Virus record (IMG/VR): IMGVR_UViG_3300036781_000382 | Span: 1-39,489 of that record | Direction: 5' to 3' (one strand) | Source: a virus | DNA: 39,489 bases | Shown here: piece by piece, positions 1 through 39,489 of the stretch | Layout of the letters: every line of letters starts with the position of its first letter | Position numbering within the stretch: position 1 is the first letter of the stretch | Program-made: the position numbers and the translations under genes | The notes under the pieces: model-generated | What the model saw: the letters and a program-made list of their open reading frames with translations, nothing else | The model's database searches: none | Told to the model about the DNA's origin: nothing

Positions 1-365
1 GGTGGTTCCGACTATCCTAACAGATTTTTACAGCTTCATTTCTTTGTTGCAGTTCCTTACTTGATTCGTTGTTAGGATCATGCATCAACATAAGCCCTCG
101 GTGGTCAGGTGAAACAACGGGCTTATCTGAACGCCCCCAACCCTCCACAGTTGTCCTCTTTTGTGGCCTACGTCACATATTTGTAGGAGGCTGTGGCACG
201 TGCTGCCACAGAGCTATGTGAGGCTAATGGATGGTGAGTGGTAAGTAAGCCCAGGTGAGGGAAATGGAGCGCAAGAGGTGAGCTAAGGGGATCGGGCCCA
301 CAAATCCACAGAGCTCCGAGGACCTACTACATGGCTTTTTCTCTTACATGTATCAACTACATGGT
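1..365. other. Non-coding region upstream of the iterons
   Basis: No convincing gene. It holds an 8-bp inverted repeat (ATCCTAAC at 14-21, GTTAGGAT at 71-78) and a 7-bp inverted repeat (TAAGCCC at 91-97, GGGCTTA at 119-125) with a 21-nt loop. TACATG recurs at 329, 345 and 358 just before the first iteron. The arms could fold in an antisense or leader RNA, or serve as protein sites at the origin. No T-run follows either hairpin, so I do not call a terminator. Confidence 0.4.
191..211. promoter_or_regulatory. Operator-like palindrome, copy 1
   Basis: A perfect 8-bp inverted repeat with a 5-nt centre: CTGTGGCA, CGTGC, TGCCACAG. The same half-sites with the same 5-nt spacing recur at 39218-39237, beside the promoter of the leftward AAA+ gene. 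If the molecule is circular the two copies lie about 460 bp apart across the origin side. Likely a binding site for a dimeric regulator or replication/partition protein; the binder is unknown. Confidence 0.55.
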
Positions 366-370
366 ACTAA

Positions 371-577
371 GGGGGTACCGTTTCATCCCCCAAAGGGGGT
401 ACCGTTTCATCCCCAAAAAAATCGAGATAGAGAGAATGAAAAGAGAAACCCGGTAGCCAAGAAGAAATGAACAAAACCCCCATAGTTATTGGTCGAAATG
501 ATAGGGGGGGGTACCGTTTCATCCCCCAAAATGGACGGCAACAGTAAGACTTGCAGGGGGGGGTACCGTTTCATCCC
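371..577 (+). repeat. Four iterons (putative oriV)
   Basis: Four direct copies of GGGGGTACCGTTTCATCCCC at 371-391, 395-414, 507-527 and 559-577; the last ends in CCCGG rather than CCCC. Start-to-start distances are 24, 112 and 52 bp. Each copy is bounded by G and C runs and carries a GGTACC core. They lie directly upstream of the replication initiator gene, the classical arrangement of an iteron plasmid origin in which Rep binds the repeats to open DNA and to control copy number. A short A-rich stretch (about 415-450) between copies 2 and 3 could be the melting region. Function is inferred from repeat structure and position. Confidence 0.8.
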
Positions 578-665
578 GGAAAACTAGGTTTCGATCCACA
601 GGACGGCACATGAACCAAAATAAGTGCATGTGAGTAGGTGACCCTGTGCTATAAAAATCCACAAC

Positions 666-1673
666 GTGGGCAACGATAAAATTCAATCCATCAGAGCAAT
701 TGCCAACCAAAGCTGCGTAGCTGAAAAGCTCGCCGCCCTGAAGTCACCCAGCAAGCCACCAGCGCTGAAACTGATCGAAATGGCGCATGAAATCCAGGCC
801 AACGAGCTGGGCAACCTGGGATTTTTCGCTCGCTTTCTCATCCAGTGCACACTACCCCACACGGACCCAGGCGATACGCCGGCCTGGACTCGCAAAAACG
901 GCAGCTACACGCTGGTGATCCAGCCGGGATGGGATACCAAAAATGAACGTGTCCTGGGCTACCCCTACGGCACAATTCCACGCCTGCTACTCATCTGGAT
1001 CATCACCGAAGCGAAACGCACCGGGAACCGAAGACTGGAGCTGAACACGAGCCTGCAGGCCTTCATGCAGGCGCTTAACCTGAACGTCACAAACGGATCA
1101 GGAAAGCGCAGCGACGCAAGGCGAATGAAGCAGCAAGCCCTAAGGCTGTTCGGCGCGCGAATAGCCTTCCACCGGCACCTGGAGAAAACGAACTTCCAGA
1201 CGGGCGCAACGATGGCCACCGGCGAACACGTTATGAAGGCCGAAGTGGCCAATCAAACGCTGCTGTGGTGGGACCGCGACGGGCACACACTGACAGCCGA
1301 CGAACAAAACTGGATCGAGCTGAGTACGGATTTTTTTGCGGCCATCATGGCAAGCGTTGTGCCCTGCGACATGCGAGCCATCGCGATGCTGCAACGGTCT
1401 CCGCTGGCGATCGACCTGTACATGCTCTGCAACTGGCTCGCCGCAAACATGAGCAACAAGACCAAGCATCTGCTGACCTGGAAGATGCTCGGCCAGCAGC
1501 TGGGATGTGACTACGCAGACCAGGCAAACCTGAAAAAGAAAATCAAGGCGGCGATGAGAAAGGTGCAGCTCGCCCACCCCAAGCTAAGATTCCGCTACCC
1601 AACCAAGGGCGGCGGAATCGAGATCCTGGCGAGCCCCCCAGCCATCGCCAGAACCCGACTCCGCAGCAGCTAG
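666..1673 (+). CDS. repA: Plasmid replication initiator, RepA_C-type
   Basis: 335 aa. The central segment (about residues 98-140), with YGTIPRLLLIWI followed by an E-A-R-T-G stretch and a short LELNTSLQAFM helix, is the hallmark I know from the plasmid-encoded RepA_C family (PF04796). Such proteins bind iterons and start replication; four iterons lie 90-300 bp upstream. The start is a GTG at 666. An in-frame stop at 639-641 leaves no other start upstream, and no clear Shine-Dalgarno sequence precedes it, so expression may be weak or the mRNA nearly leaderless. The gene converges on the parA pair and its stop shares CTAG with the opposing gene. Family assignment is from memory of motifs, not from a search. 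Confidence 0.85.
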   Translation: MGNDKIQSIRAIANQSCVAEKLAALKSPSKPPALKLIEMAHEIQANELGNLGFFARFLIQCTLPHTDPGDTPAWTRKNGSYTLVIQPGWDTKNERVLGYPYGTIPRLLLIWIITEAKRTGNRRLELNTSLQAFMQALNLNVTNGSGKRSDARRMKQQALRLFGARIAFHRHLEKTNFQTGATMATGEHVMKAEVANQTLLWWDRDGHTLTADEQNWIELSTDFFAAIMASVVPCDMRAIAMLQRSPLAIDLYMLCNWLAANMSNKTKHLLTWKMLGQQLGCDYADQANLKKKIKAAMRKVQLAHPKLRFRYPTKGGGIEILASPPAIARTRLRSS

Positions 1674-1972
1674 CCCTCTAAGTCGCGCAGGCCGCGCGCA
1701 ACCCACTCGCGCACGAGCTGGGCCGGCACCATGCCGCGCTCACTCTTCAATCGCTTCAGCGCCTGGACCTGGCTAAAGCGAAGCTGGATCGGGTAAGGAA
1801 CCAGAGGATCGTCCGCAGCTGACTCGTATGGCTTCGACGGAACCGTCCTGGGAGATGCCACTGGAAGCGCTTCCGGGGCATCTACAAGCTCGCGGCGGTC
1901 GCGGGTAGGGGTAAGGGGCACCTTTAGTCCTGCGAGGCTGAGGGAATCGAGGGAAGCGCGTTGCTGAGCCAT
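1670..1972 (-). CDS. Small partition partner with C-terminal RHH-like domain
   Basis: 100 aa. Residues 1-60 look disordered, rich in Pro, Ser and charged residues. The C-terminal 40 residues (PIQLRFSQVQALKRLKSERG and then a V-R-E-W-V helix) fit a ribbon-helix-helix DNA-binding fold: one strand then two helices. Small RHH proteins encoded just after ParA act as centromere-binding adaptors and autorepressors in type Ib partition systems. The start at 1972 has a strong AAGGAGA site and lies 49 bp inside the end of parA, so the two are co-transcribed. A true HTH-type ParB is not present. The role is inferred from position and fold. Confidence 0.7.
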   Translation of the reverse strand: MAQQRASLDSLSLAGLKVPLTPTRDRRELVDAPEALPVASPRTVPSKPYESAADDPLVPYPIQLRFSQVQALKRLKSERGMVPAQLVREWVARGLRDLEG

Positions 1973-2619
1973 TCTAAAATCTCCTTGGTTAGGTTTGCGT
2001 ATTCACGACTCGCCTCGTGACTTGGGGCATAGTCGAAGATGGTTTTGCCAGAGCCGGCCACTTCCGTGATCGGCGCACGTAGCCCGATGGTGGTTTCAAG
2101 CACGACCGCGCCGGCGATCGGCGCGAACAGCACCGCAGCCTGGGAAGGAGCTTGGCGCCCCAACAGCGTGTGCTGTCGACCGTTGATCAGAACCGCCGTC
2201 TTCGTCTGAGGATCCTTCTCGCGCTCGAGGTAGCGAACAAACGTGGACGCAGCTGCAAAATCCAAGGTCGACGGACGCAGCGGGACCAGGATTGCATCCG
2301 CTCCGTGAATCGCAGCTCGCGCGAAGCGGCCGGCGTCGTCCTGAGTGTCAGTGACACCAGGCGGGCAGTCGACCAGGACCAGGTCATACTCGCCGGCCGC
2401 CAGGGCCGAGAAACGACCCTTGAGCTGGCGAGCGGTGGTAACGTCAAAGGGCAGGCTTCCCTGCCCTCGTGCGAGGCTCCAGATGGTGGCCGAGGCCTGC
2501 GGATCGGCGTCCACCACCTGGACGCGGTACTGGGCCTTTGTGAGGCCCCCGGCTAGGTTCATGACGGTTGTTGTCTTGCCGCAACCGCCCTTCTGATTGG
2601 CAACCGCGATGATGTACAT
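1924..2619 (-). CDS. parA: ParA-family partition ATPase
   Basis: 231 aa. Deviant Walker A KGGCGKTT at residues 10-17 with the signature lysine K10, then VVDADPQAS near 35-43, and a Walker B-like LVLVDCPPG near residue 82. The short form without an N-terminal HTH matches type Ib ParA proteins, which form an ATP-dependent gradient on the nucleoid to segregate plasmids, together with a small RHH partner as found here. The ATG at 2619 lacks a Shine-Dalgarno sequence. The upstream DNA is a strongly AT-rich inverted repeat, a candidate autoregulatory operator and centromere. This gene pair makes stable extrachromosomal maintenance of the element likely. Confidence 0.93.
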   Translation of the reverse strand: MYIIAVANQKGGCGKTTTVMNLAGGLTKAQYRVQVVDADPQASATIWSLARGQGSLPFDVTTARQLKGRFSALAAGEYDLVLVDCPPGVTDTQDDAGRFARAAIHGADAILVPLRPSTLDFAAASTFVRYLEREKDPQTKTAVLINGRQHTLLGRQAPSQAAVLFAPIAGAVVLETTIGLRAPITEVAGSGKTIFDYAPSHEASREYANLTKEILEWLSNALPSIPSASQD

Positions 2620-2683
2620 ATGTAGTTATATATATACCTATAGAACTATAGAGATAGGTGTATAACTATATACATATATAGCT
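2620..2683. promoter_or_regulatory. AT-rich inverted repeat: parA operator / candidate centromere
   Basis: About 64 bp of almost pure A/T in GC-rich DNA. It contains ACCTAT (2636-2641) facing ATAGGT (2653-2658), flanked by TAGTTATA on the left and TAACTATA on the right, so the block is an imperfect palindrome centred near 2647. AACTATA-type motifs occur three times (left in inverse orientation, centre, right). It lies between leftward parA and the rightward gene at 2705. Type Ib partition systems usually keep promoter, operator and parS in this spot, so binding by the RHH protein is inferred. No clean -35/-10 pair can be fixed here. Confidence 0.6.
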
Positions 2684-2704
2684 AATTCGAAAGGAGGCTG
2701 GGAG

Positions 2705-2878
2705 ATGCCCAAAGTTCTTCACTTTCACTCTTGCATTGCGATCAACCAATGGTGGCGCTGGCGTTGCGTCAACTGCGATAAGTGCTTTCGTAAACACCCA
2801 TCTGCCAAAACCTGCAGGGGACCAAGACCAGAAAACCCCAGCATTCTGGCCCTAAAAAGCGGACCTAACACCAGTTAG
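2705..2878 (+). CDS. Cys-rich mini-protein (zinc-finger-like)
   Basis: 57 aa. A strong AAAGGAGG site precedes the ATG. The middle carries C-V-N-C-D-K-C and then C about 12 residues later, with nearby His residues, which suggests a small zinc-binding fold; the tail is basic and Pro-rich. It is divergent from parA and shares the AT-rich intergenic block. I recognise no family. Small zinc proteins like this recur throughout the element. Confidence 0.6.
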   Translation: MPKVLHFHSCIAINQWWRWRCVNCDKCFRKHPSAKTCRGPRPENPSILALKSGPNTS

Positions 2879-2947
2879 GCAGTTGTTGCGCGAACTTGCA
2901 CTAATTCCAGTGTGGCGAGAAACTGAGGGAAGAGAGGCGGCACACCA

Positions 2948-3514
2948 ATGGCGCGGCCAATTTCCTGGCTTCCGAGGCTTCACGAGATCCGCAGGGCGGT
3001 CAACAACTCGGTGCGTTCCCACTACACGCGCGACGAACTTGAATTTCTCTTCCAGCTCCGACCACGCGCCACCGCCAAATTGATGGAGTTGTTTCCGATC
3101 GACAAGGTAGGGAACACGTACACCGTCTCGCGCGAGCAACTGAGCGGGGTACTCGCCCGCTTCCAGGAGACGGACGATCCACACGCCCTACTCGCCCAAC
3201 TCCGAGAAGAGAAAGCCGGCCTATCACGCCGCAAGATTCGCCACATGGTGCTGCGCGACGTTGCGCCGGCCACGCTGGCGTCTCTGCCTACCTCGATGAC
3301 GTTGGAGCCTGGACGGATGGAAGTGCGCTTCGCCACGGTCACGGAGCTGGGAGAGGCGATGCTATTCCTGGCGCTGGTGCTGGAGAGCGACGGAGACGAG
3401 TTCGCGCGACGCTACGAGCCAGCTCCGCCGAAAGCCGAGGACACAGACGCAGCAGCGGTAAGGGCGCTCTTCACGGAGTTAGAAGAAATGGAGCTAGCAC
3501 ATGGAAAACGGTAA
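2948..3514 (+). CDS. Unknown protein, possible winged-helix DNA binder
   Basis: 188 aa with no recognised family. Residues 20-70 (TRDELEFLFQLRPRATAKLM, then a short hydrophobic strand and V-S-R-E-Q-L) look like a helix-turn-helix followed by a wing, as in MerR/AlpA-like regulators. The rest is helical and charged. Being the largest unassigned gene next to the partition cassette, it is a candidate regulator of the plasmid/phage switch, but that is only inference. The ATG follows a moderate GAGAGGCGG purine stretch. The downstream small gene starts inside its last codons. Confidence 0.6.
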   Translation: MARPISWLPRLHEIRRAVNNSVRSHYTRDELEFLFQLRPRATAKLMELFPIDKVGNTYTVSREQLSGVLARFQETDDPHALLAQLREEKAGLSRRKIRHMVLRDVAPATLASLPTSMTLEPGRMEVRFATVTELGEAMLFLALVLESDGDEFARRYEPAPPKAEDTDAAAVRALFTELEEMELAHGKR

Positions 3515-3674
3515 ACAGGAAGAACACCAGGTGAACCAGAACACGGCAAACGACGAACAGCAAGCGCGGGACGCATACAAGCGGGCGACAGCCTGGGCAG
3601 CATCCGCACCCGGAACACTGTACGGAGGAACCGAGGCAGTCACAATAGCAGAGCCTCGTATTGCTCGGCGCTGA
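3501..3674 (+). CDS. Small hydrophilic protein
   Basis: 57 aa. Its ATG at 3501 overlaps the end of the upstream gene by 14 bp and has GGAG 7 bp upstream. The first 25 residues are Gln/Asn/Glu-rich, followed by RDAYKRATAWAASAPGTLYG. No family is recognised. Support rests on the overlap, the ribosome site and the lack of another gene in this stretch. Confidence 0.45.
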   Translation: MENGKQEEHQVNQNTANDEQQARDAYKRATAWAASAPGTLYGGTEAVTIAEPRIARR

Positions 3675-3686
3675 GTTGAGTTCAGC
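3670..3686. terminator. Weak hairpin between convergent genes
   Basis: GCTGA and TCAGC (5-bp stem, 7-nt loop) sit in the 22-bp gap between the ends of the convergent genes at 3674 and 3697. The position suits a two-way terminator, but the stem is short and no T-run follows on either strand. Confidence 0.2.
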
Positions 3687-3696
3687 CGGGAGGGCG

Positions 3697-3981
3697 TCAA
3701 ATACGACGGGCAGGCCGCGATGAACTTGGCGTGGGTACCTGGCAGGCTGGACACGGATGGTCTGGGCTTCCCATCGTCTCCTGAAAGCTACGGACACCGC
3801 TTCCTTCGCAACGCCAGCACGGTTTGGGCGCTGGAGGGGAGTCGGAGCCGAGGAATTTGTCCATAGATTCGATCACGCGCAGAAGTTTTTCTGCCAATGA
3901 ACTAGGGAATGGTAGCTCTCGATAAACGAAAGCTACTTCTGATCTCGCTTCTTCCAACTGTTGCCGCTGCTGTGGGGTCAT
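3697..3981 (-). CDS. Small protein with DnaJ-like Cys motif
   Basis: 94 aa. Residues 1-45 are helical and charged. The C-terminal half has CWRCEGSG and then CPAC about 22 residues later, a CxxCxGxG/CxxC pair like one zinc site of DnaJ. It overlaps the upstream leftward gene by ATGA at 3978-3981, so the two form an operon. The function is unknown. The rightward reading frames here are shadows. Confidence 0.6.
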   Translation of the reverse strand: MTPQQRQQLEEARSEVAFVYRELPFPSSLAEKLLRVIESMDKFLGSDSPPAPKPCWRCEGSGVRSFQETMGSPDHPCPACQVPTPSSSRPARRI

Positions 3982-4202
3982 GCTTCCTCCAGAACCTTAC
4001 GCGCGGCTGCCAGCACCGCCGCCACACAGAAATCATTACGAGACGCAGCGCTGCCCCGGCGCTGGGCGTCCAATGCCGCGGCCCGGGTGACCTGGTCTGC
4101 ATGTTGGGGAACCATGCGAAGAGAGAGATCAATCCGTCGTTCCATCGCCACCGGACCCTTCTTAGGTGGAGCGGCTTTTAGATGTTGCTTTTTGTCTTTC
4201 AT
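3978..4202 (-). CDS. Small RHH-like protein, antitoxin- or MobC-like
   Basis: 74 aa. A basic N-terminus (KDKKQHLKAAPPKKG) precedes RIDLSLRMVPQHADQVTRAA and a final helix NDFCVAAVLAAARKVLEEA. This strand-helix-helix order resembles ribbon-helix-helix proteins such as DUF1778/TacA antitoxins. It is the first gene of a two-gene leftward operon; the second encodes a Cys-motif protein rather than a recognisable toxin. The promoter just upstream puts the expected transcription start at or within 2 nt of the ATG. A regulator or antitoxin role is inference. Confidence 0.6.
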   Translation of the reverse strand: MKDKKQHLKAAPPKKGPVAMERRIDLSLRMVPQHADQVTRAAALDAQRRGSAASRNDFCVAAVLAAARKVLEEA

Positions 4203-4208
4203 GCCCTT

Positions 4209-4239
4209 ATTGTATCGGCATGGGTCACGAGCCTGTCAA
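4209..4239 (-). promoter_or_regulatory. Sigma70-type promoter for the RHH-like gene
   Basis: On the minus strand: TTGACA (4239-4234), 19 bp, TACAAT (4214-4209), then 6 bp to the ATG at 4202. Reading GATACA as the -10 gives a 17-bp spacer. Either way the transcript would begin within about 2 nt of the start codon, so it may be leaderless. The same layout occurs at 32676. Confidence 0.6.
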
Positions 4240-4726
4240 GCCTATAAACAACCGGACAGAAGCGCAGTTGCACCGCGACTGGATCCATAGGCCATCCGAC
4301 CTGAAGCAGATGAGCTTCGCGGAATGGAAAAAACGTGACAATCCGACAGAGGCCACAGTGGCACCCACGCCCAAGTCTGGGCGCGTGAAACACACATCGG
4401 GAAAGATGAACAACCTAGAGGCGCGATACGCCGCCCACCTGGAATTACGAAAGACGGCCGGCGAGATTCTAGATTACCGATTCGAACCGATGAAACTTCG
4501 CCTGGCCCCAAGCACATTTTTTGATATCGACTTTCTGGTGGTTCAGGCCGACGACCAGGGCAAGTTTGGCAGCGTAGAGCTGCACGAGGTGAAGGGCGGC
4601 CATTGGGAAGACGACGCGCGGGTGAAGATCAAAGTGGCCGCGCCAATGTTTCCCTGGTGGAGGTTCCGAGGCGTTCAGTGGGACAAAGAAGTAAAAGACT
4701 GGAAATTCGAGGAGTTCCGTGGCTAG
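4220..4726 (+). CDS. DUF1064-like nuclease-fold phage protein
   Basis: 168 aa from the ATG at 4220. The segment KMNNLEARYAAHLELRKTAG, then FEPMKLRLA, then a D-I-D-F-LVV strand and LHEVKGGHWEDDARVKIKVAA, matches what I know of the DUF1064 family (PF06356) of phage proteins with a PD-(D/E)xK-like nuclease fold. Candidate active-site residues are the Asp of FDIDF and E-V-K of HEVKG. Such proteins probably act on replication or recombination intermediates, though their substrate is not settled. The start is uncertain: GTG 4166 and ATG 4310 are alternatives, and none has a good ribosome site. The 5' end overlaps the divergent promoter. Confidence 0.75.
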   Translation: MGHEPVKPINNRTEAQLHRDWIHRPSDLKQMSFAEWKKRDNPTEATVAPTPKSGRVKHTSGKMNNLEARYAAHLELRKTAGEILDYRFEPMKLRLAPSTFFDIDFLVVQADDQGKFGSVELHEVKGGHWEDDARVKIKVAAPMFPWWRFRGVQWDKEVKDWKFEEFRG

Positions 4727-5123
4727 AACATCTAGAGCATTCGTAAACATGGAAGGATTCTGCATAGTCGACGCACAGCCTATCCCCAAGGCCCGTCTAC
4801 TGAAAGGATCGGTAGTGTGCAGCGACCGCTGCCTAAAGGTACGTCAGCGAGCACTGCGCACGGTACAAGACCAACGCGAGTGCCGATATTGCCGACACCC
4901 CAGCACGCCGGAAGAGCGAGAGGCCTACAAGCGTTTCCGGGCCCTGGAGAAGAAGCGGCCGGATCTACTCTACCCGGAAGCCTTCGCGGCGTTCAGAGCT
5001 GAGTGCGAAGCCCAGGTGGGCGGGATCGAACCCACCCCGGAGGCCTTCGCGAGACATTTTGCAGGTCGAAACGAACCACCATCCCAGGTAGAGAACGAAT
5101 CGGAGGTTCACGATGAACAGTAG
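4719..5123 (+). CDS. Zinc-ribbon-like small phage protein
   Basis: 134 aa from GTG 4719, which has GGAG 5 bp upstream and overlaps the previous stop. Cysteines are arranged as C15, C34-S-D-R-C38 and C55-R-Y-C58, followed by HPSTPEER, suggesting a treble-clef or ribbon zinc fold. The C-terminal half is acidic and helical. I recognise no defined function; proteins of this look occur among early genes of soil-bacterium phages, from memory. Confidence 0.6.
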   Translation: MARTSRAFVNMEGFCIVDAQPIPKARLLKGSVVCSDRCLKVRQRALRTVQDQRECRYCRHPSTPEEREAYKRFRALEKKRPDLLYPEAFAAFRAECEAQVGGIEPTPEAFARHFAGRNEPPSQVENESEVHDEQ

Positions 5124-5484
5124 TAAGTACAAACGCATCCCCTTTGAGGCGGGGCGGTTCTCCGATATTGGAGAACCGGACCAGGACAACTTCATCGAGC
5201 GCCACCAGGCCGCGCTGGAGTGGTTGCATGAGACCGCTACAGGAATGGTGGACTACACCGACAGCGTATATGTCGCCGTAGAAGCAGGCGACGTGAAATC
5301 CAGCTACATCCTCCACGTCGCACCGGAGGACGTTGGAAAGATGATCGGCAGACAAGGCAGCAACGCGCGAGCTCTCAGGGCAATTTTCTATGCGATCGGC
5401 CGAAGGATGGGGTGTCGCTTCGAGCTGGATATTGTGGAAGTGGATCCAGAGACACGCGCGCTCCACAACGGAATCCACCCATGA
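5113..5484 (+). CDS. KH-domain RNA-binding protein (KhpA-like)
   Basis: 123 aa. Residues 68-110 hold the KH signature: VAPEDVGKMIGRQGSNARAL, with the GxxG loop as G-R-Q-G near residues 79-82, then an amphipathic helix and a closing strand FELDIVEV. This closely resembles bacterial KhpA, a small single-KH RNA-binding protein. The N-terminal 65 residues are extra compared with KhpA (about 80 aa). GGAGG stands 7 bp before the ATG. In a phage-plasmid it may act in post-transcriptional control, for example of copy number or of host sRNAs. That role is inference. Confidence 0.8.
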   Translation: MNSSKYKRIPFEAGRFSDIGEPDQDNFIERHQAALEWLHETATGMVDYTDSVYVAVEAGDVKSSYILHVAPEDVGKMIGRQGSNARALRAIFYAIGRRMGCRFELDIVEVDPETRALHNGIHP

Positions 5485-5723
5485 GCGAACGTTTTCCAGG
5501 TTCTCTATGTTCTCTATCAGGCAAGACCCTTTCTCCCCTGTGCGACAACCATCGCCCAGTCGCAGACCTGGTAGACGGATTAGTCCAAGTGTCGTGCGCA
5601 AACTGCGGATATTGCATGCACCTCAGCGTAGAGCTATACCGGGAACTCCTTGAGGAGAACGACATTGAACGAGGAATACTAAATGCGGCCCTGGACATAC
5701 TCAAGGGACCACCCAAGCCATGA
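5481..5723 (+). CDS. Small Cys-rich protein
   Basis: 80 aa, starting with an ATGA overlap at the KH gene stop. C9, C21 and then C39-A-N-C42-G-Y-C45 suggest metal binding; the C-terminal 30 residues form a helix. A longer reading from 5412 would run through the KH gene and is rejected. No family is recognised. It is probably translated by coupling to the KH gene. Confidence 0.6.
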   Translation: MSERFPGSLCSLSGKTLSPLCDNHRPVADLVDGLVQVSCANCGYCMHLSVELYRELLEENDIERGILNAALDILKGPPKP

Positions 5724-5995
5724 GCGAACTCACCTATCCGCACGTGGTGCAGCAACAAATTCGAGGCCTGAAGGGGCTGCGCTGCGAGGTGCTGCGCACG
5801 CAGGGGATCCGCGTCCAGGTCCAGTTTGAAGACGGCACCACGGCGGTCCTTTCCAGGTTCGCATTGCGCAGGTTCGACAGCCCGAACCGGGCCGCATTGC
5901 GACGCGGGGATGGTACCCAGAAGAAAAATCCCAGCAAAAAAAACGAGCGCAAGCATATACTTGCGGGCAGCAACACACCCTCCGCAGGAGAATGA
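5720..5995 (+). CDS. Small basic protein with SH3-like beta segment
   Basis: 91 aa with an ATGA overlap to the gene before. Residues 17-50 (GLRCEVLRTQGIRVQVQFED, then GTTAVLSRFALRRF) look like a small beta-barrel of the SH3/KOW kind. The tail is strongly basic (KKNPSKKNERK) and may bind nucleic acid. Function unknown. It is the last early gene before the virion cluster. Confidence 0.55.
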   Translation: MSELTYPHVVQQQIRGLKGLRCEVLRTQGIRVQVQFEDGTTAVLSRFALRRFDSPNRAALRRGDGTQKKNPSKKNERKHILAGSNTPSAGE

Positions 5996-5998
5996 CTG

Positions 5999-6622
5999 AT
6001 GCCGCTTTCAATTAGACCGTATGGACCAGTTTCGGGAGCCGCGAGCGTGGCTAACCAAATCCCGCTCAACGAGCAGGCTACGCAGACCCAAACCCAGGCC
6101 GGCGTTCTCCCGGTACTTTTTACACTGGCCGCAACCGCAGAAACGCTGGTTCCCAGCGCACCCAACGCAGCCGTACCACTCAGCATCGCAATCCCGCCCG
6201 ACACCCAGATCGAGCAGGCAGTGTTTGACCTCTGGGTTTCCGGCTACCTAAAGACGACGGCCAGCGGCACCCTGACATTGAAGCTGTACGAGGGACTTGC
6301 CATTTCAGCCGGCAACCTGCTGGGATCGAGCGGAGCAGTCACACAGAACAGCGCCACCGCCGCTTTCTGGATCCACGCGCGTCTCATCTTCGATTCCGTC
6401 AGCGGCACTCTCGCCGGCGATATCGAGTTCTACGTAAACAAGACCAAGGTGGCGAGCGTCACCCTCTCGAATTTTGTAACCGGATTCCTGAACGCTGGGA
6501 ACCCATCGGCCAATCCTCCGACAGTTGCCGTGCTGCCCACCTTCGTGATCAGCGTCGCATCGAGCGGAGCGACTGGCGGCACGTTGACCACCGTCAACGT
6601 TCAGACATTCAGCTGCGGCTAA
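5999..6622 (+). CDS. Beta-rich virion protein, decoration-like
   Basis: 207 aa, ATG at 5999 with GGAG 8 bp upstream. The sequence is Thr/Ser/Ala-rich with regular beta strands (GTLTLKLYEG, FWIHARLIFD, GDIEFYVNKT) typical of a jelly-roll or Ig-like sandwich, and it has almost no Cys. In style and size it resembles the protein at 14595 downstream of the capsid gene. It is probably a surface decoration or fibre-like virion component. No family is recognised. Confidence 0.55.
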   Translation: MPLSIRPYGPVSGAASVANQIPLNEQATQTQTQAGVLPVLFTLAATAETLVPSAPNAAVPLSIAIPPDTQIEQAVFDLWVSGYLKTTASGTLTLKLYEGLAISAGNLLGSSGAVTQNSATAAFWIHARLIFDSVSGTLAGDIEFYVNKTKVASVTLSNFVTGFLNAGNPSANPPTVAVLPTFVISVASSGATGGTLTTVNVQTFSCG

Positions 6623-6643
6623 GATTTCTCCCCGGGAGGGACG

Positions 6644-6940
6644 ATGGCAGAAGAGAAGAAGGGCGAGCGCGACCACAAGGCGAAGAAGAAGCATCTTCAC
6701 CAAATCCGCAGCGAGGAGGCGGAGGACGGGAACATCGTCCACCACCACACCTACAAGGGCAAACGCGGCGACACCGACACTGAACCGGAACGGCGCAACG
6801 TCGCTGTAAGTACCGGACCTGAAGAAGCTGGCCAGCACATTGCTGATCAGTTCGCCATGAACCAGCCACCAGCTGGTGGACAAGAGCCGGGAGGAGAAGA
6901 ACCCGGAGGCGAAGCCGCCCCGCAAGAGATGATGGGATAA
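6644..6940 (+). CDS. Small charged protein before terminase
   Basis: 98 aa; GGGAGG precedes the ATG. The N-terminal half is Lys/His-rich (EEKKGERDHKAKKKHLHQ) and contains IVHHHTYKGKRGD; the C-terminus is Gly/Pro/Glu-rich and likely disordered. It lies directly upstream of the large terminase, where a small terminase often lies, but no HTH is visible, so I do not call it TerS. Similar small proteins with a pairing of HHxYxG and EEAGxH are familiar from short-tailed phages. Confidence 0.55.
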   Translation: MAEEKKGERDHKAKKKHLHQIRSEEAEDGNIVHHHTYKGKRGDTDTEPERRNVAVSTGPEEAGQHIADQFAMNQPPAGGQEPGGEEPGGEAAPQEMMG

Positions 6941-6943
6941 TTC

Positions 6944-8626
6944 ATGGTCATTGACGAAAAAAGGGTGGACACCGATGCCGCATACCGGGAGGATATGCGG
7001 CATCGGTGCATCACGGACCACTTTTTTTTGGCCGAGATCATGGGGTTCACGGACTTTCATCCCGTCCTTCACGCGCCAGTGGCGGACCTCTACTTTCCCA
7101 AAAACCCGAAGGTGAGCATCCCAGAGCAGCACCCTATCAAAAACAGGATGCACCTGGATCCGCGCGGAACCTTCAAAACCACCTTCAGCCGTGTCGATTC
7201 GCTGCAGTGGATACTGGCCTTTCCAGAGACAGTTACGATCCTGAATGAGAGCGCCACCCAGGAGCTGGCCCGAGCTGTGGCGAAGGGGATCGCAGACTAT
7301 TTCTGTTTCTACAAAATTTCCTCTATGGTGCAGCGCCTTTTTCCTGAACTGGTGGTGAACAAATGGCCCTTCCATTCGCTCGACACCTGGAGTACACCCA
7401 CGCACGATATGCGGGATATTGATTCCACGCTGGCCTTCACGTCCCCGGACTCGCAACAGAGCGGATGGCACCCCTGGGTCGACAAGTGCGACGATATGGT
7501 GGACACGAAGAACAGCGGACTACACGCAAGCGCGCAATCCAGGCGCAAGGTGATCGACAGTCACCACACCAACAAGAACACCATCCGCCGCGGCGGATAC
7601 CTGTACCTTCCAGGAACGCGCTACCATCCACAGGATCTATACGGCGAGACGCTGGCCAGTATGGACCCTCAAAAATGGAAGGTGCTCATCCGAGGTGCGC
7701 TGACAATGAAGAACGGCCAGCGGCTGGTGATGGGCGAGTTTCCAGAAGAGGACGACGTAATTCTGAATTTCTCGGACCTACCAGGCATGGACTGGGGTTC
7801 GATGCGAGATAAGTTCTACGAGAATTACGAAAGCTTCATGTGTCAGCAGCAGAACGATCCACTGGGCGGAGTGGTGCCGACGTTCCCAGAGGCAATGTAC
7901 GCGAGCTGCGAGATGGACCCGCAGAGGATTCCACCCTACGGCGGGCAGACCTACACGTGCTGGCGACTTCCATTCGGAGGAAGCAAAAGCACCCAGAACG
8001 CCGAGGGCGTTGCCGCGCGAGTCTTAGACGGGCGCGTATACGCCATCGACTGCTGGAGTGGGAACTGGATGCCCACCAGGTTGGCCGAACGGATCGTGCA
8101 AGCCCATCGCCAGTGCCAGGCGGACGCCATGATGATTATGACGACCCCGGGAAGCGACTTCATGACCCCGCTAATTCGCAACGAGGCCGCGCGGAGAAAC
8201 CTCAGCATTCGCATTCAGTACGCAGAGTGGGAGGAGAACCAGGACCGCCGAGTGCTAGAAACCAAGCAACTCGAACCACTCATGAAGGTAGGGCGCCTGG
8301 TGTTTTCAACCGGAATGACCAAGGCCAAAGAGTGCCGCAGGCAGTTCGTACAATTCGGCCTGGTCGAAGAAACCGGAATAGTGGACTGTGTCTGCAGACT
8401 TGCGGACCTGGTGCCGATCAGCCAGATGCGAGCAAACCTGGAAGAGGAGGAAATTGAGATCCAGGCGCGCCGGCGCGACGACGCTACAATCAACTGGTTG
8501 CTGGACCAGCACGGAATGCCCCAGGTGGACGAGCAGCTGAGGAAAAAGGCGATGGCGAGCCAACAAGCGATGCAGAAAGCGACCACGTACCAACTTCCGC
8601 CAATGCCAGGGGGACTGGATGGATAG
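6944..8626 (+). CDS. terL: Terminase large subunit
   Basis: 560 aa. The packaging ATPase site is LDPRGTFKTT at residues 71-80 (Walker A-like, PRGxxKTT), followed by a helix and ETVTILNES. The C-terminal half has the RNase-H-like nuclease layout: a strand pair ARVLDGRVYAIDCW, the segment MIMTTPGSDFM, and EPLMKVGRLVF. The usual first metal-binding Asp is not obvious at the start of that domain (WRLPFGGSKS), which may be a family trait. It cuts and pumps DNA into the prohead through the portal encoded downstream. The next gene starts within its last codons. Confidence 0.88.
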   Translation: MVIDEKRVDTDAAYREDMRHRCITDHFFLAEIMGFTDFHPVLHAPVADLYFPKNPKVSIPEQHPIKNRMHLDPRGTFKTTFSRVDSLQWILAFPETVTILNESATQELARAVAKGIADYFCFYKISSMVQRLFPELVVNKWPFHSLDTWSTPTHDMRDIDSTLAFTSPDSQQSGWHPWVDKCDDMVDTKNSGLHASAQSRRKVIDSHHTNKNTIRRGGYLYLPGTRYHPQDLYGETLASMDPQKWKVLIRGALTMKNGQRLVMGEFPEEDDVILNFSDLPGMDWGSMRDKFYENYESFMCQQQNDPLGGVVPTFPEAMYASCEMDPQRIPPYGGQTYTCWRLPFGGSKSTQNAEGVAARVLDGRVYAIDCWSGNWMPTRLAERIVQAHRQCQADAMMIMTTPGSDFMTPLIRNEAARRNLSIRIQYAEWEENQDRRVLETKQLEPLMKVGRLVFSTGMTKAKECRRQFVQFGLVEETGIVDCVCRLADLVPISQMRANLEEEEIEIQARRRDDATINWLLDQHGMPQVDEQLRKKAMASQQAMQKATTYQLPPMPGGLDG

Positions 8627-8831
8627 GAATGGCTGGGTGACCGTGACGCAATCGGGACGGGGTTTCCTCGAGGCCAAGGCAAACGGTAATCCAGTCATCT
8701 GCAGGACGTGCGGTAAGCGCGTAGTGGACAACGTTCCCCCAGACTACCGAACCGCGAAGGAATGTTTCTGTGCAGTCGAGACCACGCTAGAAGGCGACGA
8801 AGAAGAGGAAGACGACGAGGACGAAGACTGA
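8619..8831 (+). CDS. Small zinc-ribbon-like acidic protein
   Basis: 70 aa. C-R-T-C near residue 28 and C-F-C near residue 49 suggest a metal site; the last 18 residues are almost all Asp/Glu. It overlaps terL by 8 bp and portal by TGATG, so it is translationally coupled between them. Unknown role, possibly in head assembly or packaging because of its place. Confidence 0.65.
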   Translation: MDRNGWVTVTQSGRGFLEAKANGNPVICRTCGKRVVDNVPPDYRTAKECFCAVETTLEGDEEEEDDEDED

Positions 8832-11053
8832 TGGCTGAAGAGCTGGACATTGAACGTGAAGGCGACGATTTAGCAGCACGGCCAGGTGGGGATGGAATGC
8901 CCCTGGGCAATGAACTCACGCCGAGAATCGCCCAGTCACAGGCCAAGGTTGGAGAGGACGGAACAACCGAAACAAAGTACGACGACGACGCGGCGGCGAC
9001 GATCGTATGGCAGAACTACCAGGAGTGGTCCGCGTGGCTGGATGAGAATGCGTGGCTTGCCGAATGGCAATACATCGACTATCTGAAGCAAAGTCCGAAC
9101 TTCGATCGCGGATGGCGAAACGGTGGGGGGACTACCAGGATTAGCCGATTCAACGTGGCCAAGAACGCTAACACAATGGCGACGCAGATCAAGCGTGGTG
9201 TGTTCGCGGATCAAACTCCCTTCCTACTTGAGCCCCGCGGACCTCTCGCCGGCGAGGATGATGCACAGACCTATATCGACGCCATTACTCATTGCTTCAC
9301 GGTTCTCGATGAACGAGCGGATCTCGAATATAACGTCGGCCTGATGATCGACTGCCAGGTCCTGCAGGGGACAGGCCTGGGAGACCTGGGATTCGAAGAA
9401 CGCACCATAAAGCAGACCACGCGCAAGAGAAAGGCGGACCCGGTCCAAATCGAAAAACCCCTGGGTCCCGCAGCCGTGGTTAACACGTGGGAGAGTGACA
9501 CCTTTGTAAAAGCAGAAACGACGGTCACGGAAACGTGGCCCTATTTTGAATACCGCAAGCTGGGAACAACTCTCTACGATCCGAAGTGGAGGACTCCGAA
9601 CCGGCCGGACCTGAGCGCCCAGGGAAAAATCGACGTGGACTATTTGACGCTGCAGGACCTGCAGCAGCTACGTGGCCTGGAGTGCTACAAAGACATTCCC
9701 AATGACGTAGAGTTGAAAAAATTCTTCTTCGATAATCCAGACGGAGACGCGCCGGCCGCTTCCACCACGTCCGAAAGTATGGGATCCAATTCCGCTGTAG
9801 TCTTCCACGCCGAGGGAGAGCACATCGACACGAACCACGACCCAACCCTGCGCCCGCTGATGCGCCTGAAGTACTCCACGAGAGAACAAATTATCGAGGT
9901 GCTGTGCTACCAGGGACGGAGAAAGACGATCCGCAACGGCGACCATGACCTGCAGGATTTTGCTCTGGGTGTCGCTGCCAACTGGTGGGACATTGACAAC
10001 AGCGGCTATGGGATGGGCGTGGGACGCCTCAACGCCGGCGACCAGCGCATGGACCAGGGCGTACTAAACGAAGTCCTGAAGATGATTGCCTACTGGATGA
10101 GTGCGCCGCTCATGTACGACACCAGCAGCGGCAACGAACCCACGCAGAACGTGGTGATGGGACTGGGAACACTCTGGGGGATCAACGCGCCGGGGGGTGA
10201 CATACGCAAAGCCTTCATGTACGCACCAAAACCGGAAATCCCGCGTGAAGCTTTCGAAATCTACAAAATGGGAAAGGAGGGCGGAGAGGACCTGGTGGGA
10301 GCCAACTCCACCACGATGCAGGGAAACACCGGACCCGGATCGACTGCACTAAAAACCGCGACAGGTGTAAACCGCCTGGGCAACAAGGCAGACGACAACG
10401 TGGCCGGTCCAATCTCCAACATCGCCGGCGTGCTGACCAGGTGGTATCGGTTCCTGTGGTGGATCATCCAAACCAAGATGCCGCCGCGCGAGCTGCGCGA
10501 GATCCTGAGTAAGAAGTACTCCGAAGAGATTATTAGCAAAATCAACCCGGACAAGCTTCTTAGCGCACAGTTCAACATCAAGATTCTGGCCGGCCAGAAG
10601 CTCGCGGCCAAGGCCGCCATCCAGCAGCTCATACCTTTCCTCCTACAACTTTTGCAGCAGCCCCAATTGATGCAGTTCATGCACGAGAAAGGCAGCACCA
10701 TCAACTTCGCCGCGATCGAGAAGATATTTATGCGGGTGAGCGAGCTGCAGGGAGCAGAGGACATAATTGTGCCGCTGACCGACGAAGAGAAACAGCAGCT
10801 CCAGATGATGAATCCAGCGGTACAGAGAACCCAGGCAGCCGCTGCGATCGAGAACCAGCGCGGGAAAAACAAGATCGACGCTATCGCAGCCAAGGGAGCA
10901 GAAGACACCAAGCTTGCGATCGTCAAACCGCTGGTCGACCACGCCGCACAAAGGCTTGAAGGATCTACACAATTCGAGGAGGCGGAAGGCCGGCTGGAAC
11001 GCAACACAGATCTAGCCCAGCTGACCAATGGCCTACCGGGAGGGGGAGCATGA
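8831..11053 (+). CDS. Portal protein
   Basis: 740 aa from the ATG at 8831; an upstream reading from 8762 gives an implausible Arg-rich tail and is rejected. The size, the position after terminase and the body (AKNANTMATQIKRGVFADQT near residue 100, ADDNVAGPISNIAG, RWYRFLWWIIQ, then a long Gln/Ala-rich helical C-terminus) fit portal proteins of short-tailed phages. Twelve copies would form the DNA channel and head-tail junction. The tail end (QRTQAAAAIENQRGKNKIDAI) resembles the helical barrel or crown segment. Assignment rests on order and general pattern. Confidence 0.8.
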   Translation: MAEELDIEREGDDLAARPGGDGMPLGNELTPRIAQSQAKVGEDGTTETKYDDDAAATIVWQNYQEWSAWLDENAWLAEWQYIDYLKQSPNFDRGWRNGGGTTRISRFNVAKNANTMATQIKRGVFADQTPFLLEPRGPLAGEDDAQTYIDAITHCFTVLDERADLEYNVGLMIDCQVLQGTGLGDLGFEERTIKQTTRKRKADPVQIEKPLGPAAVVNTWESDTFVKAETTVTETWPYFEYRKLGTTLYDPKWRTPNRPDLSAQGKIDVDYLTLQDLQQLRGLECYKDIPNDVELKKFFFDNPDGDAPAASTTSESMGSNSAVVFHAEGEHIDTNHDPTLRPLMRLKYSTREQIIEVLCYQGRRKTIRNGDHDLQDFALGVAANWWDIDNSGYGMGVGRLNAGDQRMDQGVLNEVLKMIAYWMSAPLMYDTSSGNEPTQNVVMGLGTLWGINAPGGDIRKAFMYAPKPEIPREAFEIYKMGKEGGEDLVGANSTTMQGNTGPGSTALKTATGVNRLGNKADDNVAGPISNIAGVLTRWYRFLWWIIQTKMPPRELREILSKKYSEEIISKINPDKLLSAQFNIKILAGQKLAAKAAIQQLIPFLLQLLQQPQLMQFMHEKGSTINFAAIEKIFMRVSELQGAEDIIVPLTDEEKQQLQMMNPAVQRTQAAAAIENQRGKNKIDAIAAKGAEDTKLAIVKPLVDHAAQRLEGSTQFEEAEGRLERNTDLAQLTNGLPGGGA

Positions 11054-11367
11054 TCCGGCCGCGTGACGTACCTGATCACAAAATCAATCGCGCTAAGGAA
11101 TTCGTCCGTAAGCCGTTTAGCGATGGTTTCAAGGCATGGACCACCCTGCGCGATCGGGACAATGTAACCATGACGATCCAGGAGCTCGGCCACCTGATGG
11201 CATGGTATGCGGAGGTTGTAAATGCTGGACAAGAACCAAATCCCCGACAAGACGGTAACCTGCTGGAATTGCCAAAGACGTTATTACCTGCGCCGAACGC
11301 CGGAGTGTCCGGGGTGCCGCGCCTTGTCGACGGCACCGGAGAAGAGGAGCCAGTATGGCCGAGCTAA
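11050..11367 (+). CDS. Small unknown protein after portal
   Basis: 105 aa with an ATGA overlap to portal. The N-terminal 60 residues are well-formed (KAWTTLRDRDNVTMTIQELG, then HLMAWYAEVV). From about residue 58 the same DNA is also open in another frame that encodes a clear zinc-ribbon with its own ribosome site (11222), so the last 45 residues, Pro-rich and low in structure, may be the less constrained partner. No family is recognised. Confidence 0.55.
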   Translation: MIRPRDVPDHKINRAKEFVRKPFSDGFKAWTTLRDRDNVTMTIQELGHLMAWYAEVVNAGQEPNPRQDGNLLELPKTLLPAPNAGVSGVPRLVDGTGEEEPVWPS

Positions 11368-11485
11368 CTGCCCACGAAAGGTATCTGCGCGGCGAACCTC
11401 TGACCGATCAGCTGAAGGCAGTTCGGGAAGGCCGAGAGGTGCAGGAAGAGCGCGAGACCGCCCCCGCAATACGGCGAGCCTTTGA
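11222..11485 (+). CDS. Nested out-of-frame zinc-ribbon ORF
   Basis: 87 aa. The ATG at 11222 comes immediately after an in-frame TAA and has GGAGG at 11211-11215, six bases upstream. It reads TVTCWNCQRRYYLRRTPECP and G-C, a C-x2-C-x11-C-x2-C zinc ribbon. It overlaps the gene at 11050 (to 11367) and the start of the gene at 11355 in a different frame. The C-terminal 40 residues are Arg/Ser-rich and look like frame shadow. The well-placed ribosome site and intact Cys pairs support expression. Confidence 0.45.
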   Translation: MLDKNQIPDKTVTCWNCQRRYYLRRTPECPGCRALSTAPEKRSQYGRANCPRKVSARRTSDRSAEGSSGRPRGAGRARDRPRNTASL

Positions 11486-11753
11486 CGATCCAGACCGGGA
11501 ATTGACCCGCGGCGAGCGTCTGGACCTGAAGGAATGGAAGGAGATGCCGGGTTGGGAACTCTTCCGGCGACTCATTGAAAAGTCTACCTCTGTGCACCAA
11601 AAACGTGCTATTGCTTATAGCCAGGACAACCCGTTGACTAACCGTGACGCGATCGCAGCTGAATGGGCCTACGTGAACATTTTCAAGAGGGCCGCCGCAG
11701 AGCTGGAAATGATCGTTAATGCTGAAGTGGCGGAGCTGGAGAAGACGCAATGA
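11355..11753 (+). CDS. Helical virion-cluster protein
   Basis: 132 aa, highly charged and helical. GAGGAG stands 6 bp before the ATG. Segments such as RGERLDLKEWKEMPGWELFR and EWAYVNIFKRAAAELEMIV suggest helical bundles. It is coupled by ATGA to the scaffold candidate downstream. Its place between portal and capsid suggests a head-assembly role. No family is recognised. Confidence 0.6.
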   Translation: MAELTAHERYLRGEPLTDQLKAVREGREVQEERETAPAIRRAFDDPDRELTRGERLDLKEWKEMPGWELFRRLIEKSTSVHQKRAIAYSQDNPLTNRDAIAAEWAYVNIFKRAAAELEMIVNAEVAELEKTQ

Positions 11754-12577
11754 AGATGGAGTGGGTGACAATTCGCCCTAACGGAAAGCCAGTAGAACCG
11801 GGCACATTCTGCCGGGTTCTGGATCTGGAAGATGGAACCCACCCGATCGCTTTCTACGGCAAAACCCAGGAAGAAGTAAACGACAAAATCGCGCTGAATA
11901 ACCTTCACGCGAGGAAAGCCCTGGAACGGCGCACCGAAGCCACACCGGAGCCGGAAACGCCCATCCTTATCAGGCCTCGCAGTCGCCTCACAGCCGAAGA
12001 GACGATGCAGGCGACCGCCGACCTATCGAACCCGGCCAAGGCCGCGGAGGCAGCCGCCAGGCTTGTGCAGGATGCAACTGGTATCGACCCGCGCAAGATG
12101 GCGATGGATACGTTCAAGGCGCGAGCCGACGACTGGATCCGAGAACACCCGGAATTTTACAACTGCAAGCCGAACCGGACCCTGCTGGCCACTAAGCTGG
12201 GCCAGATCGTGGACGGCGATGTATCTCTGATCACAAAAGAGATCATGACGCAGACGTACAAACAAATGATTGCTGCAGGCGAACTGTTTGAAGAACCTGC
12301 TAGCGATGAAGTAACAGTGGAAGTCGAACCGCTTCCTGGGGAAAGCCAGGTTCAGCGTGTTGAGACACCTAGAAGCGGGCGCAATGGGACAGGAACGCCA
12401 AGCACGAGGTTTCGCGGCGGAGCCCCCAGCACCCAAACAAAGGCACTCAAATACACGCGGGAGCAGATCGACAGGATGAGCATGGCGAAATCCAAGGCGC
12501 TGATAGAAAGCGGCGACAAGGACTACGCGGAGGCCTGTGAGTTCTACTACCCGTCAACGGTGAAGGTTTCAGCCTGA
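11750..12577 (+). CDS. Scaffold-like protein
   Basis: 275 aa, directly before the major capsid gene, where short-tailed phages encode the scaffold. It is charged and helical with a disordered Pro/Gly/Thr-rich middle (about residues 185-235) and a short helical C-terminus (YTREQIDRMSMAKSKALIES), a usual scaffold design. The N-terminal 60 residues (FCRVLDLEDGTHPIAFYGKT) look like a small folded domain. Residues 120-180 (WIREHPEFYNCKPNRTLLAT) form another helical unit. The call rests on gene order and composition. Confidence 0.6.
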   Translation: MKMEWVTIRPNGKPVEPGTFCRVLDLEDGTHPIAFYGKTQEEVNDKIALNNLHARKALERRTEATPEPETPILIRPRSRLTAEETMQATADLSNPAKAAEAAARLVQDATGIDPRKMAMDTFKARADDWIREHPEFYNCKPNRTLLATKLGQIVDGDVSLITKEIMTQTYKQMIAAGELFEEPASDEVTVEVEPLPGESQVQRVETPRSGRNGTGTPSTRFRGGAPSTQTKALKYTREQIDRMSMAKSKALIESGDKDYAEACEFYYPSTVKVSA

Positions 12578-12593
12578 GCCGGGGAGCGGGACT

Positions 12594-13859
12594 ATGGGTA
12601 CGCAGACGTTGAAGTACCGAATGTGGAAACAGAAGAAGCAATGGGTGAGTGGGACCGCTCGGTCTCTGCGCCCGATAGGAATTTCCGCGTCGACTCAGGC
12701 GGGAATTTCCGCGTGGCTGGTGAAATACATTCTCTGGCCACTACTGCAGGTCCTAATCGCTTGCGCAGCTGCCCTGGTGGCCACCGGCGCAACGTCGATG
12801 GAGATGGCCGCGCAGGCCGCCCACGCCCCAGTAGTCTCCGAGGGCGGAGCGACCCAGGCGGCACAGACCAGCGCCAACATGCCGCAGGCGCGGCTAACCG
12901 TGTACTACAACCGCGTGTTCATGCAGTGGCTTTATGCCCAGACCAACAAGCTGCTGATGTGCACACACATGGACCTACCCGAAAAGAGCGGCCAGACCTG
13001 GCGCAACTTTATGTCGATTCCGCTCGGTCCAGACGTGACGCAGCAAACCGAAGGAACCCCGGGACCGCCAGAGCAGATCAATGTCAACTTCAAGGACATT
13101 GTGGTAGGCCAATGGGCGAACTTCAACACCATTTCCGACTTCGCCGCACTTACTTCAATCTCCGATGACCTGGTCGAAAACCGCCGCATCATGGCCTATC
13201 AGCTGGCGCTGACGATTGACGACCTGATCATGTACCAGATGGATTACCTGCGCACGATGGACACGCGCACGACCAACCAGGACGCCACCACTTCGCCGTA
13301 TGCGTTCACCAAAAACATCATCGAGCAGATGCCAGGTTCGCTCGAAGGTGCCGAGGTTCCGCAGATGAAGGACGGATTTTACAACGGCAGCATCCACCCG
13401 TTCTTCGTTTCAGACTTGATGCTCGATGACTCGAATAACTCGATTGTCGACATTTGGAAACACACGGACGCCGGCCAGCTGAAGCTTGAACCTCTTGACG
13501 GAGACGACGGCGAAGCCCCGGTGCGCACCCTCGAATTGTTTGGATGCCACTGGAGAAAGAGCACCAACCAGACCCAGACTGCGAACTGGCAGGGTTCGGG
13601 CGAGACCGGAATCAGCACCTATCTGGCCGGTATGGATGCGATGGTATTCATTCAGTTCCCTCACGGAAAGCTGACGAAGCCTGGACACAAGTGGCAGAAC
13701 CTGGACCTGTGGGCTGAGAAGTTCACCGCCCGCACGGCCTATGACGCCAACCAGCTGATCATGGCAGGGACGGGTTACAACTGCGTTCTCGGAATCGGGC
13801 CACCGCCCGACATTACGAGCCGCATGCGTATCGCCATCGCGGTTCCAATGACCACGTAG
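12594..13859 (+). CDS. Major capsid protein, N4-gp56-like
   Basis: 421 aa. From about residue 95 the sequence (VYYNRVFMQWLYAQTNKLLM, FMSIPLGPDV, NFNTISDFAALTSISDDLVE) fits the N4-gp56 family of HK97-fold capsid proteins, which form the icosahedral shell. The ATG at 12594 has GGGAG about 8 bp upstream. The first 90 residues are odd: a basic stretch, then a hydrophobic segment at about 41-65 (AWLVKYILWPLLQVLIACAA) and an Ala-rich link. Later starts (M69, M95) have no ribosome site. The extension may be an assembly or cleaved delta-like domain. The DNA under it contains a 13-bp direct repeat (12678 and 12702). Confidence 0.85.
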   Translation: MGTQTLKYRMWKQKKQWVSGTARSLRPIGISASTQAGISAWLVKYILWPLLQVLIACAAALVATGATSMEMAAQAAHAPVVSEGGATQAAQTSANMPQARLTVYYNRVFMQWLYAQTNKLLMCTHMDLPEKSGQTWRNFMSIPLGPDVTQQTEGTPGPPEQINVNFKDIVVGQWANFNTISDFAALTSISDDLVENRRIMAYQLALTIDDLIMYQMDYLRTMDTRTTNQDATTSPYAFTKNIIEQMPGSLEGAEVPQMKDGFYNGSIHPFFVSDLMLDDSNNSIVDIWKHTDAGQLKLEPLDGDDGEAPVRTLELFGCHWRKSTNQTQTANWQGSGETGISTYLAGMDAMVFIQFPHGKLTKPGHKWQNLDLWAEKFTARTAYDANQLIMAGTGYNCVLGIGPPPDITSRMRIAIAVPMTT

Positions 13860-13863
13860 AAAA

Positions 13864-13891
13864 CCGAAGATTCGGTGCCCGAAAGGGCCAC
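13864..13891 (+). other. Tandem hairpins after the capsid gene
   Basis: CCGAA-GA-TTCGG (13864-13875) abuts GTGCCC-GAAA-GGGCCAC (13875-13891), the second with a GAAA tetraloop and one bulged C. They sit 5 bp past the capsid stop in an 89-bp gap. No T-run follows, so an mRNA-stabilising or processing hairpin is more likely than a terminator, and would fit the high level of capsid mRNA needed. Confidence 0.4.
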
Positions 13892-13949
13892 ATAGTAGCA
13901 ATGACTGGGCTACCACCGGACGCGGTAAGAAGTTTTTGGGAGGATCCAG

Positions 13950-14540
13950 ATGGCCGAAAAAACGATGAGGGAACAGCTCGAAGAGATCCAGCTAAAAACA
14001 GCTGAGATGAACATGAAGATCGCCCAGCGCGACCTGGAGAAGTTCGAAGCTGCGGAGAAATCTCGGTCGACACAGAACGCACAGCGTCAGTCCGAACTGG
14101 CGAGCAAGGTTCGCGGACGCGCGGCAGTCTCGGCCAAGTGCAGCCATCGCCAGGGCGCGAGCCCCAAGAACATCTATAAGGGGAAGGGCGACACCACTCT
14201 GAAGAGAGTACGAATGATGGACGGATTTACTATCCTCATTCACTGCGCTATCTGCCGACTTGCCGTTTTCAGCCCGCACCCATACGACCAGAACCCGGAG
14301 CCGCAGAAGAATTTCCGCACTGGAAAGATGGAGACGAAGGATCAGGCTCGAGAGCGCGTGGGCAAGTGGAAGAGCGACACAGAGGCTTTCGCTGTATTGA
14401 TGGAGAAGAGCGAAGATTCTAAGTCGGACGAGTACTCCTCCGTCATGGATTGCGGCAACACCTTCGAGGTGAAGGACGGCAAGGGAATGCCAGTCTACCG
14501 GCGCAGGCCGAGCGACTTTTATCCCCAGGCTGTGGCCTAA
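13950..14540 (+). CDS. Coiled-coil protein with Cys/His sites
   Basis: 196 aa; GGGAGG lies 8 bp before the ATG. Residues 1-55 form a charged coiled coil (EQLEEIQLKTAEMNMKIAQR). The middle has KCSHRQGA, then H-C-A-I-C about 30 residues later, a CxH/CxxC zinc-binding arrangement, and the C-terminus is basic. No family is recognised with confidence. Placed after capsid, it is likely a head component or assembly factor. Confidence 0.55.
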   Translation: MAEKTMREQLEEIQLKTAEMNMKIAQRDLEKFEAAEKSRSTQNAQRQSELASKVRGRAAVSAKCSHRQGASPKNIYKGKGDTTLKRVRMMDGFTILIHCAICRLAVFSPHPYDQNPEPQKNFRTGKMETKDQARERVGKWKSDTEAFAVLMEKSEDSKSDEYSSVMDCGNTFEVKDGKGMPVYRRRPSDFYPQAVA

Positions 14541-14594
14541 ACGAAAACAACTGAAGCGCGCCGCGCAGAGCGGGGCAGACAAGGCAGGCAGAGA

Positions 14595-15239
14595 ATGGGT
14601 GCAGATCGCTCAACCTACGGACCTCCGAACGCAGCCGGAGTAAACATCTGGGACCAGAAGTCAATTGCGCTGGACCAGGTCAACGGCGTCATGTATTCCA
14701 GCGGCAGCACCAATGGGCGCAAGTTCATGGCAGCGATGGCAGCTCCGCTGATTCTGCCGGCGCAGGCCGCTCTGACAGCGATCACCACGGCCCAGGGCCT
14801 GCTGAGTTTCACCTTTACAGCTGGTGCGCTGAACGTCACCGGCCGCAAAATGCGCGTGAAGGCCTGCGTGATCTACTCCACCACCGCGGCGAACGTGGCC
14901 ACCCTCAGCTTCGCTCTTGTGCTGGGTGGTGTGACACTGTGCACGATCACCACGGCCGCGACGAACACGACGGCTAGCGTAAACCTCCCGATCTATTTCG
15001 AGTTCGAATTAACGGTGGTTTCTCTCGGCGCGACTGCAACGATTGAATCTCACGGCCGAGTCGACGCGAACATTGGCACAGCTGCAGCAGCTGCAGCGGC
15101 GACGTACCTCGACACGAACACAGCCGTATCCGCCGCCGTCAACCTCACCGCCGCCGCCACATTGAGCGTTACACTCGCGGCCAGCGCCGCCGTCCCCAGC
15201 GCGCAGCTCCGCTCCGCAACTCTGATGTACGAAGCCTGA
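14595..15239 (+). CDS. Beta-sandwich virion protein
   Basis: 214 aa, Ala/Thr-rich with alternating beta strands (LLSFTFTAGALNVTGRKMRV, ATLSFALVLGGVTLC, YFEFELTVVS, ATIESHGRVD) and an Ala-rich hinge (about residues 163-170). This looks like a jelly-roll decoration or head-fibre protein and is similar in style to the protein at 5999. No charged core or enzyme motif is seen. Confidence 0.55.
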   Translation: MGADRSTYGPPNAAGVNIWDQKSIALDQVNGVMYSSGSTNGRKFMAAMAAPLILPAQAALTAITTAQGLLSFTFTAGALNVTGRKMRVKACVIYSTTAANVATLSFALVLGGVTLCTITTAATNTTASVNLPIYFEFELTVVSLGATATIESHGRVDANIGTAAAAAAATYLDTNTAVSAAVNLTAAATLSVTLAASAAVPSAQLRSATLMYEA

Positions 15240-15251
15240 CCTGGAGGATCC

Positions 15252-15452
15252 ATGACAACCGCGAAGAAAAGTGCTGCGAAGAAGGCAGCCAAGACGACGA
15301 AAGCCAAACAAACGGTCGAAGAGCGACTGGCCACCCTTGAGGATGCTCACGATTCGCTGCTGGCCCAGCTGAAGCTGCACGGTATTCACCTGGACCTGGG
15401 CGAAGATGAAGAGGAAGACGCCGAGGAATCGGGAACTGACACCAGGGCATAG
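15252..15452 (+). CDS. Small basic/acidic coiled protein
   Basis: 66 aa; GGAGGATCC precedes the ATG. The first 20 residues are Lys/Ala repeats like a histone tail (KKSAAKKAAKTTKAK), followed by a 25-residue helix (VEERLATLEDAHDSLLAQLK) and an acidic tail. It could bind DNA or a partner inside the head. No family is recognised. Confidence 0.5.
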   Translation: MTTAKKSAAKKAAKTTKAKQTVEERLATLEDAHDSLLAQLKLHGIHLDLGEDEEEDAEESGTDTRA

Positions 15453-15455
15453 CCA

Positions 15456-16448
15456 GTGGGCAACTCCAGCATCCAGCTACGCGACGTGTTCAATACGATC
15501 GCAGCCAAGGGTATCCCCGATCCGCGAGGTGGACCGAGCGGCTACGGGGATACTCTTGCGCTGGAGTGTGCCAGCGAGACGATGGCAGACATGGTCTGCG
15601 AACGCTACAACTGGAAGTGGAACCGCTCTACCGCTGTGCCCTTCTACACCAACAGCTACCAGCAGGACTATCCACAGCTGGCCCAGCCCAGAGGCGCGAT
15701 CGGATGGGGCGAAGACGGCGACGTGGTCGACGTCAACAACACTCTGGTTCCGAAGCCACTGAATAACATCAAGTGGCGTCGCGGACTGAGCCGCACCAAT
15801 GTGAGCCGATGGTGGCCCGAAAATCTGTGCTGGATGTACAACTCGGATTTGACCCTCGGTGTATGGCCAGGACCGGATATCACTTATTACGCGCTGCTGG
15901 GGACGAGCGCACCAGGTGGACAGAACCCCCTAATGTCCATGCTGGACAAGAACGGGAACATCCTGATCGTAACTGTGTTCGGAACGACGGGATCCACTGC
16001 CCCTTTCCTACCCGCGAACGCGCAGGAAGGAGCTGTTATTTTGGACGGAACCGTTACCTGGACGTGCGTAAGCCCAAACTCCCAGGGGTTCCGCATCGAC
16101 AGACTTCCGAGTGCCGCTGGACCGACGCTGGAGATCCTGCCCTACTACCAGCGCGAACCGCCGCGCTTCGGATCCATGCAACAGCTGCTAGACCCGATCC
16201 CCGACAGCTTCAGCCGCTTTTTCTTTCGCGGCCTGCAGTCCCAGTGTCTGCAGAACAGCCCCAACCCCGGAGATATGAAGCGCGGCCAGGATATGCGCGT
16301 AGAGTGGCTGAACGCTATGCTGGCGGCCAAGAAGCAAGGCGACAGAGAAGTGAACGCCTACGCGCTGCTGCCGGCGTCCGGTGTAGTTGAACCATACTGG
16401 GGACCGAGCGCACCGCGCACGGCCGATAACCCGTATGGGTGGAACTGA
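15456..16448 (+). CDS. Neck/tail adaptor protein with inserted beta module
   Basis: 330 aa from GTG 15456. Its place after the capsid genes and a helix-rich frame (LALECASETMADMVCERYNW, SFSRFFFRGL, DMRVEWLNAMLAAKKQGDRE) suggest a head-to-tail connector or tail-tube protein. Residues about 160-215 (DKNGNILIVTVFGTTG, ending in DGTVTWTCVSP) form a beta module also found repeated in the 981-residue tail protein downstream. The insertion interrupts an otherwise globular protein and probably sits on the outside of the neck. Confidence 0.65.
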   Translation: MGNSSIQLRDVFNTIAAKGIPDPRGGPSGYGDTLALECASETMADMVCERYNWKWNRSTAVPFYTNSYQQDYPQLAQPRGAIGWGEDGDVVDVNNTLVPKPLNNIKWRRGLSRTNVSRWWPENLCWMYNSDLTLGVWPGPDITYYALLGTSAPGGQNPLMSMLDKNGNILIVTVFGTTGSTAPFLPANAQEGAVILDGTVTWTCVSPNSQGFRIDRLPSAAGPTLEILPYYQREPPRFGSMQQLLDPIPDSFSRFFFRGLQSQCLQNSPNPGDMKRGQDMRVEWLNAMLAAKKQGDREVNAYALLPASGVVEPYWGPSAPRTADNPYGWN

Positions 16449-16486
16449 GCTAGATAGATATATATATAGCTCCAAAGGGGGAGTGC
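16447..16486 (+). promoter_or_regulatory. AT-rich hairpin and leader before the Tad2-like gene
   Basis: GAGCTA (16447-16452) and TAGCTC (16467-16472) enclose GATAGATATATATA, forming a hairpin in the only A/T-rich gap of the virion cluster. ATATATAGCT followed by AAAGGGGGAG at 16462-16483 repeats the layout before the gene at 2705 (ATATATAGCT at 2674-2683, then AAAGGAGG). This suggests a shared promoter or regulator site that gives the downstream gene its own control. Confidence 0.4.
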
Positions 16487-16747
16487 ATGGGAATCGGTGA
16501 GGCAGTTGACCAGATGAAACTGGGCTACAAGGTGGCCCGGTCAGGCTGGAACGGCAAAGGGATGTTCCTCTACTACGTGCCGGCAGGCGAGTATCCAGCT
16601 CGCACCGCCGTAGCGAAGAAGGAATGGGGCGAAGACGCGCTGGTGCCTTACCAGCCTTACATCGCCATGAAGACGGCGCAGGGCACCGTCGTTCCCTGGC
16701 TATGTTCGCAGACTGACCTGCTAGCCGAGGACTGGGAGACCGTCTAG
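16487..16747 (+). CDS. DUF2829 / Tad2-like protein (candidate anti-Thoeris)
   Basis: 86 aa, the full length of a DUF2829 domain. Diagnostic parts are VARSGWNGKGMFLYY at residues 16-30 and PYIAMKTAQGTVVPWLCSQT followed by DLLAEDWE at 57-84. DUF2829 includes Tad2, known to oligomerise and sequester cyclic ADP-ribose-type signals made by Thoeris defence. Not every DUF2829 protein has been tested, so anti-defence is a family-based inference. A strong GGGGGAG site precedes the ATG. It is an accessory gene inserted between two neck/tail genes, with an AT-rich leader of its own. Confidence 0.82.
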   Translation: MGIGEAVDQMKLGYKVARSGWNGKGMFLYYVPAGEYPARTAVAKKEWGEDALVPYQPYIAMKTAQGTVVPWLCSQTDLLAEDWETV

Positions 16748-17455
16748 GTGGCCATAACCCTGAGTGTGCAGAGTGTCCTGACCTACGTACAGACGCTCAT
16801 CGACAATCAGCGGCTGAGCGTGAACAACATGGAACCCGGCGTGACGATGTCAAACACCGTCCTGGGAACCATGCTGGGACCGCCGTTCGTTTGGAGACAG
16901 AACCGAGCCAACGTCAAAATTCCGATCAGCACACCGAAGGGAACCGACTACACCGTATCCATTCCGAATCTGGGTTTCATTGAGACCCAGTGGATGACGG
17001 ACAGCAACGACAAAATATTCGAGCTGAACGGACGCGCGTCCCTGGCCAGAGTGAGCTTTCAGCGCCAACCTACCGAGGTTGCGCCGCAGTACGACGACAA
17101 CCAGGGAAACATCACCTTCCGCTTCAATAGCGTTCCCGATGCTCCGTACACCGGTTTCTTCGACTACCAGATGGCCGCACCGCTTCTGACAAGCCCAGCG
17201 GACACCTTTACCCCATTGAGTGACTATTTCGGTTACCTATTCACCAAGGGAATGCTGAGCGAGGGAGCTCTGCTGGTAAACGACGCTCGATTCGGTATCT
17301 GGCGAGCAGAGTGGATTGCGCAGATGTTGGCCACGCAGGACGGCCTGGACGCGCAGGCCAAAGATATGTTCTTCAACCAATTCATGAACACGACGCGGAC
17401 CGCACTGCGCAGCCAGGCAATGGCACAGAGCGGCATCGCCGGCAGACAGAGATAA
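16748..17455 (+). CDS. Neck/tail adaptor protein
   Basis: 235 aa from GTG 16748, one base after the Tad2-like stop, with GGGAG upstream. Beta-rich N-terminal two-thirds (ANVKIPISTPKGTDYTVSIP, ASLARVSFQRQP) and a helical C-terminus (GIWRAEWIAQMLATQDGLDA). Order and size suggest a connector or tail-tube subunit of a short-tailed virion. No family is recognised with certainty. Confidence 0.6.
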   Translation: MAITLSVQSVLTYVQTLIDNQRLSVNNMEPGVTMSNTVLGTMLGPPFVWRQNRANVKIPISTPKGTDYTVSIPNLGFIETQWMTDSNDKIFELNGRASLARVSFQRQPTEVAPQYDDNQGNITFRFNSVPDAPYTGFFDYQMAAPLLTSPADTFTPLSDYFGYLFTKGMLSEGALLVNDARFGIWRAEWIAQMLATQDGLDAQAKDMFFNQFMNTTRTALRSQAMAQSGIAGRQR

Positions 17456-17458
17456 AAA

Positions 17459-20404
17459 ATGCCGAGTCCGATCGAGGCCGCAGGGGCGGTCCGCAACCCG
17501 ACGAAGTACGGCGCACTGGGCATGGGAGCGCGACAGTTCACAGGCATGTGGACACCGGAACAGCGCAGCCCCTACCGAGATGCGGCCGTCGAGTATCTAG
17601 TTTCGAAGTTCTATTCAGGCAGCCGTTTCGATTCCATCATTGACGGACTGAACCGCGAGATCCTGCAGAGCATGACGGACGGACGTGCGCCTGGTAGTTC
17701 AGTCTTCAACTCGAACACGTTTCCCGCACTTCTTAGCTTCTACAGTTGGAGCTACATACAGAACGCCGCGCAGATCGTGCGAACGATTGTCGACGGATCG
17801 GACGGCGTGATCTACGACGCGACGCCAGGACAGAAGACGGCTCTTTTTACAAAAACCTCCGGCGCCGGCGCAGCCCGTTTTCAGGCAGTGAATACGTCCC
17901 TGTTTCTAGGCGACGGGGTAGATACAAAGAAGATCCTGCGATCGTCGAAGACGTGGATGGCCAACACTCTTTTCGACGTTGGCAACTACATCGTAGATTC
18001 GAACGGCAACCTTCAGAGCATTCAAGCCAACCCCGTCACCTACCACGTGGCCTCGACCAAAGTGGTATTTATCCCGGGGAACGCTTCGGCCAGCTTCCTT
18101 GTGGTCAGATTCACCGGGCCAGTGGCACCAATCCCTTCGAATCAGACGCTGACGCTTTCAGGGCTGACAGCCCATCCAGAGTGGAATGGTACACAGGTCT
18201 GGAAAGGGATCACGGACGCCAACCTTGCCCAGCTGGAGCTGACGGACAATCAAATAGCGTTTCTCGTGGTGGCAGGTTCCTATGCGGATACCGCAGACAC
18301 GGGCACCGGCGTCGCGCTGATCGACCAGGCGGGGACGACGGGCAACACGCAGCCAGTATGGTCCACCATCCTGGGGGACGTTACCAACGACGGCGGCGAA
18401 GACGGAGGGGTGAACTGGCGGTGCTTTGGTAGCCCAGTGGAGAACTGGGGGATTCAGCCGCCCGCGGTCGCGCCCTCTGCCACCACCTACGGAGGCTCAA
18501 TCTCTCTGTGGCAGCAGGGACGAGGATTTTTCGGAGGTTTTTCTGCGCCGATCGCGATCCTGGACCCCAACGGCAGCATTCAGGTCTTTCTGGTGCCATC
18601 CACCGGAACCTACAATAACGGCCTGGTCGAGCCTACCTGGGCGACCACACAGGGCAGCACGACGTTCAGCTTTACTGTGCCCTACGTGAATTACGGCCAG
18701 ATAGCGCCCTGGTATGCGGACACAGACTATGGAGGGAGCACAAGCCCCGGCGTCTCGAATCCGGCTATTGTCTTGGACAGCAACGGCAATTTGCAGGCCG
18801 TGCAGGACATCACCACCGTCCAAACCTCGGACACGACTGTACCGACCTGGGCGACAGCGCCAGGGGCTACGACCGCAGACGGTTCAGTGACATGGGTAAA
18901 CGTCGGATCGGGCAGCGTGTTGTGGTCCGGCGAAATTCAGTACGCGTGGAGCCCGCACTGCATAGACGGCACAGTGGGAACCGCATCGCCTATCTTCGCC
19001 GTACCCAACGGAGGTCTAGGAGTGCAGGGGTCCTTCTCGATCGACCTGGTGGGGCCTAACTCTCCCGACAAACAATGCGACCTGATTTATATCTGGCGCA
19101 CAGCGCAGGGGCAGCCAACATTGATCCTGCTCGACATTATCCCGAACCCCAGGATTGGGGCCGCAGACATCTGGAGCTACCGCGACGTTCTAAACGACCT
19201 GGACCTAAATGCGTTTATTCCAGCGCCTGTGGCCAGCAGCGCGAACCCGCCCCCGACGACTGCTCTGCCATCTTTGTTCCATTTGCAGCGCACCTGGTAT
19301 ATCAGCCAAAACATGGTGTGTTGGACCGCGGGCCCCGACGCCGTCACCGGCAACGGACAGACTCAAGCGCCCCCGCTCAACTTCATCCAGTTCACCGGAC
19401 AGCCGATCTGGCTGCGCGCCGTGACCGTGCAGAACGGCGGGATCATCGTGGGCACCACAGATGGAGTCTGGATCATTCTGGGCGACGGCACCGCTGGCAA
19501 TTCGTTCCAGGCGTGGAGCTACTTCGCCAGCGTGAGCGTGCTAGGCCCGAACGCGATCGACGTGTACAACAACGCTCTTTTCCTCATGGAGTCGAACGGA
19601 AAAGTTTCTTCTCTCGCAGTGCAGTACCCCTTCAATCCCCAGGTTGGATACACCGAAGTTGGATTCCCGATCGGAGACCAATTTCTGAGGGTGACGACGG
19701 GCGGAATCAACGCAGCTCTCTACGACCCAGCGACCGCATTTTTGAGCTGGAACGTGCAATCAACCAGAGAAACCGGGATGTACGTCGCGGACGGAGCTGC
19801 AGGATGGTTCCGCATGGGGATCGTGCAACCCCCGGAGAGCGGCCTTATTTGGAGCCCACGCCGCGCGATCGGTGGAGGGACGAGCGCGGTCCAGTCGGTG
19901 AAAACTTCACCTGGCAAAAGTCAGCTGCTAATCGGACCAGCCGCGAACGGCCCAATCCTGTGCCGCGACAACACCGGCACAGTGTGGTCCGATCCAGTCG
20001 CCGGCGAGCCCACCGGATATCCCAGCTGGGACGCCAAGGGCGTAAATCGTCTGTGCAGCACTGGACAGTGGGCAGAGGTAGTACATATCAGCACCAAGTC
20101 CCGCGCCGTGGGCGCTCGGCCGAAGATCAGCGTTCTGCTGGGCGAGATCGAGCCCAGCCCCAAGCGGCCATACCGCGAGCTGAACCTGGACGACAAGAGC
20201 AACGACCCCAGCAAGACGCCACGCAGCCTCAGCGCGTTCAGCGACCGCTATGTTCTCAAGCAGAGCGGCGCGAACACCTTGGGGGATTGTCTGCTGACCA
20301 AATTTGACTACGGTTCGCAGACAGTTGGCGACCGATTGCTGGACTGGGAAATATTCGGGCGAGTGCACGAAGAACGAGAAGAGGAAGTGGCACCTACGAG
20401 GTAG
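17459..20404 (+). CDS. Large tail protein, beta-propeller nozzle-like
   Basis: 981 aa. The N-terminal 110 residues are helical (PYRDAAVEYLVSKFYSGSRF). About residues 290-485 carry three related beta modules (TTGNTQPVWSTI; ILDPNGSIQVFLVPSTGTYN; VLDSNGNLQAVQDITTVQTS ending TVTW- or SVTW-like). From about 510 the repeated strands (GGIIVGTTDGVWIILGDGTA, NALFLMESNGKVSSLAVQYP) look like a beta-propeller, as in tail tubular B/nozzle proteins of short-tailed phages. It would form the distal tail tube. The first codons follow a weak ribosome site. Confidence 0.7.
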   Translation: MPSPIEAAGAVRNPTKYGALGMGARQFTGMWTPEQRSPYRDAAVEYLVSKFYSGSRFDSIIDGLNREILQSMTDGRAPGSSVFNSNTFPALLSFYSWSYIQNAAQIVRTIVDGSDGVIYDATPGQKTALFTKTSGAGAARFQAVNTSLFLGDGVDTKKILRSSKTWMANTLFDVGNYIVDSNGNLQSIQANPVTYHVASTKVVFIPGNASASFLVVRFTGPVAPIPSNQTLTLSGLTAHPEWNGTQVWKGITDANLAQLELTDNQIAFLVVAGSYADTADTGTGVALIDQAGTTGNTQPVWSTILGDVTNDGGEDGGVNWRCFGSPVENWGIQPPAVAPSATTYGGSISLWQQGRGFFGGFSAPIAILDPNGSIQVFLVPSTGTYNNGLVEPTWATTQGSTTFSFTVPYVNYGQIAPWYADTDYGGSTSPGVSNPAIVLDSNGNLQAVQDITTVQTSDTTVPTWATAPGATTADGSVTWVNVGSGSVLWSGEIQYAWSPHCIDGTVGTASPIFAVPNGGLGVQGSFSIDLVGPNSPDKQCDLIYIWRTAQGQPTLILLDIIPNPRIGAADIWSYRDVLNDLDLNAFIPAPVASSANPPPTTALPSLFHLQRTWYISQNMVCWTAGPDAVTGNGQTQAPPLNFIQFTGQPIWLRAVTVQNGGIIVGTTDGVWIILGDGTAGNSFQAWSYFASVSVLGPNAIDVYNNALFLMESNGKVSSLAVQYPFNPQVGYTEVGFPIGDQFLRVTTGGINAALYDPATAFLSWNVQSTRETGMYVADGAAGWFRMGIVQPPESGLIWSPRRAIGGGTSAVQSVKTSPGKSQLLIGPAANGPILCRDNTGTVWSDPVAGEPTGYPSWDAKGVNRLCSTGQWAEVVHISTKSRAVGARPKISVLLGEIEPSPKRPYRELNLDDKSNDPSKTPRSLSAFSDRYVLKQSGANTLGDCLLTKFDYGSQTVGDRLLDWEIFGRVHEEREEEVAPTR

Positions 20405-20408
20405 CCAG

Positions 20409-20891
20409 ATGATCGAATTGCCGACGTATCAATTTGACGGGTACACGTTCCGGCCGGCCACTGAAACAGACCTTCCCCTGGCGCAACGGTGGAACGCGGT
20501 TGACAAAGACCACACCTGGGAAGCTCAGTTTCCACGCTACTGGATTGAGCAAAACAACCAGGTCAACAGCTATGTGTTCGAGGACGCGAAGGGCATCGTG
20601 TTCTTTGTGAGGTCGATTCGACACACAGGCGGGGAGATAGAAATAACCCTGCAATTCGACCGGCGCTACCAGAAGGTGTCCGCACTCCGAGCCTCCCTGG
20701 CGATGATCAAGGGATTCGGATGGATTAAAAAGGCACTCCCTCTAAATGGGTTCAGCGCCGTATATTTCGTAAGTAAGAGCAAAACGCTAGGCGACTTCGC
20801 GGAGAACATCCTGGGCTTTACCCACGATGGAAACCGATACTCCTATGCGTTCAGGACGGCCAAAAATGACGTGGTGGAAAGCGTTGCTTGA
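20409..20891 (+). CDS. GNAT-like phage protein
   Basis: 160 aa from the ATG at 20409 (GAGG 7 bp upstream); a longer reading from 20304 lies within the tail gene and is rejected. YTFRPATETDLPLAQRWNAV, VFFVRSIRHTGGEIEITLQF and a closing LGFTHDGNRYSYAF follow the strand-helix-strand order of GNAT acyltransferases. The acetyl-CoA loop (Q/RxxGxG/A) is not recognisable, so it may be a non-catalytic structural relative. Such proteins are often seen near tail genes of short-tailed phages. Confidence 0.55.
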   Translation: MIELPTYQFDGYTFRPATETDLPLAQRWNAVDKDHTWEAQFPRYWIEQNNQVNSYVFEDAKGIVFFVRSIRHTGGEIEITLQFDRRYQKVSALRASLAMIKGFGWIKKALPLNGFSAVYFVSKSKTLGDFAENILGFTHDGNRYSYAFRTAKNDVVESVA

Positions 20892-20935
20892 GTACTGGCG
20901 CAGATGGAACGAGGACCTGTGAAGGAGGAGACAAC

Positions 20936-21268
20936 ATGGCGAAGCTGACAGCTAAGACGAGGAACGCAATCCCAACCAGCAAGTTTGCCGGCCCGAACCG
21001 AACCTACCCGGATCAGGACCCCTCGCACGCGCGCAACGCGTTGTCCAGGGTGGCCAACAAATCGCCGGCACTGAAGGCCCGCGTGGACGCCAAGGTGCAT
21101 CGCGACTGGCCCGGTATCGGAGAGGACAGCAAGAAGACAACCGCCCAACGCAGCGAGAGCGGCGGAAAGCGCACACGGACGGTCCACAAGAGCAACGGCA
21201 AATTCACGACGCACAGCGCCATTGGCAGCCATCCCGGCTACACAATGGGAATGAAAAAGAAAAAGTAG
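20936..21268 (+). CDS. Small basic phage protein of the 'HARNALSR' type
   Basis: 110 aa from the ATG at 20936, which has a perfect GGAGGAG site. It starts MAKLTAKTRNAIPTSKFAGP and has PSHARNALSRVANKSPAL, then KVHRDWP. I know this pattern from small uncharacterised phage proteins (TxxxRxxLPxxxFA...HARNALSR). The C-terminus is Lys/Gly-rich. Function unknown. An upstream start at 20888 lacks support. Confidence 0.65.
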   Translation: MAKLTAKTRNAIPTSKFAGPNRTYPDQDPSHARNALSRVANKSPALKARVDAKVHRDWPGIGEDSKKTTAQRSESGGKRTRTVHKSNGKFTTHSAIGSHPGYTMGMKKKK

Positions 21269-21275
21269 GTGCCGC

Positions 21276-21890
21276 ATGTCAGGTCCAACCGCAGAACAGA
21301 CCCAGCTGCAGCAGGAACAAATCGACGCCTACCAGCAGGCGGCGGACCTGACCGCAAAGCAGTATGAAAACCAGCAGTCTATCTTCGGACCACTGGTGAG
21401 CCAGTTCAAGTCCATCTACGCCAAAGGACCAAATCAGAAGGGATTCTCTGATACCGAGACCCAGGATCTCAATTCACGTGTGGTCGAGGGTACGGCCGAA
21501 AATTACGCGGCGGCAGCAAAGGCGCTCGGCGAGAAGCAGGCGACCGAGGGCGGCGGCAACAACCCATTGCCCAGCGGTGCGCAGAGCGAGCTGCAACAGG
21601 AACTAGCGGCGTCAGCTGCCGGCCAGAAGTCCAAACAAGAAAGCGAGATTGCCCAGGCCGACTACTCCCAGGGGTACGACGAGTGGGAGAACGCCGGCAA
21701 GGGACTCGAGACCATTGCGGCCGGCGAAAACCCGCTGGGGTTCGAGAGCGCCCAAACCGAATCTGGATCCGCAGCCTCGAAGACTGCAAGCGATATTGCC
21801 AGCGAGGACAACAGCTGGATAAACGCGGCGATCGGCGCAGTGGGTACCGCAGGCGGAATGGCAGCCAGTGCAGCTATCGGGAAGCACTGA
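21276..21890 (+). CDS. Candidate internal virion (ejection) protein 1
   Basis: 204 aa. Helical, Gln/Ala-rich N-terminus (TQLQQEQIDAYQQAADLTAK), then GFSDTETQDLNSRVVEGTAE and NNPLPSGAQSELQQELAASA, and a Gly/Ala-rich hydrophobic C-terminus (WINAAIGAVGTAGGMAASAA) with GxxxG spacing suited to membrane insertion. From memory the same overall pattern occurs in a common protein of soil-bacterium podophages. It is the first of three consecutive proteins of this composition. Confidence 0.6.
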   Translation: MSGPTAEQTQLQQEQIDAYQQAADLTAKQYENQQSIFGPLVSQFKSIYAKGPNQKGFSDTETQDLNSRVVEGTAENYAAAAKALGEKQATEGGGNNPLPSGAQSELQQELAASAAGQKSKQESEIAQADYSQGYDEWENAGKGLETIAAGENPLGFESAQTESGSAASKTASDIASEDNSWINAAIGAVGTAGGMAASAAIGKH

Positions 21891-21934
21891 GGCGTTTACG
21901 GAAGAAGTGCAGGGCGGAGTAGAAAGAGGGGCAG

Positions 21935-23791
21935 ATGGGACCGACAACGAGCGGAGCACAGGCAGCAGACCAGATACAGGCTTCGGCCCCATCCGGGAGC
22001 GAATGGGACGCGGCAGCCGCCCCACAGGCGACGCCAGCGGCCCCACAGCAAGCCGCCAGCACTCCGCCGACCCAAACCCCTACCCCAGCGCCCGGGAGCG
22101 CGCCCACGCCGCCTCCTGCAGCCCCTGCAGCGACTCAGCCGGTGGTTGTGACCTCCCAGAAGAAAGGGGGGATTATGGGCGTGGTCGACTCCATAGCCGA
22201 TGCCCTGGCCGGCAAGACCAAGCCAGAGATCGGGACCGATGCCCAGGGCAACCAGTACGTGAAGCAGCAATCCCTCACCAGGGGAGAGCAGTGGGTGAGG
22301 ATCGGCGCCGAATTGCTGGGCGGAGCAGCGAAAGGCTGGGCGGCCGGAAAGGGACGGAACCCCGGAGCTGCAGCGGCGGCCGGGTTCGATGAGGGGCAGA
22401 AACTCGTCCAACAGGGTGCGGAGCAAACCGCGGCAGCTCAGAAGGAAATCCTGGCCAACGCCAACTACCAGAAGCTGCGCATGGACGCCGCCGAGCAGTC
22501 CTGGCACCTGGCCGCAATCAAGCACGAGGCCACCCAGCACGATGTTGAATTCGCCCAGGGGCAGGAAGATCGTTTGATGAAGGTGGACAAGGCCACTCTT
22601 CTAGGAACAGCCGCAAACCCGGCCGACATAAACGAGATCCTGAAGGTGGACCCCAACGTGATGGAAAACATGATCAAAAACCATCAAATTGAGATCCTTC
22701 CCCACTACAACCCGGACGGCACCACCGCGGGGATCCGCGTGTTCAAGATGCCCGATGGATACCGCAACACGATCGAGCCGGCCGGAACCGTCTTCCACAC
22801 CTTCGACAGCACGACTGGCCAATACATCGAGCACCACAGCAGTGACCCGATTACCGCAGGCGACGTAGATGACTACGAGACCGCTGCGAGCAATGCCGCA
22901 CAGAAATTCAAGATCTCCCAGGCCAACCTCGAGAAGACGCAGGCGCAGACCGAGGAATCGAAGGCGAATGCAACTAAGGTTCCCGGAGAGATTGCGAAGA
23001 ACGCCGCACAGACAGCAGAGAGCAGAGCTGCAGCAGCGAAGGATTACGCGGAAACCACGATGCTCAAAGAAGGTTCCGACGCTACCACAATCCAGTCGAA
23101 CGCGAAGCAACTTGTGGAGGGGACGGCCGACCCGTCGAACCTGAGCAAACGCAGCAAGACTTACGATGCCACGTTGGCAGCGGCAAACACATATTCGCTG
23201 GCGACCACAGGCAAGCCGTTCGATATCGCAAAGGCGGTAGGAGACTACAAGTTTGCCACCAACGCGAACACGTATAACACTCTCAATTTTCTCAATTCGC
23301 TCACCGGCCGCGACAACCAAAGCGGCAACCTTGGAACCGTCGTGGCTATGTCTCAGGCGCTCGGCCAAACCAAATACCCAGCTCTGAACAATGCTGAACA
23401 GTGGGCGAAGATTTCAGCCGGTAATCCCCAAGTCGCCGCATACCGCGCGGCACTCACTGAAACCAGCGACCAAATCGCCAAGATTCTGCAGGGCGGAGGA
23501 ACCGGCAGCGGAACCAGCGACGCGAAGCTGCGGCAGGCCGGCAACTTGATGGACAAGAGTTTCAACGCAGACCAGATCAAGGATGTGGCCACAACGCTGC
23601 GCACACTGCTGGCGAATCGTAAGCAGGAGATCATCGGGGATAACCGCTACCTGCAGTCCTGGCACGGTACGGCACAGCCTCACGTAGCCGCAAACGCGAA
23701 CGCGGTGCAGCCGGGAGAGCCCACAGCTAAAGGCGCAAACGGTGAAACGCTTGTAGTGCGAGGGGGACAATGGGTGCCAGCGGCGCAGTAA
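21935..23791 (+). CDS. Candidate internal virion (ejection) protein 2
   Basis: 618 aa. The N-terminal 70 residues are a Pro/Ala/Thr linker, followed by GGIMGVVDSIADALAGKTKP and RIGAELLGGAAKGWAAGKGR, Gly/Ala helices that could enter membranes. The rest is a long, mostly helical, Ala/Gln/Lys-rich body (about residues 130-450). No lytic or hydrolase motif is seen. The length, composition and position between tail and fibre genes fit proteins ejected with DNA to span the envelope. GAGGGG precedes the ATG. Confidence 0.6.
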   Translation: MGPTTSGAQAADQIQASAPSGSEWDAAAAPQATPAAPQQAASTPPTQTPTPAPGSAPTPPPAAPAATQPVVVTSQKKGGIMGVVDSIADALAGKTKPEIGTDAQGNQYVKQQSLTRGEQWVRIGAELLGGAAKGWAAGKGRNPGAAAAAGFDEGQKLVQQGAEQTAAAQKEILANANYQKLRMDAAEQSWHLAAIKHEATQHDVEFAQGQEDRLMKVDKATLLGTAANPADINEILKVDPNVMENMIKNHQIEILPHYNPDGTTAGIRVFKMPDGYRNTIEPAGTVFHTFDSTTGQYIEHHSSDPITAGDVDDYETAASNAAQKFKISQANLEKTQAQTEESKANATKVPGEIAKNAAQTAESRAAAAKDYAETTMLKEGSDATTIQSNAKQLVEGTADPSNLSKRSKTYDATLAAANTYSLATTGKPFDIAKAVGDYKFATNANTYNTLNFLNSLTGRDNQSGNLGTVVAMSQALGQTKYPALNNAEQWAKISAGNPQVAAYRAALTETSDQIAKILQGGGTGSGTSDAKLRQAGNLMDKSFNADQIKDVATTLRTLLANRKQEIIGDNRYLQSWHGTAQPHVAANANAVQPGEPTAKGANGETLVVRGGQWVPAAQ

Positions 23792-25947
23792 CCTCCAGCC
23801 TTCCCCCCTTACCACCTGGGGCGACTTTGAACACACCACCGGCACCCTCACCAGGATTGCCGCCGTTGCCGCCTGGGGCGACACTCACCGGTACAGCCCC
23901 ACCAACTACGCCACCAACTACCCCGCCCGGTGCGCACACCCCACCGCCCGCAACTGTGCCGAAGAGCTCAGGCCTGATGGATCAGCTCCACGCGATCGCA
24001 GCTCTACCCGCTCAGTTCGAGAAGGATTACAACGCGGGAAATCTGGGCGTGGGCCAGGTCCCGGCCGAGTTCTTTGCGGGAATCGGCAAGACGCTTCAGA
24101 ACCACATCGGCGGCGCGATCCAGCTTTACCAGAAAGAGCAGTCGACCGAACACGCGCCGCAGGCCTGGGCGATGCAAAAACTCGGTCTGGGAAAAGACGT
24201 ACCGGCCGAGAGAGAGCAGCAAATGCTGAAGGAAGCGGCGGACTGGCTGAAGCAGAACAGCGACACGCACGGATTTTGGGAAGGCGCGGGAGGGGTTGGA
24301 GAAAACATCGGTGAGCTGCTGGGACCGGCCGAGTTGATGAAACTCGCAGAAGCGCCTGCAGCTGCAGCAAAGGGCGCTCAGACAGTCGAAGGCCTCACCT
24401 CCGCGCAAAAGCTGCAGCAGGGCGCGAAGGTCGCAGCTCTCCTGAAGGCTCACCCAGTGGTCGACCGTCTAGTCGGGATCGGGTTGCGCGCACTCAAGAT
24501 GGGCGCAGAGACGGGCACGACGGCCGGCGCACAGACCTTAGTCGATACAGGGGGAGACACGCGCCAGGCAGCCGAGGCCGCAGCGGCCGGCGCAGCCGGT
24601 GGCGGCGTATTGGGAACCGTGGCAGAAACAGTTACCGCAGCTCGCGCAGCAGCTGCAGCCAGGGCAGCTCAGGCAGCCGCCCACGAAGCCGCGCCGGCAG
24701 TGGAAGCGGAACGCACCGCGGCCATGCTCGCGGATCGTCAGGCACGCGCGCAGAGGGGCATCAAGGACGTTGTGAGGGACGCCACAGAGAACGCCCTAAA
24801 CCGGCTGAATGAAGCACGGCGGCCGACGACGCGAGTTGTCCCAGGTGAGACTGTGCCGGCACGAGCTGGGGCGGGCACGATCAGCGAGGATCTAGCGGCA
24901 AAGGGAGCTGCCGGCAAAACCGGATCCACCGCGTCGACAGTGCCCGCAAGTGTTGTCCCGAAAAACCCGATTATCGAAGAGCTGGGATCGCAGGCAGCCA
25001 CGATACCAGGCCGAATCTGGGATGAGGTATCGGGCGCAGCTACCGAACACACGACGCCTCCCAACTTCGCGCCAGTGAACGCGCAAGCGATCGCAGCCGA
25101 CACGAACAGTTTCGGACACGGAGCGGAGAAGATCCGCGAAGCGGCCCAGCCGGTGTACGACACACTGGACCAGGCGACAGGCGGACAGTTTGCAAAGCTG
25201 CAGAAGGCGCGCGCGACGGCCTACAAGGCTAACGACTTCGCCAAAGTGGAGAGCACCGAAAACGCGATTGACGAATTGCTGAGCAAGAAGCCCGACCAGG
25301 TCAACGCACAGGACTACGCGACAGCTCGCAGCGCGTGGAGAGATTCGAAGATCCTGGACCGGCTCCACGCCGTCACCGAAGGCGCATTCAACGGGATCAG
25401 CGAGGAGATGGCCAGCCAGCCAGGGACCGGCGCACGGCTCTTGCGATCAGGAACGAAAGAAGGGGGTTCGCTGCAGACCAGGCTGGGCGCGTTTCTGCGA
25501 AGCGAGAAGAACATCCGCGAAGCGCAAATGGTTATTGGACCCGATGGAGTGGCGAACCTCTACCGAGCATCGCACCTGGTGAGTAACCCGGAGACAGCCA
25601 AGGCGACCAAGGCGATTGCGGAAGAGGTGGCGAAACAGTTTCCTGCGCCGAAGCCCCCAGGGATCGGCCGCAAAGTGGTGGACACGGTGGCTGGAGCTGC
25701 AGGGGGAGCAGCTGCAGCCGGCGCAGCTCACGCCGTGGGGGTTCCGGCGTGGGCGGCGTATCCGGCCGGAGCTGCAGGCGGCGTGGGAGTGGCGGAGGGA
25801 GCGCGGTTTGTCTTGCGTAGAATGTTGACCAGTCCGAAGGTGGGCCAGCTCATGGAGTACGCAGTGCAAAATCGCGTACCCGCAAAGATGGCCGCAGGCC
25901 TGATCTCGGCGCAGATCCAGAGAGAGCAGCAGGGAGGGACGCAGTAG
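23770..25947 (+). CDS. Candidate internal virion (ejection) protein 3
   Basis: 725 aa, starting 22 bp before the previous stop with GGGGG as ribosome site. The Pro-rich head contains LPPLPPGATL twice. Then come helical segments, an Ala-rich stretch (about residues 270-315) and a C-terminal Gly/Ala hydrophobic region (VAGAAGGAAAAGAAHAVGVP, then WAAYPAGAAGGVGV) that could form membrane helices. Probably ejected with DNA. The coding sequence contains one copy of a 50-bp direct repeat (24431-24480). Confidence 0.6.
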   Translation: MGASGAVTSSLPPLPPGATLNTPPAPSPGLPPLPPGATLTGTAPPTTPPTTPPGAHTPPPATVPKSSGLMDQLHAIAALPAQFEKDYNAGNLGVGQVPAEFFAGIGKTLQNHIGGAIQLYQKEQSTEHAPQAWAMQKLGLGKDVPAEREQQMLKEAADWLKQNSDTHGFWEGAGGVGENIGELLGPAELMKLAEAPAAAAKGAQTVEGLTSAQKLQQGAKVAALLKAHPVVDRLVGIGLRALKMGAETGTTAGAQTLVDTGGDTRQAAEAAAAGAAGGGVLGTVAETVTAARAAAAARAAQAAAHEAAPAVEAERTAAMLADRQARAQRGIKDVVRDATENALNRLNEARRPTTRVVPGETVPARAGAGTISEDLAAKGAAGKTGSTASTVPASVVPKNPIIEELGSQAATIPGRIWDEVSGAATEHTTPPNFAPVNAQAIAADTNSFGHGAEKIREAAQPVYDTLDQATGGQFAKLQKARATAYKANDFAKVESTENAIDELLSKKPDQVNAQDYATARSAWRDSKILDRLHAVTEGAFNGISEEMASQPGTGARLLRSGTKEGGSLQTRLGAFLRSEKNIREAQMVIGPDGVANLYRASHLVSNPETAKATKAIAEEVAKQFPAPKPPGIGRKVVDTVAGAAGGAAAAGAAHAVGVPAWAAYPAGAAGGVGVAEGARFVLRRMLTSPKVGQLMEYAVQNRVPAKMAAGLISAQIQREQQGGTQ
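24431..24480 (+). repeat. 50-bp direct repeat, copy A
   Basis: Matches 35143-35192 at 46 of 50 positions by my count: an identical 19-bp left arm (starting TCGCAGCTCTCCTGAAGG), a 10-bp middle with 4 changes and an identical 21-bp right arm (ending CTAGTCGGGATC). It lies inside the third ejection gene but in a different codon phase from copy B, so protein homology cannot explain it. Flanks do not match. Confidence 0.85.
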
Positions 25948-26244
25948 ATGCCTCACGAATGGGTCGAGAAGCCTTCGGTAAGATTTATTCCCCCACAAGG
26001 TGCTATGCAGTTCGAGATAACGCACTTCATCGACGGAAGGCCATGCGAGCACCCGTACAGCCTATGGGTGGAAGCTGGAAAATGCAGTGTAAGGCCGGAT
26101 CGTCCGTGCAGCTGCACCGAAGGGTGGAGAGTAATTTTAGAGTCACTCACCCCCCGCAACCAGGACCGCTGTATTGCAGTCATGCGGCAAAAAAGGTGTA
26201 CTTCCGTCTCAGTTTGCGTGCACCAAGGGAGGATCATCGAGTAA
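25948..26244 (+). CDS. Cys-rich small protein
   Basis: 98 aa, ATG directly after the TAG of the gene before. Eight Cys residues are spread over residues 33-90, including C-S-C and a final V-C-V-H, with short beta segments (MQFEITHFIDGRPCEHPYSL). Not recognised. It could be a metal-binding or disulphide-bonded fold. It joins the next gene by TAATG. Confidence 0.5.
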   Translation: MPHEWVEKPSVRFIPPQGAMQFEITHFIDGRPCEHPYSLWVEAGKCSVRPDRPCSCTEGWRVILESLTPRNQDRCIAVMRQKRCTSVSVCVHQGRIIE

Positions 26245-27317
26245 TGAGCCGCCGACCAAAGAGCCCCGCTATCCACATCGCACGACGCCACCAGAGCGCA
26301 CCGACAGCCCATCCCGCTGAGAAAGCGATTCTCAGTGCGGCCACTGAGATTGACGAAGGCCGATACGTCGAGGACCGGCGCGGATCGGACGAACGCGCGT
26401 TAGACGGCCTGGGCCTAGCGTTAGGCATGGGAACCGATGGGGTTGCAGTCGGAGACGCGCCCAGCTTCGAGGACTGGCACCGCCAAGAGAAAGCCACCCG
26501 GCAGCTGAACGAGCTGGGAAGGCACCCCCGCGTCCAGGAAGCAATGGAGCGAATGCAGCACGAGCTCGAAGACGCCAAGACTCCCGAGGAAGAAGTTGAG
26601 ATGCGATGGCGACTCCACGAGATCCTTGCGGCCGAACAGGAACGCAACAAGTGGACAGGGCAGGAGAGATGGCAGGGGCGCGAGAACGAAGAGATGCGCC
26701 GCGGCGAAGTCCTGAGCCCCTGGCAATTCCACGAACGACTATGCAAGGCAGGGATCGGCCGCAGCGACCGGGTTCTGCTGAAGGACGATCGAATCATCAA
26801 AGTGTCCGCTAACGGGAAAAGCGGATTGCTCGCCCTGGTAGTGCGTAATCCGGCATGGAACAGTCAGACGGCCATCCAGCACGACTACGCCCAGGTGAAG
26901 GCGCGGGAGATGAAAGACTCGGCCGAAGCCGAACTGATGAAAGCCAAGAAGCTGCGCAAGGCCAAGTACAACGCAGAAGCGGACAAGAGTTTTCATCTGG
27001 CCGGCGATATGATCCAGACCGCGACGGAGATGCTTCTAGAGCGCGAGGCCTACGAGGTTGAGAATCCGCAGTTCCTCCGAGTCGGGACGCTGCAGGCCCC
27101 ACTGGGAACCGAATGGATGATCATGAATTTCGATGAATGGGGCGTACCCACCAGCGCAAAGTACGTAGGGTGGAGGACGGCGCTGCTAACCATGATTCGC
27201 GCGCGAGCGATTACCGAAGAGGAGGCGCATCGAGCCTTCCCGCTCACGAGCGGCCCAGCTGCAGACTGGTATCTGCAGCAGCTCTACATGCGACGCAACG
27301 GAGAGCTGGTGAACTGA
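26244..27317 (+). CDS. Unknown helical protein
   Basis: 357 aa from the ATG at 26244; GGGAGG lies 11 bp upstream and the start overlaps the previous stop. A reading from 25959 passes through the preceding gene and is rejected. The N-terminus is basic (SRRPKSPAIHIARRHQSAPT), the middle is a Glu/Arg-rich helix (about residues 80-150), and residues 210-260 form another charged helix (AQVKAREMKDSAEAELMKAK). No enzyme motif is seen. Probably virion-related by position, with low certainty. Confidence 0.6.
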   Translation: MSRRPKSPAIHIARRHQSAPTAHPAEKAILSAATEIDEGRYVEDRRGSDERALDGLGLALGMGTDGVAVGDAPSFEDWHRQEKATRQLNELGRHPRVQEAMERMQHELEDAKTPEEEVEMRWRLHEILAAEQERNKWTGQERWQGRENEEMRRGEVLSPWQFHERLCKAGIGRSDRVLLKDDRIIKVSANGKSGLLALVVRNPAWNSQTAIQHDYAQVKAREMKDSAEAELMKAKKLRKAKYNAEADKSFHLAGDMIQTATEMLLEREAYEVENPQFLRVGTLQAPLGTEWMIMNFDEWGVPTSAKYVGWRTALLTMIRARAITEEEAHRAFPLTSGPAADWYLQQLYMRRNGELVN

Positions 27318-27532
27318 TGAACGAAACCGAAGAGCGCAACCGGCAGCGAAGCGAGATGTGGCGTAAACAGGTTCTTCCGAAGTTTGTAGAGGCGGGACTG
27401 GGAGATGCCCAGACGGACGCCGCTAAGAAAATGTTTTATGCAGGGTTTGAGGCTGGATGGGACAGCCATCGCGCGGCGCTGATGAAGGAATTCATCCAGG
27501 AAAACCAGAAACAGAAGGTGAACCTAGCATGA
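27317..27532 (+). CDS. Small helical protein
   Basis: 71 aa with a TGATG overlap to the gene before. Charged and helical throughout (EERNRQRSEMWRKQVLPKFV, MFYAGFEAGWDSHRAALMKE). Not recognised. Coupled on both sides, so likely real. Confidence 0.55.
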   Translation: MNETEERNRQRSEMWRKQVLPKFVEAGLGDAQTDAAKKMFYAGFEAGWDSHRAALMKEFIQENQKQKVNLA

Positions 27533-27789
27533 AGAGAACCGCGAGTGCAGCCAAGGTAAAACGGAGCGGGATCCGCGCGGTCGACCAGGGCACCGTCTAT
27601 GACGTGACAGGCAAGATGCGGTGGCTTACGCGCGAGATCGAAAGCGGCAAGCAGGGACACATCACCGACGTGCTTATCGTAACGCGGGCGAGCAACGGCC
27701 AGATTGGGAGTTTTGCCTTTGGAACCTCCCACCGCGAAAGAGCGCACCACATGATCACCACGGTCAAAAACAGGCTGGAGCCGGCATGA
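27529..27789 (+). CDS. Small basic protein
   Basis: 86 aa from the ATG at 27529 (ATGA overlap). An N-terminal Lys/Arg stretch, then ITDVLIVTRASNGQIGSFAF and a helix (ERAHHMITTVKNRL), giving an alpha/beta look. No family is recognised. Its last codons overlap the lysin candidate by ATGA. Confidence 0.55.
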   Translation: MKRTASAAKVKRSGIRAVDQGTVYDVTGKMRWLTREIESGKQGHITDVLIVTRASNGQIGSFAFGTSHRERAHHMITTVKNRLEPA

Positions 27790-28241
27790 CCCAGAAAGAC
27801 GTTGACCGCGTTCTACTGGTGCGCTACGCCGTGCAGGAAGCAGGACAGCGCGGCAGTCTCGAACAGATGATGGCAATTTGTTACTGTCTGCGGAACCGGG
27901 TGCGCGCCGGCTGGGGAGATTGGATCGCCATAATCCAGAGCGCGACGGACCACGGCGCACACACACCGGAAGACGATGCCCGTCTGGACCCGAACAATCG
28001 AGCCTACCAGCGACTGCTGCGCGACGTGGATGACATTTATTTTGGCCACGGGTCGACGAAGAGTTTAGACGACGGCCCAGGCGGAGACCTGGAGGACAGC
28101 CTGTGCGAGAAAAACCACGAGTGTCTTTATTGGGCGTTCCTCGATCGTCCGATGTTGCCCCAGTTTGCGGCCACGATCGTGCGCGACCCGGAGAACCACG
28201 CGAACCGGGCAACGATGGGGCTTATGATGTTCTACGAGTAA
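27786..28241 (+). CDS. SleB-like cell-wall hydrolase candidate
   Basis: 151 aa. Residues 9-41 (VLLVRYAVQEAGQRGSLEQM then MAICYCLRNRVRAGW) resemble the start of the SleB/CwlJ hydrolase_2 domain (PF07486), where the Glu of 'EA' (here E18) is the proposed catalytic acid and LRNRV follows. The remaining part is shorter and less typical than SleB. It may be the endolysin, since no other lysin is visible. No signal peptide or membrane segment is present, so release would need a holin. Confidence 0.5.
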   Translation: MTQKDVDRVLLVRYAVQEAGQRGSLEQMMAICYCLRNRVRAGWGDWIAIIQSATDHGAHTPEDDARLDPNNRAYQRLLRDVDDIYFGHGSTKSLDDGPGGDLEDSLCEKNHECLYWAFLDRPMLPQFAATIVRDPENHANRATMGLMMFYE

Positions 28242-28291
28242 GCCCAGACAATCCCACGCGGTTCTAGCTGACCGAAAGGCCACAACGCAAA

Positions 28292-29329
28292 ATGGCAGTG
28301 ACACCGCAAATCACGCTGAATGCGAAGCTGCAGGATCTCAGTGGTGACTCGGCCGGATCCACGGCGAACCCGGCAATTCTTCGGATCGCACTCGCGGGCT
28401 TCGGACTGACGTTGCCGTGCATACCCGGCACCTCGAACGTCGCACAGCCAGGCCCAGAAGACTACCTGGACAGCGGGACCGGAGCCCAAGCAAAACTATG
28501 GGGCAACGACGTAATATTTCCGGCCGGCACCTACTACGCCATCACGCTACTGGACGGGGACGGCAACGTCCTGCAGACCGGGCGCTACCGATTCACCGGA
28601 ACACAAACACTCGACCTCAGCGAAGCACCGCAGCTCGTAGATGGAGCGAACGCGCTAATCGGAGCTGTGCCGAACGGCGCATATCCTGGAAACACCTACA
28701 CGGTTCCCCTGCCGGCATACGGTGGCACGGTGCCCTCGGCGCTCTACTACAACGGAGGCCTGCAGGACCTCGAGGAATTCACTCTCGCCGGCGAGACACT
28801 TTTTTTGAACTTTGAAACCTTCCCAGGTGACAAGCTTTTTCTGAGTTACGGAGCCGTGAGCCCAGCCGGCCTGCCGATGCAGGCCTACGTCGCGATTGCA
28901 AACGGAGTCTACCCAGGCACCGTCTACACCCTTCCCACTCCACCCCCCAATGCTCAGCTAATCGGAATCTTTCTGAACGGAGGATTCCAGCCACCCTACG
29001 ACGCTACCCACGCGCCAACCGGATACACCATCGCAGACCAGCAGGTCCTGACGATGGGGTTCGAGACAGCGGACGGCGACCAGATCCAGGCGCTGTACAT
29101 GGTGACACCGTTCACCGTTGCAGGAGGGTTCTGCGCCGGCGCGACACCTGGAACCTCGTTCACACTGCCCACGATGCCCACAGCAGCGGCCCAGGGCCAG
29201 CTTATCGGCCTCTACACCGTATTCAACAGCTTTCTGCGGCCGGGGATTGACTACACTTTCACCGGAACGGCAGTCACCATAAAATTCACTATCGAAGCGG
29301 GAGATGCTGTCTATGCGTATTACATCTAG
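28292..29329 (+). CDS. Tail fibre/spike protein with three repeats
   Basis: 345 aa. The N-terminal 118 residues (DVIFPAGTYYAITLLDGDGN, VLQTGRYRFTGTQTLDL) resemble the virion-anchor domain of many tail fibres. Three repeats of about 70 residues follow (near 121-190, 197-270, 273-345), each with a PG-x-x-YT(L/V)P turn, a hydrophobic LIGxF-like strand and a final GDxL/I-x-x-Y. Probably a trimeric fibre binding the cell surface. The ATG has only a distant GAAAGG. The next fibre gene starts inside its end. Confidence 0.65.
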   Translation: MAVTPQITLNAKLQDLSGDSAGSTANPAILRIALAGFGLTLPCIPGTSNVAQPGPEDYLDSGTGAQAKLWGNDVIFPAGTYYAITLLDGDGNVLQTGRYRFTGTQTLDLSEAPQLVDGANALIGAVPNGAYPGNTYTVPLPAYGGTVPSALYYNGGLQDLEEFTLAGETLFLNFETFPGDKLFLSYGAVSPAGLPMQAYVAIANGVYPGTVYTLPTPPPNAQLIGIFLNGGFQPPYDATHAPTGYTIADQQVLTMGFETADGDQIQALYMVTPFTVAGGFCAGATPGTSFTLPTMPTAAAQGQLIGLYTVFNSFLRPGIDYTFTGTAVTIKFTIEAGDAVYAYYI

Positions 29330-32231
29330 GATCACTCGTTGCCTCGTGATTGCTGCAGCTCTCGCCACCGCCGCGGCCTCGCCGGCGCAGAACAAGTACA
29401 ACGCTTATACCCAGATCAACTGGGTTCCACTTAGTGGCAGCGGTGCACCGACTTTGCCCTGCAATTCGACTTACTACGGCATGCAATACGTCGACATCAC
29501 CAATCAACAGGTCTACGCCTGCGCTTCCGGGGGATGGTTCAAGAGTACGCAATCCTCACCAATCATCTTTGTAGGCGCGTGGAGCTCCACGGTGACCTAT
29601 TCGATGAATCAGGCCGTGGGCTACAACGGAAACACCTACGTTAGCCTGCAGAACAATAACCTGAATCAGAATCCAGCGACCCAGACGAACTACTGGATGC
29701 TTCTTATTGGACCAGGCGGAGGGGTCCAGACATTCAACGGCCGAACCGGGAACGTGACCCTGCAGACCGGCGACGTTAATGCAGTGGGCACCATCTCCAA
29801 TTCGACCACCGGCAACGCAGCCACGGCCACGGCACTGGCCACAACGCCCACTCCCTGCAGCGGCAGCCAGCTCGCCGGCGGCGTCGATGCGCACGGAAAT
29901 TCCATCAACTGCGCCACAGCTGGACCATCTGCCCTCACTCTCACCGGCGATGTAACCGGAACTGGAACCGGCACGGTGGCCACCAGCGTGGTCAAAGTCA
30001 ACGGCGCGGCGGTGCCGGCATCCAAGCCCGCGCTGGGATCCAACTCCCTGGGACAGCTCATCGACGGAACCGCAGGGATCTCGACTGCGCTGAACACAGG
30101 TCCGGGACTATTCATCGGCGGCGACTCTATCGCTTGCGGAAGCTTCCTCACGACGACAGCGCAAAGCGCTTGGTCATTCAACCTGCGAACGATCGTCGGC
30201 GGAGTCTGGAGTCTGAATTGCCGGCCTGGAGACCAGCTGATTGACACGACCTCCGTCTACATGAATCCCGCGATCGCGCCCACCGCAGACGGACACTCGC
30301 CCCTGGTGGTGATCGAGCCAAGCACGAACGACGTTACGAACTACGGAGCGAGCACGGACCTGGAGAACTCGTTTCAAGGCATGTACGCAGCAGCCGTCTA
30401 CCTGTCCGGCATTCCGATTTCACTCCAGCTCTACCCGGCCACTTCGCTAACCGGATGGACCCCCACCGGGACCTGGGCAGCGGACGCCACACAGCAGAAC
30501 ATCTTCCCGGACTACGTTTCAACCACCAACGGCAATACATTGGCCTACGCCGCCACGTGCGCCGCTTCATGCGTTGGAGTCCTGGAGTTTCCAGTGTGGA
30601 ACGCAAACGGAGGAACCTTCACGGTTTCGCTCAACGGGACGCCGATTGCCAATCCCTATGGAGGGGGAACGACCTTCTACAACGCCGGATTCAACGGAGC
30701 CACAATCACAGCAGGATCCAGCACCGCGTCGACTTTCAGCAGGTCAGCTGTGCGAGTCCCGATGAGCGCCGGCTCGAACACGATTACAGTCACCGTCACG
30801 TCGTCCACGTCCGGCAGTAACAAGGTGGGAGTGAGCTGGTTTGGAATCGTCCCGATCGCAAGTATTCAGAACCCACCGGTAGAGGCCATGAGCACGCTGC
30901 ACCGGGACGACGGCCTGGATACGCTCAGCGGCATCTACACAGGCCTGATTTCGAGTGTGATCACGCAGGCCGCGACAGACGGGCTGAACGCCTACTATGC
31001 CAACACCCGCGATGCGATGCTGAACACCAACGTGGCCGTGAAGTTCTATACGCCCGCTGCAGGGACCACCTTCGTTCCAACAGGATGGGTTTCGGATCAG
31101 GGTGTGAGCTACGCGGTGACGAGCACGCCGCTGGTGCTGGTGGGCAGCTCGCCGGCACAAGGACAGTACGCGGAGAGCGCTGGAACCTACACGTTCAACG
31201 TTGCTGACTCAGCCACCCCGCTGAATGTGTCTTACACGATCAACTGTGGAGCCAACCAGACCGCCATGTTTGCTAACTGCTACGCCAACTCTCTGCACCC
31301 GAACAACTACGGAGACGCGGTGATGGCAGCGGTGGCAGCCTCTTCGATTCCACAACGCTACGTGACGGGGAACAATGTTCCGCAATCGAACTACCCATAT
31401 CGCAACTACGTTTCAAACGGCGTGGCACCTAACCAGATGATGAGCCCGAACGCCGGAGGAATCCCAGAAGCTGCGACTCCGACCAACGGCCTGTTCGTGC
31501 CCGGGATCAATTTCCTGTGCAACGTGAACCAGTGCTATTTCGAGACTGTAACCGGAAACGGACTGGAAACCTACCTCCCAAATATCGGCGGCGGTGTCGT
31601 GTGGTCTCTGGCCGTCTACACCTCTTCGGGGGGCCAGCCTACGCCAAATACGCCAACCCAGCTGATGGACACCCTAACGGGGAATGGAGTGAGAACCTGG
31701 AACAACGTCAACTCGATTGTCAATAGCGTAAACAATGTCACCTTCAATTCCCAATTCGGCAACACGAGGCCTAGCTTTGGGGGTGCCTACATGCAGGTGA
31801 ACGATTATTCGTACTTCTATCCTGGTATCCCCACCGTGGGACTGGCCAACCTGGATGCAAATGGCGAAACGGGACTGCGGTTCTACGGCCAAGGCACATC
31901 GGCGCTGCAGATCGAAATGGGACTCGCCAACGCGACCAACGATTCGGGAGACGGGGCCTGCGCACTGCAGAACGTCTGGTACCTGTCGGACTTCACATCG
32001 GGATCCTGCGCGATCCGAGCGCAGATGGCAGCTAACGGAGTCTTTCAACTTAACGTGGCTGCGCGAGTGCCCAGCTCTACAGTCGCAGCTCTGCCCTCGG
32101 CCACAACATTGGGCGCCGGGGCGATTGTGCTGGTGACGGACGCAAACTCGTTCACCGGGGGCACCTGCACCGGAGGCGGCACGGATTTAATTTTCGCAGT
32201 TAGCGACGGAAGCGCATGGGTGTGCCAATGA
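29313..32231 (+). CDS. Tail fibre with signal peptide, CBM-like and SGNH hydrolase domains
   Basis: 972 aa from ATG 29313 (GGAG 9 bp upstream). Residues 1-26 look like a Sec signal peptide (CLVIAAALATAAASPAQ, cleavage after PAQ). A W-x-x-x-V-x-Y carbohydrate-binding pattern follows near 90-130 (AVGYNGNTYVSLQNN), then the fibre motif FNGRTGNVTLQTGDV. An SGNH/GDSL esterase domain has block I GGDSIACGS (Ser272), block III EPSTNDV (Asn339-Asp340) and block V SLHPNNYGD (His662). A beta-sandwich of roughly 130 residues is inserted between blocks III and V. It would deacylate surface or capsule glycans. The C-terminal 290 residues are beta-rich and unassigned. Confidence 0.75.
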   Translation: MRITSRITRCLVIAAALATAAASPAQNKYNAYTQINWVPLSGSGAPTLPCNSTYYGMQYVDITNQQVYACASGGWFKSTQSSPIIFVGAWSSTVTYSMNQAVGYNGNTYVSLQNNNLNQNPATQTNYWMLLIGPGGGVQTFNGRTGNVTLQTGDVNAVGTISNSTTGNAATATALATTPTPCSGSQLAGGVDAHGNSINCATAGPSALTLTGDVTGTGTGTVATSVVKVNGAAVPASKPALGSNSLGQLIDGTAGISTALNTGPGLFIGGDSIACGSFLTTTAQSAWSFNLRTIVGGVWSLNCRPGDQLIDTTSVYMNPAIAPTADGHSPLVVIEPSTNDVTNYGASTDLENSFQGMYAAAVYLSGIPISLQLYPATSLTGWTPTGTWAADATQQNIFPDYVSTTNGNTLAYAATCAASCVGVLEFPVWNANGGTFTVSLNGTPIANPYGGGTTFYNAGFNGATITAGSSTASTFSRSAVRVPMSAGSNTITVTVTSSTSGSNKVGVSWFGIVPIASIQNPPVEAMSTLHRDDGLDTLSGIYTGLISSVITQAATDGLNAYYANTRDAMLNTNVAVKFYTPAAGTTFVPTGWVSDQGVSYAVTSTPLVLVGSSPAQGQYAESAGTYTFNVADSATPLNVSYTINCGANQTAMFANCYANSLHPNNYGDAVMAAVAASSIPQRYVTGNNVPQSNYPYRNYVSNGVAPNQMMSPNAGGIPEAATPTNGLFVPGINFLCNVNQCYFETVTGNGLETYLPNIGGGVVWSLAVYTSSGGQPTPNTPTQLMDTLTGNGVRTWNNVNSIVNSVNNVTFNSQFGNTRPSFGGAYMQVNDYSYFYPGIPTVGLANLDANGETGLRFYGQGTSALQIEMGLANATNDSGDGACALQNVWYLSDFTSGSCAIRAQMAANGVFQLNVAARVPSSTVAALPSATTLGAGAIVLVTDANSFTGGTCTGGGTDLIFAVSDGSAWVCQ

Positions 32232-32653
32232 TCGCATTATCGAAATGTCTGCCAATGGTGTTTGCAGTTTGCCTGCTCGAGATTCCGGCGTTAGGCCAGA
32301 CCGCACCGCCGCCACCGGCCCGAGCCGTCCAGGCCGGCCGGCCGGCGATCGACTTTACCCAGACCATCCTAGGAATCGACGGGAAGGCCATCCTGGAGCT
32401 GCCGAGCGGTGGACCACCCTTGACCCTAAGCGAAGTCGCGGTGACGGCCCTGGTGACCATGACGGCCGACGATCAGCGAATGCCTGGGATTGAGAAGTTC
32501 AAGCTGGATGTACTAGCGCGGAAGGTCTACAACAACAAGTCCGCAGAGCTCTCGGCCGAGGAAATCGCCACCATCAAGGACCGGATCGGAAAGGTCTGCA
32601 GCCCGCCCATAGTGGGCGCGGCGTGGCGTCTACTGGACCCCGCGCAGAAGTAA
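32216..32653 (+). CDS. Secreted small protein after the fibre
   Basis: 145 aa, overlapping the fibre stop by 16 bp; ATG 32228 (ATGA overlap) is an alternative start. A signal peptide is clear (KCLPMVFAVCLLEIPALGQT), cleaved near residue 27. The mature part has LGIDGKAILELPSGGPPLTL, a helix, ELSAEEIATIKDRIGKV and a final VGAAWRLLDP. The pattern from LTLSEVAV to the end resembles small phage proteins I have seen without signal peptides. Together with the fibre it makes a pair of exported products. Confidence 0.6.
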   Translation: MGVPMIALSKCLPMVFAVCLLEIPALGQTAPPPPARAVQAGRPAIDFTQTILGIDGKAILELPSGGPPLTLSEVAVTALVTMTADDQRMPGIEKFKLDVLARKVYNNKSAELSAEEIATIKDRIGKVCSPPIVGAAWRLLDPAQK

Positions 32654-32675
32654 ACGCCGGCAGAAGGTTTTCAAA

Positions 32676-32705
32676 TTGACATTGCCCACACTCTGCCCAT
32701 AGTGT
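32676..32705 (+). promoter_or_regulatory. Promoter of the rightward early operon
   Basis: TTGACA (32676-32681), an 18-bp spacer, TAGTGT (32700-32705), then 6 bp (AGAGGC) to the ATG at 32712. The transcript would start at or next to the ATG. The spacer holds a direct repeat TGCCCAC/TGCCCAT 11 bp apart, a possible operator. The same design precedes the leftward gene at 4202. Confidence 0.55.
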
Positions 32706-32711
32706 AGAGGC

Positions 32712-32933
32712 ATGGAACGTGTTTGGGTCGTGGAGCATCGCCAAGCCGATGGGTCATGGACGCCGATTCACCCGGCGCTGTCCTGGCATGAAGCGGACAG
32801 GTTCAAAGAACATACCTCTAAATCCATTCGTCCAGACTGCAGGATCACCACGTACACGCCGGAAGGCGCCGACGCCGCACCCAGAAAGCCTCCCACCGGA
32901 GAGTCAGTTTTAGAAAGGAATCAAGATGCCTGA
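32712..32933 (+). CDS. Small protein, first gene of the early operon
   Basis: 73 aa. VWVVEHRQADGSWTPIHPAL and a helix HEADRFKEHTSK suggest a small beta-alpha fold. Not recognised. Its promoter suggests leaderless translation; AGAGGC just before the ATG is too close to act as a normal ribosome site. It overlaps the ATPase gene by 8 bp. Confidence 0.6.
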   Translation: MERVWVVEHRQADGSWTPIHPALSWHEADRFKEHTSKSIRPDCRITTYTPEGADAAPRKPPTGESVLERNQDA

Positions 32934-34344
32934 GAAGAAAGCACCTAAGAAGAACCCGCCCAAAAAGGATCCGGCCGAGGCCGCGCCCACCCCAGCACCG
33001 AAGCCGGTACCGGAGGGTTCGCAGGTCATAGAGCTATTCGTTGAAAACATCATGAAGGTTCGCTGCGCCCACATTAAGCCGAAAAACAGCGTGGTCCAGA
33101 TCACCGGCAAGAACGGCCAAGGCAAAACCTCCGTGCTTCGCGCGATCGCGTGGGCCCTCACCGGAACGTCCGACATTCCCAGCCGGCCGATCCGCGCCGG
33201 CCAGAAGTCGGGGATTATCAAGATGGACCTGGGCGACCTGGTGGTGACGCGGTATTTTACTGCGATCGACCCGGACAAGAGCGACAAGGGAATGGCCTAC
33301 ACCACGCGCCTACTGGTCGAAGGTAAGAGGCGCGAACAGTTCCGAACCCCGCAGACCGTCCTGGACGCGCTGATAGGCAAGATCAGTTTTGATCCGCTGG
33401 CCTTTACCCGGATGGACGGCAAGAAGCAGCTGGAGACCCTGCGCGGCCTGGTCACGTTCGATATCGACATTGACCAGCTGGATGCCGAACAGAAAGTCGA
33501 CTACGACGAACGCCGGCAGGCCGGCCGCGAAGTCGACTCGCGCAAGGCACGCATCGCGGAGATGGAGCGACCAGACCCGGCACTCCCCACGGAGCTAGTC
33601 GACACCGCCGAGATCACCAAGCGCCTGGAGGGGGCAGCAAACCACAACAGCGTGGTGGCGTCGCAGAGGCAGCTGCAGGCACGCAAGCGAGAGCAAGCAC
33701 AGCAGGAGAAGGACCGCGTTCTTTCGATGATGGAAGATATCCGAGTGCTGCAGGAACAGATTGAAGGCCTGCGCCATTCGATAGAAGCGGCCACTAAAAC
33801 TTCATGCCGGCTGAGCGACGAGGCCGACGCGATGACCATAGACGCCGAAACCGACACGGCGACCGTAGCAGCCGAGTTGACCCAGGCTAACGCGGTGAAT
33901 CACCGAATCGGAGCTGCAGCACGGTTCCGCGAGGTTGAAGAGGAACTGCGCGAGGGAATGGCCTACTGGATGAAGCTGGACACCCGCATCAAGGAACGTG
34001 CAGAACAGCGCACGGCCGCGATCGGGCGCGCCAAGATGCCGATTGCCGGCCTGAGCATCGGAGACGGCGAGGTGCTTTACCAAGGGCTGCCATTCGGCCA
34101 GGCATCGAACGCCGAACAGATCCGGGTGAGCATGGCCCTGGCGATGGCCAGCAACCCGAAGCTGCGGGTGTTGCGGATCTCGGACGGCAGCCTGCTCGAT
34201 TCCGACAGCATGGGGCTGATTACGGCCGAGGCGGAGAAGCACGGTTTCCAGGTCTGGATTGAACGCGTCGACAGCACTGGTGCTGTGGGCGTAGTGATGG
34301 AAGACGGCAACGCCAGTGGAGAGGAAGTGGTGCAACCCAAATGA
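32926..34344 (+). CDS. SbcC/RecF-like AAA (ABC-type) ATPase
   Basis: 472 aa. A Lys/Pro-rich tail (residues 1-30) precedes a RecF/SbcC N-terminal domain: strand-rich ELFVENIMKV, then Walker A ITGKNGQGKTSVL (61-69 core) and the strand LGDLVVTRYF. Residues about 175-350 are coiled coil (QQEKDRVLSMMEDIRVLQEQ). The C-terminal lobe has SNAEQIRVSMALAMASNPKL as the ABC signature region and LRVLRISDGSLLDSDS as Walker B and D-loop. Similar ATPases are frequent in phage replication/recombination modules. No SbcD-type nuclease is encoded beside it. AAAGGAA precedes the ATG. Confidence 0.82.
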   Translation: MPEKKAPKKNPPKKDPAEAAPTPAPKPVPEGSQVIELFVENIMKVRCAHIKPKNSVVQITGKNGQGKTSVLRAIAWALTGTSDIPSRPIRAGQKSGIIKMDLGDLVVTRYFTAIDPDKSDKGMAYTTRLLVEGKRREQFRTPQTVLDALIGKISFDPLAFTRMDGKKQLETLRGLVTFDIDIDQLDAEQKVDYDERRQAGREVDSRKARIAEMERPDPALPTELVDTAEITKRLEGAANHNSVVASQRQLQARKREQAQQEKDRVLSMMEDIRVLQEQIEGLRHSIEAATKTSCRLSDEADAMTIDAETDTATVAAELTQANAVNHRIGAAARFREVEEELREGMAYWMKLDTRIKERAEQRTAAIGRAKMPIAGLSIGDGEVLYQGLPFGQASNAEQIRVSMALAMASNPKLRVLRISDGSLLDSDSMGLITAEAEKHGFQVWIERVDSTGAVGVVMEDGNASGEEVVQPK

Positions 34345-34508
34345 AAAAAGGTGATTCCGCCGCCACGTTCAAATTGAAGTGTGTCGGCTGCCAGAAAACC
34401 GAACTGCGACCAGCGGCGGACTGCGTAGAGCAGCCTTACTGCAGCTGCGGGATGCCAATGGTTCTCCAATCCGTAGACGTTCGCAGTGTGGAGGGTAATC
34501 ATGCCTAG
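34341..34508 (+). CDS. Zinc-ribbon mini-protein
   Basis: 55 aa, with an ATGA overlap to the ATPase gene. C-V-G-C near residue 14 and C-S-C-G near residue 34 form a zinc ribbon (FKLKCVGCQKTELRPAADC). Its end overlaps the next gene by 8 bp. Function unknown; it may assist the ATPase or a polymerase. Confidence 0.6.
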   Translation: MKKGDSAATFKLKCVGCQKTELRPAADCVEQPYCSCGMPMVLQSVDVRSVEGNHA

Positions 34509-34743
34509 CGGAGAATGCAAGCTGAACCGCTTGACAAACGCGCTGAAGGACCTGGACCGCGACCAGCGATCGGCAGCCCTGAACGCGTTTGCGGGTGCGC
34601 TTTCGACGCTGGTGTCAGATAGTGATTGGGACTTCGCCATTCAGTGCGCCCTGATACTCCCGCCGTACTTGCAGAACAGGATAACCGGCGTGGTGCTACC
34701 CGATGACTCCGGACCGGGCGACGAGGAGACCAATCCGAAATGA
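34501..34743 (+). CDS. Small helical protein
   Basis: 80 aa from ATG 34501 with GGAGGG 6 bp upstream. LTNALKDLDRDQRSAALNAF and FAIQCALILPPYLQNRITGV form helices; the tail is acidic. Not recognised. It is coupled by ATGA to the next gene. Confidence 0.6.
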   Translation: MPSGECKLNRLTNALKDLDRDQRSAALNAFAGALSTLVSDSDWDFAIQCALILPPYLQNRITGVVLPDDSGPGDEETNPK

Positions 34744-35027
34744 CAACCACGTGTCCCCAGTGCCATGCCGTGTACGACGATGCCGAAAGGTTCACAATCT
34801 GCCCGCACAGCCCAATCTTTGCGGACCCCCAGGATCTGGAACGGAAGAAGCTGGGCATATCCCTACTCGGAAAGACAATCCGCTGCGCTCACCAGGTCGA
34901 CGTCGGCCCAGATCGCCGGGTGCACACACTCCACTGGAACGGGATGGTGGAGATTGACGGACTAGTGGGCGAGTTCGCGCCCCACCTGTTCGTCGTATGC
35001 ACACCGGAGGAGGATAAAAATCCGTGA
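34740..35027 (+). CDS. Small zinc-ribbon protein
   Basis: 95 aa, ATGA overlap. C-P-Q-C-H near residue 5 and C-P-H near residue 21 suggest one zinc site; a C-A-H and a final VVCTPEE follow a beta-rich part (VHTLHWNGMVEIDG). Not recognised. Its end carries GGAGGAGG, the ribosome site for the membrane protein that follows. Confidence 0.6.
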   Translation: MTTTCPQCHAVYDDAERFTICPHSPIFADPQDLERKKLGISLLGKTIRCAHQVDVGPDRRVHTLHWNGMVEIDGLVGEFAPHLFVVCTPEEDKNP

Positions 35028-35200
35028 CCACTAACCTGTTTTTGTTCGGCTTTACCGCGATAGTGGTGGTGATCATAGCGGCTTACGGATTCCTGATGCT
35101 CCAAATTTTCCATGTTCGAAACGAGATACTGCGGGCCATCCGTCGCAGCTCTCCTGAAGGCACACTCAATAGTCGACCGTCTAGTCGGGATCCCAGGTGA
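35024..35200 (+). CDS. One-helix membrane protein
   Basis: 58 aa from GTG 35024 (GTGA overlap; GGAGGAGG 9 bp upstream). Residues 4-26 (NLFLFGFTAIVVVIIAAYGF) form one membrane helix, followed by a basic cytoplasmic-type tail (RNEILRAIRRSS). It could be a holin-like or anchor protein, although its place is among early genes. The final 20 residues are encoded by copy B of the 50-bp repeat and look low in structure. Confidence 0.6.
   Translation: MTTNLFLFGFTAIVVVIIAAYGFLMLQIFHVRNEILRAIRRSSPEGTLNSRPSSRDPR
35143..35192 (+). repeat. 50-bp direct repeat, copy B
   Basis: Same sequence as 24431-24480 except for four changes in the central 10 bp, same orientation, 10.7 kb apart. Here it encodes the C-terminal residues of the small membrane protein in another codon phase. 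GTCGAC and CTAG occur in its right arm. Confidence 0.85.
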
Positions 35201-35484
35201 TCACGCTGAATGAGTACTACCGAAAGCTGATGCTCCGCGGACTGACCAGCGCAGCCGCGGCGAACGGTAGAGACGTGGGCGACTACGAGGAACTGGACGC
35301 GACGCGCCAGGTCCTGGACTCGCACCCCCTGGATTGCCGGTGCGCGGTCTGCACCGCCTACGTGAGCGCGGCGACGCCGGCACTGGGATTGATGGCCGCA
35401 ATGGAAGTCAGAGAGAGGGAGAAGCGGGATGCCGATTCGGCCAGAGGAAAAAGCCAAGTACCCGAAAAACTGGACCGAGATTAG
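35197..35484 (+). CDS. Small helical protein with CxC..C site
   Basis: 95 aa from GTG 35197 (GTGA overlap). ITLNEYYRKLMLRGLTSAAA, then HPLDCRCAVCTAYVSAATPA with three close Cys (C-R-C-A-V-C). The C-terminal part is charged and overlaps the HNH gene by 56 bp, so this end may be less conserved. Not recognised. Confidence 0.55.
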   Translation: MITLNEYYRKLMLRGLTSAAAANGRDVGDYEELDATRQVLDSHPLDCRCAVCTAYVSAATPALGLMAAMEVREREKRDADSARGKSQVPEKLDRD

Positions 35485-35764
35485 CGACCGCATACGCTTC
35501 GAGCGCGCCGAAGGTAGGTGCGAGTTCCTTACCCTGGACGGAGAGCGCTGTACGGCCCAGCACGGCCACAGGCACCCCTTTACCGGAGCCATCGTGTGCC
35601 TCACTACCGCGCACCTGAACCACAACCCAGCAGATTGCCGGGACGTGAATCTGAAGGCCGGGTGTCAGCTGTGCCATAACCGCTGGGATGCCGCCTACCG
35701 CCTTAGAAACAGGCGGAGGCGGCACCAAGAGCAGAAGAAGACCCTAGAGCTGTTCCCAGACTAG
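35429..35764 (+). CDS. HNH endonuclease-like protein
   Basis: 111 aa. N-terminal YPKNWTEISDRIRFERAEGR leads to Cys pairs C31/C41 and C79/C82, and the beta-beta-alpha metal motif: LTTAHLNHNPADC (catalytic His 62 or 65, Asn 66) and CHNRWDAAYRLRN (His 83, Asn 84). This matches small phage HNH proteins that cleave or nick DNA, some of which aid packaging. It starts inside the previous gene. Its stop shares CTAG with the convergent leftward gene. Confidence 0.8.
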   Translation: MPIRPEEKAKYPKNWTEISDRIRFERAEGRCEFLTLDGERCTAQHGHRHPFTGAIVCLTTAHLNHNPADCRDVNLKAGCQLCHNRWDAAYRLRNRRRRHQEQKKTLELFPD

Positions 35765-36099
35765 ATGCCGCGCTTACCGGGCGTGTAGACGTTCAGCGCC
35801 GCCGTTATCCGCTTGGCCATCGTGTTACTGACCGCCGTGCAGATCGCCCGGGCGTCCAGCATAACGCTGGTGCCCTGGGCGGTGTACTGACTGCGAGCTG
35901 GAAGCTTCACGCCGGCCGAACGGAAAACCTCCCGCCAGCTGGTACCTCGAAGCACTACCGGAGCCGAACCCGCAGCCGTGAAATCCATCAAGACCGGAAC
36001 CGTCCCGGAAGCTACTTTGACCAGGTCAGCGCGCCAGCGGAGACCGAGAAAGTAACGCGCCAGGTCGTTGGCCTGATCGACGGTGAGATCATCCGGCAT
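35761..36099 (-). CDS. Unknown small protein, last of the leftward cluster
   Basis: 112 aa; AAAGGAA stands 6 bp before the ATG. LTVDQANDLARYFLGLRWRA, then a VPVLMDFTAAGSAPVVLRGT segment and a helical end (ARAICTAVSNTMAKRITAAL). Alpha/beta look, no known motif. The first 11 bp overlap the end of the gene upstream, so the two are coupled. Confidence 0.6.
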   Translation of the reverse strand: MPDDLTVDQANDLARYFLGLRWRADLVKVASGTVPVLMDFTAAGSAPVVLRGTSWREVFRSAGVKLPARSQYTAQGTSVMLDARAICTAVSNTMAKRITAALNVYTPGKRGI

Positions 36100-36304
36100 T
36101 TTTGTTCCTTTCCTCGCGTGGCCACGCGTTCACGCTCATAAGCAAACCATCCCACTTGCCGCCGCACTCGGATTCCAGAACCCAAGCTATCAACTGGGTT
36201 CGATCGAATACGGCACGGACGCCGGGAGACCGGTGTAGACGATGCCCTACACCACGATAGAAACGCAACACATCCTGCGCTTGATTCCATGTTAGATCAG
36301 CCAT
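36089..36304 (-). CDS. Small protein
   Basis: 71 aa from the ATG at 36304 (GGGAG 11 bp upstream). A reading from 36541 would be out of frame with the small membrane gene and includes the leader hairpin, so it is rejected. LTWNQAQDVLRFYRGVGHRL and FDRTQLIAWVLESECGGKWD suggest a helical fold. Not recognised. Confidence 0.55.
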   Translation of the reverse strand: MADLTWNQAQDVLRFYRGVGHRLHRSPGVRAVFDRTQLIAWVLESECGGKWDGLLMSVNAWPREERNKNAG

Positions 36305-36359
36305 TCGGATAATTCTCCCAATGTCCCGGACAACCGCGCCGGGACTCGCGGTTTCGGAA

Positions 36360-36512
36360 CTAAAGTAGGCAGATGCCAATAACAAAGGCAGCCATGAGAA
36401 CGCAGCCCAGGATGAATTTGTAGAAGGTGCCGGGGTAGGAGTAAGGCGCGTAATTCGCTTCGATTCGGGTGTGAATCCGTCCCGGGAGACGGTCAAAATT
36501 CGATTGCCGCAT
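36360..36512 (-). CDS. Single-helix membrane mini-protein
   Basis: 50 aa, shorter than most gene callers keep. The ATG at 36512 follows GAAAGGAA of the conserved leftward leader by 8 bp. Residues 1-31 are polar and Tyr/Pro-rich; residues 32-50 (KFILGCVLMAAFVIGICLL) form one membrane helix right at the C-terminus, a tail-anchored layout. It may be a small lysis, anchor or regulator protein. The conserved leader strongly supports that it is expressed. Confidence 0.6.
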   Translation of the reverse strand: MRQSNFDRLPGRIHTRIEANYAPYSYPGTFYKFILGCVLMAAFVIGICLL

Positions 36513-36520
36513 AAGTTAGA

Positions 36521-36550
36521 TTCCTTTCGGTGCTGGGCCATAGCCCAAGG
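36521..36550 (-). promoter_or_regulatory. Leftward leader element C (hairpin plus ribosome site)
   Basis: Minus strand: TTGGGC-TATG-GCCCAG then CACCGAAAGGAAT. Third copy of the element also found at 38413 and 39138. The hairpin stem TGGGC/GCCCA is kept while the loop differs (TATG here, ACA and ACC elsewhere). It ends 8 bp before the ATG at 36512. Confidence 0.7.
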
Positions 36551-36646
36551 GTTAGGAGGAGATTTTTAGTGTTCGCTGGGCACGAGGACGAGCTGCGCAG
36601 CGGTTAGAGTTGTGGGCTTATTCCATTTTCGTTTAGGTCTCCTGAG

Positions 36647-36686
36647 TAGCGGTGTAACCGCTAGACGGGGGGGCAGCTTCCCCCGT
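36647..36686 (-). terminator. Two hairpins after the ArdC-partner gene
   Basis: ACGGGGG/CCCCCGT (36665-36671 and 36680-36686, 8-nt loop) begins 18 bp past the leftward stop at 36704. It is followed by TAGCGGT-GTA-ACCGCTA (36647-36663), a perfect 7-bp stem. No T-run follows on the minus strand, so this may be a weak terminator, an attenuator or an RNA-processing site separating two leftward gene groups. Confidence 0.4.
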
Positions 36687-36703
36687 TTCGACCTGCGCCA
36701 GCG

Positions 36704-37531
36704 TCACGGCCTAGCATTGCGCGGATCCCCAGCACCTCCCGCCATTGCAGCAGCTAGATTCTGGGCGACGATGCTTTCACGCACGGCAGCGCAATCCACG
36801 CAGTTATCAGCGTGGGCCACGTTGCATTCTGGACACCGCGCCCCGCCGTCCTCGTTGCACTCGAAGTACTCATCCAGTTGCGCCAGCTCCACACCGCAGT
36901 CAGCGCACACGGCATCTTCAGCGCCGTCGTCTGTGTCGTCGTCGTCCACTGGTTCCGGTGCCGCTGGTTTGTCGCCCAACTTCACCAACTTGCCTTTCAG
37001 CTCGCCGCGATAATAGAAATCGAGACGCCCCCGGATCGCGTCGACCAGCTCCGTCCCTTCGATGGCCACAGCGAATTGACTAAAGAAAGAACGGTACCCA
37101 CTGGAAGAGAGAAACATCCGATGCGTCTCTACTGCGCGAATCTCAAAATGGGGGAGAAGAGAACCCCAACTTCCCAGACCGCAAAGGCCATCCACTTCGA
37201 TCAGTACAGGGACGGAGGCAAACTCAAGCACGAACCGCCCAGATTGCCCCCAGAGAGGGGTAGAACCTTCGGGTGCAGCAGTCGCAGCCTTGAGCCTATC
37301 CGCGACGCTTGCGCAGCCGCACCGCCCACCGTGGATATGTTCGATGAGTAGATGCGCCTCTTTGTGGATGGAGACTGCAGCATCTGTGTCCCCCGCGAGC
37401 ATCGCGGAGTTATAGCGAACGATGAGACTGCGCCAGAAATCAATCTGGGCAGCCTCATCGTTTACGGAAGGAAAACCCGCCGTGCGTTCTTGATGTTCGA
37501 GAACCGCAAACATATTTAGCTGATCGGTCAT
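36704..37531 (-). CDS. ArdC-partner protein with zinc-finger C-terminus
   Basis: 275 aa, starting by ATGA overlap at the end of the ArdC-like gene. A mixed alpha/beta domain fills residues 1-185 (FWRSLIVRYNSAMLAGDTDA, FVLEFASVPVLIEVDGLCGL, FLSSSGYRSFF). After an acidic linker (DDDDTDDG) come Cys pairs C-A-D-C, C and C-P-E-C, C-V-D-C (about 212-255), at least two zinc sites. From memory, proteins like this often accompany plasmid ArdC genes. Function unknown. A pair of hairpins follows. Confidence 0.65.
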   Translation of the reverse strand: MTDQLNMFAVLEHQERTAGFPSVNDEAAQIDFWRSLIVRYNSAMLAGDTDAAVSIHKEAHLLIEHIHGGRCGCASVADRLKAATAAPEGSTPLWGQSGRFVLEFASVPVLIEVDGLCGLGSWGSLLPHFEIRAVETHRMFLSSSGYRSFFSQFAVAIEGTELVDAIRGRLDFYYRGELKGKLVKLGDKPAAPEPVDDDDTDDGAEDAVCADCGVELAQLDEYFECNEDGGARCPECNVAHADNCVDCAAVRESIVAQNLAAAMAGGAGDPRNARP

Positions 37532-38406
37532 GCGGCCACCTCGAAGGTTTCCGGGACCTGGGGAGACTCTGCAGCCACTGCGCGACCCATGATCAGGTCA
37601 GCCGCCTTTTGCGCGCGCTGGGCAGCTGTGACTGCCAGCCGCGCGTCCGCTTTGAAGCTGGTAAGCCAGTTGGAGATATACGCCGCATTGTGCGCGTCTA
37701 GGTCTGCGGACACCACGCCGGATTCAGCGGAAAGGAATGCGGCCGTAAATTCCGCCACCAGCTCTTCGCGCGCGTAATCCGCATCCCCGAAGTGTTTCCC
37801 GAATTTCCGATTTAGACGTTTGACTGCGCCAGTCGAATGCCCAAACTCATGGAACAGAGTGGAATAGTAGGTTTCGCGCGTGGTGAACTGGGTAGGTTCC
37901 GGCATGTAGACCGCGTCCCGCGATGGCATATAGCAAGCGCTGGAACCGCCATGCAAGAGCGCTGGCCCACCGGCATCCATGTAGGAATCCGCGATTTTTT
38001 GGGCACTCTCCAGCGGATCAAAGACGGGAGAATCGAAGGGCAATTCTTGAGGAATGCCGTCCATTTGTTCGACGTTGAAAACTGTATAGCCCTTGCACCA
38101 CGCGCGCTTGCGGTCTGTGGCGTCGTCTTTTTCAAATTGCCAAAACACGACGGGCGTTCCCGCTTGGCCCTTGCGAACCTGCGCACCGCGTTCCTGCGCT
38201 TGTTTATAGGTCATCCACTGGGTGGACGCGAACGGCGAGCATAGAAGCATCACCATATTGATACCGCGATAGGTTTTCCCGGTGGCGAAGTTGCAAGGGA
38301 GGTAGGAACCGCGCGAAGTGTTCTTCCAAGGTTGACGCCAAGGGACGACACCGGATTCTAGCTGGGCAATTAGACGGGCAGTGATCGTTTCGTATGCATT
38401 TGACAT
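37528..38406 (-). CDS. ArdC-like antirestriction protein (ssDNA-binding domain plus zincin)
   Basis: 292 aa from ATG 38406, preceded by the shared leader. The ArdC N-terminal domain covers residues 1-115 (YETITARLIAQLESGVVPWR QPW; GKTYRGIN; QVRKGQAGTPVVFWQFEK). The metallopeptidase part has HEFGH at 186-190 and a downstream E in EELVAEFTAAFL (about 214-219) as third ligand. ArdC proteins bind single-stranded DNA and protect incoming plasmids from restriction; the protease-like site is required in some. Fits a mobile element entering new hosts. The reading from 38457 includes the leader hairpin and is rejected. Confidence 0.9.
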   Translation of the reverse strand: MSNAYETITARLIAQLESGVVPWRQPWKNTSRGSYLPCNFATGKTYRGINMVMLLCSPFASTQWMTYKQAQERGAQVRKGQAGTPVVFWQFEKDDATDRKRAWCKGYTVFNVEQMDGIPQELPFDSPVFDPLESAQKIADSYMDAGGPALLHGGSSACYMPSRDAVYMPEPTQFTTRETYYSTLFHEFGHSTGAVKRLNRKFGKHFGDADYAREELVAEFTAAFLSAESGVVSADLDAHNAAYISNWLTSFKADARLAVTAAQRAQKAADLIMGRAVAAESPQVPETFEVAA

Positions 38407-38412
38407 TCTGGT

Positions 38413-38440
38413 ATTCCTTTCGGTGCTGGGCTGTGCCCAA
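38413..38440 (-). promoter_or_regulatory. Leftward leader element B (hairpin plus ribosome site)
   Basis: Minus strand: TTGGGC-ACA-GCCCAG then CACCGAAAGGAAT, ending 6 bp before the ArdC-like ATG. Same element as at 36521 and 39138. It lies in the 68-bp gap between two leftward genes, so it acts within an operon at the RNA level or carries a secondary start. Confidence 0.7.
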
Positions 38441-38474
38441 TGGGTTTTATTCGGCAAAACAATTTGTAACTAAT

Positions 38475-39131
38475 CTAGTCCGCTAGAAGTAACTCAGTCT
38501 GCAATTGCATGAGTGACGCGCGAACGTTGTTACAAGCCTCTTTCACAATCCGCGCGAAGTTGGGACGGTTCGCGGTGCGCGGTGCCTCCGCATTCCATAC
38601 ACGTTCCAGTAGGGCAGCGGTCTGGGTGGATTGTCCATGCGAAGAAAACGCCACTGGAATGCAGCGGGACAATAGACGATCCTGCAATTTTTCGGTGGAA
38701 TTTGCCGTGAGAATAAACAGCGTGTCCGGTGGTGGCGCGGTGCTATCCAGAACCGAAAGCATGTAGAGCTGGGCCGCGCTGGTCATTTGATCCGATTCGT
38801 CTATAAGCACCAGATGCCGCTTGCATCCCTGTTTGGGGACGTAATGGCAACCCGCGACTACTTGGCGCAGTCGCTCTACATTGCAGTCCTGGGATGCTAC
38901 GTGGTGGAGTTCCGCTGGCATTTCATCTGCAATGGCTAGCGCGAGCGTGGTCTTACCGATTCCCGGTTCCCCGATAAATAGCAGACCAGCGGTTTGCGGT
39001 GGCGTAGACGCGAGTTTGGCCGCGATCCTTCGCGGCTTATCCAACCCAACAAAATCAGCGATTCGCTGGGGACGGTATTTCTCAGTGAGTATTTGAGGAG
39101 AGCTGGCAGATACGGCGAATAGGGTGTCCAT
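38475..39131 (-). CDS. AAA+ clamp-loader-like ATPase
   Basis: 218 aa. It opens with ILTEKYRPQRIADFVG, the typical RFC/DnaX start, then Walker A GEPGIGKTT (54-62), Walker B LVLIDESD (107-114), sensor 1 LTANS (141-145) and the SRC arginine-finger motif LLSRC (153-157). The lid is short and the collar domain that joins clamp-loader subunits is missing (RFC small subunits and DnaX are over 300 aa). It could load a host sliding clamp or act as a simplified loader/RuvB-like switch in replication. It is the first gene of the leftward cluster. Confidence 0.85.
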   Translation of the reverse strand: MDTLFAVSASSPQILTEKYRPQRIADFVGLDKPRRIAAKLASTPPQTAGLLFIGEPGIGKTTLALAIADEMPAELHHVASQDCNVERLRQVVAGCHYVPKQGCKRHLVLIDESDQMTSAAQLYMLSVLDSTAPPPDTLFILTANSTEKLQDRLLSRCIPVAFSSHGQSTQTAALLERVWNAEAPRTANRPNFARIVKEACNNVRASLMQLQTELLLAD

Positions 39132-39137
39132 TGTCCG

Positions 39138-39165
39138 ATTCCTTTCGGTGCTGGGCGGTGCCCAA
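39138..39165 (-). promoter_or_regulatory. Leftward leader element A (hairpin plus ribosome site)
   Basis: Minus strand: TTGGGC-ACC-GCCCAG then CACCGAAAGGAAT, 6 bp before the ATG at 39131. First of three copies. It lies within the expected 5' leader of the transcript from the promoter at 39213-39184. Confidence 0.7.
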
Positions 39166-39183
39166 GGTGTGAAGCTGATATGT

Positions 39184-39213
39184 AAGGTACCCCGGAACCT
39201 GAAAACTTGTCAA
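39184..39213 (-). promoter_or_regulatory. Promoter of the leftward operon
   Basis: Minus strand: TTGACA (39213-39208), 18 bp, TACCTT (39189-39184). Transcription would start near 39177, giving a leader of about 45 nt with hairpin element A. The operator-like palindrome sits 4 bp upstream of the -35. Confidence 0.55.
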
Positions 39214-39217
39214 CGGT

Positions 39218-39237
39218 CTGTGGCAGTACGTGCCACA
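39218..39237. promoter_or_regulatory. Operator-like palindrome, copy 2
   Basis: CTGTGGCA-GTACG-TGCCACA: the same half-sites and 5-nt spacer length as at 191-211. Adjacent to the leftward promoter, so its binder could activate or repress that promoter. Confidence 0.6.
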
Positions 39238-39245
39238 AGCGCTCT

Positions 39246-39306
39246 GCGGAATGGGTGCGGATCGGGTGCGGAATGGGTGCGGATCGGGTGCGGATCGGGT
39301 GCGGAT
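39246..39306 (+). repeat. 11-bp tandem repeats
   Basis: Five and a half copies of an 11-bp unit alternating between GCGGAATGGGT and GCGGATCGGGT (order A, B, A, B, B, then GCGGAT). The period is close to one DNA turn, so a protein could bind every copy on one face. They lie 8 bp from operator copy 2, upstream of the leftward promoter. Candidate partition, replication or activator sites. Reading frames through this stretch give only repetitive Gly/Cys peptides and are not genes. Confidence 0.75.
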
Positions 39307-39489
39307 GCCACAGTCGTGCCCAGAGAGAACCACCAGACCACAGCCACTCCCGGCTTGATTATACAGCACATTGCGCAGGTTAGCCAGTGTTACCGCCCAG
39401 AATGACAAGGAAAGTCAAAACAGTGGAAGAGCCACCGGGGTAGGGGAGACAGTTGCATCCGGCACTGAAACCGTGATAGGCTGAGATTT

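Follow-up and report, generated by a model that had tools for sequence, protein, structure and literature searches.

A 51-bp direct repeat in a putative phage-plasmid, best read as a scar of genome shuffling

Two unrelated genes of an IMG/VR virus share a direct repeat of 51 bp, one copy in the virion region and the other at the end of a gene for a small membrane protein. The repeat is real, and it is best read as a scar of ordinary genome shuffling, giving no sign of a functional DNA site. The second copy is probably (about 0.8) an ectopic patch of the first, or of a close allele of it, left by illegitimate recombination or template switching. We infer the direction of copying, a single-event insertion, the process and the lack of function. 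If the repeat is such a scar, it shows how a small phage protein can gain a different tail from a fragment of another gene that is copied out of frame, a modest but clear case of protein novelty through illegitimate recombination. It gives no pointer to a new recombination system.

The window and its repeat

The window analyzed here, 39,489 bases long, corresponds to one entire IMG/VR virus record. Among its products are a major head protein, a terminase large subunit and a head-tail connector or portal-like protein. Comparisons were made with 17 related viral records, reached through neighbouring conserved genes, most of which cover both orthologous regions. From the gene content and the sizes of these relatives, mostly 38–44 kb, we infer that the record is a near-complete genome. 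At its left end, a RepA_C replication initiator is encoded on the plus strand (666–1673) and ParA on the minus strand (1924–2619), and a 17-bp iteron-like repeat, GGGTACCGTTTCATCCC, occurs there in four exact copies starting at 373, 397, 509 and 561 (span 373–577). Since the RepA family is also present in 6 of the 17 related records, the window is most likely a phage-plasmid, judged from these replication and partition features. The sole annotated phage with a protein related to the 981-aa ORF at 17459–20404 infects Tunturiibacter, an acidobacterium, which suggests that the host may be acidobacterial.

The copies lie in the same orientation at 24430–24480 (copy 1) and 35142–35192 (copy 2), both on the plus strand, and are identical at 47 of 51 positions. 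The first-pass annotation had described a 50-bp repeat matching at 46 of 50 positions, with identical arms of 19 and 21 bp. The repeat holds up, but it begins one base further upstream and the arms that match exactly are 20 and 21 bp. Shuffling of the window with a first-order Markov model (20 trials) gave a best match of 33/51, and the BLAST E value for the second copy is 9e-17. There is no third copy within the 39,489 bases, where the next-best match is 32/51. From copy 1 to copy 2 the differences are T to A at position 21, C to T at 25, G to A at 28 and G to A at 30; three of the four replace G or C with A or T. The variable 10-bp centre that had been proposed is correct insofar as all mismatches are confined to 10 bp, but it amounts to four substitutions, and the probability of such clustering under random placement (P ~0.014) is a post hoc figure and a poor sign of anything special.

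The codon phases differ, as had been noted: copy 1 is in frame 0 of the ORF at 23770–25947, and copy 2 in frame +1 of the ORF at 35024–35200. From this it had been concluded that selection or recent transfer acts on the DNA. Recent copying accounts for the identity; selection is not needed.

Source and recipient genes

Copy 1 encodes VAALLKAHPVVDRLVGI, residues 221–237 of a 725-aa protein whose ORF (23770–25947, plus strand) lies in the block of virion genes. This ORF has no PHROG or Pfam match, and the protein has none among annotated phages or, when searched directly, in IMG/VR. Of the 17 related records, 16 contain a homologue at 24–29% local identity, one of the 16 being partial and weak. 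All full homologues in the alignment have a stretch corresponding to copy 1, and copy 1 aligns without gaps to the one in the closest homologue, from relative L003 (KTAKFLQENPRIAKLAAVG). Proline 229 of the 725-aa protein is a proline in 13 of 15 aligned sequences. Because a homologous stretch is present across the group, ungapped with L003, copy 1 is, on the evidence of this alignment, native to the 725-aa gene.

Copy 2 (35142–35192) encodes RRSSPEGTLNSRPSSRD, the C-terminal tail of a 58-aa protein (ORF 35024–35200, plus strand) with one transmembrane segment predicted from hydropathy. The stop codon of this ORF overlaps the start of the next gene (GTGA). Its PHROG matches are weak at most (E 0.05–0.08), and no homologue was found in the 17 related records or in a scan of IMG/VR. 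The gene sits between conserved genes at 32926–34344 and 35429–35764, a place where gene content varies among relatives. In roughly the same place, relative L009 has a 39-aa single-helix membrane ORF (11819–11938) that has no sequence similarity to the 58-aa protein; its length is about that of the membrane gene in the window minus copy 2.

Comparison of related genomes at both loci, as had been suggested, showed that the copy 1 stretch is homologous at the protein level, while the DNA of neither copy has a counterpart in the 17 records, which are distant. This absence says little about function because even the nearest relatives have diverged, being ~28% identical in the copy 1 protein. Nor does any of the 17 carry a counterpart repeat joining the structural-gene region to accessory genes; the distant repeats that they do have lie for the most part toward their right ends. 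At the DNA level, neither locus matched any annotated phage record. The suggestion that the arms be sought elsewhere also yielded nothing: the exact arms are absent from IMG/VR, the exact right arm is absent from GTDB genomes, and no host-borne relative was found in GTDB genomes.

Other short repeats occur toward the right end of the window. A 20-bp leader-like repeat, GATTCCTTTCGGTGCTGGGC, stands ahead of minus-strand genes at 36519, 38412 and 39137; read on the minus strand, it has at its end AAAGGAAT, which resembles a ribosome-binding site, and matching leader-like repeats occur near the right end of L003. Tandem 11-bp units, TGCGGATCGGG and TGCGGAATGGG, occupy 39245–39305, at the record's right end. 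An ArdC-like anti-restriction protein with a zincin-like metallopeptidase domain is encoded on the minus strand at 37528–38457.

Origin of copy 2 and the alternatives

The earlier suggestion that the repeat is a trace of recombination, and that this recombination gave the membrane protein its tail, agrees with these findings: copy 1 is native to its gene, copy 2 has no counterpart in homologues, and no homologue was found for the gene that holds it. In the proposed sequence of events, ~51 bp of the virion-region gene would have been copied while the phage-plasmid was being replicated or repaired, the donor being its own genome or a co-resident, near-identical relative. Illegitimate recombination or template switching, with end homology slight or absent, would then have placed the fragment at the 3′ end of the membrane gene, which belongs to the variable accessory region. 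The membrane protein may have tolerated the insert, its tail being replaced or extended, since 51 bp is 17 codons and leaves both the ORF and the stop/start overlap open. Copy 2 would afterwards have drifted by four substitutions. Insertion of a single ectopic patch is the most economical explanation.

When the 51 bp are cut out of the membrane ORF, it remains in frame, ends ...LRAIPR* (HVRNEILRAIPR*) and retains the stop/start overlap. Such an empty recipient site is hypothetical; none of the 17 related records carries the membrane gene, and hence none has it minus copy 2. Read directly, ATCC adjoins copy 2 on its left (35138–35141, plus strand) and is found again at 35190–35193, spanning the right edge. 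The pair is not significant alone and could possibly reflect microhomology or chance; if ATCC is counted as a duplication, the insert becomes 52 bp and the empty site has a different frame. There is no microhomology between the left junction of copy 2 and the source.

The substitutions bear on where copy 2 came from. Read in the frame of copy 1, they give one synonymous change (GCT to GCA), one V to I change from two bases in a single codon (GTG to ATA), and a P to S change at the proline shared by 13 of the 15 sequences. All four differences are non-synonymous when read in the frame of copy 2 itself. This pattern fits an origin of copy 2 within the source gene, followed by drift no longer constrained by the former frame. 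By the same scar mechanism, copy 2 could instead derive straight from the allele that a related phage carries at the virion-region gene; in keeping with this, two of the three codons that change in the frame of copy 1 do so synonymously or conservatively. Loss of the conserved proline and the failure to find such an allele in IMG/VR make it an unlikely source, though it is the strongest of the alternatives.

A functional site is less probable than either route to a scar. Identical arms inside two unrelated reading frames might be maintained by selection on the DNA if the 51-mer bound a protein acting in packaging, partition or regulation. This is quite improbable, given that there are only two copies, both within ORFs and one in a conserved stretch of protein, with no dyad and no counterpart repeat in the 17 related records; the iteron and leader repeats of the same genome look quite unlike the 51-mer. 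On these grounds neither the protein-binding site nor the packaging signal of the first-pass annotation is supported. Equally slim is the chance of a lineage-specific site for partition, dimer resolution or packaging that happens to lie in two frames and is recognized by an unknown protein. No tRNA, attachment site, or Rfam or other known RNA element was found.

The arm-spacer-arm layout had also suggested a recombinase-like or dimer-binding site, and in a phage-plasmid that has iterons and encodes RepA and ParA a role in dimer resolution of a plasmid prophage is plausible. A tyrosine or serine recombinase site was nevertheless rejected, and we regard it as very improbable. The arms are not inverted repeats (arm 1 matches the reverse complement of arm 2 at 7–9 of 20 positions), and the best dyad score, 4 per copy, is no better than shuffled means of 4.0–4.2 (P ~0.7). 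The record has no match to PF00589 or PF00239, the integrase and resolvase families, though a host-encoded enzyme is possible as the cognate recombinase. An active direct pair 10.7 kb apart would delete the structural genes, and the 51-mer is absent from the 17 relatives. Differing centres block strand exchange by tyrosine recombinases, and the centres of the two copies differ. A template/variable repeat pair of a diversity-generating retroelement was likewise rejected: the record has no RVT_1 reverse transcriptase, and the copies differ at only four positions, one a T/C mismatch. Least probable of all is a chimeric join in this metagenome-derived contig, for the four differences leave exact shared stretches of just 20 and 21 bp, no longer than the k-mers that assemblers commonly use, and the flanking gene order on both sides agrees with that of relatives.

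Comparison with known systems

Comparison of the two copies gives the arm-centre-arm look generally known from loxP, dif and res. Here the arms are not inverted, no recombinase was detected, the centres differ, and the direct copies flank structural genes.

Closer parallels are found in illegitimate recombination. Its double form was reportedly described in transforming bacteria by Hulter and Wackernagel in 2008, and a short-patch version is known. Two papers cite double illegitimate recombination in bacteria (PMC8116780; PMC13344027). In both that process and the event proposed here, a short ectopic segment is integrated with little or no homology at both ends. The setting differs, being transforming bacteria there and a putative phage-plasmid here, where the edges show at most a possible ATCC microhomology and the mechanism is deduced from one static sequence.

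Illegitimate recombination has also been discussed as a way in which short stretches of high identity arise in phage mosaics (PMC2327257). The present repeat resembles these in being a short patch of high identity with unrelated surroundings and no recognized border signal, in a phage genome. It differs in that donor and recipient are in one genome, and in that the patch, far below gene length, is translated in a different frame.
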